DNA of 64,000 nt from Gentiana macrophylla (lineage: Eukaryota; Streptophyta; Magnoliopsida; Gentianales; Gentianaceae). The position numbers and the translations under genes were made by a program. Below, in pieces: positions 1 through 64,000 of this stretch. A model generated the notes under the pieces. It was not told where the DNA came from, ran no database searches, and saw only the letters and a program-made list of their open reading frames with translations. Where the stretch lies: contig CM047810.1 of the NCBI GenBank assembly GCA_026214975.1, positions 97,418,316 to 97,482,315 of the forward strand. Reading direction: 5' to 3'. The first letter of the stretch is position 1, and every line of letters begins with the position of its first letter.

Positions 1-1620
<1,620 letters not shown>

Positions 1621-2578
1621 CACGGTGTGTTGCTAGACGCTATTCCATGATCGTTAGGTATGAAGGACATTTTGGTAATTGCACTTTGTGCCTACGGCCA
1701 ACATATTCGGAAGCCTATCGGGTCACACACATAAGAACATCTAGCCGGATTAAAATGCGGTTATGGCAATAACCAAATAAGGAAAGTTTTATCTCGACTA
1801 TAAAATGTTATAGTGATAAATTAATATGGTAGTATTTATTTATTATGAATAAATTAAATACAAGATATAAATTATATTGAATAATTAAAGAATATTCTGG
1901 ATGCCAATTTATTGGCATATGGGGCGCCACATTTGAGTGTATAAGATACACTTGGATTGTATAATTTAATTAATGAGATTATCATATATTAATATTAGAT
2001 ATTAATAGATTTATGGAAAAATAGATTTATGGTAATAAGATAAAGATATCAACATTAGATGTTGACAATATCTTGGATTTATTTAATATGAGATATTAAA
2101 TTAATTGAGATAAATATAGAATATTTATTTTCCTTATTTTACTAGTAAAATGTTTTTTTTTCCCTCATTAATCTACTAGGAAGCTTCTCCCAATCATATT
2201 GGGATACAGTTGGGGTGCCACTCTCCCTATATAAGAAATGGGTTGGCTAGCTCTTTTGTACATCACCATTAGAAAAGTTCTAATTTACAAAAATAAACTG
2301 AGAGCTTCTTAGAGAGAGATTTAGAGAGAGAAAAAAAGCCGGTCTAGCAACCGGATTTTTCTAGTAGCTATTCAAGAAGGATTCCGGCAAGGTGCTCGTG
2401 TGGATATTGATAGAGTCCGGACACGTGGACGGCTCGCGCACTACTACTCTCCGTAGACGGTCAAAGCGTCGATCTTTTAGATAAAGCAAGGTAACCACCG
2501 TCTACTAACTTAATATGTTTGTTGCTTAAACGAAGTCGATCCTGGTTAAAAGAAATTTCTCGCGTATATTTCCTAACA
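1621..2578 (+). repeat. Copia-1 5' LTR fragment B, joined to the end of fragment A
   Basis: This second partial LTR starts in mid-LTR (CACGGTGTGTTGC, matching 354 and 22216) and ends in CCTAACA at 2578. It has a TATA box (CCCTATATAAG near 2223) and shares its 3' third closely with the Copia-1 3' LTR at 50580-50954. It is directly followed by the primer site, so it is the functional 3' end of the 5' LTR. The abrupt start after fragment A points to illegitimate recombination between two LTRs. Confidence 0.85.
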
Positions 2579-2579
2579 G

Positions 2580-2591
2580 TGGTATCAGAGC
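2580..2591 (+). other. Copia-1 primer binding site, initiator tRNA-Met type
   Basis: TGGTATCAGAGC follows one base after the LTR end. It complements the 3' end of plant initiator tRNA-Met, the primer used by most plant Ty1/copia elements, and fixes the element's orientation as plus. Confidence 0.93.
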
Positions 2592-5500
2592 AAACTTCGA
2601 GCTTAAGCAATAAACATTAAAATTTGCGTAGTAATTTTTCTAGATGCATTATATAGATTCGCGAAACGAAAACAAAAAAAAGGTTATTGGCGGCTTGGGG
2701 TGCTAGGCCGATTGGCGGCGGCACCCCTACCGGAAATACGCCGGCGGCGTCAGCTAGCCCCACGGTTGGTCGGCATCGGTTGGTGTTCGTTTGGTGGAGC
2801 CCTAACATTTTTGTTTTGTGTTTTTGTGATTTTAATAATACATAGAAAATATCTTGTTGTTTAGTTGATGTCATGTGGGTAAACTGATGGTATAAATAGT
2901 TTGGACCATTAGGATGTCGCATGGCATGAAAATGACCACACTCAATTTGTTGAGTAAAAGGGTTTGGCCTGTGGACCACTTTTGTGGATCTAAGGTTAAC
3001 CTAGGCCTTTACCAAATATTTGGTAATGACTTAGGTCGATGCCTTTTGGTTTAGGAAATCAAATGCATCACTTTAAGGTTAGCCTAGGCCTTTACCAAAT
3101 AGTATTTGGTAATGACCTAGGTCAATGCCTTTTGGTTTTGGAAACCAAAGGCATCATTTTGATTAAGAATCAAAAGGAAAAGAATCAAAAGAGATCTATT
3201 TTATTTTTGATTTTATTTTAGAATAGTTCTAGTTAATAAAATTAAAATAGAAATCGTTTTAAAATTAATCGTTAATTCTGTTTCAATTAAAATTATTTAA
3301 TTAATTAAATGTTAATTAGTTAATTGAATAGATAAAATTGTTTGATTGATTAAACATTAATCGATTAATTAAGACGCAAGTTGGTAATTTTAGATTTTAT
3401 CTTTTTCATAAAATGTTATTGTATGAGTTAATATTATAGTAGATATAATATGATTATATGGACCCCGATTGATCATGGACTCGACCAATAGGATAGATGT
3501 GTATGATTTATTTTTTCTGTTGGTTTCAAAATTGTCCTAGGCCGTTATGAAGAACGTGACCTAGTTTACTTTCTGCATTTATTCCATTCCTGTTAGCTCC
3601 CCCAGTGTGCGGCGGATGTATAAATTTATTAGATAGATTTTATGTAACAAGAATGGAGCAAAAGATAGAGACCAAATAAAGACGAATGAAGATCCTTTTC
3701 AAGGTGGTGCATTAAAGATCCTATTGGCGGTTGCAGCTACCCTTAGATTGTGACCCGCGGTTTCGTCAGTTTGTATTCGAAACCGCACTTAGGAAAAGTC
3801 CATTATCATACCGGTTACTCTACGCATTTTTTTTTGTGCTTGTATTTATTTTATATGATATGATAGATGCATGACTAGGCACGATCAAGATGAATGTGTA
3901 GGATGTATGTCTATAGAGATAGATATAATTGATGAGACCGTAATTAAAATAATAAAGTGAATTAATTTTCATAAATACTCCCACGACAAAAACTCGAGTC
4001 ATATTTTGTCTCCCAATATTATAATGAAGGTGATGAGCCCTTGTTCGGATCCAACTGATCGGCCCACGTCGAGAGTTGACCAACCTTGGGTATATCGTTA
4101 TTATCGAGATATAAGATCTTATGAATATTTGGGTTACGACTCGACTAAGAATCTTGCGGTGATTGGCCCACGTCAGGACCGTTTGATTTTAGAGACAATG
4201 GGTGGCTATCACATAGAGATGTGAGCTGTCAAAGAGTTGACTAGTCAACCAATGGAAGCCGCATGAGATGCGACCGGTAAGCGTACCCACCTTTCCAAAT
4301 TGACCCGGTCGATCAGCCCACGCCGGGGATCGAGTCAACTATATTGGATTCCACGCACTAGGGAAATTTAAAAATTCTTGAAAGTCAATATTTGGGAGTT
4401 GTTAACTAGTGGGAGCAAAATCATAAACCATAAGACCATTTTTGATTTTGCATGTATAAACAACAACACTCTTTTATATTTATTTTATGTTGTAGTTTTT
4501 TTGCGAACTTTTATTTCTATGTTTTATTCTCGATTGTTAAAACCAAATTATGACTGTTACCTTTTAAGAAATGTTCTCAAGTATGGTTAAGTCACTTTAA
4601 TCCTTTAAAATAAGCAATGACACGAGCAACTACATTATAGTAGTTAAGGACAAGAAGACTTCATACTTGATGGAGTGCTCTAAAACTTTAATTACTAGTC
4701 AGAACGGATGCTCGTGATATGATTGAATCACTTGAAATAAGTTTCAACGAATTAATCATATATTGGATTTATCGATATTCAATGTGTCATTCTGTCATAC
4801 GATGACAATTAAATTCGAACACTAGATCTGTTGAATGTGAATGACTACAATGAATTTTGGAAAGGTTGTTTTCAAAATGTAAGATTTAAGTATCAACTTA
4901 ATTCTTTAACTATTGCTTGACGGTTAATTAAATAGTTCATGTTTTGAATATGTTCAAAAGGTTAAATAAACTATCTAATAAACTTGGATTTTCTTTGTGA
5001 AAGAAATCTGATGACATAGCTCTTGTGATTTTCTTAAGTCTTTTGAAGACAAAAGTAAGAAACATTTACAAGTGCTTAAAGGATTAAAAGGAAAGTTATG
5101 GCATATGCTTAATAAGAGAACTTATCGAAGTCTCTATTCTAGGTAAATGTGTTGAGATAAATCCATCTAAGTTCAAGTAAACTTTTAGATATATGATATC
5201 TTATGAGTATGATTAAATTAGAAAGACTAAATACGGAATACACCAAGATACGAAAAGTGAAGCAAACGTTGCGATATTTTCGGTATTGTATTCTGAGTCA
5301 GGTAAACTGATAAAGGAAATAAATAAATGTTATTGTGTTCGGTTCTTATGAAGGACATGATCTCAGTTAATTGTTAGGATTTAATGGACAAATTCAATTC
5401 AAAGGAATAAACGTTATTCCAATAAAGTTGAACGATCACTGAATCTAGCATACTAGATTGGTGTCACTATATAGTTGATATATGTGATATAATCTCAACT

Positions 5501-5880
5501 AAGTATTTGTATGGTTATTATCCTTGATGTTTTGTGGTTGTTCTAGACATAGTCTCTATTGAAGAGAAACGTGTGATAAATGTCATTCTGATGATGTCTG
5601 AACCATGTGATTATGAATCATGTGGGTAATACGTGTCTTATCTAAAGATGACTGAAATACCCTTTTATGAAAAGGTTATAAATTCTAGAAAAATTGTCTA
5701 AAGCCTAAACATACCGATGTTTGTTGGCTGATGACAATTAATTCCACAAATAATTGCTTATTAATCTCTATGACTATTTTTAGAAATAGTTGAATGTACT
5801 TAGTGAAGTACAAAAAATCGGAAAGCCTGAAAAGTTTGAGCTAGTACGAATATAAGATTGATGAGCTACTTAGGAATTAA
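2592..5880 (+). other. Copia-1 leader and unrecognisable gag region
   Basis: This should hold the 5' leader and gag of Copia-1. A GC-rich stretch near 2690-2790 and an 83-bp tandem duplication (2991-3158) are visible, and the rest is AT-rich. No gag motif or CCHC knuckle could be read in any frame, and short frames near 4006 and 4378 have no recognisable content. The region is either decayed beyond recognition or partly non-coding leader. I see no host gene here. Confidence 0.5.
2991..3158 (+). repeat. Tandem 83-bp duplication in the Copia-1 leader
   Basis: Two adjacent copies (2991-3073 and 3074-3158) share TAAGGTTA, CCTAGGCC, TTTACCAAAT, ATTTGGTAATGAC and GCCTTTTGGTTT. Each copy holds the inverted repeat TACCAAAT...ATTTGGTA, so the transcript could fold into a small hairpin twice. 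No function is known. Confidence 0.85.
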
Positions 5881-7432
5881 TCTTCAATTGGATTGAAACA
5901 ATTAATACATGAAGGGTGTTTCAGAAATTGTATGAAAAGGAATCAGATTCTCCCTTAAAGGATACCATTTTTGGATACGCAATTAGATTGTGTTTCTAAA
6001 ATGGAAACAACATCTTATACGATAAAGGTGTGATCTAAGCCATGCGAAATATCCCTTATCTGTTCTGGGATAGTGCCCTTATTCAATACATATACTTAAC
6101 CGAGTTCCAAAGAATAAAGGTTGAAAGAATTCCATATCAGATATGGAAGAAGATGACGTCAAATCCATCTTAACCGATGATTGTCATGCTTCTAAAAAGT
6201 AGGCAACGTCTGAAAGACTGGGAGCCTAGTACGACATATGCAACTTTGTGGGATATCTTTGCAAATACGCTGGATATCATTTACTTACCTGGGGAGCAAA
6301 ATGTTTGTCTCCAAACATGTCATTTTTTAGAGAAGTGTTTCTTCCAAAAGAAACAGTGAGAGTAAATTGAAATCTCAAAAGAATTTGAGAACCACAAAGA
6401 TATATTCAACCATTGGAACATGAGCAGGCGCCGCATAGAGATGAGGTGCATGACATTGCTCAGTGCAAACAAGTACCATGTGAGTCTGCAGATGACCACA
6501 AGCCTGAAAAGGCTACTGGTATGTTCATCTTGAAGAATGAAGATATCGCGACTTATATGCTTGAAAGGCAATATTAAGAGATATGGTTATGAGCTATGGT
6601 ATCTGAAACAGATTCCATGTGTGACAACCGGGTTATGAACCTAGTATGTCTTACCTGAAGGGAATGTCCCTAAAAGGAGTAGCTTGTCCTTATGAAAGAC
6701 TGACATGGATGGTAATACGGTTACCATAAGGCTAGGTGGATAGGTTGAAGGCTATAGGGTGTAAACCTTATGATTACCTTTGTGCTACCAGCTATGCTTA
6801 AGTCCATTCAAATAGCGCTTATAGCTACATATCATGGCTATATGATAGTGTTGAAAACGTTGGGCCAATGGCTGGATGTTCATAGACAATAACATGATAT
6901 GTAAGCTTATGAGATCCATTTATGGACTCAAACAAGTTTCTCTAAATAAGTTATTTGCTTTGATAGATCAAAAGAGTTTGATTTCATCAAAAGGGAAAGA
7001 TTTGCCTTATGTATAGAAGTGTTAGTGGGAGTGTTACAGTTTTTGAGCAAGGTGTTGCATATCCTTCTCAAGAGTTGTTATCCCATGTCACAGTCAATTA
7101 ATGTTTGGTAATTCAAGGACTTTACAAAAGCTCTTGGAAGTAGCTGTTCTTATTTTGGAAATAAGAGTCTATAGTGATAGATTTAGATATTGCTTGATTA
7201 TCACAGTTCACTCACATAGATGAGATGCTAAAAGTGTTTAGCATAGATCATAGCAAGAGATACTGCTAGCCGGTATTCTCGGGATCTATCTATAACAGGA
7301 CATCAGCCCCGGAGATAAGGTGAAATATTATACTTATGGAAAGGTTCCCTTTGCTACTGCAATAGGATCCAACATAAGTTTTGTGAATTAAACCAGATGT
7401 TCATACTTCATGAAGAGTAATGAGAATGTATG
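5881..7432 (+). pseudogene. Copia-1 pol remnant: integrase C-terminal part and reverse transcriptase
   Basis: The reading is broken by many stops and shifts, but conserved copia segments can be followed in order. Integrase core pieces lie near 5960-6180 (a FW...A block and a PYQIW block). The linker with EQNV and a FLEK-like segment is near 6290-6340. The start of reverse transcriptase is near 6590-6700 (SETDSM, NRV-NLV, LPEG). A GLKQ-like block follows near 6930, then a KVSGS-like block near 7015. The YVDD catalytic motif expected near 7050 is not recognisable. The frame stops at the Copia-2 insertion and resumes at 20780. It cannot encode an active enzyme. Confidence 0.75.
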
Positions 7433-9111
7433 TGTTGGACATATTTTAAGTTTTAATGATGAGTGCCAGACTAGCTGTTATAGAGCACAGGCAAAAAGAT
7501 GTCTAGATCCAATGTATAGGTTTATTAGAGTTTGATCTTTGTATAGGTTTGATCAAACAAGCACTGTAATTAGGTCAGCAGACCTGTCTAGATCAGTAGG
7601 GTAACTAGGTCAGTAGAGTGTCTAGGAACTTGCTGAAGACTGAAGGCTGAGGGTACAAACTCAGTTATTGAAGGCTAAGGGATCAAACTTAGTATTTAAA
7701 GTCAAGGATATAGAATCAGAATTTAGGGAAGTCTGTGATGACCTAAACTGATTAGATAGACCTTGTGTACAAGATCTAAGTTCCATATGTTAAGTGGTGA
7801 TTGGAACTTAGCTATGCTCAAAATGGTGTACTCTAACTTCAAAATAAAAAGTTAGATGAGAAGAAGTCAGCTGGTGTGTTATTAAAATACAGCAAACTTA
7901 AACCTGCTGAAAGATGTGTACATCCGCAGGCTGTTATACTTCAGATATTTGTTGAGTATATTTCTCGATTTAATCAAGGATTACATTGGAATATTACAAG
8001 GATAATGATGGATTACAAGCCTTGATATTGTCAACAAATCAATGGTCAAGATAAAAAGAACGTTGGGAAGATTCAGAGGATTAACCAATGGACACAAGTC
8101 AAAGGGTGGACAGACTGAAAACTGACAAAAAGCAAACTGACAGTGTCAGTACTATGAACAGAGATAGAAAGCAAGTCAAGATGGAGACAAATCTGAAACG
8201 GCTATGTTTGAAATTCAAACATAAGTCACAGGATTCTCACCTATAAATAGAAGACTCCTGATTCAGATACAGGTGATGAAAAACAAATAATCTACTAAAA
8301 GCTAACAAGTTTTTGATCAAGAAAATCACCCTGCTGACATATACAGAGCTTTAACTGACTAATCAAGAAATATCTTCAAGTGTAACCTGCTATCAAGTTA
8401 CATCAAGAATACACACTTGAAGACATCAAGCTGCTGATCGTTTCATCCCGATCAAGTCACGACAATCGAATCATTTACTTGATTCAACCTTTCTTTTACA
8501 AGAAACCTGCTTTGAAGAGAGAGAAGCACTTAGGTGTCAAGAATCGTTGTTTGTGGTAGAAATTTGGTGAAGAGGCAATCCTACCCTTCAAGGACCAGTG
8601 GAATACTTTGGAGCAGCAATCCTACCTGTTTCAAGTGTTCAATTTGTGAAGCCATAGTTATTGGTGAAGGACAGACAGCTTAGGGATTTTTGTAACTGCA
8701 ACCTCAAAGATCTCTAGTGAATTTCTTCCAACATCACATGAGAAGAGTGGACTGACAGGATTACACCACCTGGAACCACTATAAAATTTGCCTACTTACT
8801 TTCTGCATTTAGTATACTGATCACATCAACCTACTGAAACTAGCAACTGAATCACACACTTACACTATTGAGTATCTAATACTTAGTATCATCTTTTAAC
8901 AACAAGTAATAAGGCTTAATTTGAATATATTCCGCTGCAACAAATTTAGTTAAATCAACAAATCAGAGACTCATCGAGTGGTCGATGATCATCGAGCAAT
9001 CAAGAGAGCATCGACATTGCTGAGTTTGTAAACTCCAAAAGTTTTAAGTATTAAGTTATTCACCCCCCCCCCCCCTCTAAACTTAACCAAAGCATTTTCA
9101 AGGGACCAACA
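7433..9111 (+). repeat. Copia-2 5' LTR
   Basis: Starts TGTTGGAC and ends CCAACA just before the primer site. A canonical TATA box (CTATAAATAG) is at about 8241-8250, so U3 is about 800 bp. Near the 3' end is a run of 13-14 C (from 9062) followed by TCTAAACTTAACC, a feature shared with the 3' LTR. Several differences from the 3' LTR are clustered at CTG/CAG sites. Confidence 0.95.
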
Positions 9112-9113
9112 AT

Positions 9114-9125
9114 TGGTATCGGAGC
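9114..9125 (+). other. Copia-2 primer binding site, initiator tRNA-Met type
   Basis: TGGTATCGGAGC begins two bases after the LTR end and differs at one base from the usual TGGTATCAGAGC. It is the site of minus-strand DNA priming. Confidence 0.9.
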
Positions 9126-9212
9126 AAAGGCTTCGCTCAAGTAATCCTACTTGTTGTGCTTGTGAAAATACTTTGAAAACTTTTTCAAGTTTCGATTTTA
9201 AAGCTTTGCATC

Positions 9213-11540
9213 ATGGATAACAACCAAAGATGCTAGACTATGTTGATGTGTTCCTTAGATCGTTTCGATGAGTATAAACTTTGTATGCAGCTTATTTAGC
9301 CGCAACACATGATGAGATGATGGATGTGTTTGATGATGGACCACCGGAGATCACTAAGACCATAATCGTAGCGAAAAACTCAGTATGTTCCAAAGCCAAA
9401 AAGAGAGTGGGTGTCAAGATAGAAAAATAGCAAATCTTAACAACATTGCTCTTGATATCATATACAGAACCTTGGATAGCAATATGTACATGAAAGTGAA
9501 AGATTGCAAAACTGCAAAGGAACTTTGGGAAAAATTACAACTTATCTGTGAAGGAAACTGATGCTATAAAGAAAAAACAAAGTTAGTGTATCCAAAAGAA
9601 ACTTCCAAGATTTCAAAATGAAATCAAATGAAACCATTGAGAAAATGGAGTCAAGATTCAATGCTATTATGGATGAACTCACCATGCTGAATGTAATCTA
9701 TACAAAAGAAGAGATCAATACAAGAATCTTAGAAGCCCTACCTGCAAAGGAAGTTTGGAAGATGAAGGTTACTGCCATAGAAGAATACAAGAGTCTACAT
9801 GAAGAGGATACCTTCAAGTTGTTTTCAGATCTCAAGGCATATGAATTCAATAAGAAACTTATTCCTGAGACTGAAAAAGAAGAACCAAAGACTACTGCAT
9901 TGGCTGCTGCACATAAAAAAGAATCATTAGGTGGTCAAGATGATCTACTGGATGAGATGCAAGAGCAAATTGCCCTACTGAGCAGGAAGATCAGAATGAT
10001 GAAAACATGAAGAGGTTCTCCAAGAAATTCCACAAAGAAATCAAGTGAAAAGAAGAAGGAAGAATCCAAGAAAGATAATTATTATTTGTGCTTTCATTGC
10101 AAGAAACCAGGACACTTCAAACCTGATTGTCCTGTTTTGAAACAGAAAAATGAACCTGATTATCTGTGCTTCAACTGCAAGAAACCTGACATTTTAGACC
10201 TGATTGTCCAGACCTACTGAAGAACAAAAATCAGCAAAGAAGATCTGGCAAGAAAACAATGGTTGCTGATGATGAATCAGACTATGAAGTTGAATCAGAA
10301 AAGGGAAATGAATATGATGATACTGCACATATTGCTGATATGGATGATTATGCTTTAATGGCAAATATGGATGAGTCTGAGGAGGTATACAACTCTGTAT
10401 CTATAAATACTCCTGCAGAAAGTGATTGTCAATCTACTTGTGGTTCAAATCCTAAAAATTCTGACAATGAAGAAACTTTGGATGCCATCCTTATTTAACT
10501 AAGGAAAATACAATCTGGTTATGAGATTGTGAAGGCTGAAAAAGAAGCTCTTCAAGCAAAAATTGAAAGGTTAAAAGCTGAATTAAGAACTCTCAAAGGA
10601 AAGGAAAAAGATTTTGAACAAAATCAACATAAGTCTGTTGTACATTCGGTAGCTGTTGAATCTGATGAACAATCTAGTTCCACCACTGCATTCAAATCTG
10701 GAAAGCCTTATGGTGATAGAACATGCCTTGGATTTGGAGCTCAACAATCTACTAAGGGTTGATCCAGTAAGGTTACTGAACCTAGTGCCAGAATTGGTCC
10801 TAAGTTTGTGCCTGCACAAGATCCAACTCCCAAAAGGGTTGCTGAGGCAGTAAAGCTTACTGAGAAGACTTTAAAGAAGCAAAATCAGAAGTCTAAAAAG
10901 TCAACAGTACCTAACAAAAAGGGTAAATCCAAAAGTAGGATTGATGGACCTTCTAGACCTGCTAATAGCTGACCTGCTGCTAAGTCTGCTGGACCACAAA
11001 AGGGCAAAAATAAAAAATATTCCAAGGATAAGAATCCTAAACCTAAAAATGTTAACCATTCTAGGGATATTTATCTCAGGGGGAAAGTTAGATTGTTCCA
11101 TACTGATGATGTTTGGAATATTCCTACCCCTACTGCTAGAAACAATAGTCATAACCAAAATTCTAGGGTAAAACCTAAGCAATGGAATCAGCAGAGGACT
11201 CAGCAGAGGACTCATTCAAGACCTCGGCATGGACCTCAGCAGACTCCATATTATAGGGCTGCTTCTAACAGACAACAAACCTATGGTTATACTGGTGCTT
11301 CTAACAATAGTAATCACTTCAAAACAACATTATGTACCAAAAGGCCAGAAAGCATATGTGAATCCTACACAACCAAATGTTAGATTTTATGGAAATGTAG
11401 GATACATATATGAACAAAAGTGTAATGCTTTTCAAAGAAGACCTTATGGAAATTTGCCAAGGGTCATGCTTACCACTGACCACTATGGACCCAAACAGTT
11501 TTGGGTACCTAAAACACATTAACTTTGTTTTGTATGGTGT
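9213..11540 (+). pseudogene. Copia-2 gag (nucleocapsid) remnant
   Basis: An ATG at 9213 begins a degraded gag with early stops. A better segment runs 9618-10010 (about 130 residues, charged, with the ELW-type gag block just before it near 9510). A CCHC zinc knuckle, CFHCKKPGHFKPDC, is encoded at 10089-10130. A second knuckle near 10168 starts CFNCKKP but loses frame by a one-base deletion inside it. Downstream segments are acidic then Lys-rich (10259-10760), typical of the long gag-protease linker of Sireviruses. The protein would coat the RNA in virus-like particles. It is now broken into at least six pieces. Confidence 0.85.
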
Positions 11541-11544
11541 CTAG

Positions 11545-12087
11545 TACTTTGACAGTGGATGTTCCAGACATATGACAAAGAATAAGCACTGTTTAACAAA
11601 TTATGTGGCAAATGATGGTCCAAGAGTCAATTTTGGCAACATGAATACACCAGGATACACAAGAGGATATGGTACACTGGTGAGGAATGGATTAACTATC
11701 AGAAATGTTGCATTTGTGGAAGGACTGGACTACAACCTACTAAGCACTGGACAATTTTGTGACATGGGTTACAAGGGCACTTTTGACAAAGGCTACTGTG
11801 TTGTCATTGGTGAAAGAGGTGAACAAGTTGTGTTGGCTGGAAGAAGACAACAAAACATGTATGTTGTGGATTGGTCTACTGCTGTTCCAGAGACATGCCT
11901 GATTGTGCATACCATGTCAGAACTAAATTGGTTGTGGCATAAGAAGTTGAATCATCTTAACTTTGATGATATAAATCAATTGGTGAAAAGGAAGTTGGTG
12001 ATTGGTTTACCTGAGATCACATTCAAAAAGGATGATATATGTGATGCATGTCAGCAAGGTAAACAAACAAAGTCAAGCTTCAAGTGA
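11545..12087 (+). pseudogene. Copia-2 protease and integrase zinc domain
   Basis: The aspartic protease active site DSGCSRHMT is encoded from 11551; a TAG just before it replaces the usual Trp codon. The open segment continues to 12087 and includes the GAG-pre-integrase domain with its HHCC zinc ligands: WHKKLNHLN (two His, near 11936-11955) and CDACQQGK (two Cys, near 12043-12065). The protease would cleave the Gag-Pol polyprotein and the zinc domain helps integrase multimerise. A TGA right after KSSFK separates this from the integrase core. Confidence 0.92.
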
Positions 12088-12099
12088 AAGACTAAACAA

Positions 12100-12995
12100 T
12101 CAACAAAAAGAGTTTTGGAGCTGATGCACATGGATCTATTTGGACCTGTAATACCGACAAGTGTAACAGGAAAGAAGTACACATTGGTAGTTGTGGATGA
12201 TTATTCAAGATACACTTGGGTAGTATTCATGAACAAGAAAAGTGAAACACTTCAAAAGATGCCTGAACTTTTGAAGAGATTGCAAATGAGAAAAGTTTGA
12301 CCGTAGTAAAGATCATAACAGACAAGGGTACTGAGTTTCTCAATACAGTCATAAGATAATATTGTGAACAAAATGGTGTCCTGCATCAACTAGCAGCAGC
12401 TGGAACACCTCAGCGAAATGGGGTTGCTGAGATAAGAAACAGGACCTTGAAAGAAGCAGGGAGGACAATGATTTGTGAAGCATTACTACCTGAAAGATAT
12501 TGGGCTGAAGTAATCAATACAGCTTTCTATACACAAAATAGGACCTCAGTCAACAAGAAGCTGCTGAAGACACCTTATGAGATATGGAATGGAAGAAAAC
12601 CAAATATATCTTATTTCCATCCATTTGGAAGCAAATGTTTTATTTTGAATCATAAGGAACAATTGAAGACTTTTCAACCAAAATCAGATGATGGAATCGT
12701 TTTGGATATTCTTCAGTCAGTAAGGCATTCAGGGTACTGAATAAAAGGACTTTGAAATATGAAGAATCAATACATGTTGTATTTGATGAATCTAAGTTCA
12801 CTGGAATGGAAGATGATGTTTCAGAACCTGCTGAGAATCTCCAAGCTACTGATCCAGAATTTATTGATGTTTTGGAAAAGATAAATGACTTAAAAGTTTC
12901 TGACTCTGCCCCTGCTGAAAAACCCTGCTGGTAACACTACTGATGCAACAACAGATGCAATTCAAGGATCTGTTGAACCCCCTACTGAAGCAATA
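12100..12995 (+). pseudogene. Copia-2 integrase core and C-terminal part
   Basis: All three DDE residues can be seen, but in different frames: Asp in HMDLFGP (near 12127), Asp in TDKGTEF (near 12319) and Glu in NGVAEIRNRT (near 12420). VVDDYSRYTW lies near 12192 and the PYEIWNGRKP block near 12580. Stops or shifts occur near 12299, 12740 and 12932. The enzyme would insert the element's DNA into the host genome. The C-terminal tail is acidic and poorly conserved. Confidence 0.9.
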
Positions 12996-13052
12996 GCAGA
13001 GCCTACTGAAGATGAAGCTCATGTAAATTAAACTAATCAATATATACAATGG

Positions 13053-14180
13053 TTGAAGGACCACCCTGCTGAACAAGTTATTGGCAATATACAACAAGAT
13101 GTAAGGACTAGAAGACAATTGAAAGCGATGTTTACTTGTTTTCTATCTCAAATAGAGCCTAAAGTTATTGAAGAAGTAATATCTGATCCAAATTGGATAA
13201 TTGCTATGCAAGAAGAATTGAATGAGTTTGAAAGAAACCAAGATTGGACACTAGTGGAAAGGCCTAGTCATGCAAATATAATTGGAACTAAATGGGTATA
13301 AAGAAACAAATTGGATGAATATGGTACCATTGTAAGGAATAAGACCAGACTAGTGGAAAAAGGCTACTCTCAAGCTGAAGGAATAGATTTTGATGAGACA
13401 TATGCCCCAGTTGCAAGATTAGAAGATATAAGACTGTTTTTGGCATATGCTGCATTTAAAAACTTCAAAGTATACCAGATGGATGTCAAAAGTACATTTT
13501 TAAATGGCATTCTGGAGGAAGAAGTTTATGTTCAGCAACCTCCTGGTTTTGAAGTTAAAGATCAAGAAGATAAAGTGTACAGACTTAAAAAGGCACTTTA
13601 TGGTTTGAAATAAGCACCGAGAGCATGGTATGAAACCCTATATCAACTCTTGGTGGACAATGGTTTTACCAAAGGTACCATTGACAAGACTCTTTTCAGA
13701 ATCAATGAAGGGGACAGCACCCTGCTGGTACAGATTTATGTTGATGACATAATTTTTGGTTCTGAAAATGAATTGCTATGCGAAAATTTTGCTAATCTCA
13801 TGAAAAGAAAGTTCCAAATGAGTATGATGGGAGAGATGAACTACTTCTTGGGATTACAAGTCAAACAAATGAAAGATGGAATCTTTATTCATCAAACAAA
13901 ATATACCAAGGAGTTGCTGAAGAAGTTTGGCATGGAAAATAGCACCAAGGTATCAACTCCTATGAGTACTAACATCAGATTGGATGAAGATAAAGAAGGC
14001 ATAGATGTTGATCAGACCTTATGCAGAAGGATGATAGGCAGTCTGCTGTACCTCACTGCCAGCAGACCTGATATATCCTTTGCTGTAGGTGTTTGTGCAA
14101 GATTTCAATCAAAACCAAAGGAAAGTCACTTAACTGCAGTCAAGAGGATTCTTAAGTATCTAAAAGAGACTTTGGCAGTA
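13053..14180 (+). pseudogene. Copia-2 reverse transcriptase
   Basis: The copia RT domain is nearly complete: WTLVERP and IGTKWV near 13245-13300, [19 protein letters not shown] near 13378, [12 protein letters not shown] near 13474, KALYGLK near 13594, and the catalytic YVDDIIF at 13737-13757. Two TAA stops interrupt an otherwise single frame: after KWV (near 13299) and after YGLK (near 13612, where copia elements normally have Gln, so CAA to TAA). The C-terminal blocks RRMIGSLLYLTASRPDI lie near 14025. This would be the most intact copia RT in the window if the two stops were absent. Confidence 0.95.
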
Positions 14181-14185
14181 GGGAT

Positions 14186-14662
14186 ATGGTATTCAAAAGA
14201 TGGAAGTTTCAAATATCCTACTCAGATTCTGATTATGCTGGATGCAAAATTGATATAAAAAGCATCACAGGAACCTGTCAGTTGATGGGAAATAGACTGG
14301 TTTCCTGGTTCAGTAAGAAACAGAATTCAATATCAACTTCCACTGGCCGAATATATTTACTCACTGGAAGTCATTGTGCACAAATACTATGGTTGAGACA
14401 ACAATTAAGGGATTATGGAATTGAAGAAAGAGAAATTCCTATAATGTGTGACAAAACAAGTGCAATTGCAATCACAAAAAATCCTGTTTTGCACTCAAGA
14501 ACCAAGCACATTGATGTGAGACATCATTTTATAAGAGATCATGTTGAGAAGAAAGATGTGGTGGTTCTTTACATCCCTACTGAAGATCAACTTGCTGATA
14601 TATTTACAAAACCATTGGATAGTGAAAGGTTTGCTAAGTTAAGAACTGAACTTGAAATTTGA
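14186..14662 (+). pseudogene. Copia-2 RNase H
   Basis: Copia-type RNase H follows RT with a small frame change near 14215. Visible blocks are NRLVSWFSKKQNSISTST near 14290, IMCDKTSAIAI near 14441, RTKHIDVRHHF near 14500, and the closing DQLADIFTKPL near 14585. The usual AEAEY after STST is scrambled (STSTGRIY), which removes an acidic catalytic residue. The domain degrades RNA in the RNA:DNA hybrid. A TGA at 14660 ends pol. Confidence 0.92.
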
Positions 14663-14696
14663 CAGATATACTAATAATCAGCAGTGTACTGGAATT

Positions 14697-14880
14697 CACC
14701 AAGGGGATTAGTCTTTGCTATGTTGGGTGAGCTCACTTAGCAGACTAGTCATTGGTATCAACAATTCCATTTACTTAAATAAGTTTGGACAATTGAGCAA
14801 ATGAAGTTGCCAAGGGGATTGGTCCTTGTCTTGTTGGGTGAGCTCACTTGACAGATCAGTCATTGGTGTTAAACTTCATC
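14697..14880 (+). repeat. Imperfect direct repeat between Copia-2 pol and envelope-position frame
   Basis: Two copies about 70 bp long (14697-14768 and 14810-14880) share CAAGGGGATT, TGTTGGGTGAGCTCACTT, CAGTCATTGGT-like blocks, 113 bp apart. Each holds the palindrome GTGAGCTCAC. The 686 bp between pol and the next frame has no coding frame and otherwise looks like untranslated sequence. Confidence 0.8.
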
Positions 14881-15227
14881 TTGTATTATCAGTTGGACAA
14901 AACTAGAGTGCTTAAAGATCAACAGAGTAATTTGTCCGGAGGCTGCAGAACCATCTTTGTCAGCAGGCTGCTGACCCAACTCTACTGAAGATCAAGTCTA
15001 CTAGAGTATACGTTACAGACAGTCAAACTTAAATGAAAGTCAACAGTAATTGGATATTATTCTTATCCTTTATAACTGCGGTTACAATGTCCAACGGTTA
15101 CAACTCTTTATGGGGATCAGTTAGTGGTATACGTGGCAACATCACATTTATTCCAACTTTAATCGTGGTTAAATGCTACAGTACGTGTACAGTACTTGCC
15201 TGACAGTTACTACCCACTACCTTTCCT

Positions 15228-15348
15228 TATATATACAGACAAATACACAGAGAAGATACTTACAAATTCAGATTGATTTTTTTTTTGAGAATATACAGTG
15301 TGAACACAGATTTGCAAGCTTTCTTCTTCATCTTTTTCAATTTCTTCA
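15228..15348 (+). promoter_or_regulatory. Promoter-like leader before the Copia-2 envelope-position frame
   Basis: TTATATATAC at 15228-15237 lies about 115 bp before the ATG at 15349. It is followed by A-rich then T/C-rich sequence (TTTCTTCTTCATC-type) and an ATG in a good plant context (CAATGGCG). This is the layout of a plant core promoter plus leader and could start a separate envelope-position mRNA. The reading is by pattern only; a spliced transcript from the LTR is the alternative. Confidence 0.4.
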
Positions 15349-16595
15349 ATGGCGGATAAAGGAGATGTTCATATTGGAACAAGCCAAAGTGTTAGAGGCT
15401 ATGTTACTGATTCTAACAAGATAGGATTAGCCATCAACATTGGTAGAAGGATAAGGAGATATGAAGGACTAGAGGATGTTCTAAATCTGAGATTAGACAG
15501 CATCTCATACACCAATGTTGTTAATTTCTAGATGAACATAGTGATAAAGGATTATACAGAGGCATTTACTACCACTGTAAATGCTCAGCAGATTGAAATA
15601 ACTTCAAATCTACTTAGGGAAGTATTCGGATTTGGACCTGGAAATGGTGCTCCTACAAATCTTGAATCTATGCAGCTAGCAAGACTGGACTTTGTTGATT
15701 CAATAAAGACAAACAAGTCCATACCATCAATACTGAGTATCAATGTGAAGCATATCAGATTGGAGTACAATCTACTGAGCAAGATAATTGCCAAGAACAT
15801 TTTTGGATTTAGTGAAAGTCTTGATACTCTCTCTGGACCGAAGATTGACATGCTAATAATCATATGCAAAAGTATGAGATTTGATTGGCCCGTATTCTTT
15901 GTTCAATATATGAAGAAGGTAGTGACAGAGGATAGAGATGGAACAAGGAAGTCCAAAACAAAACCATTGGGTTTAATGATACAAGCCCTGCTGACTCACT
16001 TGAAGGTTGCTGATGTTGCACCTGCAAAGATCAACAAGTCTAGATATAAACCAGAAATAAATGATCCTATTCCTGGTTTGGATGATGATGAAGATGATGA
16101 TGAGGAAACTGAAAGTGATAATGATGAAAATGATAATGATGGTGGTGGGCAGGCTAAGCAAGTTGCACAACCTGCTGCATCTAAGAAAGCTGCTGAGAAA
16201 AGAAAGTCTAGTGATACAAGAAATATCACTGAGCTTTTAAAGCCTAAGAACACAGCAAGACAACCAAGAGACATCATTGAGTCTCATCAAGTTCCAGTTG
16301 AAGTTGAGGCTACTGAGCCTACTGAAGCTACAAAGAAAACTACTGCTGAGATTTTGAAATAACAACAGAAAGACGATAGAAGAAAAAGGAAAGCTGCTAA
16401 AACTGAGGAGCAACCTACAAAGAGAAGGAAACAAGTTGTAAAGAAGAGATTTTATAGTAAAGGCAAAGAATTAAGGGTCCTGGAGGGCCAAAGGGAAGTA
16501 GAAGAAGAGGCTGGAGAGCCTACTGATGTTGCTGATGTTGTTGTAGATCAACAAATTGAAGAACCACGGACACAACTGCATGCATTTAACTCTTT
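15349..16595 (+). pseudogene. Copia-2 envelope-position protein, N-terminal part
   Basis: An ATG at 15349 opens one long frame interrupted by TAG at 15529 and TAA at 16360 and lost near 16595. The globular N-terminal part (to about residue 240) has no motif I can name with certainty; it loosely resembles the plant-transposon domain found after pol in some LTR elements. A very acidic Asp/Glu/Asn run follows (near 16080-16145), then Lys/Arg clusters of nuclear-localisation type (KRRKQVVKKR near 16421). No signal peptide is seen. Its role in the element is unknown. Confidence 0.7.
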
Positions 16596-17354
16596 GTGAA
16601 AATTGTTGAACATGTTCAAGACCCTGCTGTGGATGCTACAACTCAGGGGGAAGAACAAACTGTTGCAGACCCTATTGATGTGCATATAAGTCAGGGGGAA
16701 CATAGTGTGGAACAGTTGGAGGTAGTAGGGCCAAATGTACAACCTGATGAACCTACTGACCTATTTGTATCTGCCATAGATACATTGACTCAGCTTGTTG
16801 AAGCCTTTGGGGGACAACAAGCTGAGTAATCTGCCCCAAGAAGGCCCACAATGCCTTTTGAGAGAAGGGAAAAGAAGTCCAAGAAAGAAAAAGTAGATCC
16901 CAGCTTCAAGAAAATTGATGATTACTTTGCTTGGAAGTTTGGTTTCTACAAGAGACAAAAACCAGATGTAGAACCAATGACCGATTTTAAAGAATGGTCA
17001 TTCAACTAGTTGGGAATATAGAGCTTGCTTGGATTAATTGATACATCTGAACTACAAGTGAGGCTGTTGGATATTATTGAAAGGGAAAAGCAAAGAGGAA
17101 GCATTTTGTTCAGAGAACCACAAGATGCACCTGACAATGATGATGATTCATCTTCTGCTTCTGATGATGATCACCCTTCATTTCCAGGCCACAGTGGCAC
17201 TGCATCGGAAAGACCTACTGAGGATGTAGGACAGGGATCTAAAGATACAACAGCAGATCAATCTACTGATGATGGCAAGTCTGCTGAGAGCCAGCAAACT
17301 GATCATATAGATGAAGACCTAGAGGATATGACTATGGATGATCTGGAAGCTTAA
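16596..17354 (+). pseudogene. Copia-2 envelope-position protein, second part
   Basis: After a frame change the frame continues with stops near 16828 and 17008. It encodes hydrophilic sequence, a basic block (FERREKKSKKEK near 16857) with a short aromatic stretch (DYFAWKFGFYKR near 16918), and a long Asp/Ser/Thr/Glu-rich tail (17130-17354). It looks like a flexible linker between structured parts. No membrane segment is seen, so the word envelope describes position, not proven function. Confidence 0.65.
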
Positions 17355-17454
17355 ATTAATGTTGGAATAACTCTTGGAGATAACAGGCCGATCAGTATGT
17401 GACACCTTATTGGTTGTGGAGTCTGATGTAATTTCTTAGGATCAGCAGACTGAC

Positions 17455-18077
17455 ATGCTAAATGAAGAGATAGGAACTATTTTCAATGAAGATTTGGTAA
17501 TACAGCTTGCTGTAGCAACATCCCTGGAAGAAGCCAAAATATCTACTATTTTTTATGTTGTTATGTTTGAAGAAGCTGATATAAGTTCAGAGGACTCAGC
17601 TCAGTATCAGGAGTGGTTTGACACTCAAGAAACCTTATCACAAGCTGCTGATATCTTACAGAAGGTTGCTGATGCTAGAGGAGTTTTAACGGAAAACTTG
17701 GCTATGTTTCCGCATGTTTTTGTTGAAGAGGTGGTTCAGTTTGCTGAGTTACAAACAGCACCTGAATACAGGTTAGAACAGAGGGTCTTAATCACTGAGG
17801 AACAAACAGTGTTAGGACAAAGGTTGGAACTGTTGATGGGATTGGAGGAATCCCCTGAAGAGGTGGTTCAGGTTGCTAAGTTACACAAGAAGCTGGACAT
17901 GCTTGCTGAGGCACCCCAACCTGCTGTGGTACCTCAACCTGCTGAGACACCTCAACCTGTTGTCCTTGATCCTAAGATTAGTGAGAGGATCAATCTTCTG
18001 GAACAAACAATTGAAGGAAGGATTACTGCAGTTGACACAAGAACTGAGATAATGGAATGTCAACTTGCAAATTTAGT
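17455..18077 (+). pseudogene. Copia-2 envelope-position protein, coiled-coil part
   Basis: About 208 residues, rich in Leu, Glu, Ala and Gln with heptad-like spacing, hence probably coiled coil. A short Pro repeat of PQPA type occurs three times near 17917-17960, and a second helix-rich stretch (ERINLLEQTIEGRI) follows. The frame runs to QLANLV at 18077, where the SINE begins; the last few codons of the open frame are SINE sequence. The same residues reappear after the SINE, showing this was one continuous frame before the insertion. Confidence 0.75.
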
Positions 18078-18317
18078 AAAAAAATGGTAAACCCTACCAT
18101 TAAGGGTCCCCTCACCCCCGATCCCACAGGAAAGTGAGGAGAGGTTAATCAGGTAACCTAGTAGCTCCAACTTGGGCTGCCTTTGAAACCTCTGCACTGA
18201 AGGGTGTTATCAATCGGAAATCAACCCCATTACGGGAATCGAACCGATGACCTCCAGCTTAGGTTAGAGGCTGCACTACGCACCCATGCCTTCACCACTA
18301 GGCCATATACAGGGGAC
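18078..18317 (-). mobile_element. tRNA-derived SINE, antisense, with 17-bp target duplication
   Basis: On the minus strand the head carries both pol III boxes: an A box TGGCCTAGTGGTG (plus 18293-18305) and a B box GGTTCGATTCC (plus 18235-18245). The tail on that strand ends in a run of seven T next to the target site. A perfect 17-bp direct repeat, CAACTTGCAAATTTAGT, flanks it at 18061-18077 and 18318-18334. Length is 240 bp. The boxes and long variable target duplication mark LINE-assisted insertion. It interrupts the Copia-2 envelope-position frame. Confidence 0.93.
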
Positions 18318-18334
18318 CAACTTGCAAATTTAGT

Positions 18335-18881
18335 GATTACACAAGAAAGTGTTCATGGTCTACTGTCCCGGTTTGTTGATGATGTCAATAAGGGGGAAAA
18401 GGGCCTTACAGTAGAAGCAAAGGAAGCTGCAAGGATCTTTGCAAAGAATAAATGGGAAGATGAGATAAATGAGTTCAAGAAACCTACACCTGGCAGGATT
18501 CAGATAACTGATGACCTCCTGAAGGAATACAAGAAGCTATATTATGGAAAGAAAAGACCTTATCATGACATGGGATTTCAGGAAGGACTTAACATATTTT
18601 TGGGATTAAAATTTTGGGAAATAAAGGTCAAGTCACTGAGAGCTTCTTTTAGAGGTAGAAGAGGAGGCAGAGATGAAAGAGGTCAAAGACTGGGATTTCA
18701 GTCAGCAAGGGATTCACTTGAAGAGTTTAAACATTTCTACATGGGACAGGGCTTCAGTGTTCATGCTATAAGGTTAGCCCTACCAGAAGCATGGAAATGG
18801 TGGAAGCGGCTACACACTTGGATTGATTTCTCTACAATAGAAAATCAATGGATGCTAGACATAGTAAGGGAAACCAATTAG
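18335..18881 (+). pseudogene. Copia-2 envelope-position protein, C-terminal part
   Basis: After the second copy of the SINE target site the frame continues openly to a TAG at 18879. The segment is Lys/Glu rich with helices, then a basic Arg/Gly cluster (RGRRGGRDERGQR near 18650), then a Trp-rich end (EAWKWWKRLHTW near 18787). Counting all parts, the frame was about 1,150 codons, very large for a copia envelope-position gene. Function is unknown; RNA binding by the Arg/Gly cluster is only a guess. Confidence 0.7.
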
Positions 18882-19100
18882 TTCCAAGAGAAACAAGAGC
18901 AAGACAGAAAATGTAAAGCGAAATGAAAACTAGATCAAAGACACTTACAATCGCTTATTTTACTTGGCTGATTCTAGTTAGTAATAATGTTGAACAAATG
19001 TGATTTTAATGAAAGATGACTGAATTTGTTCTGTTTGTGTTTTTATCTTTTTGCTTTGCTGTAAGGAGGGTATTGGCATCATCACTAAAAATGAGGAAAT
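18882..19100 (+). other. Copia-2 3' untranslated region and weak polypurine tract
   Basis: No coding frame. The last 30 bp (TTGGCATCATCACT then AAAAATGAGGAAAT) correspond in position and pattern to the Sirevirus CATCATCAAAAA-purine tract that primes plus-strand DNA directly before the LTR, but the G-run is degraded. Confidence 0.7.
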
Positions 19101-20779
19101 TGTTGGACATATTTTAAGTTTTAATGATGAGTGCCAGACTAGCTGTTATAGAGCAAAGGCAAAAAGATGTCTAGATCCAATGTTTAGGTTTATTAGAGTT
19201 TGATCTTTGTATAGGTTTGATCAAACAAGCATTGTAATTAGGTTAGCTGACTTTATCAGCAGACCTGTCTAGATCAGTAGGGTAACTAGGTCAGTAGAGT
19301 GTCTAGGAACTCTTGAAGACCAAGGTCGAGGGTACAAACTCGCTTATTGAAGGCTAAGGGATCAAACTTAGTATTTAAAGTCAAGGATATGGAATCGAAA
19401 ATTTAGGGAAGTGCAGCGATGACCTAAATGATTACATATACCTTGTGTACAAGGTCTAAGTTCCATATGTTAAGTGGTGATTGGAACTTAGCTATGCTCA
19501 AAATGGTGTACTCTAACTTCACAATAAAAATTTAGATGAGAAGAAGTTAGCTGATGTGTTATTAAAACACAGCAGACTTAAACCTGCTGAAAGATGTGTA
19601 CATCAGCAGGCTGTTATACTTCAGATATTTGCTGAGTATATTTCTCAATTTAATCAAGGATTACATTGGAAGATTACAAGGATAAGGATGGATTACAAGC
19701 CTTGATATTGTCAACAAATCAATGGCCAAGATAAAAAGAACATTGGAAAGATTCAGAAGATTAACCAATGGACACAAGTCAAAGGGTGGACCGATCGCGA
19801 TAAAAGCAAGCGACGATTGTCGATCACTATGAAACAGAGACAGAAAGCAAGTCAAGATGAAGACAAATCTAAAACGGCTATGTTTGAAATTCAAACACAA
19901 GTCACAGGATTCTCACCTATAAATAGAAGACTCCTGATTCAGATACAGGTGATGAAAAACAAATAATCTACTAAAAGCTATCAAGTTTTTTATCAAGAAA
20001 ATCACCCTGCTGACATACACAGAGCTTTAACTGACTGATCAAGAAATATCTTCAAGTGTAACCTGCTATCAAGTTACATCAAGAATACACACTTGAAGAC
20101 ATCAAGCTGCTGATCATTTCATCCTGATCAAGCTGCTAACAACTGAATCATTTACTTGATTCAACCTTTCTTTTACAAGAAACCTGCTGAAGACAGAGAA
20201 GCACTTAGGTGTCAAGAACTTTTGTTTGTGGTGGAGCTGGTGAAGAGGCAATCCTACCCTTCAAGGACAAGTGGAATACTTTGGAGTAGTAATCCTACCT
20301 GTTTCAAGTGTTTAGTTTGTGAAGCCATAGTATTGGTGAAGGACAGACAGCTTAGGGATTTTTGTAACTGCAACCTCAAAGATCTCTAGTGAATTTCCTC
20401 CAACATCACAGGAGAAGAGTGGACTGACAGTATTACACCACCTGGAACCACTATAAAATTTGCCTACTTACTTTCTGCATTTAGTATACTGATCACATCA
20501 ACCTACTGAAACTAGCAACTGAAACACACACTTACATAACTGAGTATCTAATACTTAGTTACATCTTTTTAACAAGAAGTAATAAGGCTTAATTTGAATA
20601 TATTCTGCTGCAACAAATTCAGTTATATCAACAGTCAACAGACTCACGAGTGGTCGGAGACTCTCGAGCGATCGGTGACTCGACATTCTTGAGTTTGTTA
20701 ACTCCAAAAGTTTTAAGTGTTAAGTTTATTCACCCCCCCCCCCTCTAAACTTAACCATAGTCTTTTCAAGGGACCTACA
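19101..20779 (+). repeat. Copia-2 3' LTR
   Basis: Starts TGTTGGACAT and ends CCTACA. It has the same TATA box (near 19917) and C-run (near 20732) as the 5' LTR. It ends at the right flank TTATG, matching the left flank GTATG except for the first base. Clusters of difference from the 5' LTR sit near 19790-19830, 20125-20145 and 20630-20690. Confidence 0.95.
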
Positions 20780-21335
20780 TTATGATAGTAATTCGGGTAA
20801 ATGTCGAGAATATACTTAAAGGTGTTAAGGATGGGTTCTTAGTTTACTAAAACTTGGAATCGAACAAACGTAGATATACAGATATGCACCCTGAATCTTA
20901 TGAAGATAGTGAGAGCTACAGTCTGGGTTTGCAGTCACTTTGATTAAGTGATACAGTGAGCTGGAAATGTCTTAGCTAGAGATCACTGTGGATTCTACAA
21001 CTGGGCCAAAACACAGTATACGCCTTGGAGTCGCAGCGGGAGCAGTAGTACATGGATCTAGAAGGTTCATTCATAAACCTTGTCCGGTTCTTCCAAATTT
21101 TCTATACAACTGATATAGTAACGGATTCATTGCTTGAATCAATGACCAGGGCCTCGTCAGATATTCATGTGTGTGTTGAGGCGGTTCCTTTTGACTTGAT
21201 CATTTGGAGCATGATATGAAGATAGTCTAAGTTCCCATGGATAATGATCCGTTCACGCTTAGGGTTAGTCACATGTATTGTATGAGATTCTTGTGTTTCA
21301 ACTTGGTCTTGTGTGTACGAGTGATTGGCTTTAGG
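20780..21335 (+). pseudogene. Copia-1 pol remnant: RNase H end
   Basis: This continues the Copia-1 pol cut at 7432. Readable blocks match copia RNase H in order: a Gly-Tyr-Asp-Ser-like start, QSGF near 20922, TVDSTT near 20988 (the STTEAEY block), then LGVAAGAVVHGSRRFI near 21022. It ends next to the polypurine tract. Stops are frequent. Its relation to 7432 confirms that Copia-2 is nested inside Copia-1. Confidence 0.75.
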
Positions 21336-22329
21336 CCAAGTGGGAAATTTTTGAAATAGTGTCTTAAACCCAATTGGGTTGGACCGGGATCCAACCGGGT
21401 TGGATCATTTCTACTATTTCTTTATGTTTACACATATGTCAAATGGCTTTTCTGTTATTATATATTGGTTCCTTTAGCGGACCAATTACGATATTGTTAT
21501 ATGATAACGTCCCTAGTGTTAAACTGTGAAAGAGAAATCATAATAGTGATTGTGGTTGATGAGATCTTGACTCACTTTAAAAGGTTTGATACTTAAATGT
21601 CTCTAGTCGTATGTGCTATTAAACAAGACATTAATAGTACGATTAGACTAGCACGTATTAGATGTCTTCTATCTTATTGAAGATAGGGATAGATCCCGTC
21701 TATCAAAGTGTATAGACACTTGGACTGTACGTGGACGTGTATTAGAGAATGCATATGTTAGACTGACCCACTTACTTTATTAAGTGTCGCACAATGTGGC
21801 GGTTGTGTAATTATCCTGAGACCGGAGTCTTCATGACATCACGGTGTGGATTGTCATACTTTGACACTATTGAGGTTTCCCTTAGCCATGGGGCGATAAT
21901 GCGATAGTGATTGGGTGTGATACTGAAGCATGCATAGGATTCATGTTGTTCGTCCAGAAATCGTGTATCCTATGATTAGGAGTAAATATCCGAAAGGGCC
22001 TTCTTATAAGGAATGTCTTATTCTCGAAAGTCTTTGCAAAACGGAAATAATATGTTATTTTAAGAGAGTAGGATATCTAGATTATAAGATACGGTCGTTG
22101 ATGTTTCACACTCGATGTACGACCGTATGGATATTGTACCAGCGATAGGATTCTATTTACACGGTAACTGTTTCACATGAAAGGTAGTAGACATTGCATT
22201 TGACTCTTCCAGTGATTGAGGGTCACGGTACGTTGCTAGACGCTATTCCGTGATCGTTAGGTATGAAGGGCATTTTCGTAATTGCACTTTGTGCCTACAG
22301 CCAACATATTCGGAAGCCTATCGGGTCAC
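21336..22329 (+). repeat. Copia-1 polypurine tract and first part of 3' LTR
   Basis: CCAAGTGGGAAAT (21336-21347) is the copia polypurine tract, with one change from the usual GTGGGAGAT. The LTR starts at 21348 with TTTTTGAAATAG in place of an expected TGTTGGAAATAG. From 21871 it matches window positions 1 onward. It is cut at 22329 by Athila-1 and continues at 39316 and 50142, for a total of about 1.8 kb. Confidence 0.88.
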
Positions 22330-24370
22330 TGATGTATAACATTTATATGATAAAAATTACGATATATTTTATCGACTCTTTCTATATAAAATATAAGAAA
22401 TTATAACAATAATCTTATGAAATATTAATAGTTATGAATAAATCTAATTAATATAAAAATCTAGTAAAAGTAATAAAAAGTTATAAATTTTGTACCGGTT
22501 TAATAACCGGAGTGTCGTGTCAGATTTACGTGGGTATTTTTGGTATTTTATTGCAGATTTTAAGACCCCGAGTGACGACACTTTTTGAAGTCAAAACATA
22601 TCTTTTAAAGGAATTAAGAAAGTGTCACAAGTTTAAAAGTTCAAGGGGATCAACGGTTCGTGATACTATTATCGAGATATATATTCGACGAACGAATGGC
22701 CCATCAAAAAGGCATTTTCTGAAGAAGAGTCCTTCATGAAAGTTTTAGATCTTTCAAAGAGCTTTACAACACTTCTTGAATCATGTCAATTGGAGATCTA
22801 CAACTCAAGATATGATTTTATCAAGTTTCAGCTAGAAAATGGAAAAATTACACACGGATCAATCCGACATCACCTCGGATCGATCCGGATTATCAAATAA
22901 TACGAAGTAATGATGATTAGAACATGGTTCTGTAGAAAATAAGCAAGTGATAATTTTTTTTATTCCCTGATCGATCCGACCTTGATCCCGGATCGATCCG
23001 GCCAGGAAAAATCTGCCTATAAATGGACATTTCATGCAGCCTGCAGAGGGGGTACCAATATATATATAGATTAGCTTATATATATCTCTCAAAACCTCTT
23101 TTTCTTAGTAGTAGTTATGTATATATAGGCCTTATGCCATAAATAATGTAATAATAGTAGTATCGTTGTAATGCTCGGAAATTATCGGAAGTTCAATGTT
23201 GTTTGAAGTCGTTGTAATGTCCGGAAGAATACGACCTCTGAATCAATGAGCTTGTAATCGGGTAATTTTCTAAAGTATTTATGTTTGTTATTTTATTTTT
23301 ATCTTTTAATTGTTATAATGTTATTAGGCTAAATCTAATAACTAGCCAAGGTTATGTAATCGTATTATTTCAATCTTTTCGATAAATGAATGTTGTCTAA
23401 GTAAAATTGACAAAAATTGAGTTAATTGAATCTTTTTCTATTTTGCAACGTATTGATAATATTCGGATTGAAGTAATTAATCAAGATGAATCGCAACATA
23501 TAACCTAACGATGAACCGACCGAGAAGTTAGGATATGAGAAAAATGATAGAAAAAACCGGAGGTAAAATTGGCCGTGCGAAAGCGTGACAACGGAATCCT
23601 ATTTCCTACCCGGGGCCAGATTTGTCTTGGGAAGGATTAATCTTATTAAAAATTTGTGCTCAAGATCGTAATAATGTTAAAATCAACAGTTTAATTGAAA
23701 CTAACACTGGAAAGTTGAATCGATCCGCCTGACAACCGGAGCCTTTTGAATAACATCGGCCGTCTGACAAACGGAATAACCTCTTTTATCCGGGGTAGAT
23801 TTGTACTCACTGCTCGAGACTAACTAAGATTAGCATGGGGCAGTTGTGGAGATTGAATCAATGACAAATTGACATATGGAAATTTCATACGCTCGTGTGA
23901 GGAGGAATTGTTAACCTCGTGGAGTGCACCGTTTCATTTTCTCAATTGGACCTAATAAAAGGAAGATCGAGCACATCCGTTAAACCGAAAAGATTGAATA
24001 ATTCAATTATATATATCTTGGCTAGTTCTATAATAATTATTAGTATTTAATATATTGGTATCTATATATATATATATATATATATAGTTTATTATTTATG
24101 TATTACTATATATATTTATGTATTTATATATATAATAATAGTTTAGTTGTGATTTATGAATTTATTTTCTGTTTATTAGTATAATAGCGACTCGTATGAT
24201 AAAACCTGCGATTTAGATTGAGATAATAATAGTTGTTTGGTGTTTAACCACACTTAAAAGAATTACCACGTTTCCCTGAGGATTCGACACTCTGACTCAC
24301 CATACTAGCAATATAATTTGACCCGGTACACTGCCGGTAATGATTGTATAGCACTAGAAAACGTCCGTCA
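22330..24370 (+). repeat. Athila-1 5' LTR (2041 bp)
   Basis: Starts TGATGTATAAC and ends CGTCCGTCA. A TATA box (TATAAAT) is at 23018-23024. U3 holds two pairs of GC-rich palindromes. U5 is long (more than 1.3 kb) and AT-rich with TA repeats near 24065-24085. Compared with the LTR at 36023, differences are few and fall mostly at CTG/CAG sites. Confidence 0.95.
22855..23000 (+). promoter_or_regulatory. Two pairs of 12-bp palindromes upstream of the Athila-1 TATA box
   Basis: Pair 1 is CGGATCAATCCG (22855, one change) and CGGATCGATCCG (22876), start to start 21 bp. Pair 2 is CTGATCGATCCG (22967, one change) and CGGATCGATCCG (22989), 22 bp apart. Pair 2 ends 18 bp before the TATA box. In the LTR at 36023 the same sites are at 36555, 36576, 36667 and 36689, with the first site of pair 2 perfect. 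Spacing of about two helical turns suggests binding of a dimeric factor on one DNA face, which is inference. Confidence 0.75.
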
Positions 24371-24376
24371 GCTTTC

Positions 24377-24394
24377 TGGCGCCGTTGCCGGGGA
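24377..24394 (+). other. Athila-1 primer binding site, tRNA-Asp type
   Basis: TGGCGCCGTTGCCGGGGA complements the 3' end of plant tRNA-Asp and lies six bases after the LTR end. This primer is characteristic of Athila and related Tat-clade gypsy elements. Confidence 0.95.
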
Positions 24395-24575
24395 GGACGT
24401 CGCTAATTTTTCTTTGTGTCTATGGTTACTACTTGTATCAGCTCAAAATTCTTGAGGATAAGTCAACACTATTTCTTATCTCATTTCTATTTTATTTTTC
24501 GTTGGTATCTAATTTCTTTTAGTTACCAATTTTCTTCTTTTACAAAAATCGAGTATTTACTATTTTCGTTAGTTG

Positions 24576-25709
24576 ATGACCAGAAGTGGTAAGGCCCCGC
24601 TCACTCCTTATAAGCCTGACATAAATACTTACGAAAGGCAGTTAAGAGTAGAAAGTAAACGTGGTCATACTAGTCAGGGAAATCCTGACGAATCATCATC
24701 AAACAAAAATACGAGAATGACCGAAATCAGTGATGAAACACCTGAACAAGGGCTAGAACATGCTCAAGGGCATGGACAACACCCTATTAACCCTAATAAT
24801 AATCAAAATCCTAATAATAGGAATAATCAGAATCGGAACCAGAATAATCGTAATAACCCACCAAACCCGAGACCTATTTGTGATCAAACCATAAGAAGAA
24901 ACCAGACTAATAATCCCATTCTTTTACCCAATGAAGGAGCGAATAATTTCGAAATTAAATCTCATCTTTTTGGTTTAATTGACGCAAGAGCCCAATTTCT
25001 AGGAGAGGATGATGAAGATCCACATCATCATCTCTATCTTTTCGAAGAATTGTGCAATACAGCCAAAAGTCAAGGAGCTCATAAGGAACTAACGAGGATG
25101 ACTATGTTTCCTTTTTCTTTAAAAGGACGAGCACGAGATTGGTTTATGTCTCTTCCACATCATTCACTTACTAGTTGGGAGGATATTCAAACTCGAATTT
25201 ACAAACAATATTTCACTCCAGGACGAAATTTGGAATTAAAAGTCGAGGTTGCCAACTTTAGACAAGGATCTGAAGAAACGCTTGGGAATGCCTGGGAAAG
25301 ATTCAAAAAACTGTTAAGAGCTTGTCCCGACCATGGTTATTCCTTAGATATGCAAATCCAACTTTTCTGTCGTAAATTACGGAAAGACTCACGTGCGGAT
25401 GTAGATCATGCATGTGGTGGTTCTTTAATGATGAGTGAAGCACAAACAGTTTACGATGCTATAGAAAAGATTTCCAAAAATAACAGAATGTGGGATACCG
25501 GTTCTAGCACCAGAAAAGTAGCTTTTGCAGGAGAATGTACATCTAATACAGAAGTTCTAGCACATTTGGAAAATTTGAGTAGGAAATTTGATGGCCTACA
25601 ATCGAACAAAAATCAAAATTCAGAAAATAGTACACCAACTGAATACTCAAATCAGGATAATATGCCATTAGGGATCGAAGAACCAACAGGATATTCGAGA
25701 GAGAGGTAA
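24576..25709 (+). CDS. Athila-1 Gag, main open segment
   Basis: The first ATG after the leader (24576) opens 377 codons, ending at TAA 25709; the line-up with the second copy at 38282 supports this start. Residues 1-85 are hydrophilic with Asn-rich tracts. Residues about 110-260 form the retrotransposon Gag domain, including the FLGEDDEDPHHHLYLFEELC block, the FPFSLKGRARDWF block and the FTPGRN and FRQGSEETLGNAWERFKKLL blocks that define plant gypsy Gag. It would form the particle shell. The C-terminal part, usually fused, continues out of frame after 25709. This is the longest intact frame in the window. Confidence 0.9.
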   Translation: MTRSGKAPLTPYKPDINTYERQLRVESKRGHTSQGNPDESSSNKNTRMTEISDETPEQGLEHAQGHGQHPINPNNNQNPNNRNNQNRNQNNRNNPPNPRPICDQTIRRNQTNNPILLPNEGANNFEIKSHLFGLIDARAQFLGEDDEDPHHHLYLFEELCNTAKSQGAHKELTRMTMFPFSLKGRARDWFMSLPHHSLTSWEDIQTRIYKQYFTPGRNLELKVEVANFRQGSEETLGNAWERFKKLLRACPDHGYSLDMQIQLFCRKLRKDSRADVDHACGGSLMMSEAQTVYDAIEKISKNNRMWDTGSSTRKVAFAGECTSNTEVLAHLENLSRKFDGLQSNKNQNSENSTPTEYSNQDNMPLGIEEPTGYSRER

Positions 25710-26990
25710 GTTTTCTTCAAAGAAAGATAGAATTTGAACAATGCATACTCAAACTCGCTTTAATGCTATTAGAAGAGATCACCCTACTTTTCGATGGTCC
25801 AAAACCCTAGTAAGCAAGGACAACCGCCATATCCAGCCCCATATAGGAATACGCCTAATAATCAAGTTTATCGTGAGATGCCTCTAATCGAATTTACAAT
25901 CATTACCTAGATCCTATCCTCAACACACCACTCAAAGTATGCCAGTAACTCAAAGTTCAACTCAACCTGCAGAAGGGATTGAAAATGGGAAAAACTAATG
26001 GATAATATGATGGGTGTGGTATCTACTCAAGCTAAAAATATGGAAACAATGATGACTTCTATTGGTACAGTCACTAAAGATATGAGTACAATAAAAACAT
26101 CTATGAGTGGCCAAGATACCAGAATGAGAACGATAGAAGCCTCATTAAGAAATATGGAAGATCATTTGAGTAGGGAAGGTGAACGTAAGAACAACAGACC
26201 ACCAGGAGGATTACCAAGCAACACTGAAAGAAATCCGAGAGAGGTAAATGCTTGTTACTTCAGAAGTAGAAAACTCGTGGTAGTAATGGAGTAGAAAACT
26301 TCGGAATAATGAAGTAGAAAATGATTTAGATGAAAAAAATGATGAAACTAAAGATGAACTTGAATTCACCGATGAGGAAGAAGAAATTATAGAAGAATTC
26401 TTGAAAGGAAATAGAAGTATGGAACCTGAAAATGAAGGTGAAAAATGGGTAAAAATCCCTAGGATTTTAAAAGATCCCATGGATAAAGATTTAAGGACTT
26501 TATTCAAGGAACATGTTAGAATAGAAGATCTCAAAACCAAGGATGAAAAACAAGAAGAGTTGAAAGAATCGGAAGTAGAGATTGATTCGAGGAACGCTTT
26601 TAAAGAAAAATTTCAAGATCATGATACTTGGCGATCAAGTAATACTCAAAAGTTTAAGGAGAAAGGAAAAGAGAAAATGACTTCGGGATCAAGGGTTATA
26701 GATTTAGAATCTTTACCTTACCCACCTAAAGATCAAATTAAAAAGATTAAAACTGATAAGAAGTATGCTCGTTTCCTTGATACTTTTCGTCATATTCATG
26801 TTATTATCCCTGTTATCGAAGCTCTAATTAGTATGCCCATGCTTATGGAAAGTTTCTGAAAGATATTCATCAAACAAGAAAAATTAGAGGAATATGAGAA
26901 TATATGCCTAAATGAAGAATGTTCTCAGCTTTTGCAAAGATAAGTTACCACCTAAAATGAAAGATCCAGAAGTTTTACCATTCCATGTGA
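25710..26990 (+). pseudogene. Athila-1 Gag C-terminal linker, broken
   Basis: Open pieces 25998-26294 and 26401-26859 carry Athila hallmarks: a Met/Thr-rich helix, GGLPSNTERNPREV near 26206, a long acidic/Lys-rich stretch, and the PYPPKDQIKK...FRHIHVIIPVIEAL block near 26717-26830 that precedes protease in this family. Stops or shifts occur near 25709, 26293 and 26857. It joins Gag to protease in the polyprotein. Confidence 0.8.
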
Positions 26991-27330
26991 AATTGGAGGA
27001 TTTTTGTTTAAGAAGGTCTTATGTAATCTTGGAGCTAGTATAAATCTCATGTCTTATGAGGATTATAGAAAGCTAGGCATAGGAAAGCTTACGAAGACGG
27101 AAATGACTCTGCAAATGGCAGATAGATCGATTAAATACCCTAAAGGAATTATTGAGGACGTATTGGTTAAAGTAGACAAAGTTCTATTTTCCAAAGAGAC
27201 TTTGTAGTCATGGAAATGGAAGAAGGATATTCAAATACCACTTATCTTAGGTCGACCATTTCTAGCTACAGAAGAACTTTAATAGATGTCCGAGAAAGGA
27301 GAGTTAATTACGAGAGTCAATGAAGATGAA
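26991..27330 (+). pseudogene. Athila-1 aspartic protease, active-site Asp lost
   Basis: The block around 27016-27060 reads CNLGASINLMS, where Athila proteases have CDLGAS. The catalytic Asp is replaced by Asn (GAT to AAT), so even an intact frame should be inactive. Downstream blocks TLQMADRSIKYPKGIIEDVLVK (27106-27170) and LILGRPFL-like sequence (near 27245, after a frameshift) confirm the family. It would process the polyprotein. Confidence 0.85.
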
Positions 27331-27699
27331 GTTGCTTTCAATATATTCAAAGATATGGAACATCCATACAGGATCACCGTAATCATGTTCTTTTATAGAA
27401 GATATTCACTGCCTCTATGATATTCGATTACCAACTTTTGAAGACAGATTAAGAAGAATGCTTAACTCTGTCTATCTATAAGGAAGATGAGAAAGACACC
27501 GAAATGAAAGAAATAATCCTTTCTCTAGATAAAGGAAATTTTACTTTTAAACCATCATGGCATAAGTATTTGGAATTAGAACTAGAAGGACCAGTTCTTT
27601 AACCATCACTGGCAGATCCACCTAAGAATCTGGAATTGAAACCGTTACCTTTAAATCTGAAGTATGCTTTTCTTGAAACTAATAATCTATTACGGTTAT

Positions 27700-28760
27700 T
27701 ATTTCATCATCTTTAATCGAGCAACAAGAAGATCAATTACTTAGAATGTTGAAAAGGCATAAGAAAGCTTTTGGATGGACAATTGCCGATATTCGAGGTA
27801 TTAGCCACGAGATTTGCGCTCATAAGATAATTACGAAGGAAGATGCTAAACCTTGTATTCAACCGCAACGCCGCCTCAACCCAAATTTGCAGTTAATTGT
27901 TAAAAAGAGGTCATTAAGCTATTAGAAATGGGGATAATTTTTCCCATATCGAGATAGTGAATGGGTAAGTCCAACTCAAGTGGTACCAAAGAAAGGAGGT
28001 TTCACGGTGAAAGAAAATGAAAAGAATGAATGGATTCCGACAAGAGAGATTACAGGTTATCGAATGTGCATTGATTTTCGAAAACTAAATGATCATACTA
28101 AGAATGATCATCATCCACTTCCATTCATAGTGCAAATGTTGGAACGCTTAAGTGGACATAAGTATTACTGTTTCTTAGATGGTTATTCAGGATATTTACA
28201 GATATTCATTGCAGCAGGAGATAGAGAAAAGACTACTTTCACTTGTCCGTATGGAACCTACGCTTAGAAAAGAATGCCGTTTGGTTTATGTAATGCACCA
28301 GCAACATTTCAGAGATGTATGATGGCTATATTTTCTGACATGGTCGAGAAGTTTTTAGAAATTTTTATGGATGACTTTAGTGTGTACGGAGATTCCTTCG
28401 ATGAATGCTTATCGCACTTAGAACGAGTGTTACAACTCTGCGAGGATACCAATTTAGTTTTAAACTGGGAAAAATGTCACTTAATGGTATCAGAAGGGAT
28501 TGTTCTAGGTCATAGAATCTCTGAAGTAGGTATCGAAGTTGATAAAGCTAAAGTCGAGGTAATCGAAAAGTTACCTCCACCAGTTAATTTAAGAACCTTA
28601 AGAGGATTTCTCGGACATGCAGGATTTTATAGAAGATTTATTGCAGATTTTTCGAAAATAGAAAAGCCTCTAAGTCATTTGCTTGAAAAGGAAGTACCTT
28701 TTAACTTTGATAGTAAATGTACGGAAGCCTTCGCACCCTAAAAGTGAGGTTAACTCATCG
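27700..28760 (+). pseudogene. Athila-1 reverse transcriptase
   Basis: Ty3/gypsy RT blocks are in order: HKAFGW-type and DI-GIS near 27765-27805, QRRLNP near 27870, VVPKKGG near 27980, CIDFRKLND near 28066, FLDGYSGY near 28173, RMPFGLCNAPATFQRCM near 28273, catalytic FMDDFSVYGD at 28363-28392, and FLGHAGFYRRFI near 28610. The Met in FMDD is normal for Athila/Tat RT. One TAG at 28266 interrupts the two best segments (27980-28267 and 28274-28741), and shifts occur upstream. Confidence 0.92.
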
Positions 28761-29160
28761 CACCAAATGCTAGTAGCAGCACCAGATTGGAGTTTGCCGT
28801 TTGAAATTATGTGTGATGCGAGTGATTTGGTCAGTAGGAGCGCTTTTAGGTCAAAGATATAATAAAGTACTCAAAGCAATCTACTATGCATCTCACACAT
28901 TAAACGCAATTTCACCTTAATTACGCAACTACGAAAAAGAAGCTGTTGGTGTAATTTTTGCCTTAGATAAGTTTAGATCGTATATCGTTGGATCTAAGGT
29001 TATTATCTATACTGACTCCATTCAAAGATCAAGTATTTACTAAGTAAGAAAGATGCTAAACCACGTCTTCTTAGATGGATACTCTTACTACAAGAATTTG
29101 ATATTGAAATTAAGGATAAAAAGGAAGTGAAAATGTAGTAGCGGATCATCTAAGTAGAAT
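28761..29160 (+). pseudogene. Athila-1 RNase H, decayed
   Basis: Between RT and integrase, gypsy RNase H blocks can be followed across shifts: FEIMCDASD near 28800, YYASHTLNA near 28885, NYEKEAVGVIFALDKFRSYIVGSKV near 28930, IYTDS near 29008, and the VADHLSR-like end near 29143. The catalytic Asp in CDASD, Glu in YEKE and Asp in YTDS are present. Confidence 0.85.
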
Positions 29161-29399
29161 GGAAAATGATGAAGAAATAGGAAATGAAATTAAAGATTCA
29201 TTTCCTGATGAACAACTGTTTAGAATCGATACTCCTTCAACCATGCAATTATTAAAGAATAGAATTCCTTCTAAGGAAATGTCACCTTGGTTTGGAGATA
29301 TCATTAATTACTTAAGCTGTGATTATATTCCGTCTCATTGGACTTGGCAAATGTAAAAGAAGTTCTTTATAACTTAAAATTTTATTACCGGGAAGAACT

Positions 29400-30595
29400 G
29401 GACCTTTTCCGTAAGTGTTCGGATGGGATAATCGTAAAATGTGTACCGATAATGAAATTTTAAGTGTTTTATCATTTTGTCATGATCGTGAGGCGAGGTC
29501 ATCATGGAGGTTGGAAAACTGCTTTTAAAGTTTTACAATGTGGTTTTTATTGGCCTACACTATATAGAGATGCTTATAAGTATGTTAAATCTTGTGAGTC
29601 TTGTCAAAAATGGGGAAATATATCTAAAAAACATGAAATGCCTATGCAACTTATTTTAGAATGTGAATTATTTGATGTTTGGGGTATAGATTTCATGGGA
29701 CCTTTCCCTATATCTTTTGGAAAAAGATTTATTCTTGTGATGGTAGATTATGTTTCAAAATGGGTGAAAGTTGAAGCTCTTCCCACTAATGATACCAAAG
29801 TTGTCATACGATTCCTTAAAAAGAATATATTACCGATATATGGCATTCCGAGAGCTATCATTAGTGATAGAGGGTCACACTTTTGCAATAGACCATTTAC
29901 TAAGATAGTTGAGAAATATGGTGTAACGCATAAGTTAGGCACGCCCTATGATCCACAGACCAGTGGTCAGGTAGAGGTGTCTAATAGAGAAATTAAAAGA
30001 ATTGTAGAAAAAGCAGGTGGACTCAAATCGTAAAAGCGGGCAGAGAAACGGATGATGCATTATGGGCATACAGAATGACCTTTAAAACACCAATTGGTTG
30101 TTCTCCTACAAACTAGTTTTTGGTAAATCTTGTCATCTCCTGGTTGAATTAGAACACCGGGCCTTTTGGGCTATTAGATTTTTGAATTTCGATCCTAAGG
30201 CTGTCGGTGATCACAGATTACTTCAGTTAACAGAACTAGAAGAATTTCGTCTCGATTCTTATGAAAACGCTCGAATCTACAAGGAACGCACGAAATCTTT
30301 TCACGATAAGAGAATTTATAGTCGTGAGCTCCATGTAGGTGATCGAGTGTTATTGTACAATTCACGTTTAAAGTTATTTCCAGGTAAGCTTAAATCAAGA
30401 TGGACGAGTCCATTTAGAGTAATAAGGGTTTACAAATGCTGAGTCATTGAACTAACTGATGGAAGTACAACTTTTATAGCCAATGGCCACAGGGTAAAGC
30501 TGTTTGTGGAAGGAGAAGGGACCTCTCTGAGGAAAGAAGTAATGTTGCTAACAGATCCACATAAAATCGGCGAGCAGAAAACTAAGTTCAAATGA
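29400..30595 (+). pseudogene. Athila-1 integrase
   Basis: The zinc domain has HHGGW near 29500 and CESCQKWG near 29593. The core is nearly intact from 29464 to 30033: [10 protein letters not shown] (first Asp, near 29680), [13 protein letters not shown] (second Asp, near 29860) and [13 protein letters not shown] (Glu, near 29963) with DDE spacing normal for gypsy. After a break near 30033 the C-terminal part resumes (30098-30442: LLQLTELEEFR, YKERTKSFHDK, GDRVLLYNSRLKLFPGKLKSRW), and a last piece follows a TGA near 30442. It joins the element's DNA to the host genome. Confidence 0.93.
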
Positions 30596-30724
30596 GTCCT
30601 GTGTACTATCTTTCTTGTTTACTTTACTTTTCTATGTTTTATATGTTTGAACTAGTTTCGTCTTTTACCGGGTAGACGTAAAAGAACTGGATGTTTTTTT
30701 TTAGATAGAATAGGAGTTTTTATT

Positions 30725-31096
30725 TTGCTTTTGAAGTTAGGCCTTGATAAGGATGTTGCGTTTACAATAGAAGCTTCAGTTTTTGAGAAAAACAAGCAAT
30801 TATTGAGAGAGATCAGATTGAAAGAAGTTTGTAATGGAAAATCGAGAAGTTCGATAAAGAGAAGGGCAAAGTTTTTAATGCGATCAGAAATCTGTGGAAA
30901 AAGTGAGCATAATGGGAAATGTGGAGAAAGCACAACCAAATCTCAGGATGAGTGTTTGAATGTTGTCAAGAAGGGAACGATTAGGTGGTTATCCGAAAAT
31001 CCCAATGGAGATCAAATAGAAAATTCGAACGCCTCATTTCTCAAGGTTAGGTTGATAGAACGATATATCAGAACTCTGGAAGATTTAGAAATATAG
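30725..31096 (+). CDS. Unrecognised 123-codon frame after Athila-1 integrase
   Basis: The frame is Lys/Glu/Ser rich with a few Cys and no recognised domain. It lies between integrase and the first palindrome pair that precedes the envelope-position region. It may be a decayed remnant or chance. No ribosome-context or homology support can be given. Confidence 0.2.
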   Translation: MLLKLGLDKDVAFTIEASVFEKNKQLLREIRLKEVCNGKSRSSIKRRAKFLMRSEICGKSEHNGKCGESTTKSQDECLNVVKKGTIRWLSENPNGDQIENSNASFLKVRLIERYIRTLEDLEI

Positions 31097-31273
31097 GAAT
31101 TAGGACCCCCATAAGTCTCGAATATTTTACTTTTTATTTCGAACGCTTTTTATAAAAAAATTTGCATAACCTTTGAAAATTTTATAAAATTGGATCTTTA
31201 TAAAATTTATGAAAGTTTTATAACAAAGTTTTATAAAAGTTTTATTTCAAAAAAAAAAAAAAAAAAAAATTGT

Positions 31274-31306
31274 CGGATCGATCCGACATGACACCGGATC
31301 GATCCG
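31274..31306 (+). promoter_or_regulatory. Palindrome pair upstream of Athila-1 envelope-position frame 1
   Basis: Two perfect CGGATCGATCCG copies at 31274 and 31295, start to start 21 bp, directly after a run of about 19 A. The same module occurs in the LTR before the TATA box, so it may mark a second promoter or have been copied with a regulatory segment. Confidence 0.7.
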
Positions 31307-31594
31307 GTACCTGAAAAACCTAAAAAACGGGATTTCTTTCTTCTTCTTCCTCTTCCAAATTTTTTTTTTTTTTTTCACAGCCGCCCCTCACCCCATCATC
31401 CCCACTCGAAATTTTTTTCTTTCATCACATAAACACACTATCACATTACCCCACTCTTTATTTTATTCTCCTTTTCCCCTCTTCTCTTCAATCTCTCACT
31501 CAAAATTGAAAAATTTCAAGAAAAAGGGTCAACTTTCATTCCGGCGACTTTTCATCTTTTCCGGCCAACTTTTCAACCTTTATAGTCTATCAAG

Positions 31595-31732
31595 GTAACA
31601 ATGTAGTATTTTATCTTATCAATTTCGTTTTTTTTGTAATTTTAGTAATTTATTTTCAACTGTACTGTTATTCACTTGTGTTGTTTTGGTTTTGTTTGTT
31701 TTTGTTTTTTAATTATTGTGTCACTATCGTAG
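31595..31732 (+). other. Intron-like segment in the leader of envelope-position frame 1
   Basis: CAAG|GTAACA at 31594/31595 looks like a 5' splice site and ATCGTAG at 31726-31732 like a 3' splice site. The 138 bp between are about three-quarters A/T with T-runs, as plant introns are. The acceptor lies one base before the ATG at 31734. Upstream sequence (31380-31560) is C/T-rich like a plant 5' leader. This is prediction by pattern only. Confidence 0.4.
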
Positions 31733-31733
31733 A

Positions 31734-33227
31734 ATGGCCGAATCCTCTAGAACAGCTGTTAAAAAACGAAAACAAGATATCCCCATCTCAGTACCAGTTA
31801 TAGAAACGAGGCCTTTAACAGATGACGAATTGGCCGTTAGTTTTGAGCGAACTGCGTCTAGAGCAGCTAGAGATGCATATAAGAATGTTTTTGGAAAGTG
31901 TATAGCTGAGATAGAAAGGGGTATCGATTTTTCGGTTTTAGGGGATGAAGTTAAAGCAATATTTGAGAAAAGACAGTGGTTGGAAATAGCAGCATTGAGA
32001 GAAGGGGAGGTTAACACGACTATAGTTTCTGAATTTTATTCTCTGTTAAGGACGCATAATTCGACAGAGAATGGAGAGTTGACCTTTGTTACCCTTAGAA
32101 CTAGACAAGTGCCGTTTAATCCTAGCGTCATCAATGCTATTTATGGTATAGAAGATGTCCCTGATGAGGAGGATTATTACACGGTATGGAACCTTAATGA
32201 TGAAGCTGATTTTGAACAGAGAGCCCTATTAGCCCAAAACGAGCTTGATCCTACGGCTAATTGGCATGAAAATAGGTTTGGTTACGGAATCAGACAGGGA
32301 TATTAGAGCACTTAAGCGTTTTATTAGCTACACTCTTTACCCCTCTCGTCATTTGACATCCTTCGGTAAAGCGGATGTTTGTATTGCTTGGGCAATGGTA
32401 AATGATGTTCCCATAAATGTGGGAAAAATAATGTACAAGAGGTCTTTGAAATTTTCTGCGAAGGCTAGGCCGGGAAGTCATATGCCTTTCCCGTGTTTTA
32501 TTTCTGCCTTATGTCAAAGACTCGGTGTTCCGACCTTGCCTAATGATAAGTTGATCTTGGCTAATGAAGCCTTAATTGGCCCTAATTTGAAGCGTCTACC
32601 GGATGGGAAAATTGATTATAACAACCCGAACCGCCGCCGACCTCAAAATATTCCATCGGTTTCCCAACCTACCGTTGTTCCTCCATCTTCTAGTCAATCA
32701 CAGTCTCAGCTCCCTAATACCATCACATATGACATGTTTCAATCTTTAGCCTATGATGTTCATCGTGCCAATGCCAATATGGCTGTTTATGACATGAATA
32801 AAGCAAAGTGGTCTCAAGATTTGAGACAAGGGATACGCGGTATATATCAAATGAATATACTTGAAACCCCGCTTACGCCGAAATGAACATTCCAGATCGC
32901 TAACTCGAGCCGTATACCATGCCCGATTTCATTCCACCGATGCCACCCCAATCCAGCTTCCAACCAATGTCACATTCCTTTGGAAGTCAAACTAGTGGTG
33001 TAGGTCAATTTTGTACAGGTATGACGGCTCCAGTTACGTCAAGTTGGGGAGGTTTTGAAGCATTTGTCAATATCACGGCTGGGATGAGTTCGATTGGTTT
33101 AGATAGCACGGTTACGATGTCGACGCCATTTCAAGATACATTGTTCGAGTCGACCGAAGATCCTGCTACTTCCCAACCCATGCCGGGATCGAGTTTCAAT
33201 GTGGAGATTGATGCTACCGACAACTGA
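31734..33227 (+). pseudogene. Athila-1 envelope-position protein 1
   Basis: ATG at 31734 (AGAATGGCC) opens 190 codons to 32306. The frame shifts near 32280 and continues to 32886, then to 33227 after another break. Readable features are a basic start (KKRKQD), a KRQWLEIAAL block near 31969, FVTLRTRQVPFNPSVINAIYG near 32083, ALKRFISYTLYPSRH near 32310, and a Pro/Ser/Gln-rich tail. The pattern fits the plant-transposon protein domain seen after integrase in many Athila-like elements. No signal peptide or membrane segment is evident. Its role is unknown. Confidence 0.75.
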
Positions 33228-33492
33228 TTTAATTTTTTATGATAATTTGGCACTTAAACAATTTACTTTAGTATTTTGTGTTTTGTTTCGACAATTAAGC
33301 GTTTTTTTTTTCTCGTTGTAGTTTTGGTCACGATAAATTTATAAGTTTTTTCCCGCTATTTTGTATTTCAAAACGTTTTATGTCGTGTTATAAATATTTT
33401 TAAAACTACAAAAATATCATAAGTTTGAAAGTTAGAAAAAATCTGGGCATTTGAAAGACAAATTTTGTCTCTCAGATTGCTCTAATGATCGC

Positions 33493-33598
33493 CGGATCGA
33501 TCCGATCCAACCCGGATCGATCCGGCCTGTCATTGCCGACTGACATAGCTATATACCTAGTGGTCCGGATCGATCCGGTCCAGTCTCGGATCAATCCG
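33493..33598 (+). promoter_or_regulatory. Two palindrome pairs upstream of Athila-1 envelope-position frame 2
   Basis: CGGATCGATCCG at 33493 and 33513 (20 bp apart), and again at 33566 with CGGATCAATCCG at 33587 (21 bp apart). They lie 130-240 bp before the ATG at 33731, repeating the arrangement before frame 1. Confidence 0.7.
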
Positions 33599-33730
33599 TA
33601 CTACTTTAATGTCAAAGTACAGATTTTTTTTTCCACTTTTGCCTCAGATTTACGCTTTCAGAAAAGGCAAGAGAAAGGTCACGATCTTTGCTCATTCCTT
33701 TCTCATTTCTATCTGAATTTCTTTTATAAA

Positions 33731-34590
33731 ATGTCTAACCACTCATCTCCCTCGGTTAATAGCTATGAACCACATACGCCTGACGGTGTGGTTCCAGAAA
33801 GCCAAGCCTCTTGTTTTCATAACGACGTTCCGAGACGTCTAAATTTTGTTCAATCTCCTATTCTGATGGAGAAAGGTTTGAACACTGAAAAAGTTAATCA
33901 GTGGGGTAGAAATCTGATAAGTGGCTTTGGTTGGAAGAAATTTATTAAACATCCGAGGGGTAGAATAAATATTTCTGTAGTACGGGCTTTTTATTCTTCT
34001 CTATCTGAAAACACTACGATAGCAGCAACTCAACTCATTACTGTCCGAGGCATTGTTATTCCCTTTTCGTCCTTCGTTATTAATCAAGTTTATGAAATTC
34101 CGCCTTGTGGTTTTTTTCCCAGTACACATTTTGAGTTCCAATGGGAACTAGAAAATCCTTCTAATATTGTCAATAGAACCGCAGAAGCGTTCCAGTACTT
34201 GTTTCCTTTTTTCGATCATAGATTCATAATTATGATTTTTCCACTCTTGCGTTATCCCCTCACCTGAGGGCGTGGAAACATTTTATTAATTCACGAGTCT
34301 ATCTCACAAATGATTTCTCGGGAATTCAGGATTGCGAATTGCTTCTGATGTATGCAATCACTATCGGAGCGTATATAGACTGGGGGATATTGATTCACAA
34401 GGCAGCGGTCAATTTCGCGATAGAGCGACGTAGTAGAGGGAAGCCAATGCCGTTTGCTTGGCTTATATCGCGACTTTGTGTTCATTTACATGGAGTACCT
34501 GAGTTTGATCAAGACGAGATTTTTCCATCTCGTGGGTCTCAAGTTGGCCTACTTCCGGTTGATACTCCCGGATGTTCGTCAACAGTCTGA
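33731..34590 (+). pseudogene. Athila-1 envelope-position protein 2, related in layout to protein 1
   Basis: ATG at 33731 opens 178 codons to 34267; after a shift near 34215-34260 the frame 34339-34590 continues. Blocks run parallel to protein 1: GWKKFIKHPRGRINISVVRAFYSSL (compare the KRQWLEIAAL...SEFYSLL block), ITVRGIVIPFSSFVINQVY (compare FVTLRTRQVPFNPSVINAIY), then MPFAWLISRLCVHLHGVP (compare MPFPCFISALCQRLGVP). It is therefore a diverged paralogue placed in tandem. It lacks the long Pro/Gln tail. Function unknown. Confidence 0.75.
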
Positions 34591-34893
34591 TGTGTTGGTA
34601 GTTATCAGTTGGTAGTGACAGTTGGAGAGTTGCTAGTTAAGAAGTTAGTTTTTTAAGATAGTAGTTCTTTAAGTTAGTAGACTAATAATCTGTTTAATTA
34701 TGTTTCTCTTTGAGTGTAATAATTTTAATAATCTTGTTTAATATATATGTTTTTTTATGTTGATTCTATTAATGGAAACATAATAATACACGCAAGTAAT
34801 ATCGCTAAAATAATAACAATAATATAAAAAAATTTATTTTATTTTCGAACCTACTTTTTCGTACTCACTGAACATCGGGACGATGCCACTTCG

Positions 34894-34907
34894 TAAGTGG
34901 GGAGTAG
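34894..34907 (+). other. Second polypurine-tract copy, 1.1 kb before the true one
   Basis: TAAGTGGGGAGTAG repeats the true Athila-1 tract at 36008-36022. It is preceded by GGGACGATG, partly like the hairpin that precedes the true tract. It is followed by AGTTAGG, not by an LTR start. It may be a duplicated or auxiliary plus-strand primer. Confidence 0.65.
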
Positions 34908-35017
34908 AGTTAGGTTAGTAAACTAAAAATTAAAAATTTTCACATAAATTTATACTTAATTGCTTAATACTTAGTTTAATTTTTCTTGAATAAAAATAAG
35001 TAGATAATATAATTAAT

Positions 35018-35410
35018 GGAAAATTAGGGATAAGGACACAATCTGAAATATTATTAAGCAACAGGACAACTACATATTTTTTATAGGAGAAGGACAACTG
35101 CATAATTTTTATAGCGAGAAGGACAAACAATGAATCCCAAAATCAATGAATCTCCTAGTGAATCCCGAAATCGGTGAATTTGATAGTGAATTTTGACAAT
35201 GAATCCCAAAATCAAATAATCCCGACAATGAATTTTGAAAATTAGTGAATTTAAATGCAAATGAATTTGGCAAAGAATTTAAATAAATGAATTTCAACAC
35301 AAGTGAATTTCGATAGTGGATAAATAGTTTTGTCCTTTATGCAAAAGTTTCAAAAGATCGTCCTTCTACTTAATTGATGAAATATTTTTGTCCTTCTCCC
35401 TCATTCCCCC
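35018..35410. mobile_element. Mutator-type MITE with long inverted repeats and 10-bp target duplication
   Basis: A perfect 10-bp direct repeat TATAATTAAT (35008-35017 and 35411-35420) flanks 393 bp. The ends are inverted repeats about 100 bp long: left GGAAAATTAGGGATAAGGACA aligns with the reverse complement of the right end, GGGGGAATGAGGGAGAAGGACA, and repeats of the AGAAGGACAA type continue inward. The middle (35130-35330) is a degenerate tandem repeat built on GTGAATTT and AATGAATCCC. Target length and long ends point to Mutator-like transposase in trans. It has no coding capacity. Confidence 0.85.
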
Positions 35411-35983
35411 TATAATTAATATGAATAAAAATAATATAAATTGGTAAGAATAAATTTTTAATTTAGTAAAGTAAATTAGATATATTATAATTATATTATA
35501 TATGTCAGTTTTAGATTTTTTATAAAATTTCAAGTATATGTAACTATACATAAATATTATCAAGTAATTTTCTTATGAAATTTAGCAAATATACTTATAT
35601 TTATAATAAAATGTTAGAATAATTTTCTTTTCAAAACGAAATATGAATATGGAATCGGACTAGGGATGACGATTTTTGGCATAACGTTATAAGCCATTTT
35701 GCCAACTACTTGACTTAATCCTAGATTCCAAATATTTCATAAAAGTTGAGATAGGAGAATAATTCTAGAATTTTAATTATATTTATTAAGTAGATTATGC
35801 AGAATTTCATTTGAATGATATTTGATAAATAATTTATCTAAGTTATATACACTTTTTATCGTGTTAATTTCTAAGAAAGATATAATTAATATGTTTATAA
35901 TATTGAAATGACATTTTACTAACTTGAGATTTAATCTACCAAGTATATCATTTTTATTGTAATTTTTATATATTACCGCTTAT

Positions 35984-36022
35984 TTTGCTCGAGGACGATC
36001 AAAGAGCTAAGTGGGGAGTAGT
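35984..36022 (+). other. Athila-1 polypurine tract with upstream hairpin
   Basis: TTTGCTC-GAGGAC-GATCAAA is an imperfect hairpin (35984-36003), followed by TAAGTGGGGAGTAGT at 36008-36022 directly before the LTR. The tract primes plus-strand DNA. The same hairpin-tract layout is seen in Athila-2 at 48692. Confidence 0.88.
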
Positions 36023-38076
36023 TGATGTATAACATTTATATGATAAAAATTACGATATATTATATATTTTATCGACTCTTTCTATATAAAATATAAGAAA
36101 TTATAACAATAATCTTATGAAATATTAATAGTTATGAATAAATCTAATTAATATAAAAATCTAGTAAAAGTAATAAAAAGTTATAAATTTTGTACCGGTT
36201 TAATAACCGGAGTGTCGTGTCAGATTTACGTGGGTATTTTTGGTATTTTATTACAGATTTTAAGACCCCGAGTGACGACACTTTTTGAAGTCAAAACATA
36301 TCTTTTAAAGGAAGTAATAAAGTGTCACAAGTTTAAAAGTTCAAAGGGATCAACGGTTCGTGATACTATTATCGAGATATATATTCGACGAACGAATGGC
36401 CCATCAAAAAGGCATTTTCTGAAGAAGAGTTCTTCATGAAAGTTTTAGATCTTTCAAAGATCTTTCCAACGCTTCTTGAATCATGTCAATTGGAGATCTA
36501 CCACTCAAGATATGATTTTATCAAGTTTCAGCTAGAAAATGGAAAAATTACACACGGATCAATCCGACATCACCTCGGATCGATCCGGATTATCAAATAA
36601 TACGAAGTAATGATGATTAGCACATGGTTCTGTAGAAAATAAGCAAGTGATAATGTTTTTTATTCCCGGATCGATCCGACCTTGATCCCGGATCGATCCG
36701 GCCAGGAAAAATCTGCCTATAAATGGACATTTCATGCAGCCTGCAGAGGGGGTACCAATATATATATATATATATAGATTAGCTTATATATATCTCTCAA
36801 AACCTCTTTTTCTTAGTAGTAGTTATGTATATATAGGCCTTATGCCATAAATAATGTAATAATAGTAGTATCGTTGTAATGCTCGGGAAATTATCGGAAG
36901 TTCAATGTTGCTGAAGTCGTTGTAATGTCCGGAAGAATACGACCTCTGAATCAGCAGTTGTAATCGGGTAATTTTCTAAAGTATTTATGTTTGTTATTTT
37001 TATTTTTATCTTTTTAATTGTTATAATGTTATTAGGCTAAATCTAATAACTAGCCAAGGTTATGTAATCGTATTATTTCAATCTTTTCGATAAATGAATG
37101 TTGTCTAAGTAAAATTGACAAAAATTGAGTTAATTGAATCTTTTTCTATTTTGCAACGTATTGATAATATTCGGATTGAAGTAATTAATCAAGATGAATC
37201 GCAACATATAACCTAACGATGAACTGACCAGAGAAGTTAGGATATGAGAAAAATGATAGAAAAAACCGGAGGGTAAAATTGGCCGTGCGAAAGCGTGACA
37301 ACGGAATCCTATTTCCTACCCGGGGGCAGATTTGTCTTGGGAAGGATTAATCTTATTAAAAATTTGTGCTCAAGATCGTAATAATGTTAAAATCAACAGT
37401 TTAATTGAAACTAACACTGGAAAGTTGAATCGATCCGCTTGACAACCGGAGCCTTTTGAATAACATCGGCCGTCTGACAAACGGAATAACCTCTTTTATC
37501 CGGGGTAGATTTGTACTCGGTACCTGTTCAGACTAACTAAGATTAGCATGGGGCAGTTGTGGAGATTGAACTGATGACAAATTGACATATGGAAATTTCA
37601 TACGCTCGTGTGAGGAGGAATTGTTAACCTCAGGAGTGCACCGTTTCATTTTCTCAATTGGACCTAATAAAAGGAAGATCGAGCACATCCGTTAAACCGA
37701 AAAGATTGAATAATTCAATTATATATATCTTGGCTAGTTCTATAATAATTATTAGTATTTAATATATTGGTATCTATATATATATATATAAAGTTTATTA
37801 TTTATGTATTACTATATATATTTATGTATTTATATATATAATAATAGTTTAGTTGTGATTTATGAATTTATTTTCTGTTTATTAGTATAATAGCGACTCG
37901 TATGATAAAACCTGCGATTTAGATTGAGATAATTATAGCTGTTTGGTGTTTAACCACACTTAAAAGAATTACCACGTTTCCCTGAGGATTCGACACTCTG
38001 ACTCACCATACTAGCACTATAATTTGACCCGGTACACTGCCGGTAATGATTGTATAGCACTAGAAAACGTCCGTCA
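36023..38076 (+). repeat. Athila-1 second (middle) LTR, 2054 bp
   Basis: Starts TGATGTATAAC and ends CGTCCGTCA. It is nearly identical to the 5' LTR by eye, with short length differences in TA runs (near 36760) and scrambled spots at CTG/CAG sites (for example near 37515 and 37570). It serves as the 3' LTR of the long copy and the 5' LTR of the truncated copy that follows. Confidence 0.95.
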
Positions 38077-38082
38077 GCTTTC

Positions 38083-38100
38083 TGGCGCCGTTGCCAGGGA
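38083..38100 (+). other. Second Athila-1 primer binding site
   Basis: TGGCGCCGTTGCCAGGGA follows the middle LTR by six bases and has one change (G to A) from the first copy. Its presence after a 3' LTR shows that a second element copy was joined in tandem. Confidence 0.92.
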
Positions 38101-38281
38101 GGACGTCGCTAATTTTTCTTTGTGTCTATGGTTACTACTTGTATCAGCTCAAAATTCTTGAGGATAAGTCAACACTATTTCTTATCTCATTTCTATTTTA
38201 TTTTTCGTTGGTATCTAATTTCTTTTAGTTACCAATTTTCTTCTTTTACAAAAATCGAGTATTTACTATTTTCGTTAGTTG

Positions 38282-39052
38282 ATGACCAGAAGTGGTAAGG
38301 CCCTGCTCACTCCTTATAAGCCTGACATAAATACTTACGAAAGGCAGTTAAGATTAGAAAGTAAACGTGGTCATACTAGTCAGGGAAATCCTGACGAATC
38401 ATCATCAAACAAAAATACGAGAATGACCGAAATCAGTGATGAAACACCTGAACAAGGGCTAGAACATGCTCAAGGGCATGGACAACACCCTATTAACCCT
38501 AATAATAATCAAAATCCTAATAATAGGATTAATCAGAATCGGAACCAGAATAATCGTAATAACCCACCAAACCCGAGACCTATTTGTGATCAAACCATAA
38601 GAAGAAACCAGACTAATAATCCCATTCTTTTACCCAATGAAGGAGCGAATAATTTCGAAATTAAATCTCATCTTTTTGGTTTAATTGACGCAAGAGCCCA
38701 ATTTCTAGGAGAGGATGATGAAGATCCACATCATCATCTCTATCTTTTCGAAGAATTGTGCAATACAGCCAAAAGTCAAGGAGCTCATAAGGAACTAACG
38801 AGGATGACTATGTTTCCTTTTTCTTTAAAAGGATGAGCACGAGATTGGTTTATGTCTCTTCCACATCATTCACTTACTAGTTGGGAGGATATTCAAACTG
38901 AATTTCTGAAACAATATTTCACTCCAGGACGAAATTTGGAATTAAAAGTCGAGGTTGCCAACTTTAGACAAGGATCTGAAGAAACGCTTGGGAATGCCTG
39001 GGAAAGATTCAAAAAACTGTTAAGAGCTTGTCCCGGCCATGGTTATTCCTTA
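38282..39052 (+). pseudogene. Second Athila-1 gag copy, truncated
   Basis: Nearly identical to 24576-25350. A TGA near 38834 replaces CGA of the first copy (KGRARDWF block), so the frame splits into 38282-38836 and 38852 onward. The copy ends inside the ACPGHGYSLD block, where it joins the third LTR at a shared short AT run (GATAT/ATATAT). Confidence 0.93.
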
Positions 39053-39315
39053 GATATATATTTATGTATTTATATATATAATAATAGTTTAGTTGTGATT
39101 TATGAATTTATTTTCTGTTTATTAGTATAATAGCGACTCGTATGATAAAACCTGCGATTTAGATTGAGATAATAATAGTTGTTTGGTGTTTAACCACACT
39201 TAAAAGAATTACCACGTTTCCCTGAGGATTCGACACTCTGACTCACCATACTAGCACTATAATTTGACCCGGTACACTGCCGGTAAGGATTGTATAGCAC
39301 TAGAAAACGTCTGTC
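39053..39315 (+). repeat. Athila-1 third LTR, 3' end only
   Basis: Matches the last 263 bp of the other Athila-1 LTRs (compare 37815-38075) and ends ACGTCTGTC, one base short of the usual CA end. The remainder of the copy, from mid-gag to mid-LTR, is deleted. Confidence 0.92.
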
Positions 39316-39337
39316 TATAATGCGGTTATGGCGATAA
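39316..39337 (+). repeat. 22-bp Copia-1 LTR sliver between the two Athila elements
   Basis: TATAATGCGGTTATGGCGATAA matches the Copia-1 LTR at 492-512 and 1752-1772 and supplies the GATAA target site of Athila-2. About 27 bp expected between 22329 and this piece are missing. Confidence 0.85.
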
Positions 39338-40743
39338 TGTTAAGGGTGATTTTATGTGATTTATATCGTTATATTTTGTAGCAATTCTCTCCATATTCGT
39401 ATAATTCGCATAGAAATTAAGCGTTTAATTGATTTATTGAGCAAATGAGTTTTAAAAGTATTTAAGTGCAAATTCGGGTTAATTATGTGATTTTATTGGT
39501 AAATATCTTTATATATGTGATGTTACACTTTGCACGTTTTTATTATTGTAGGTACAACGAGCATATCGTGGACGAGTCAACGAGCTGCATTTTAATTGAA
39601 GATATATCTAGAAGGGCAAAATTGGAACTATCATATTTTTATTAGGGTTTTATTATTTTAAGAAAAGAAAAAAGGGATAATTGTTACCCTAGCTCGAGCA
39701 GAAGATTATAAAAGGACGGCATTCAGCAGCAGAACAGAACACGAAATTTCATCTGGAACGGAGGCAGAGCTCAGAAAATCAAAAAAAAAAAGAGAGAAGC
39801 ACTCGGTCGACCGAGTGCACACCTTCGATAATCCGAGCCAAAATATTTTTTTTTTTTTTTTTCGTTCGTTCTGAGGATGAGAAGAGCCGAGTCCGAATTG
39901 AACAAGCTTTGTGAAACCGTCTCAAGCAACGTTTTGATCTCAACTTTGGATTGTCTGTGAGTTTAATTAAAGTTGTATCTTTATTATGTTTTTATTGATG
40001 TTATGCAATTTCATTGATGAATGTATTGCTGTGTGATGTTTGATATGTGATGAGAATCATTTGTTAAATTTAGGTCACCATAGTAAAGATTGGATTTTTA
40101 ACCTAATTAACGATAGTTGTTAGGTTGAAATCCAGACATGAGATTGAATAAATTTCACACCTTGGTAATTAAAGCGTTAATCTTTTTGTATCGATAGACG
40201 AAAAAGATTGATAGGCGAATTTTTCTAAGAGATTAGAAATTCATACTTAAGATAGGTGAATCACAATTTTTATTTAAATAATCACTAGACAATCCAGAGA
40301 AGAAATTGAACGTTAAGTAGATAGGTGGATCATTGCTTGTTCGTTGTTACATTAATTGAGAAAAACCCATTGTTGCTTGTTCTTCGTAGCAATCTTAAGA
40401 TTTTATTGTCTTTTTAGTTTATAGAATAGAATTGTTTTCGCCATTCGGTTCAGAATTATCTTCATTGGGCTTTAGATTTTTAATCTTCATCGAGCTTTAA
40501 CTTTATTGTTTTCATTACTAGTTCATTTTGTTTTGTTATTCTAGTTGTAGTCTTTAATTGTTAAGTGTAGGTTAGTTTTATTTTTCTCGTGACAACTTTA
40601 GGAAATTTATTAAAACTAGACAAAGACGATTCCCTGTGAGTTCGACTCCGGTTTTAATCATTATACTACGATCCCTGCACTTGGGGTAAACCGGATTTAT
40701 TTTATTACTTGTTATATTTCGTTTAGCATAAAAATCCGTGACA
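39338..40743 (+). repeat. Athila-2 5' LTR
   Basis: TATA box TTATAAAAGG at about 39706. It lacks 15 bp (a direct-repeat-bounded deletion after CGAGCTG near 39587) found in the 3' LTR. Other differences from the 3' LTR are small scrambles clustered near CTG/CAG, for example near 39730-39780, 40460 and 40670. Confidence 0.95.
39799..39818 (+). promoter_or_regulatory. 20-bp perfect palindrome in Athila-2 LTR
   Basis: GCACTCGGTCGACCGAGTGC is a perfect 20-bp palindrome about 90 bp after the TATA box, hence probably in the transcribed leader, next to an A-run. A degenerate partner (TTCGATAATCCGAG) begins about 22 bp later. The 3' LTR keeps CGGTCGACCGAGTGC at 49209. Confidence 0.8.
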
Positions 40744-40749
40744 AGTTTT

Positions 40750-40767
40750 TGGCGCCGTTGCCGGGGA
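40750..40767 (+). other. Athila-2 primer binding site, tRNA-Asp type
   Basis: TGGCGCCGTTGCCGGGGA lies six bases after the LTR end and is identical to the Athila-1 site. Confidence 0.95.
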
Positions 40768-40920
40768 ATCGGTGCGGTTGTCTAGTTTTTTTTTTTTTGT
40801 TATTAGTTTTTCGTAGGTTAGTGCCTTAGTTTGCTGTTTACGTTAAATTAAAAAAAAAAAAAAAAAAAAAAATTAAAAAAAAAAATTTTTAAAAAAAAAA
40901 AAAAAAAAAAAATTAATTAG

Positions 40921-40955
40921 TTCGGTCGATCCGAACCGTCTCTCGGTCGACCGAG
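40921..40955 (+). promoter_or_regulatory. Palindrome pair in Athila-2 leader
   Basis: TTCGGTCGATCCGAA (40921-40935, near-palindrome) and CTCGGTCGACCGAG (40942-40955, perfect) have TCGA centres 21 bp apart. Both sides are long A-runs. The pair lies between primer site and gag, so it would be in the genomic RNA leader. Confidence 0.75.
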
Positions 40956-41269
40956 TGTTAAAAAAAAAAAAAAAAAAAAAAACATTCTTTCTCGCTTCTC
41001 TGCTCGCTCAGATTATAGTCTCTTTTTCTGCTTTTATTTACGTTTTTTTTTACTTTAGAGTTTAGTGTAGCCTTTGTAAGAAATTCGTATGGACAACTTG
41101 TTTTTGGTCCGGTTTATGCAAACCCGAGTCATAAGGGACCGTTGATATACACCCCACCCCGAGCAAAGCATAGTTCGCCAAGCAGCGGTTTCTCCGTTCA
41201 TGGTTTTGGAAGACAGAGCGAGCAAGACCTCGAGAACGGTTAGGTGAGGAAATCATCGATTTTGTAGTA

Positions 41270-42950
41270 ATGGCTGCTAACAATCAACGAGCGTTGGCGG
41301 ACTACGCCATGCCTGGCGCAATCAAAGTCAACCTCGCAATTGTTATCCCCGCCATTGCTTTGTAATTTTGAGCTTAAGCCGACTCATCCAAATGATGCGG
41401 CGTGCATCGATCTTTCACGGTACCAACTGAGAACCCGCATACTCATTTACATACATTTACGGAGATATGCGATACCACTCGCATCCAGGGAGTAAGTGAA
41501 GATGTGGTGAAGTTAAAACTATTCCCGCTTTTCCTTAAAGGAGAGGCTAAAGAGTGGTACAAATTTCTCCCACCGAATCTATCACAACCTGGGCGTAACT
41601 CGAACAAGAGTTTTTAAGTCGATGCCTTCCCACCTTCAAGACGCCGCCTGTAATGTCTCGAACGAGATCTTTACCTTCTACCGTATGGAGAATGAATCAT
41701 TCTTCGAATGTTGGAAGAGGTTCAAATCTCTTTTAAGAAAATGCCCTCACCATGGCTTGCCTAAGAAAGGCAAGTCAACACTTTCTTCAAAGTGGACTGA
41801 CCGAGCTTACTAAAGGCATGGTCAACAAATTCTTCCGTGGGGCTTTCCTCAAAAGACACTGATGAAGGATGGGCACTTTGTTTGAAGACATTGCCAAATA
41901 CAACTATGCTCCATCCTATCGAGACCATCCAAGCGCCTCCTCCCAAGGTGGAGGAAGTCAATGTTCAAAGTCCGATAGCCATCTTTGCAAAAGCGGATGG
42001 CAAGTCCTCAAGTTCCGCACCGATTAATCGGACTCCTTCGCTTCCGCAACCTCGGGTTCACAGATTGCGAAATTGCCGCCGACCGTCACATGTTTGGCCA
42101 ATGTCAATTTCACCCCTCTGCTCATCAAGTCAATGCCGTTCATAACAATGGACAAGATAATCCAATCACATGCCAAGTATGTGATGATCCGGGAACACCG
42201 CCGCTCATCCCATGATTGGGCGAGAATCGTCGAAATTAATGCTTTCTCTGCCACCCAATCGAGATGTAATAATCAATACTCGACCGCAGTAATTTTCAAA
42301 GCCGGGTTTTCATCAAAATCCAAATTTCAACCCCAATTCGAATTTTCAAAATCGAGCTTTAATCGAAACCCTGGTTCAATCGAACTGTAATTCCAATTTT
42401 TCAATCCACAAAGAAAGGTTCAATCGAGTTGGCCCGCCAATTCTAATTCTCGCCAAAACTCGGCCTAGCCACCATCTCCCGCATTTCCAAAACTCTCAAG
42501 GCCCCTCCCACTCAAATGATATAAAAGCCGAATGGAATTCATTTCGAGAGGAGCAAAGCAGGACAATGAAAAGTCTTGAGAGGGCAAATCAGGCACCGGT
42601 CGAGCGCTTAGCTTCAGCACCGTCAGGGGCAAACGCCACTTTACGGAAAAGAATCCAAAAGGCGGTCAAGTCGCTCACGCCGATTTAAGCAGCAGTCAAT
42701 GCACTGACCTGGTACCTTCACCTCCATACGGTAGAGAAGAGGCGAGTGCAATGAATTTGAGAAGTGGTTCTCAAGTTGGTGGTCCCCGGCTTCCAGGAAA
42801 CCACTAGCCCCTCCCGCTGCCCGATAAGGCGGGAGAGGGGAAATTGAGCAACCATCATCCCTCGGCCGCCAAGACAAATCGGTGGCCGATCCCCGATAAA
42901 AGAAAGAGTTGAGATTCCTCAAGTGGTGATCCTTGAGGAATGAAGAATCA
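41270..42950 (+). pseudogene. Athila-2 gag, broken
   Basis: ATG at 41270 starts MAANNQRALADYAMPG, the typical Athila Gag start. The Gag domain appears in short open pieces: LKLFPLFLKGEAKEWYKFLP near 41512, then ESFFECWKRFKSLLRKCPHHGLP near 41694. Asn/Gln-rich C-terminal sequence (NPNF, NRALIE-like) is readable near 42310-42390. At least six shifts or stops are present. It would form the particle shell. Confidence 0.85.
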
Positions 42951-43226
42951 ATTGAAGTCCTCGTGGTGATCCTCGAGGAATGATGAGTTAAATGATAGTC
43001 GTGGCCGATCCTCCACTAACAAAAAGAATGAAAAGACGGTTCGGTGGAAAGATTTGGAAGACAAGGCCGTTAGTTCGCCCTCGAAGAAAGTATTTTCCGA
43101 GGATGATTTGAAAAAGCTTCCCTTTCACCTAGAAAGAGCAACATCCCGTTGAGCGAAGATAAGAAGTACGAAAAAGGTGCTTAAATTGTTGAAAATACTC
43201 GTGTAAATCTGCCATTATCCGAGGTC

Positions 43227-44160
43227 TTGGTCGAGATGCCTAAGTATACAAAGTTCATCAAGGATGTTGTATCTTCCAAGAAGAAGTTAGCGAGGAATGG
43301 ATCAAGCGGCTTGGTAAGGAGTGTTCTCTCGGTTAATTATGAAAGCTTACCAATCAAGAGAAGCGACCAGAAAATTTGTGCTCACATTGCGGATGGGGGA
43401 TTAGTCTTCCCAAATTCCTTATGTGACTTGGGTGCATCTATCAGCTTGATGCCATTATCTGTGTGCAAGCAGCTGGGTTTACAAAGTCTTCTAGAACCCA
43501 CTACCATGAACTTGCAGTTCGCTGATAGATCTTCAAAGAAAGCCTCAGGGATCCTAAAGGACGTATTGGTTCAAGTTGGTAGGTTTACCTTTCCCGTTGA
43601 CTGGTATGTCTTAGATATGGAGAAAAATGAAAATGTCCCTCTGATTCTTGGAAGACCTTTCCTATCTACAGCTAGAGCCCTCATCGATTGTGATGGTGGG
43701 AAAGTAACTATCCGAGTTGGTGACCAAGAGGTGAGCTATAGCGTTTCTAAATCTATTCAAGTACCCTCCGGTTCTCCAACCGGCTTTTCCATTGAGGAGA
43801 CGTCTGATGACTTCAATGACTTCATGGATAAGCAAGTCTTGGCTGTAGAAGCAGAATATGAGCGATTGATCGATAATCTGAATAATCATGGTGTGGTCAA
43901 TCTAGACCCGCTTAGCGGTGATTTTGAGGATGGGCTACGAGAAGAAGCTTTGGCAGTAGGGCCACTAAGTAAACTCGACGATGTTGAGTTGAGGAGTGGA
44001 GATCTTAAATCAAGTCTAGAGGAACCCCCTGTAGACTTGGTTCTGAAGCCGTTGCCTAAACATCTTAAGTATGTATTTCTGAGAGAAGGTGACAAGCTTC
44101 CTTTGATCATCTCTGCCAAGCTGTCTCGAATAGAAGAGCTTAAATCATTAAACGCCTTGC
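43227..44160 (+). pseudogene. Athila-2 protease and linker to RT
   Basis: A 338-codon open segment (43227-44243) starts EMPKYTKFIKDVVSSKKKL, the Athila block before protease. CDLGASISLMP (43423-43455) carries the active-site Asp. TMNLQFADRSSKKASGILKDVLVQVGRF and LILGRPFLSTARALID follow, so the protease itself is intact. The rest is the acidic linker and the start of RT (LKPLPKHLKYVFL near 44043). It has no start of its own and was part of the Gag-Pol frame, now cut off upstream. Confidence 0.9.
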
Positions 44161-45130
44161 GCAAAAATGAGAAAGCCTTTGATGGCGGTGGGAGATATCC
44201 GAGGGATATCTCCCGACATCTGTATGCACAAGATCAAGACTGAGGAGGGTGCAAAACGAGTTAGACAGCCTCAGAGAAGGCTTAACCCTCATATGCAAGA
44301 AGTAGTCAAGAAGGAAATTATAAAGCTTCTAGATATGGGTATCATTTATGCCATTGCAGACAGTGAGTGGGTATCCCCAACTCAAGTAGTTCCCAAAAAA
44401 GGTGGAATTACTATTGAAAAGAATGAGAAGGGCGAAGAGATAGCATTGAGGCTCGTTACGGGATACAGAGTATGTATCGATTATCGAAAGCTCAATGAGG
44501 TCACACTGAAAGATCATTTCCCCCTTCCATTCATTGACCAGATGCTTGAGCGTCTGGCGGGGCACGCATTCTACTGTTTCCTGGATGGATATTCAGGATA
44601 CTTCCAGATACCCATCGATCCTGTTGACCAAGAGAAGACTACTTTCACTTGCCCTTATGGGACATTCGCCTACAGGCGGATGCCATTTGGTCTCTCAGAA
44701 TGCCCCGCCACCTTCCAAAGGTGTATGATGGCAATCTTTGACGGGCTAGTTGAAAAGTGCATGGAGATTTTTATGGATGATTTCTCGGTCTTTGGTCAAT
44801 CCTTCGATGATTGCCTCGATAATCTTGATCAGGTGTTGTCTAGATGTGTGGAAAAGGACTTAGTGCTCAATTGGGAAAAATGCCATTTCATGGTAGATGA
44901 AGGCATAGTCCTTGGCCACAAAGTGTCACCAAAGGTATAGAAGTAGATAGGGCCAAGGTTGAAGCTATTGAGAAGATGAGTTATCCTAAGAATGTTCGGG
45001 AGGTCCGAGGTTTTCTCGGACATGTCGGGCTTCTATAGGAGGTTCATCCAGGACTTTTCAAAGATTGCCAAGCCCCTGTCTACTTTACTCAAAGAAGACG
45101 TTACTTTTGATTTTGATGAGAATTGCAAGC
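44161..45130 (+). pseudogene. Athila-2 reverse transcriptase
   Basis: The open segment 44167-44940 holds almost the whole RT: QRRLNPHMQEVVKKEI, VVPKKGGI, CIDYRKLNE, FLDGYSGYFQIPI, RMPFGLSECPATFQRCM, catalytic FMDDFSVFG (near 44768) and LNWEKCHFMV. A frame change near 44220 separates it from the protease frame, and another near 44935 cuts the thumb. FLGHVGLL-like sequence near 45013 continues it. The canonical LCNAPATF reads LSECPATF here. Confidence 0.94.
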
Positions 45131-45560
45131 GCGCGCTTTGAGGAGCTTAAGAGTAGATCGATCTCTGCTCCAATTTTATATCGCCGCATCGGAACCTACC
45201 TTTGAGCTTATGTGTGATGCATCCAACTATGTTTGTTGGTGCGATCTTAGAGCAAAAGCTTAATGGAAAGTTCCACCTATCTATTATGCCATCCACACAC
45301 CGAATCCTTCTCAAGTGAACTACACGACAACCGAAAAGAACTTTTAGCCGTAGTCTTTGCTATGGATAAGTTTCGTAGTTACTTGCCGGGTGCTCAAGTG
45401 ATTGTGTGGATCGACCACGCCGCTTATGGTATCTCATGACCAAAAAGGAAGCTAAACCGCCTATCTGCGTTGGATACGACCTCCCAAGAGTTTGACGTTC
45501 AAATCAAAGATAAGAAGGGCGGTGAGAACGTGAGTGGCGGATCATGTTTCTAGGGTGTTA
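45131..45560 (+). pseudogene. Athila-2 RNase H, decayed
   Basis: FELMCDASNY near 45205, a YYAIHT-like block near 45280, TEKNF-LAVVFAMDKFRSYL near 45330, and the closing VADHVSR block near 45535 are readable in shifting frames. Catalytic Asp in CDAS is present; the Tyr-Thr-Asp block is scrambled. Confidence 0.82.
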
Positions 45561-46920
45561 AATGAGGAAAAGGATGAACCGGATGATATAGATCTTTACT
45601 TTCCTCTAGAGAACATTATGTTGATAGACGGTTGTCCTCCCGATGTTCCATGGTATTCCTCCATTGTAAACTACCTTCATGCCCGTTATCTCGATCCTCG
45701 AAATGTCCTATCAAGAGAAGAAGAAGTTCTTCTCTCGATATGAAATATTTCGTTTGGGATGAACCTTATCTTTTCAAGATCCAGTAAAGATGGTTTGCTT
45801 AGGAGATGTGTTCCGAAATCCGAGCAACGCGATATACTCGAAAGCAATGCCATAGTGGACCCACAGGTGGTCACTTTGGTCCTTGGAAAACGGTTGCGAA
45901 GATCTTCCATCCGGTTTCTATTGGCCCACGATCTTTAAGGACGCAAGCTTTCGCAAAGCTTGTGATCGCTGCCAAAGAACCGGTGCTTTGACAAGGCGGT
46001 TTGACATGCCGTTGAAACCCATCCTTGAATGCGAAGTCTTTGATGTTTGGGGCATCGATTTTATGGGACCATTCCCATCATCTTGTGGCAACAAATACAT
46101 CTTAGTCTGCGTTGACTATGTTTCAAATGGGTGGAGGCAATTGCCACTCCTCACAATGATCATAAACGGTCATGAAATTTCCGAAGAAGAACATCTTTGT
46201 GAGGTTTGGATGTCCACGTGCCTTGATAAGCATTTACGAAGGACACACTTTTGTAACCGGCCTTTGGAAAAAGTCCTCGAGAAGTATGGTGTTAAATCAC
46301 AAAACGGCACACCATATCATCCGATGACTAGTGGTCGTTGAGCGGCTAAACCGTAGTCTTAAGAAAATCCTGGAGAAGACGGTGAATAGTCATAGAAAAG
46401 ACTGAGTTTGAAGTTGGACGATGTACTTTGGGCATATAGGATCGCCTATAAGACCCCTATGGGTACATCGCCATATCAAATGGTCTCACGGAAACCATGT
46501 CATCTGCTCATTCGAGCTAGAGCACGTATGTCTTGGGCTACGGTTTCTTAACTTCGATTCCCACTCTGTGGCAAACACCGCTCGCAGCAGATGTGTAATG
46601 AGTGGATGAATTCGGACTCCAAGCTTACGAAAGCGCCAGATTAGTAAGGAGAAGATGAAACTCCTCCACGATGCCAAGATAAAGAAGAGAGAATTCAAGG
46701 TCGGTGAGCAAGTGTTACTCTACAATTCCAGTTGCATTTGTTTCTGGCAAGTTGAGGACACGTTGGTCCGGTCCTTTCGAGATTCTCCAAATCATTCCCC
46801 GGAGGTGTGCTAGAATTACGAGGTTATGGTGATCAACCGCTCCGAGTTAATGGTCGAGGTGCAAGCACTATATAGGTGAACATAAAGAAAAGCCTTTGAT
46901 TGTTAAATTCCTCGAAATCC
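45561..46920 (+). pseudogene. Athila-2 integrase, broken
   Basis: After a short open piece (45534-45743, YFPLENIMLIDG) the zinc domain appears (GGHFGPWKT near 45867, CDRCQRTG near 45961). The core follows in 45883-46341: [30 protein letters not shown] (first Asp), a damaged second-Asp region (RRTHFCNRP), and [11 protein letters not shown]. The Glu region is frameshifted. The C-terminal GEQVLLYNS-like block is near 46705. It is not functional as written. Confidence 0.88.
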
Positions 46921-46929
46921 TCGGGTGTG

Positions 46930-48690
46930 GGACTTCAAGTCAACCACTTTGACGAGTTTTCACCCGATTTGTTTTCTCGAGGATGACGGTTGTGTTAAAT
47001 CAAGATGTTCTAGCGGGTAGTCTTGATATGGAAGAGTTTGAAAGGGAGCGACAACTCAAACGTCATCGAGGAACCGGAGAAGAAAGAATGCAACCATGGG
47101 AAACTTAAAAAGTATGGAGAGCTTTCAAAGATTTAACCCCATGTGTTATTTCTTTGTTCGCGCCACACTCGATTCGAGCTTACACGAGGTAGTACGTCGG
47201 CGTAAAGGTTAAATGGCTTTGATCCAGTGAGCTTCAAATGTGTCGAGCTAACGACATAAACCAAAAAGCGCTACTAGGGGCACCCTAGATATCTGCTTTT
47301 TAATTTTCTTTTGTTCTTCTTTTGTGTGTCTTAGTTTAGTTTTGGTCTAGTTAGGGTATTGCGTGAATCTGCTCCGTATTTGTGGTTGACGGTTGGATGC
47401 TCTGCACTTTTCCTTGGACGATGATTTTTCCATCTAATACGATTCTCTCTTGTGTTTCATATGATATAATTCCCCCTATCCCCGAGATACTTTTCGTGTT
47501 TGTCAAGTGTGCAGGATAGTCTTGATAGCGTTTGTGAGTTTCAGACGATGTCGATTTTCCGTGGATGGTCCACAATCTCATCGATGTCTTGAGCATTTCT
47601 GGATTGGACGACGCCACTTCCAGTGTTGCCCTCTTTAGAACTACAATCGCCTAAGTTCTCCTTTCGTTATTTTTGCACACCATGAGGACATGTTGTCATT
47701 TAAGTGTGGAGGAGGAATGGTCGCTATGTATCGACCATTTGGTTAATACATGATATTACATGATATTATTTTCTATGCTAAATTTTCAAATTTTTGTTTT
47801 GTCCCGAGTAGGCAATACACGTTTTTGTTCGGGTTGTCATAGTCATTGATGCTGTATACCATATTTTTAGTAAGTTAGTTGTTTCACCCGATATTATTTT
47901 TCACGAGCCATAGTGAATGATGAGCTAATTTGTAAAGTTATACCCGCTTTGGATTAGTGGTTTTGATTTCCTTATAAGTCATGTGCTTAGTGCTACGTAT
48001 ATATCTTGAGATTTATGATAGTCTCAGATTTAGCTCGAGTACGATGTAATCGTGAATATCTAGAAGTTTGAATGTGATAAGTAACACGGGGCTAATGTCA
48101 ATTAAAAGGATAAGTTAATAGTTGATTAAAAAGGGTGTGTCGAAAGCTAGTCGATGATTTGAGTGAGGTAGGGTATACCACGATGTCCTATACCACTATG
48201 ATGACTAAAAGCTCACGGCACGCTTAGGAAAAGTCGCCTTATGATTGGAGTAAGGTAGGTATTATCTCGAAATGTCCTATTCTGCTATGAGGGCAATAGC
48301 TTCTTCTAATGTGTGTTTAAAGTGAAAGAGTTAAATCAACTTAATAATTGGTATGGAATGAATATAAGACTTAGTTGTCGTTAATCTTATCCCCAGTATA
48401 AACCGATGGATATGTTGTAGGGATTATCCTCTGAGTATTTCAGAAAGGCCCTAGATTCATTCGATCATTCTTTTCGGGATATGTCACGTTTGTAGGGTGC
48501 ATCTTATGAGTGTCATTTATTACTAGTCTACGATGGGGTATTAGCTAGTTTGCTTTGAAATTTTCAAGTTTGGACTTAGTGGAAGTTTGTTATGGCTTTG
48601 CACACACACCGGGGTGAACTTCTAATTTATTGACTATGCGTTGTATGTGCTGAAGTGTCTATATTTTTCCCGAGCCTTTATCTTGTTTTG
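46930..48690 (+). other. Athila-2 spacer between integrase and polypurine tract
   Basis: About 1.75 kb with no convincing frame. An envelope-position gene would be expected here in larger Athila elements but is absent. An imperfect 65-bp direct repeat occurs at about 48150-48215 and 48238-48305 (GTAGGGTATACC/GTAGGTATTATC, ATGTCCTAT, CTATGA). Otherwise I see nothing. Confidence 0.6.
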
Positions 48691-48691
48691 T

Positions 48692-48728
48692 TTTGCTCGG
48701 GACGAGCAAAAGCTAAGTGTGGGGGAGT
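48692..48728 (+). other. Athila-2 hairpin and polypurine tract
   Basis: TTTGCTCGGGACGAGCAAA (48692-48710) is a perfect 7-bp hairpin with a five-base loop, then GCTAAGTGTGGGGGAGT leads to the LTR at 48729. The tract primes plus-strand DNA. Confidence 0.92.
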
Positions 48729-50141
48729 TGTTAAGGGTGATTTTATGTGATTTATATCGTTATATTTTGTAGCAATTCTCTCCATATTCGTATAATTCGC
48801 ATAGAAATTAAGCGTTTAATTGATTTATTGAGCAAATGAGTTTTAAAAGTATTTAAGTGCAAATTCGGGTTAATTATGTGATTTTATTGGTAAATATCTT
48901 TATATATGTGATGTTACACTTTGCACGTTTTTATTATTGTAGGTACAACGAGCATATCGTGGACGAGTCAACGAGCTGAAGGGTTTCGAGCTGCATTTTA
49001 ATTGAAGATATATCTAGAAGGGCAAAATTGGAACTATCATATTTTTATTAGGGTTTTATTATTTTAAGAAAAGAAAAAAAGGGATAATTGTTACCCTAGC
49101 TCGAAGAAGATTATAAAAGGACGGCATTCAAAGCAGTTGAACGTAATACGAAAATTTCATCCTGAACGGAGGCGAGCTCGTAAAATCAAAAAAAAGAGAA
49201 AGCACTTTCGGTCGACCGAGTGCACACCTTCGGCCTAATCGAGCCAAAATATTTTTTTTTCTTTTTCGTTTCGCTACGAGGATGAGTAGAGGTGAGTCCG
49301 AATTGAACAAGCTTTGTGAAACCGTCTCAGCAACGTTTTGATCTCAACTTTGGATTGTCTGTGAGTTTAATTAAAGTTGTATCTTTATTATGTTTTTATT
49401 GATGTTATGCAATTTCATTGATGAATGTATTGCTGTGTGATGTTTGATATGTGATGAGAATCGCTGTTAAATTTAGGTCACCATAGTAAAGATTGGATTT
49501 TTAACCTAATTAACGATAGTTGTTAGGTTGAAATCCAGATTATGAGATTGAATAAATTTCACACCTTGGTAATTAAAGCGTTAATCTTTTTGTATCGATA
49601 GACTAAAAGATTGATAGGCTAATTTTTCTAAGAGATTAGAAATTCATACTTAAGATAGGTGAATCACAATTTTTATTTAAATAATCACTAGACAATCCAG
49701 AGAAGAAATTGAACGTTATGAGATAGGTGGATCATTGCTTGTTCGTTGTTACATTAATTGAGAAAACCCATTGTTGCTTGTTCTTCGTAGCAATCTTAAG
49801 ATTTTATTGTCTTTTTAGTTTATAGAATAGAATTGTTTTCGCCATTCGGTTCGCAACTATCTTCGGGGCTTTAGATTTTTAATCTTCATTCGATTTAACT
49901 TTATTGTTTTCATTACTAGTTCATTTTGTTTTGTTATTCTAGTTGTAGTCTTTAATTGTTAAGTGTAGGTTAGTTTTATTTTTCTCGTGACAACTTTAGG
50001 AAATTTATTAAAACTAGACAAAGACGATTCCTCGTGAGTTCGACTCGGTTTTAATCATTATACTACGATCCTCATGACTTTGGGTAAACCGGATTTATTT
50101 TATTACTTGTTATATTTCGTTTAGCATAAAAATCCGTGACA
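48729..50141 (+). repeat. Athila-2 3' LTR
   Basis: 1413 bp, starts TGTTAAGGGTG, ends CCGTGACA, followed by the target duplication GATAA. The first 250 bp appear identical to the 5' LTR. Confidence 0.96.
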
Positions 50142-50954
50142 GATAACCAAATAAGGAAAGTTTTATCTCGACTATAATGTGTTATAGAGATAAATTAATA
50201 TGGTAGTATTTATTTATTATGAATAAATTAAATACAAAATATTAATTATATTGATTAATTAAAGAATATTCCGGATGCCAATTTATTGACAAATCGGGGC
50301 ACCACATTTGAGTGTATAAAATACACTTGGATTGTGAAATTTAATTAATGAGATTATCATTTATTAATATTAGATATTAATAGATTTATGGTAATAAGAT
50401 AAAGATATCAATATTAGATATTGACAATATCTTGGATTCATTTAATATGAGATATTAAATTGATTGAGATAAATCTAGAATATTTATTTTCTTTATTTTT
50501 TTAGTAGAAGATTTTTTTTCTCATTAATATACTAGGAACCTTTACCCAACCAGATTGGGACACAGTTGTGGCGCCACTCTCCCTATATAAGAAAGGGTTG
50601 GCTAGCTCTTTTGTACATCACAAATAGAAAACTTTCAATTTACAAAAATAAACTGAGAGCTTCTTAGAGAGGGATTTAGAGAGAGAGAAAGGCCGGTCTA
50701 GCAACCGGATTTTTCTAGTAGCTATCCAAGGAGGATTCCAGCGAGATGCTCGTGTGGATATTGATAGAGGCCGGACACGTGGATGGCTCGCGCACCACTA
50801 CTCTCTGTGGACGGTCAAAGCGTCGATCTTTTAGATCAAGCAAGGTAACCACCGTCTACTAACTCAATATGTTTGTTGCTTAAACAAAGTCGATCCTGGT
50901 TAAAAGGAAATAAATTTTTGGATTCCGCTGAGCTCCCGCGTAGACTTCCTAACA
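50142..50954 (+). repeat. Copia-1 3' LTR, last part
   Basis: Continues the Copia-1 LTR after Athila-2; the first five bases are the GATAA duplication. It has a TATA box (CCCTATATAAG near 50580) and ends CCTAACA at 50954. It is closer to fragment B than to fragment A. Confidence 0.92.
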
Positions 50955-51343
50955 CCTTCCTCATTTGATTTACGCACATGTGTAAAATATACGATAATTA
51001 TGAGAAGATCCTAAGGATCCTTCTCCCATTAGGACTATGATCCTATCATTATATGTCATTTAAATAACCGTAATTATCTCCTAAAAATAAGGGATGGATA
51101 CAGAAGAACCCCAATCCTTAGGGGACGAAAAAACCGGACGAGATGTCCTCTATATAAACAGAACTAAGAATAGACTTGATTCCAATACACACTTTGGATA
51201 CGCAGCAACCTGGAAAAATATCTCAGGCTCAGTCTAAATCACCACAAAATCATCCTCGCCTTCATCTTTTCTATGATTCTTTAGTCTTGAATTATTGTCA
51301 CCAAGAAAATACGGCCTAAACCCGACGAAAGTTTGCTTCATCA
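50955..51343 (+). repeat. LTR fragment related to the antisense element at 52381
   Basis: It aligns with the reverse complement of the LTRs at 52381-54657: ATCCTTAGGGGA, CTCTATATAAAC (TATA box, near 51148), GACTTGATTCC, CTCAGTCTAAATCACC and ACGGCC...GACGAAA. It ends near CTTCATCA at 51343, where hAT transposase sequence begins, so it sits inside that transposon. The 5' end is cut by the Copia-1 boundary. Confidence 0.7.
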
Positions 51344-51702
51344 AGTTGCTTCCGGAGAAAGAAGTTTTCCAAAGTTGAAGTTGATTTAAAATTATTTTCG
51401 TCAACAATGTCACAAGAGAGGTTGAACGGTTTGGCTATAATGTCAAATTGAAGAAGATATGCTTGATTACATTGACTACGCGAGTTTGAGCTACTTTTTC
51501 TTCTAAAAATGCTCTGAGAGAGATGTTTGAAGTGATTCTATGTAATAATACTTTCAATAACAATCTCTTTTGTTTTGAAATGTTTACAATGTTATTATTT
51601 GATTTGGAAAATTTCCAATTTTTGTTACTTTACATTTTTTTTGTTTTTAGAAGGGTCTAAATTTTTTTGGCCCCGAGCCTAATTTGGACAGGGACGCCCT
51701 TG
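51344..51702 (+). pseudogene. hAT-type transposase C-terminal fragment and right end
   Basis: The hAT dimerisation region is readable with one shift: VASGERSF near 51345, KLKLI near 51373, NYFRSTMSQERLNGLAIMS near 51388-51445. This matches the ERSFSKLK...SQERLNGLA signature of TTF-type hAT transposases. A GC-rich end follows (GGCCCCGAGCCT near 51669, CAGGGACGCCCTTG at 51689-51702), like the CAGGACCGGCCCTG-type hAT terminal repeat. The rest of the transposon is missing. Confidence 0.72.
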
Positions 51703-51846
51703 GTTGTTTTATATCTTTGTTCTTGGTTGTGATATCCACCTTTTAGGCTGGTGATGATATGGAACTTGTTAGGCTGTTTTTCGGCAGTGGTTCGGTTGTA
51801 ATTTGTTGTTTATTTTAATAAAATCCTTTCGTTTCGAAAAAAAGTC
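51703..51846 (+). mobile_element. Possible 3' tail of an L1-type LINE
   Basis: T/G-rich sequence ending TTTTAATAAAATCCTTTCG and a short A-run resembles the 3' end of plant L1 elements. No coding part is attached. Weak evidence. Confidence 0.4.
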
Positions 51847-51899
51847 TACCGTAACATGCTTATTAAATTTGTGTTTATTCCGATAGTCACTTCCACATT

Positions 51900-52310
51900 C
51901 AATATAAGACCCCACGGAAGAGATGCATGTTGATCCACATATCTGCATTAGAAACGGCAAAGAGGACAATCAGTTCTCAGAATTCAGTGATGTGGTTGAG
52001 AACTTTATCATACCAGAAACAGACGAGGATGCAATGACGATCCTCTTGAAGAATGTATAAATCTATGGTGACCTTGGCGTAAAGCACTTATTATTAAACA
52101 CCTAGGTGAATCGATCTCCTCCAAATTTCTTTGCCAACGATTATCCGACCTACGAAAGCACAAAGAGAAAATTGAAATTCATAATGCAGATAATAATAAG
52201 GCCGTGCAAGCATTTAATGCGGCCAGGAGTGTCATAGAACGCTGCAGCCGAGAATTAAAAAATGAGACATGTGTCACTTGTCAATGTATGGACCTTATCA
52301 TTTCATACAA
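51900..52310 (+). pseudogene. Possible LINE ORF1-type (DUF4283-like) fragment
   Basis: A WRKALIIKHLGESISSKFLCQRLSDL segment near 52078-52155 resembles the start of the DUF4283 domain of plant L1 ORF1 proteins. An acidic stretch precedes it (ETDEDAMTILLKNV) and a Lys/Asn-rich helix follows. A TAA near 52057 and a TGA near 52073 lie just before the block. The sequence is cut at 52380 by the next element. The assignment is tentative. Confidence 0.4.
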
Positions 52311-52380
52311 ACAACGTTGACATTTTCAGGAATCTTTTTAGAGCAACGGTTAATCATTGGGGGATAATCCAAAATTTCAT

Positions 52381-52595
52381 TGACGATGCTGGATTTCGTC
52401 TAATAGTTCTCCCGGCCGTTTAATCTAGGGGTAATTGAACGAGGGATGTTTTTTGGTGATTTTTAGACTGAGCTTGGGTTATTTTCCCAAGTTTCCTACG
52501 TATCCTGTTATGTTTCAGGAATCAAGTCTTTCGTAGTTCCTTAGGGTGGTTTATATAGGGGACGTCTCATCATTTTCCTTGTCCTGCAAGGAATT

Positions 52596-52632
<37 letters not shown>

Positions 52633-53033
52633 CTATTATTTCCCCTAAGGATTAACATGCATAAATCCCTATAATTTAGGGATAATTATGGACATATCTA
52701 ATGTCAATATCACAGTCATTATGACATAGGATTCTTTCCCTGTTTATGTTCAGTTATCCCACACGTGGAATAACAGCCGGGTTGTACTGAGCGTCCTACG
52801 CTCAGTCCCCAAGACCACTATAGCCGATCTGGGCATCTCTTCTTCACCAAGCCTCAACCGACCTGTAGTGGTTGGAGGAGGAGTTCCTGCCGATCTCCAA
52901 TCTGGGGTAAGAGACCTGCCCTTAGCTATGTCTGTGGGGATCCTGGCCCTTAACGCCTTACTTTTAGAAGCTAGTCATTTATTGTACGACTTAAGAGGAT
53001 GACACGTGGCGTAGTTCGGGTCGGGCATCATCA
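52381..53033 (-). repeat. Antisense LTR element, LTR on the left (653 bp)
   Basis: Reads on minus from TGATGATGCC to CATCGTCA. An ATT trinucleotide repeat of about 36 bp lies at 52597-52632. It is near-identical to the right LTR apart from the length of this repeat and scattered changes. Confidence 0.9.
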
Positions 53034-53956
53034 TAAGCCCCCAAATCTAGCTGAACCACTCATTGTGAGGTCGGATCTGTTAGAGGTGTTGGTCGTCCCC
53101 TATCATCTAGACTTGTATAATTTTACAATGGTCTTCTCTACTAGGTGGCACAGTTATTGTTATGACGCTGTCATTCGTGCCCATGTCTTCTGAAATGGAA
53201 CGGTTTTTGAGAACGCTGCTGCAGCTCCTTATTTAGTGCCTTTTGTGGCTGCTACTTCAACGGCTCCTGCCGAGCTGCCCCAGATCAATGCTTCTGTGGA
53301 GAATCTAACTCCTGCTGCAGTGTTTGGGCAGAACCCAGCCCTTGATGCTTCTTAGATTTTTGAACTTGCATTTCGTTTATGCTTCACTGTATTTTTACGA
53401 GTCCGACCTGCGTAGCTCAGCTCTACAAGCGCATTAACCTTGACATCTAGTGCTCTGAATTTATGTCCATCCTACGGACTTGGTTTCTGACGAGTCCGAC
53501 CTGTGGAGCTCGGTTTGAGTTCATCTGTGAACTAACTTTGTCCCGCAACTTTATTGAGCCTGGCCTGGAAAGCTCTAAAATTTGGCTCCGACCTGCGGAT
53601 TATTACTCGAGTCCGTCCTGCGGACTGATTTTATAACGTGTATGACCTGTTGAACTTGGTGTTGAGTTCGTCTACGAACTAAGGAATTTTGGTCTACAAC
53701 ATATTACGGAGGCTGAGCTAGATAGCTCATAATTTTTTATTGTCTTTTATCTTGACAATTTGTGCCCTTTAGGCACTTGTTGGCGTTCAGCCTTTTATTC
53801 CTTTGCTTTTCATTGTATGATTTTTTTATCTTCATAACTTAGGGTCCTTTTCCCTCTTAAGGACATCACTTACAAGGCTCGCTTTGCAAGTGATGTGCTT
53901 TTGTGTTAGTTCTGATCGTATGTCCTGTAGACTCAGATAATTTGAATATCGCCAAT
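53034..53956 (-). other. Internal region of the antisense LTR element
   Basis: No protein of a known family on either strand. On plus, 53200-53355 is open and rich in Ala/Pro, and 53399-53730 holds at least six degenerate copies of GAGTCCGACCTGCGGAGCTC-type sequence. Adjacent to the right LTR the minus-strand sequence ATTGGCGATATTC occupies the primer-site position but does not match a primer tRNA I can name. Confidence 0.6.
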
Positions 53957-54171
53957 TGACGATGCTGGATTTCGTCTAATAATTATCTGTGCCGTTTAAT
54001 CTAGGGGTAATTGAACGAGGGATGTTTTTTGGTGATTTTTAGACTGAGCTTGGGTTATTTTCCCAAGTTGCCTATGTATCCTGTTATGTTTCAGGAATCA
54101 AGTCTTTCGTAGTTCTTTAGGGTGGTTTATATAGGGGACGTCTCATCCCTTTCCTTGTCCTGCAAGGAATT

Positions 54172-54256
<85 letters not shown>

Positions 54257-54657
54257 CTATTATTTCCCCTAAGGATTAACACGCATAAATCCCTATAATT
54301 TAGGGATAATTATGGACATATCTATTGTCAAGATCACAGTCATTATGACCTAGGATTCTTTCCCTGTTTATGTTCAGTTATCCCACACGTGGAATAACAG
54401 CCGGGTTGTACTGAGCGTCCTGCGCTCAGCCCCCAAGACCACTATGGCCGATCTGGGTACCTCCTCTTCACCAAGCCTCAACCGACCTACGGTGGTTGGA
54501 GGAGGAGTTCCTTCCGATCTCCCATCTGGGGTAAGGGACATGCCCTTAGCTATGTCTGTGGGGCTCCTGGCCCTTAACGCCTTACTTTTAGAGTCTAGTC
54601 ATTTATTGTACGACTTAAGAGGATGACACGTGGTGTAGTTCGGGTCAGGCATAACCA
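53957..54657 (-). repeat. Antisense LTR element, LTR on the right (701 bp)
   Basis: As the left LTR, but the ATT repeat spans about 84 bp (54173-54256), which accounts for all 48 bp of length difference. On plus, both copies keep an open stretch of about 60 codons (54444-54626 here); the left copy has ATA in place of its ATG. Confidence 0.9.
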
Positions 54658-54669
54658 TTCATCATGATC

Positions 54670-55560
54670 CACAATGGTTATATTACTAAGAAATATCCAG
54701 CCATTCAGACGAGAAGAAGCCTTATTTTATACAAGAAGACCAATTTATTCATAAAATTACCTTAAACTATAAATAGAGGACTTGGCAATAAGAGAAATAA
54801 ACTAAGTATTTGCAATACTCTAAGGCATTCTATCTACATCTTCAAGCACTCAATAGCTATATCCAGAAAATTCAAGTATCAGCAAAATCAAATCTTCAAA
54901 GCATCATTTATGATAAACTATCTTGAGCTAGATCTTTTCTTCAAAGACATATCCATAATAGGCTCAACCTTGAATCAACTTCTCGATTCAACACTCACTC
55001 CAACTTGTTTATACAAACAAAGTGGTTTGAAATCTGTGAAGCTGTGAGATAAGTCAATGACAGAAGAAAATCAGTGAAGAAACTAAAGGCTTTCAAGTCT
55101 GATAGCAGCTGAAGCTAGGTGACACTGTCAAGAATATTCGTGTGATGAAGGATACTCCGAAGGAACAACATAGTTGAATCAGTGAAGCAACTTGGAAAGG
55201 TTGTCAATGGGTGATAACTCAAAAAACGAAGCATTTGAGGGGTGTCAAAGACTTTCATACACTATTGTAACCGGTGTAACAAAATAGTGAATTCCTTTAA
55301 TCATCACTAGATAAGAGAGGACTAATGGATTACACCACCCTGAACCTTTATAAACCTTGTGTTCTTTACTTTCTGCACTTTACTTTCGGTTATTTACTTA
55401 CTACATACTCATCTTTAGCATTGCACTTTTCAGACTTGAACACATAACTTTGAAAATTGTTTAAAAGACTTTTAATCCGCTGCATATTTAACCTGATAAG
55501 TTTTAAAAGTGTTAAAGAATTTGAAAATCCAACAAGATCATTCACCCCATCTGAACTTGT
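54670..55560 (+). repeat. Sirevirus-like LTR fragment
   Basis: Resembles the Copia-2 LTR in layout and in blocks: TATA box CTATAAATAGAGGA near 54767, GATTACACCACC near 55331, TTTACTTTCTGCA near 55367, AAGTTTTAAAAGTGTTAA near 55499, and ATTCACCCC near 55540. Neither LTR terminus nor internal region is found, so it is a truncated remnant of a related family. Confidence 0.6.
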
Positions 55561-57412
55561 TTTATATATATCTTAAAAATGAGAAATGTGTAATGAGATG
55601 TTGGAAAGCATATCTTAAGTGGACTTATGTGATTATGGTCTAGTAAACGTGTACTTGTTATATGATCTAGAATGCATGTTCTAGGAGTATGTGGTTACTT
55701 GATGTTTATGGTCTATGAGTATTGAAAATGGAATGTAAAGGAAGTCATTAAAGTCATGCAAATATAATGGAAAGAAAAGATGTTAAGAAGCATAAATGAG
55801 ATGCTTTAAGCAGAAGTTCATTCTTAAGTTTTTTGACAGCAATAAAGACAATGAATCCTCAAGGGTCCTCGGCATCAATTCCGGTATATGGGCAAGAATA
55901 GTGAACATATGCCGAGCTGGTCAGCAGGCACTGATCATGAATATAATAGTGATCATTCTTCCGGTTCATCAAACAAGACCTTTCATGTAAGGATATAATA
56001 AACATGATGCGGTACTCATGAACAAGGTCATAAGAACTTAGGAAGCAGACTCTTCATGTTGAGCTCTACTAAACATGAATATATGTGGTCATAAGATCCC
56101 AAGCAAGCTAAGGCCTTACATTGTACTGAATGGAGTACTGTCGGTACTATTCATAGTTCAATGTCGGAGGTATGATTAGTTGTATTAGGTATGTCGTTCT
56201 TAGAACGATGTATTGTACGGAGTACCTCAGATACTATTCATAGTCCCAAGTTGGAGGTACGTTTAGTCATATTAGCCGTATTGCATCAAGCCCTCAAGTT
56301 AAATAAGTAAGAAAATACGGACTTGTTTATATGATTTCTTTTTTTACGTTACGTAAGAAGAATGTATTGCATATTATTAGTTGATAATCTTCATGTGGAT
56401 ACCACATCTTTTTCTTATTCATTCCATTGTTTTCAAAAGAGAAACCTGGAACTATGTTTTGGTCCCAGTAGCAGGCATCAATTCTCTTTTTATGCTAATG
56501 TCTCCTTACTGGGCGTCATAGCTCACCCATTTACTTTCAGTTAAGATGCAAGGCTAAGTTTGATAGATTTCAATAGTTGGCTTTTATGACCAAAGAAAAC
56601 GGGTGGTGATATCTCTAAGGTGTTGGCTTTCCAAGAACTTGGATATAGCACTAACACGTATGTGGATTAGTGTAAAGGTTTTCAATAGGTACCTTAGTTT
56701 CCTTAATTCGACGTGTAATAGAGGAATTGGGAAATGTGTAATGTATGTATTGTTAAATGAAAGATCGTAAAGAGCTGAGTTTTTTTGATGGTTTAGTTTC
56801 CGCACTTGTGTTTTTAGCTCCACAAGGTTTCATGACACGAGAAAAATTATTCTTGAGTCATTTCCGAATTGTCCATACCCAAAAATATACACGGGTTTCC
56901 ATGTCGGCTCGTTACAATTTATTACATATTTCTTTCTTTCTGTTCCCAATTTATTATCAACTAACAACTTTTCATTACTTTATGACCACGACTGATGCAA
57001 TAGTGATAGTAAAAACTAATTTTAAACATTGGTCGTTAAAATTTATCATAATTTTTATTTTCTTAAACCGTACAAAATTCTAAAATGCTTTATAATTTGT
57101 GGTGGACCAAGTAATTTGTACTATGTTGCTTTTTTATCATTAAAATCGCAACAGCCAACAATATATGGCTGGGTATTACAACGACCTTTTGCACTTTACG
57201 ATTATTTTTATTATTAATAAATGAAAAAAGAAAAAAACACACAGTTAAGCTAAACAAACCGGAGAACCAATAATCTTGTACTACAAATATCACTGTTGTT
57301 GAAGCAAGCACAAGAATTAGAAAAATGTATTAAATATAGTCGGCTAACTACTCCTGTCGTTCCACGCGTCCAATGCTTTAGGATGCATATGCATATCATT
57401 ACGAGAGAAAAA
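55561..57412. other. Unassigned AT-rich sequence, probably old repeat remnants
   Basis: No coding frame is convincing; the 108-codon frame near 56757 has biased, low-complexity composition. A partial duplication lies at 56137-56275 (ACTATTCATAGT then GGAGGTA, TTAGTYRTATTAG). I recognise no gene or element. Confidence 0.5.
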
Positions 57413-57495
57413 AAAGGCTTTGTTTAGTGTTTTACTCATATAAAATGGAACAATTTCTTTTGACAAGTACACGAGATAAATTAAAACGGAAGGAG
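57413..57495. mobile_element. Stowaway-type MITE end, truncated
   Basis: AAATTAAAACGGAAGGAGTA at 57478-57497 is the inverted form of the TACTCCTTCCGTTTTAA terminus common to plant Stowaway MITEs, with TA at the edge. The opposite end is not found. Confidence 0.5.
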
Positions 57496-57559
57496 TATGA
57501 TTTAATCAACGACGTAACTTACATATTTCGGTGCGTAATACTTTAGATCTTTAGTTGTA

Positions 57560-57801
57560 CTCCCTCCATCCCAAAATATAAATTAGATTAGAATTTTTAC
57601 AAAGTTTAGAAAAGTGGATGAATGTTATAAATCTTGAAAATAAAAATCTAAAATGTCATTTACTATCAATAATCAGTGAGCTTGAAAACTAATGAAAAAA
57701 TTGTAAACTGATAATAAGTTAGAAGTAAGATAGATAAATGATACAATAAATGAGACGTATAAAAAACGAAAAGAACTTATATTTTAGGACGGAGGAGGGA
57801 G
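57560..57801. mobile_element. Stowaway (Tc1/mariner-type) MITE, 242 bp
   Basis: Left end CTCCCTCCATCCCAAAATAT and right end inverted (ATATTTTAGGACGGAGGAGGGAG) pair as terminal repeats, with TA target duplication at 57558-57559 and 57802-57803. No coding capacity; moved by a mariner-type transposase in trans. Confidence 0.93.
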
Positions 57802-57803
57802 TA

Positions 57804-58403
57804 TCTTTTACAGCACTCCAACTTTTGAATAATAATATATTTGTGTTCCAAAATAAAATACGGCTGAGGCTATGGTTGAGAGAGTCTTGATGTAGTATTT
57901 CGTTAATTGTGTTTGCTTAATTTTCCTTATTTTTAGAATAAAGGGTTTGTTAATTGTGTCACTAATGATGATTGGTAGTTGAATTGAAATTAAAAAATGT
58001 TGAGGATTACATATTTAAATTTATACCTTTTTGATTGCCGCAATAATATATCTACCGATGACATGTGAATAGAAGAGATAAGATTGTTTAGCATAACCTT
58101 TGTCCACCATTATGGTAGTTGTTCTTGTTGAGTTTTATTTGTTTAATACTCCTTTCAACAGTGCTGATGATGTTGGCTTTATTTGGTAATTAGTTCTTAA
58201 TTCCCTTGTCATTATCCTTTTTCCTTTCTTTGTTTAACAATTTTTTGGAAAATGACTTCTGCTTGTACTACAACTTCATCAGATAGAATAATCTATATCT
58301 ATCTATCCATAGATCTATCTGTCTGTATGTCTGTCTATATATATATCTATGGGGTTGTATGGGCATCACACTTTTTACTATCGACACCCTTTTACTTCAA
58401 ACT
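57804..58403. other. Non-coding spacer with an (ATCT)n-type microsatellite
   Basis: Six hundred bases without a gene. A degenerate ATCT/GTCT tetranucleotide run is at 58291-58352. The rest is AT-rich and unassigned. It may be pre-insertion genomic DNA. Confidence 0.6.
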
Positions 58404-59358
58404 GTTGGAGATATCCCATTTTAATGGGTTGAAACTTTAGCGTGAATTTCGGATATGCTCCGGTGTGATTCACCGGGAGCTTATTACGTCTAAAAATTCT
58501 ATTCACGGAGTAGATAATGTTTGGCTTTGGAATCACTCGATTCGGATATCGGGTGAATAAGAAATTAATGCCTAAAGTTGGTTGAAAATATGTTGGAGAT
58601 AATAGTTGAAGGGAGAACCTCAACTCAATCTCCCAAATTGGAAAGATGGGAGACTTGAGCTCCATATATAAGAGCTAGTGTATGCTCTTATAGATGTGCC
58701 CCAAGAGGCAAGGCACTTTTGTGCAGGAGGGAGGACCTAGATAATTCCACAGGCGCGCGCGCCGCCGCTGTCCGGCCGGCCGGCCAGCTGGTGCTCGGCT
58801 CGGTTCGGTTCAGTTGTTACTATTAATTTGGAAAGCCAGGTCATCCGAATAATGTGGAAACGAATTCTGATTAAAATGAGTCGGTCCGAAATTAATTAAT
58901 TAAATTAATTCGGCCGAAGATAGCTTTTCTTGAGGGAAAAGTCGAGTAATTAAATCATCCGACCAACCAGAATTTAGAAGACACGTCATCCGATCAATCA
59001 GAATCGTGGAATTAGTCGACTATTTTTTTAAATAAAATTTCGGCCCAATTTCTTTTCCAAGGGGAAAAGTCAGCCGACTTTAATGACGTGTTCTACCCAA
59101 TCACATTCAAACATTGGCTCCTCCCCTCCACTATATAAATAACCTCAATGATGAAGGTTGAGGCATTCAGTTTTCCTCTTGTGTCTTCCACTACTAAAAG
59201 GTTCGAGCATATAGTCTAGTTCTGGAGTTGAAGAGAAGTCAGAGCACTCTGTAAGTTCGCCGGAGCTTTGATTGTTGAAGTGTCTCTCAATCCAAAACGT
59301 AAGCCGTTGTATCTTGGGAGGCAGTTGCTACCGGAGCAATCTGTCTTAAGGAAAGAGT
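58404..59358 (+). repeat. Copia-4 LTR, plus strand, interrupted by Copia-3
   Basis: Starts TGTTGGAGATATCCC at 58404. TATA-like ATATATAAG near 58663 and CTATATAAATAAC near 59131 are present. CGTTGTATCTTGGGAGGCAG near 59304 is U5-like copia sequence. No polypurine tract precedes it, so it is likely a 5' or solo LTR. It stops at 59358 where the minus-strand element begins. Confidence 0.65.
58752..58783 (+). promoter_or_regulatory. Pair of 12-bp GC palindromes in Copia-4 LTR
   Basis: GGCGCGCGCGCC (58752-58763) and CCGGCCGGCCGG (58772-58783) are both perfect palindromes, start to start 20 bp, in an AT-rich LTR about 90 bp after a TATA-like sequence. The layout parallels the Athila pairs. Confidence 0.75.
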
Positions 59359-61168
59359 TGTTGGATGTAATATCGCCGGATGGATCAAGATCCACCCGAT
59401 TACGCAAATGAATAGTATAGATCTGTATCTAGTAAACCAAAATACATAAAATAAATAGATCTAACCTACGAGGGGGTTAGATTGCTTACCAGTTTATTGT
59501 GAATAAACACCAAGAACAATCTTCAATCCGAGCTATATGAGAGCCTAGTTGAGAAGCCAAAGTCTTCCAACGTGTATCTCCAAGCACCACCAGGTGGATG
59601 GTGTTTCAAGCCGCCGGACCTCCTCGATATGCTACCTTAGAAAAACCCAAAGTTTTTCTAAAACTCGAACCCAAGTATTATAGCCGAAAATTCCAAGCTA
59701 TAATACTACACAAATGGCGTGTTTTTCATTGTGTCAAAAGGCTTGGGAGAACCCTATTTATATAAGAGAGTAATCATTGTCCTCCAAGGATTTAATAATT
59801 AAGAGATAATTATCAGATTAATCCTTATTCCAAATAAAAGATAAATAAAATAATTATCCCAAACAAATTTGGATAAATAATGTTATTATCTAATATTCCA
59901 TGAATTATCATTTAACAAATAAAAGATAAATCACACATTAAATAATTATCCAAGAAAACTAATTCATTGATAATTTATTAATGCAAAATGCGCCCTCTTC
60001 CCTTAGTAAATAAAGGTCCACGCATTTTTTGACACATTGGGCCGAGTCCACAAAAAATTTCTTTTCCATGTATTTAATTATCTAGTGCAACTAAACAATT
60101 AATCCACATATCAATTAAATAGTCCAATCCAACTATTTAATTACAATTGAGGTGAAACGACGAGAAATCGTATATGCTATATTAGGAGCCACGTCGGGGA
60201 CCATGGACCCATATTCAGTAGCTACAATAAATTAAATAAAATTATTCGTCAGACCGAACAATTATATTCAATCTATTAATTCCGGGATTACACCACCATA
60301 AACCGGAATCAACTCGCGAGTATAAATAACTTATACTCAACTATGAGTTGATAAGCGCCCATGATATAATCATTACATACGGATAAATCCTCCATAGATC
60401 GCTTCACTTCGATTCGGGATATCTCCGTAAACCCTTCTCGAAGCATATTATCCTTATTTACCATTAACCCCTAGTGATCAATTAGTTCATAACCAATATG
60501 ATATATGAACTGGGCCCATCGATCGCTTTACAGGGTTAACAAACAAGTGGAATCTGTCTGGTCCACTTCCCGAGGAAGGAATGGATTCCATATCAGGATA
60601 GCACGACTACTCACTCATCCCGAGAATAGAGCCAACGAGAAGTGTTGGACCACATATCGCGAAGTGATCCTTACTAACACATCAAACCCTACCCTAGTCT
60701 AAGCAGTCGTCTGTGATTACCTCGGGATTGAGATTAATCCATATATGATCATCTTGTGATTCGATAAGACTTCTCGATTACGGAATTATATCGAGAACTC
60801 AAATCAAATCGGTCCAAATTTATATGATCATCATCATATATAAATGCCCCACTAGTACTTACTATTACCGATAGTCCGGATAAGACCATCACTACACCTA
60901 AAGTGTTCTGGCGCATTATTAGCAAATTAATCTTGAGACCCGTACTCAGATTAATAAACGCTACGGACTAAGTTAATTTTAAGTACATCTCACTAACTCA
61001 ATCCTCTTGTGTATAGCTATACACTGAGTTATGTGATTACATAAACGAGGTACTTAGGGTTTTCAAGTTAGTGTCTTAATTATAAGCATACATGCATATA
61101 ATAAGATGAATTATTAATTACATCCCTAAAACAATTAGATAATTGTCTTTCGTGCACTACACCTAACA
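59359..61168 (-). repeat. Copia-3 3' LTR, minus strand (about 1810 bp)
   Basis: On minus it starts TGTTAGGTGTAGTGCACG (plus 61168) and ends CATCCAACA (plus 59359). A minus-strand TATA box (TTATATAAATAGGG) lies near plus 59756-59770. It inserts into the Copia-4 LTR. The left edge is chosen by the CCAACA end and could be off by some bases; the other LTR is outside the window. Confidence 0.78.
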
Positions 61169-61182
61169 ATCTCCCACTTGCA
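61169..61182 (-). other. Copia-3 polypurine tract, minus strand
   Basis: On minus, GCAAGTGGGAGATT directly precedes the LTR start TGTTAGG, the standard copia plus-strand primer. It fixes the orientation of Copia-3. Confidence 0.9.
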
Positions 61183-61399
61183 CGAAAGGCAAGTGGATTA
61201 ATTGTGTTAGAGCACACCCTTTATATCTATATCTACAAAATTCTCCCACTTGCTCAAAACAAGTGAGACATATCCTCAAGTTGCATACCCTCCAAGCGCA
61301 TCTTAGTAATTCATCCTTCCAAGCACGACCGGAGTGTGCGGCTGCGCAGGTAAGTCGGTGACCCGGCGCGTGCATTTAGAATCCGAATACCATGTGACT

Positions 61400-61660
61400 T
61401 GGTACACCGACTGTAGGTTGGTGGCTTGATTCAATCTTTGGGATCGAACGTCGTCTTTCCATCTAATCCGGTGGTACGAATGCAATATGCTTATGACCAC
61501 TAGTGATTGCAAAATCCTTATGAGCTACCTTTCCAATGTTTTCACAATGAAGTGGCATCGGCTTCTTCGGATAATACTTTATCACACGAGTAAACACTCG
61601 AGACCGAGATCGATTAACGATCATCCTCAATCGACCTAAAGCCGTAATTAGTGTTATCAC
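61400..61660 (-). pseudogene. Copia-3 RNase H remnant
   Basis: On minus, KKPMPLHCENIG then a run ending SGHKHIAF (plus 61570-61470) resembles the copia RNase H block with LYCDN and KHI. It lies at the expected distance upstream of the polypurine tract. Stops are frequent, so the gene is dead. Confidence 0.55.
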
Positions 61661-64000
61661 TTATATTCTAGTTTGCACTGAATATACTAGCATATTATTC
61701 CTCATTCTCCCGACGAGACTTGAGGATTCACTAAACATCCCATTTAGTATTCATCTGCGAGTTTTAGACAAGCATTCCCGAGAGGTAGGGTAGACTACAT
61801 CGTTGAATCTTTGCATAAATGCAAGAATGTCTTAACCAGGTGAATGGATGGGATTGCCAATGATCGATTCTCATGAATTTGAGCGAATCAAATCCTTTAG
61901 AATGAATCCCGATGGCATGTCAGACTCTGACTTCAGATAACACACCCATGTTGCTTCCAACTGTTTCAGTGTTACCATTCACAAACACTAATCTACATAC
62001 TACTTTACTAATATTGATGCCCAGTCTACGAAAGACTTATCAACATTCTAGTCAAGTCCACATATTAAAATATATGACTTTGAAATGACTGGAGGTTTGC
62101 TTTAATCCTCAAAGGATATAAGCTATGACAGCATCCCGCCAAAGGTTCTATCTCGAATAAATTAAGATACCGTTAGTCTCGCAAAAAGTCTTAGGAATCA
62201 CCCATATTTTCTCGCTTTGTAACGAATCCGTTATTTGTTCTTAGCTAAAACCTTACATTCGAATGAATTGATTCCGTTGTTCGGCAAGAAAGTCTTAGGG
62301 AATCACCCATATTTCCCGCTTTACGACGAAAATCAAGCAAGACTCGAGTGGTAAGAGATCACGGTGCTGTTAACTCTCTACCTTTTAGGGAATCACCCCT
62401 AAATTACTCGCTGCGTTGAAAGTTAAACTTTCCTATTCATTCGACTCTTCTCCGTGTAGTTCCAATTTCTCCCACTTTGGGCTGAGATACTCGGTGGTTC
62501 TACAAGAGTTTCAACAATTGGAGTATCAAACTCCATTCACGGTGGTTATGGCTTTTAAACCAACCTCTATGATCAGGATCCTATACAGTCCACTAAGGAC
62601 TATAGGTCATCAATCTACCCTATAGACCGTAAGGTCTTGCAATGGGTAATGGACAAACCATACTCCCACTGCATTCGGGGTGGATTGATATACTGATCTA
62701 GTTTAGTAGTTCTTATTAGTGTTATCACCAACTGCCGGTGTTGGATGTGGACTGAACACATCAGTTAGTAACATCTTGAGTACAAATACTTCAAGATCCA
62801 AGGTTTTTATTTATAGACTCTATCAGACCGAGTTTGACAATATAACCGTCATTCTCTGATTTTACGAGTTTTATAACCAACCTTTACTCAATGCATTAAG
62901 ATATTTCACGACCTAATCGTGTACACAAAATTTCCAGTCCTACCTTCAAGCACTAAATGCTAAATGTCTATATTCACGGAAGTGGGGTGAACCAAATTCA
63001 CTCCGTATCCACAAATGCGTAGACATCTTTTAGGTAGACTTCTCGGTTTTTCATTACAACGTAAACCGTTATTTTGAAACCAATATCTTAAATGAGTTCA
63101 GCAGCGTATCGTAGCACATCAATAACTATATAAGGCAAATTTATGGTGTATCCCTTAGTGAAAACATTCCACCTGGGGGCGGGCCGAGCATCGATCCGAA
63201 GACTACGCAATAACCTATTTCGAGTATGGAATACTCTATCTCTCGTGAAATCGAGATTTCTTCCAAATATTTTGGATAAACTTACCGAGTCTCGAATAGT
63301 CATCGACACAAGATGTCACTATTTAAAAGCTCCCACTAGCTTGTACCTTTCATATGACCCCAAGGTCAATATGAACAAGCTATGTAACTTCTTTAAATCT
63401 ATTACCCTTTCCGATTGAAAGGAAACTTAGGCATTGTTCCTTTGAGACAGGGTCTTTTTTGACCGAGATAGGAATCACCCTAAGCCAGTCTTCAGATCTT
63501 GTCTTTAGGGAATATGCACTAATTAATGGAATAGAAAGAAGCGTTTATCGAAATACGGAAACCATTTGCATTTATATATTTTAAGATGTGTTACTAATAC
63601 CTTTTCAGCAATCCGTAGTGGTTCTGACTTTATCAAACAAAAGTCTGACTCTTGGATTCGTGCTACGAATGTTATATTCATCGTCAATAAGACAAACAAA
63701 TTATCCAATTGAAATTGAATACGTTCGTTCCAACGAATCCGAAAACAGAAAATGAATTTTCTGTGATACTCAAGAATTGAATCCGAGATTCATTTCCTTA
63801 TATCACTACCACTAGTCTATCTGAAATAACTGCCCGTTGTATATTTTATTTATCGTTTAATGCAAAGCTACCTAGTTCTTCCAAAGAACATTAGCTTTCG
63901 AGAAAATTGCTAAGGATGCATTGGTCAGTGATCCGAAATCACTTTCCTTATCCTCTAATTTTCAATTTATTAATTTTCCGGTTTAGCCTTAAAACTACTT
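61661..64000 (-). other. Copia-3 internal region, heavily decayed, runs off the right edge
   Basis: Given the minus-strand polypurine tract and RNase H, pol should lie here on minus. I cannot read RT motifs with confidence. A short phrase (GGGAATCACCC) recurs near 62285 and 62390 and, in partial form, near 62190 and 63470, suggesting internal repetition. No other gene is seen. Confidence 0.45.

Follow-up and report, generated by a model that had tools for sequence, protein, structure and literature searches.

Paired CGG-CCG palindromes at two-turn spacing, candidate regulatory modules of an Athila-type retrotransposon in Gentiana macrophylla

RESULTS

An Athila-type element with two accessory reading frames

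The window, which is the whole 64-kb stretch of Gentiana macrophylla DNA that was analyzed, carries an LTR retrotransposon in which positions 22330-25351 and 36023-39057 are 97.6% identical over 3,047 aligned positions. Its main features are the following:

22330..24370, + strand: 5′ LTR of ~2 kb, end approximate, from the repeat match to the 3′ copy
24377..24394, + strand: primer binding site TGGCGCCGTTGCCGGGGA, read in the sequence
24573..25709, + strand: gag ORF (Pfam Retrotrans_gag, 4.3e-17)
31595..31732, + strand: possible 5′-UTR intron (AAG/GTAACA ... CGTAG/A), predicted from the sequence
31734..32886, + strand: extra ORF 1 at the env position with a PF20167 (Transposase_32) domain, inside which the window copy has a frame break
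33731..34267, + strand: extra ORF 2 from its ATG (MSNHSSPSV...), PF20167, end broken in the window copy
36023..38065, + strand: 3′ LTR, end approximate, from the repeat match to the 5′ copy

Retrotrans_gag is present (Ty3_capsid matched only below its cutoff), and the RVT_1 reverse transcriptase lies ahead of the integrase core, which is the order found in Gypsy elements and not that of a Ty1/Copia Sirevirus. Together with the ~2-kb LTRs, a primer binding site that we take to be of the tRNA-Asp type, and the ORFs after integrase, these features fit a Ty3/Gypsy element of the Athila type, the name already used in the original prediction. The window's Copia element (RVT_2) contains no perfect even-length CGG-CCG palindromes of at least 10 bp.

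Against a curated cutoff of 45 bits, the PF20167 profile scored 93.7 bits for ORF 1 of the related locus L016, in which the domain is intact, and 77.6 bits for ORF 2 of L006, versus 38.0 to 44.4 bits for the broken pieces in the window. ORF 1 starts with a basic KKRK stretch in both the window and L016, and searches with the L016 protein found neither a protein homologue nor a match among solved structures. Both ends of the possible intron, which lies just upstream of the ORF 1 ATG at 31734, also occur in L014.

The palindromes form pairs spaced by 20 to 22 bp

A search for the 12-bp palindrome CGGATCGATCCG with up to two mismatches found all ten sites of the five pairs that had been predicted at 20- to 22-bp spacing. 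Seven of the ten are exact; those at 22855 and 33587 read CGGATCAATCCG, and that at 22967 reads CTGATCGATCCG. The spacings of the five pairs are 21, 22, 21, 20, and 21 bp, as had been claimed, and the 3′ LTR adds two further pairs (36555/36576 and 36667/36689), so that the element with both LTRs holds 14 sites in seven pairs:

22855..22887, + strand: pair P1 of the 5′ LTR, CGGATCAATCCG acatcacct CGGATCGATCCG, spacing 21
22967..23000, + strand: pair P2 of the 5′ LTR, CTGATCGATCCG accttgatcc CGGATCGATCCG, spacing 22
31274..31306, + strand: pair upstream of extra ORF 1, spacing 21
33493..33524, + strand: first pair upstream of extra ORF 2, spacing 20
33566..33598, + strand: second pair upstream of extra ORF 2, spacing 21
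36555..36587, + strand: pair P1 of the 3′ LTR, spacing 21
36667..36700, + strand: pair P2 of the 3′ LTR, spacing 22, both sites exact

The predicted placement ahead of the two envelope-position frames was likewise borne out, with one pair before ORF 1 and two before ORF 2. Across the 64-kb window there are 17 matches with up to two mismatches, compared to 0.59 expected and a maximum of 5 in 100 shuffles. A scan that named neither sequence nor spacing was also run on the window and 16 loci picked for holding a site; it collected perfect palindromes of at least 10 bp and at least 40% GC with a second copy (up to two mismatches) 8 to 60 bp away. In that scan, where a pair may count from each side, 70/90 pairings fell at 20 to 22 bp.

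The G. macrophylla genome (1.79 Gb) contains 15,938 exact CGGATCGATCCG sites, versus 26 for the reversed pattern. Exact pairs with a gap of 0 to 30 bp number 6,545 genome-wide; the gap is 8 to 10 bp in 6,175 of them and 9 bp, equivalent to a spacing of 21 bp, in 4,500. The reversed-pattern control returned 0 pairs in each of the three genome pair searches (gaps of 0 to 30, 8 to 10, and 9 bp). Loci L001 to L004 were excluded from the counts because they overlap with L005 and L006. Neither pair was present in the viral contigs searched, as expected for a plant element.

The palindromes are the slowest-changing part of the LTR

The relative at L013/L014 is 44% identical to the window element in gag, 56% in reverse transcriptase, 55% in integrase, 33 to 68% in pieces of ORF 1, and 40 to 49% in ORF 2, and it carries two pairs per LTR, one ahead of ORF 1, and two ahead of ORF 2. 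The identical layout, with seven exact pairs, is found at C1:19.816-19.830 Mb.

Thirty-five LTR copies were gathered by the sequence downstream of P2, regardless of their palindromes. Mismatches at non-CpG positions numbered 1/910 in the palindromes, 7/665 in the fillers within pairs, 34/700 upstream, 87/980 downstream, and 48/2175 between the pairs (29 copies of equal length); at CpG positions, they numbered 12/770 in the palindromes versus 20/116 between the pairs. The palindromes are the slowest-changing part of these copies (Fisher test against the sequence between pairs, p = 1.5e-6 for non-CpG and 2.8e-11 for CpG positions), although the counts are not independent because the copies share descent, some come as both LTRs from a single element, and the best 40 of 370 candidate LTR copies were scored. 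P2 has collapsed to a single site in 4/40 copies, and P1 has also done so in one of these.

The filler had been described as variable, which is accurate when different pairs within an element or different subfamilies are compared, but not within the window's own subfamily, where it is nearly invariant. The same division applies to the proposed check that the palindromes are kept while the filler diverges. Among ten representatives, identity is 97% for the palindromes (91% with the worse pair per LTR) and 65 to 68% for the fillers; within the subfamily, mean pairwise identity is 98.5% for the palindromes versus 98.1% and 97.8% for the fillers, with a p value of 0.012 for the difference in non-CpG mismatches. 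CpG is absent from all 43 distinct fillers (34 in a stricter count), which are rich in pyrimidines on the presumed sense strand.

Core-promoter motifs adjoin the pairs

TATA-like motifs, or their expected position, lie downstream of the pairs at each of these places:

23016..23023, + strand: LTR TATA box CCTATAAA, 15 bp after P2, which ends at 23000
31319..31326, + strand: TATA-like CCTAAAAA, 12 bp after the pair upstream of ORF 1
33658..33667, + strand: position of the ORF 2 TATA box, tcagaaaagg in the window and CTATAAA(A)GG in L006, L016, and L014
36716..36723, + strand: 3′ LTR TATA box, 15 bp after P2

A pair does adjoin the LTR TATA box, as originally noted, but the gap is 15 bp (17 bp to TATAAA) instead of 18. 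When gaps of 0 to 60 bp were permitted and five matches in ORF 2 leaders were set aside, the P2-to-TATA gap was 11 to 17 bp in 31/31 matches and exactly 15 bp in 15 of these. The motif CCTAAAAA lies exactly 12 bp downstream of the pair in 5/6 ORF 1 leaders; a wider motif of this type, at a gap of 10 to 18 bp, is found at 0.4% of random places. The ORF 2 TATA box is present in three of the five leaders read far enough. For four pairs (one in L015, two in L018, and one in L019), a TATA-like motif is absent within 45 bp on either side. The sequence, spacing, conservation, and positions of the pairs and the core-promoter motifs beside them are direct observations.

A second palindrome type keeps the spacing

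A second palindrome, CGGTCGACCG, forms 10,979 pairs, and among the matches listed, 48/50 are at a spacing of 22 bp. A second element in the window has a paired palindrome of its own:

39338-40743 and 48729-50141: LTRs of the second element
39799..39818, + strand: 20-bp palindrome GCACTCGGTCGACCGAGTGC, partner 22 bp on decayed
40922..40955, + strand: leader pair downstream of the primer binding site (TTCGGTCGATCCGAA, CTCGGTCGACCGAG)

The decayed partner of GCACTCGGTCGACCGAGTGC is intact in the relative L042 (481/503). Sites of the second type also occur at equal 22-bp spacing as triples in L042 and L045 and as quadruples in L041 (twice), and the quadruple arrays contain two identical fillers consecutively. 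By eye, some second-type pairs follow the TATA box or lie in the leader past the primer binding site; a simple upstream-enhancer reading does not account for them. Of the second element's 11 ORFs after integrase, 6 were scanned, and none of these matched PF20167.

DISCUSSION

Pairs as two-dimer regulatory modules

We consider it probable, at roughly 0.7, that the pairs are cis-regulatory modules, with two dimers per unit, serving three promoters of one element. Each 12-bp palindrome would be bound by a protein with two-fold symmetry, probably a homodimer, and two such dimers, with centers ~21 bp (two turns) apart on one face of the helix, would act as a unit. The proximal unit of the LTR would operate ~15 bp upstream of the TATA box, and further copies would precede the two PF20167 accessory genes that follow integrase, each with its own putative core promoter. 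For ORF 1, this would comprise CCTAAAAA 12 bp downstream, a pyrimidine-rich leader, and a probable 5′-UTR intron, and for ORF 2, a TATA box ~57 bp downstream of the pair that has been lost in the window copy. The recurrence of module and core promoter at the LTR, ORF 1, and ORF 2 suggests that a single factor governs three promoters of one element. What we infer from these arrangements is protein binding, cooperativity on one helix face, activity of the promoters, and the splice.

A dimeric protein and a paired cruciform had both been proposed. The paired, two-fold-symmetric protein site fits best because of the ~21-bp spacing, the narrow distance to the TATA box, the conservation of the palindromes, and their reuse before two internal genes. 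A host origin of the candidate binding factor is slightly favored because Sireviruses of other plants share the CGG-CCG theme.

Alternative explanations

The factor could instead be encoded by the element, as an accessory PF20167 protein that binds the pairs and either autoregulates the element or relieves its silencing, like the VANC proteins of VANDAL transposons; we regard this as unlikely. The module is present at both accessory genes, ORF 1 of the window and L016 starts with the basic stretch, and the palindrome CpGs decay much less than those between pairs. Short motifs repeated in noncoding element parts are the binding targets of VANC proteins, according to the available text of PMC5735166, and the accessible part of PMC11963269 gives a predicted DNA-binding activity for the Retand accessory protein TRP28. 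The ORF 1 protein of L016, however, resembles neither a solved structure nor another protein in our searches, the second element has its own paired palindrome yet no PF20167 in the ORFs scanned, and CGG-CCG palindromes are also used by Sireviruses. A fuller version, in which the duplicated PF20167 genes of Athila-type elements, classed as envelope-position or "transposase" genes, would encode nuclear proteins that bind the pairs in the LTR and at their own promoters, shield the CpGs from methylation, and switch the element on, strikes us as distinctly unlikely. If true, the element would be a self-contained circuit, Sireviruses would have converged on the CGG-CCG code, and many of the "env-like" genes of plants would encode transcription or anti-silencing factors.

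Second-type pairs occur in the leader downstream of the primer binding site, the region in which retroviruses keep dimer signals. Each pair could be a nucleic acid structure, either a 12-bp hairpin with a loop of 8 to 10 nt or a cruciform or kissing dimer, that acts in packaging, splicing, or stability. The pair sequence would permit a hairpin, and every pair lies in genomic RNA, those of U3 by way of the 3′ LTR. Yet a hairpin loop need not be fixed to within one or two bases, nor does a hairpin explain the triples and quadruples at equal 22-bp spacing or the narrow pair-to-TATA distance. Two-base extensions of the dyad were seen within sites in 11 and 10 of 48 cases versus shuffle means of 5.5 and 4.3 (maxima of 500 shuffles, 13 and 10), and between sites in 3 versus 6.0 in shuffles, both differences being weak, with related rows. 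A cruciform or hairpin is not favored because of the tight spacing, the equally spaced triples and quadruples, and the dyad symmetry that extends within sites, and we judge such a structure very unlikely to be what the pairs are for.

That the pairs are functionless remnants of tandem duplication or recombination copying inside the element is extremely improbable, and we rejected this origin as unsupported once the pairs were oriented. Seven pairs of one element do have identical or near-identical palindromes, the second-type quadruples repeat a filler, and an unoriented test gave a weak likeness between the filler and the bases flanking it at lower coordinates (0.339 versus 0.267; maximum of 500 shuffles, 0.337). 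In the oriented test, which covered 34 distinct fillers and dropped 10/73 pairs because their orientation was undecided, the filler showed no resemblance to its flanks, with 0.326 versus 0.339 for the bases following the right site and 0.282 versus 0.313 for those preceding the left site. For this palindrome, the simple repeat that the original prediction had already discounted is thus unsupported. The palindromes, moreover, vary far less than adjacent bases despite being CpG-rich, and the pairs are placed identically in a relative with 56% reverse transcriptase identity.

Relation to known elements

Judged by titles and the starts of abstracts, the only paper on Athila or Sirevirus palindromes that seemed directly relevant was that of Bousios et al. 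2010 (PMC2829016), on the repeated motifs (RMs) of Ty1/Copia Sireviruses. As far as its available text goes, the RMs precede the TATA box and the ENV gene, which makes the Sirevirus parallel drawn in the original prediction closer than had been thought, and the Vitis RM, CGGTCGACCG, is identical in letters to the second palindrome type here. The likeness extends to a CGG-CCG core palindrome (CGGATCGATCCG and CGGTCGACCG), clusters upstream of the LTR TATA box, extra copies upstream of the env-position gene, and copy number, which is at least 8 per Sirevirus element and here 14 sites, or 10 when counted as linker plus 3′ LTR. In contrast, the carrier here is a Ty3/Gypsy element of the Athila type with the 12-bp CGGATCGATCCG, strict ~21-bp pairs, and a narrow TATA gap; the accessible portion of PMC2829016 gave no pairing or spacing rule for RMs. 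On that portion, the Sirevirus CGG-CCG palindromic repeats are the closest known counterpart; what is new is that the carrier is a Ty3/Gypsy element of the Athila type and that the pairing is fixed at two turns. Of the 12-mers, only GGATCGATCC and, once, GGTCGACCGAGT appeared in print among the matches listed, under unrelated titles.

The target motifs of VANC proteins in VANDAL transposons are described in PMC5735166, which we take to be Hosaka et al. 2017. Within its available text, they likewise consist of a short motif repeated in noncoding parts of the element and differing between related families. However, YAGTATTAY does not form a palindrome pair, that text gave no rule for spacing, and VANC binding was demonstrated experimentally, whereas the pairs here are known from sequence. 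In Grande, another Ty3/Gypsy element, an accessory gene located after pol and ahead of the 3′ LTR has a promoter of its own and encodes a nuclear product (Gomez-Orte et al. 2013, as cited in the part of PMC11963269 available). The Grande gene is antisense, whereas the PF20167 genes here are sense and share palindrome pairs; the accessory gene common in Retand is TRP28 (PF04195) and not PF20167, by the same partial source.

Both what the genes after integrase do in plant LTR elements and how they are expressed are unsettled, with spliced mRNA, stop-codon suppression, and internal promoters all proposed in the accessible text of PMC2829016. In this family, a sharply defined module is shared by the LTR promoter and the two internal genes, which opens the idea of internal promoters to direct testing. 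A palindrome code common to Copia and Gypsy elements suggests either that they share a host factor or that they have converged, and with thousands of module copies in one genome, the pairs may also affect nearby host genes.

Palindrome pairs in the window element

Within the window, 17 matches to the 12-bp palindrome CGGATCGATCCG (≤2 mismatches) were found, against 0.59 expected. The ten sites of the original prediction, all belonging to an Athila-type Ty3/Gypsy element (the window element), were recovered in place as five pairs, seven sites being exact and three carrying one change, and the predicted spacing of 20 to 22 bp within pairs was borne out by measured values of 21, 22, 21, 20, and 21 bp. 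The proximal LTR pair (P2) does lie ahead of the LTR TATA box, CCTATAAA, which begins 15 bp past the end of the pair rather than at the 18 bp claimed. LTR repeat comparison placed the two LTRs as follows, with 97.6% identity over an aligned stretch that continues past the LTR to take in the beginning of a second internal region:

about 22330-24370: 5′ LTR of the window element
about 36023-38065: 3′ LTR of the window element

The 3′ LTR holds two more pairs, so that the element as it stands has seven. In 38066-39315, the 3′ LTR gives way to a second internal-region start (to about 39057, within gag), to which a third LTR end, itself incomplete (39054-39315), is directly joined; thus, the element is partly duplicated in tandem and has undergone a deletion.

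Genome-wide spacing of the palindromes

In the 1.79-Gb assembly containing the window, CGGATCGATCCG has 15,938 matches, compared with 26 for the same pattern read backwards (the control). Exact pairs with a gap of 0 to 30 bp number 6,545, including 6,175 with a gap of 8 to 10 bp and 4,500 with a gap of 9 bp, and the control yielded 0 in each class. That is, 94% of the close pairs share three of the 31 gaps allowed and 69% share a single one, and the 20- to 22-bp spacing is kept elsewhere in the genome (6,175/6,545), as originally proposed. Among 50 pairs listed, from the first 22.3 Mb of a single contig, the spacing was 21 bp in 32, 20 bp in 9, 22 bp in 6, and 19 bp in 3. A scan without a preset palindrome or spacing (perfect palindromes of ≥10 bp, ≥40% GC, distances of 8 to 60) placed 70/90 pairings at 20 to 22 bp in the window and 16 loci (L005 to L020) selected for listed CGGATCGATCCG sites.

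Pair layout in related elements

The element spanning loci L013 and L014 (C1:4.30-4.32 Mb) shares 44% identity with the window element in gag, 56% in RT, 55% in integrase, 33 to 68% in pieces of ORF 1, and 40 to 49% in ORF 2, the two ORFs being those at the env position after integrase. Despite this divergence, it carries two pairs per LTR, a single pair ahead of ORF 1, and another two ahead of ORF 2. Locus L016 (ORF 1, 70 to 72%; ORF 2, 59%) has the same layout, but with one decayed pair in the sole LTR seen. The full seven-pair layout of the window is repeated by exact pairs on contig C1:

19815772, 19815873, 19824052, 19826268, 19826339, 19829564, 19829666: exact pairs of the C1 copy

The pairs predicted to precede both env-position frames occupy the same places in L013/L014, L016, and the C1 copy. 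In some LTRs (L012, L028, L029, L030, L032, L033, and L035), only the proximal pair is visible. The distance from the right-site start of the distal pair (P1) to the left-site start of P2 falls into two groups in CGGATCGATCCG-family LTRs, 79 to 81 bp (5/22 rows) and 90 to 94 bp (17/22), which differ by one helical turn and probably stem from a single indel.

Conservation of palindromes and filler

Among ten representative LTRs (nine from loci chosen for exact sites; two, the window copy and L024, from one subfamily), mean pairwise identity was 97% in the palindromes and 95% in the TATA box, compared with 73% in the stretch separating the pairs, 67% from pair to TATA box, and 68% and 65% in the fillers (the bases separating the two sites of one pair). 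Palindrome identity drops to 91% when each LTR's worse pair is used (L016 replacing L024).

A second comparison avoided exact-site selection by querying with a 129-base stretch (36702-36830) that lies downstream from the final palindrome; the best 40 of 370 candidates were scored (41 matches at 40 places), and all 40 LTR copies (L024 and L046 to L084) were read. In these best 40 of 370, not all of which are independent insertions (both LTRs of the window element and further LTR couples are among them), the last P2 palindrome was exact in 40/40, P2 was an intact pair with a spacing of 22 in 36, and P1 was intact with a spacing of 21 in 38 (35 by script; L065, L076, and L081 by eye). P2 has lost one site plus filler in L065, L076, L080, and L081, probably by recombination between the sites of a pair. 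P1 is collapsed in L080, and its place in L068 is occupied by other DNA.

In the 35 of those copies with all four sites present, non-CpG mismatches amounted to 1/910 in palindromes, 7/665 in fillers (P = 0.012 against palindromes), 34/700 upstream, and 87/980 downstream; between pairs (29 equal-length copies) they numbered 48/2175 (P = 1.5e-6 against palindromes and 0.075 against fillers). CpG mismatches were 12/770 in palindromes versus 20/116 between pairs (P = 2.8e-11), and such a low rate of CpG loss at the sites is compatible with either of two causes, selection in the lineages that are copied and protection against methylation. Fillers of the window subfamily hardly vary: the 35 copies have 4 and 2 different strings, and mean pairwise identities are 98.1% and 97.8% versus 98.5% for palindromes, so that filler there is almost as conserved as the palindromes. 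The expectation that palindromes are kept while filler diverges thus holds between subfamilies and comes close to failing within that of the window.

Pyrimidines make up 62% of the 43 distinct fillers on the presumed sense strand, with some orientations undecided, and none of these fillers contains CpG; excluding undecided orientations leaves 34 fillers, 69% pyrimidine and again CpG-free. Two-base dyad extension within sites occurred in 11 and 10 of 48, whereas 500 shuffles averaged 5.5 and 4.3, with maxima of 13 and 10, a weak result because the rows are related; between sites it was not enriched (3 versus a shuffle mean of 6.0). Oriented fillers show no resemblance to the bases flanking the pair, whether past the right site or ahead of the left one, in line with the view that the sites are unlike a simple repeat, although an earlier unoriented test gave slight resemblance on one side.

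TATA boxes and putative internal promoters

C(T/C)TATA(A/T)A or CTATA(A/T)A follows 36 pairs within 60 bp, 5 of them in ORF 2 leaders; in the remaining 31, the gap from pair to box is always 11 to 17 bp and exactly 15 bp in 15. No such motif was found within 45 bp of pairs in L015, L018 (two), and L019. Exactly 12 bp past the ORF 1 pair, CCTAAAAA is present in 5/6 leaders (the window copy, L007, L014, L023, and L037), the exception being L016, with CCTCAAAG; a wider version of this motif at a gap of 10 to 18 has a frequency of 0.4% at random places. In the window copy and L014, a CT-rich leader precedes the ORF 1 ATG, as does a probable intron predicted from the sequence (AAG/GTAACA ... CGTAG/A), the donor of which is present in L016, where the stretch shown stops short of the acceptor. 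A CTATAAA box lies 56 to 58 bp past the second ORF 2 pair in L006, L014, and L016 (3/5 leaders read that far) and is absent from the window (TTTCAGAAAAGG) and L038 (TTACATAAAAGG), whose leaders were read through that place. ORF 1 and ORF 2 are mutually related (cross-matches of 31% and 21% in L016); both exceed the PF20167 cut-off in relatives, and both are broken in the window.

Second palindrome type and neighboring elements

A neighboring retroelement, the second element, has its own palindromes, in the window GCACTCGGTCGACCGAGTGC, CTCGGTCGACCGAG, and TCGGTCGACCGA. Its LTRs, a repeat near the window start, and the two stretches flanking 22330-50141 that match pieces of this repeat are as follows:

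39338-40743: LTR of the second element
48729-50141: LTR of the second element
1-2555: repeat near the window start
21871-22329: left flank, matching the repeat
50142-50955: right flank, matching the repeat

The two retroelements, 27.8 kb in total, seem to lie inside a copy of that repeat, at a place equivalent to ∼1726-1769. The second palindrome type, CGGTCGACCG, described by Bousios et al. (PMC2829016) as a repeated motif of a Vitis Sirevirus, forms 10,979 pairs genome-wide at gaps of 0 to 30 (control, 1); among 50 pairs listed, the spacing was 22 in 48, 23 in one, and 24 in one. Sites at 22-bp steps, some with 1 to 2 mismatches, occur four in succession at two places in L041 (exact steps) and three in succession in L042 and L045. 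By eye, second-type pairs lie upstream of a TATATAA box in some LTRs, and also several hundred bases past it and in the leader beyond the primer site.

A Copia element (RVT_2; 7433-20779), with LTRs 91% identical and additional ORFs separating pol from the 3′ LTR in a Sirevirus-like layout, contains no perfect even-length CGG-CCG palindrome of ≥10 bp. At L006:1918-2817 (minus strand), an ORF has PF04195 (Transposase_28), a domain that has been reported from Retand elements under the name TRP28 (PMC11963269); therefore, a Retand/Tat-type element may adjoin the L006 copy.

Known features and a proposed mechanism

Palindromes of this kind are known from Sireviruses (PMC2829016), and Bousios et al. 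termed the motif Sirevirus specific because, in their account, it is absent from classic Ty1/Copia elements. A literature search, mostly at title and abstract level with few subscription papers, yielded no paper describing palindromes of this type in Ty3/Gypsy elements or two-turn pairing; the carrier and the pairing are therefore taken as new and the kind as known. From the two-turn spacing, the dyad sites, the narrow TATA distance, and the reuse before two internal genes, we infer that two dimers, one per palindrome, would bind cooperatively as neighbors on a single helix face, and that the paired dimers would act on the adjacent core promoter.
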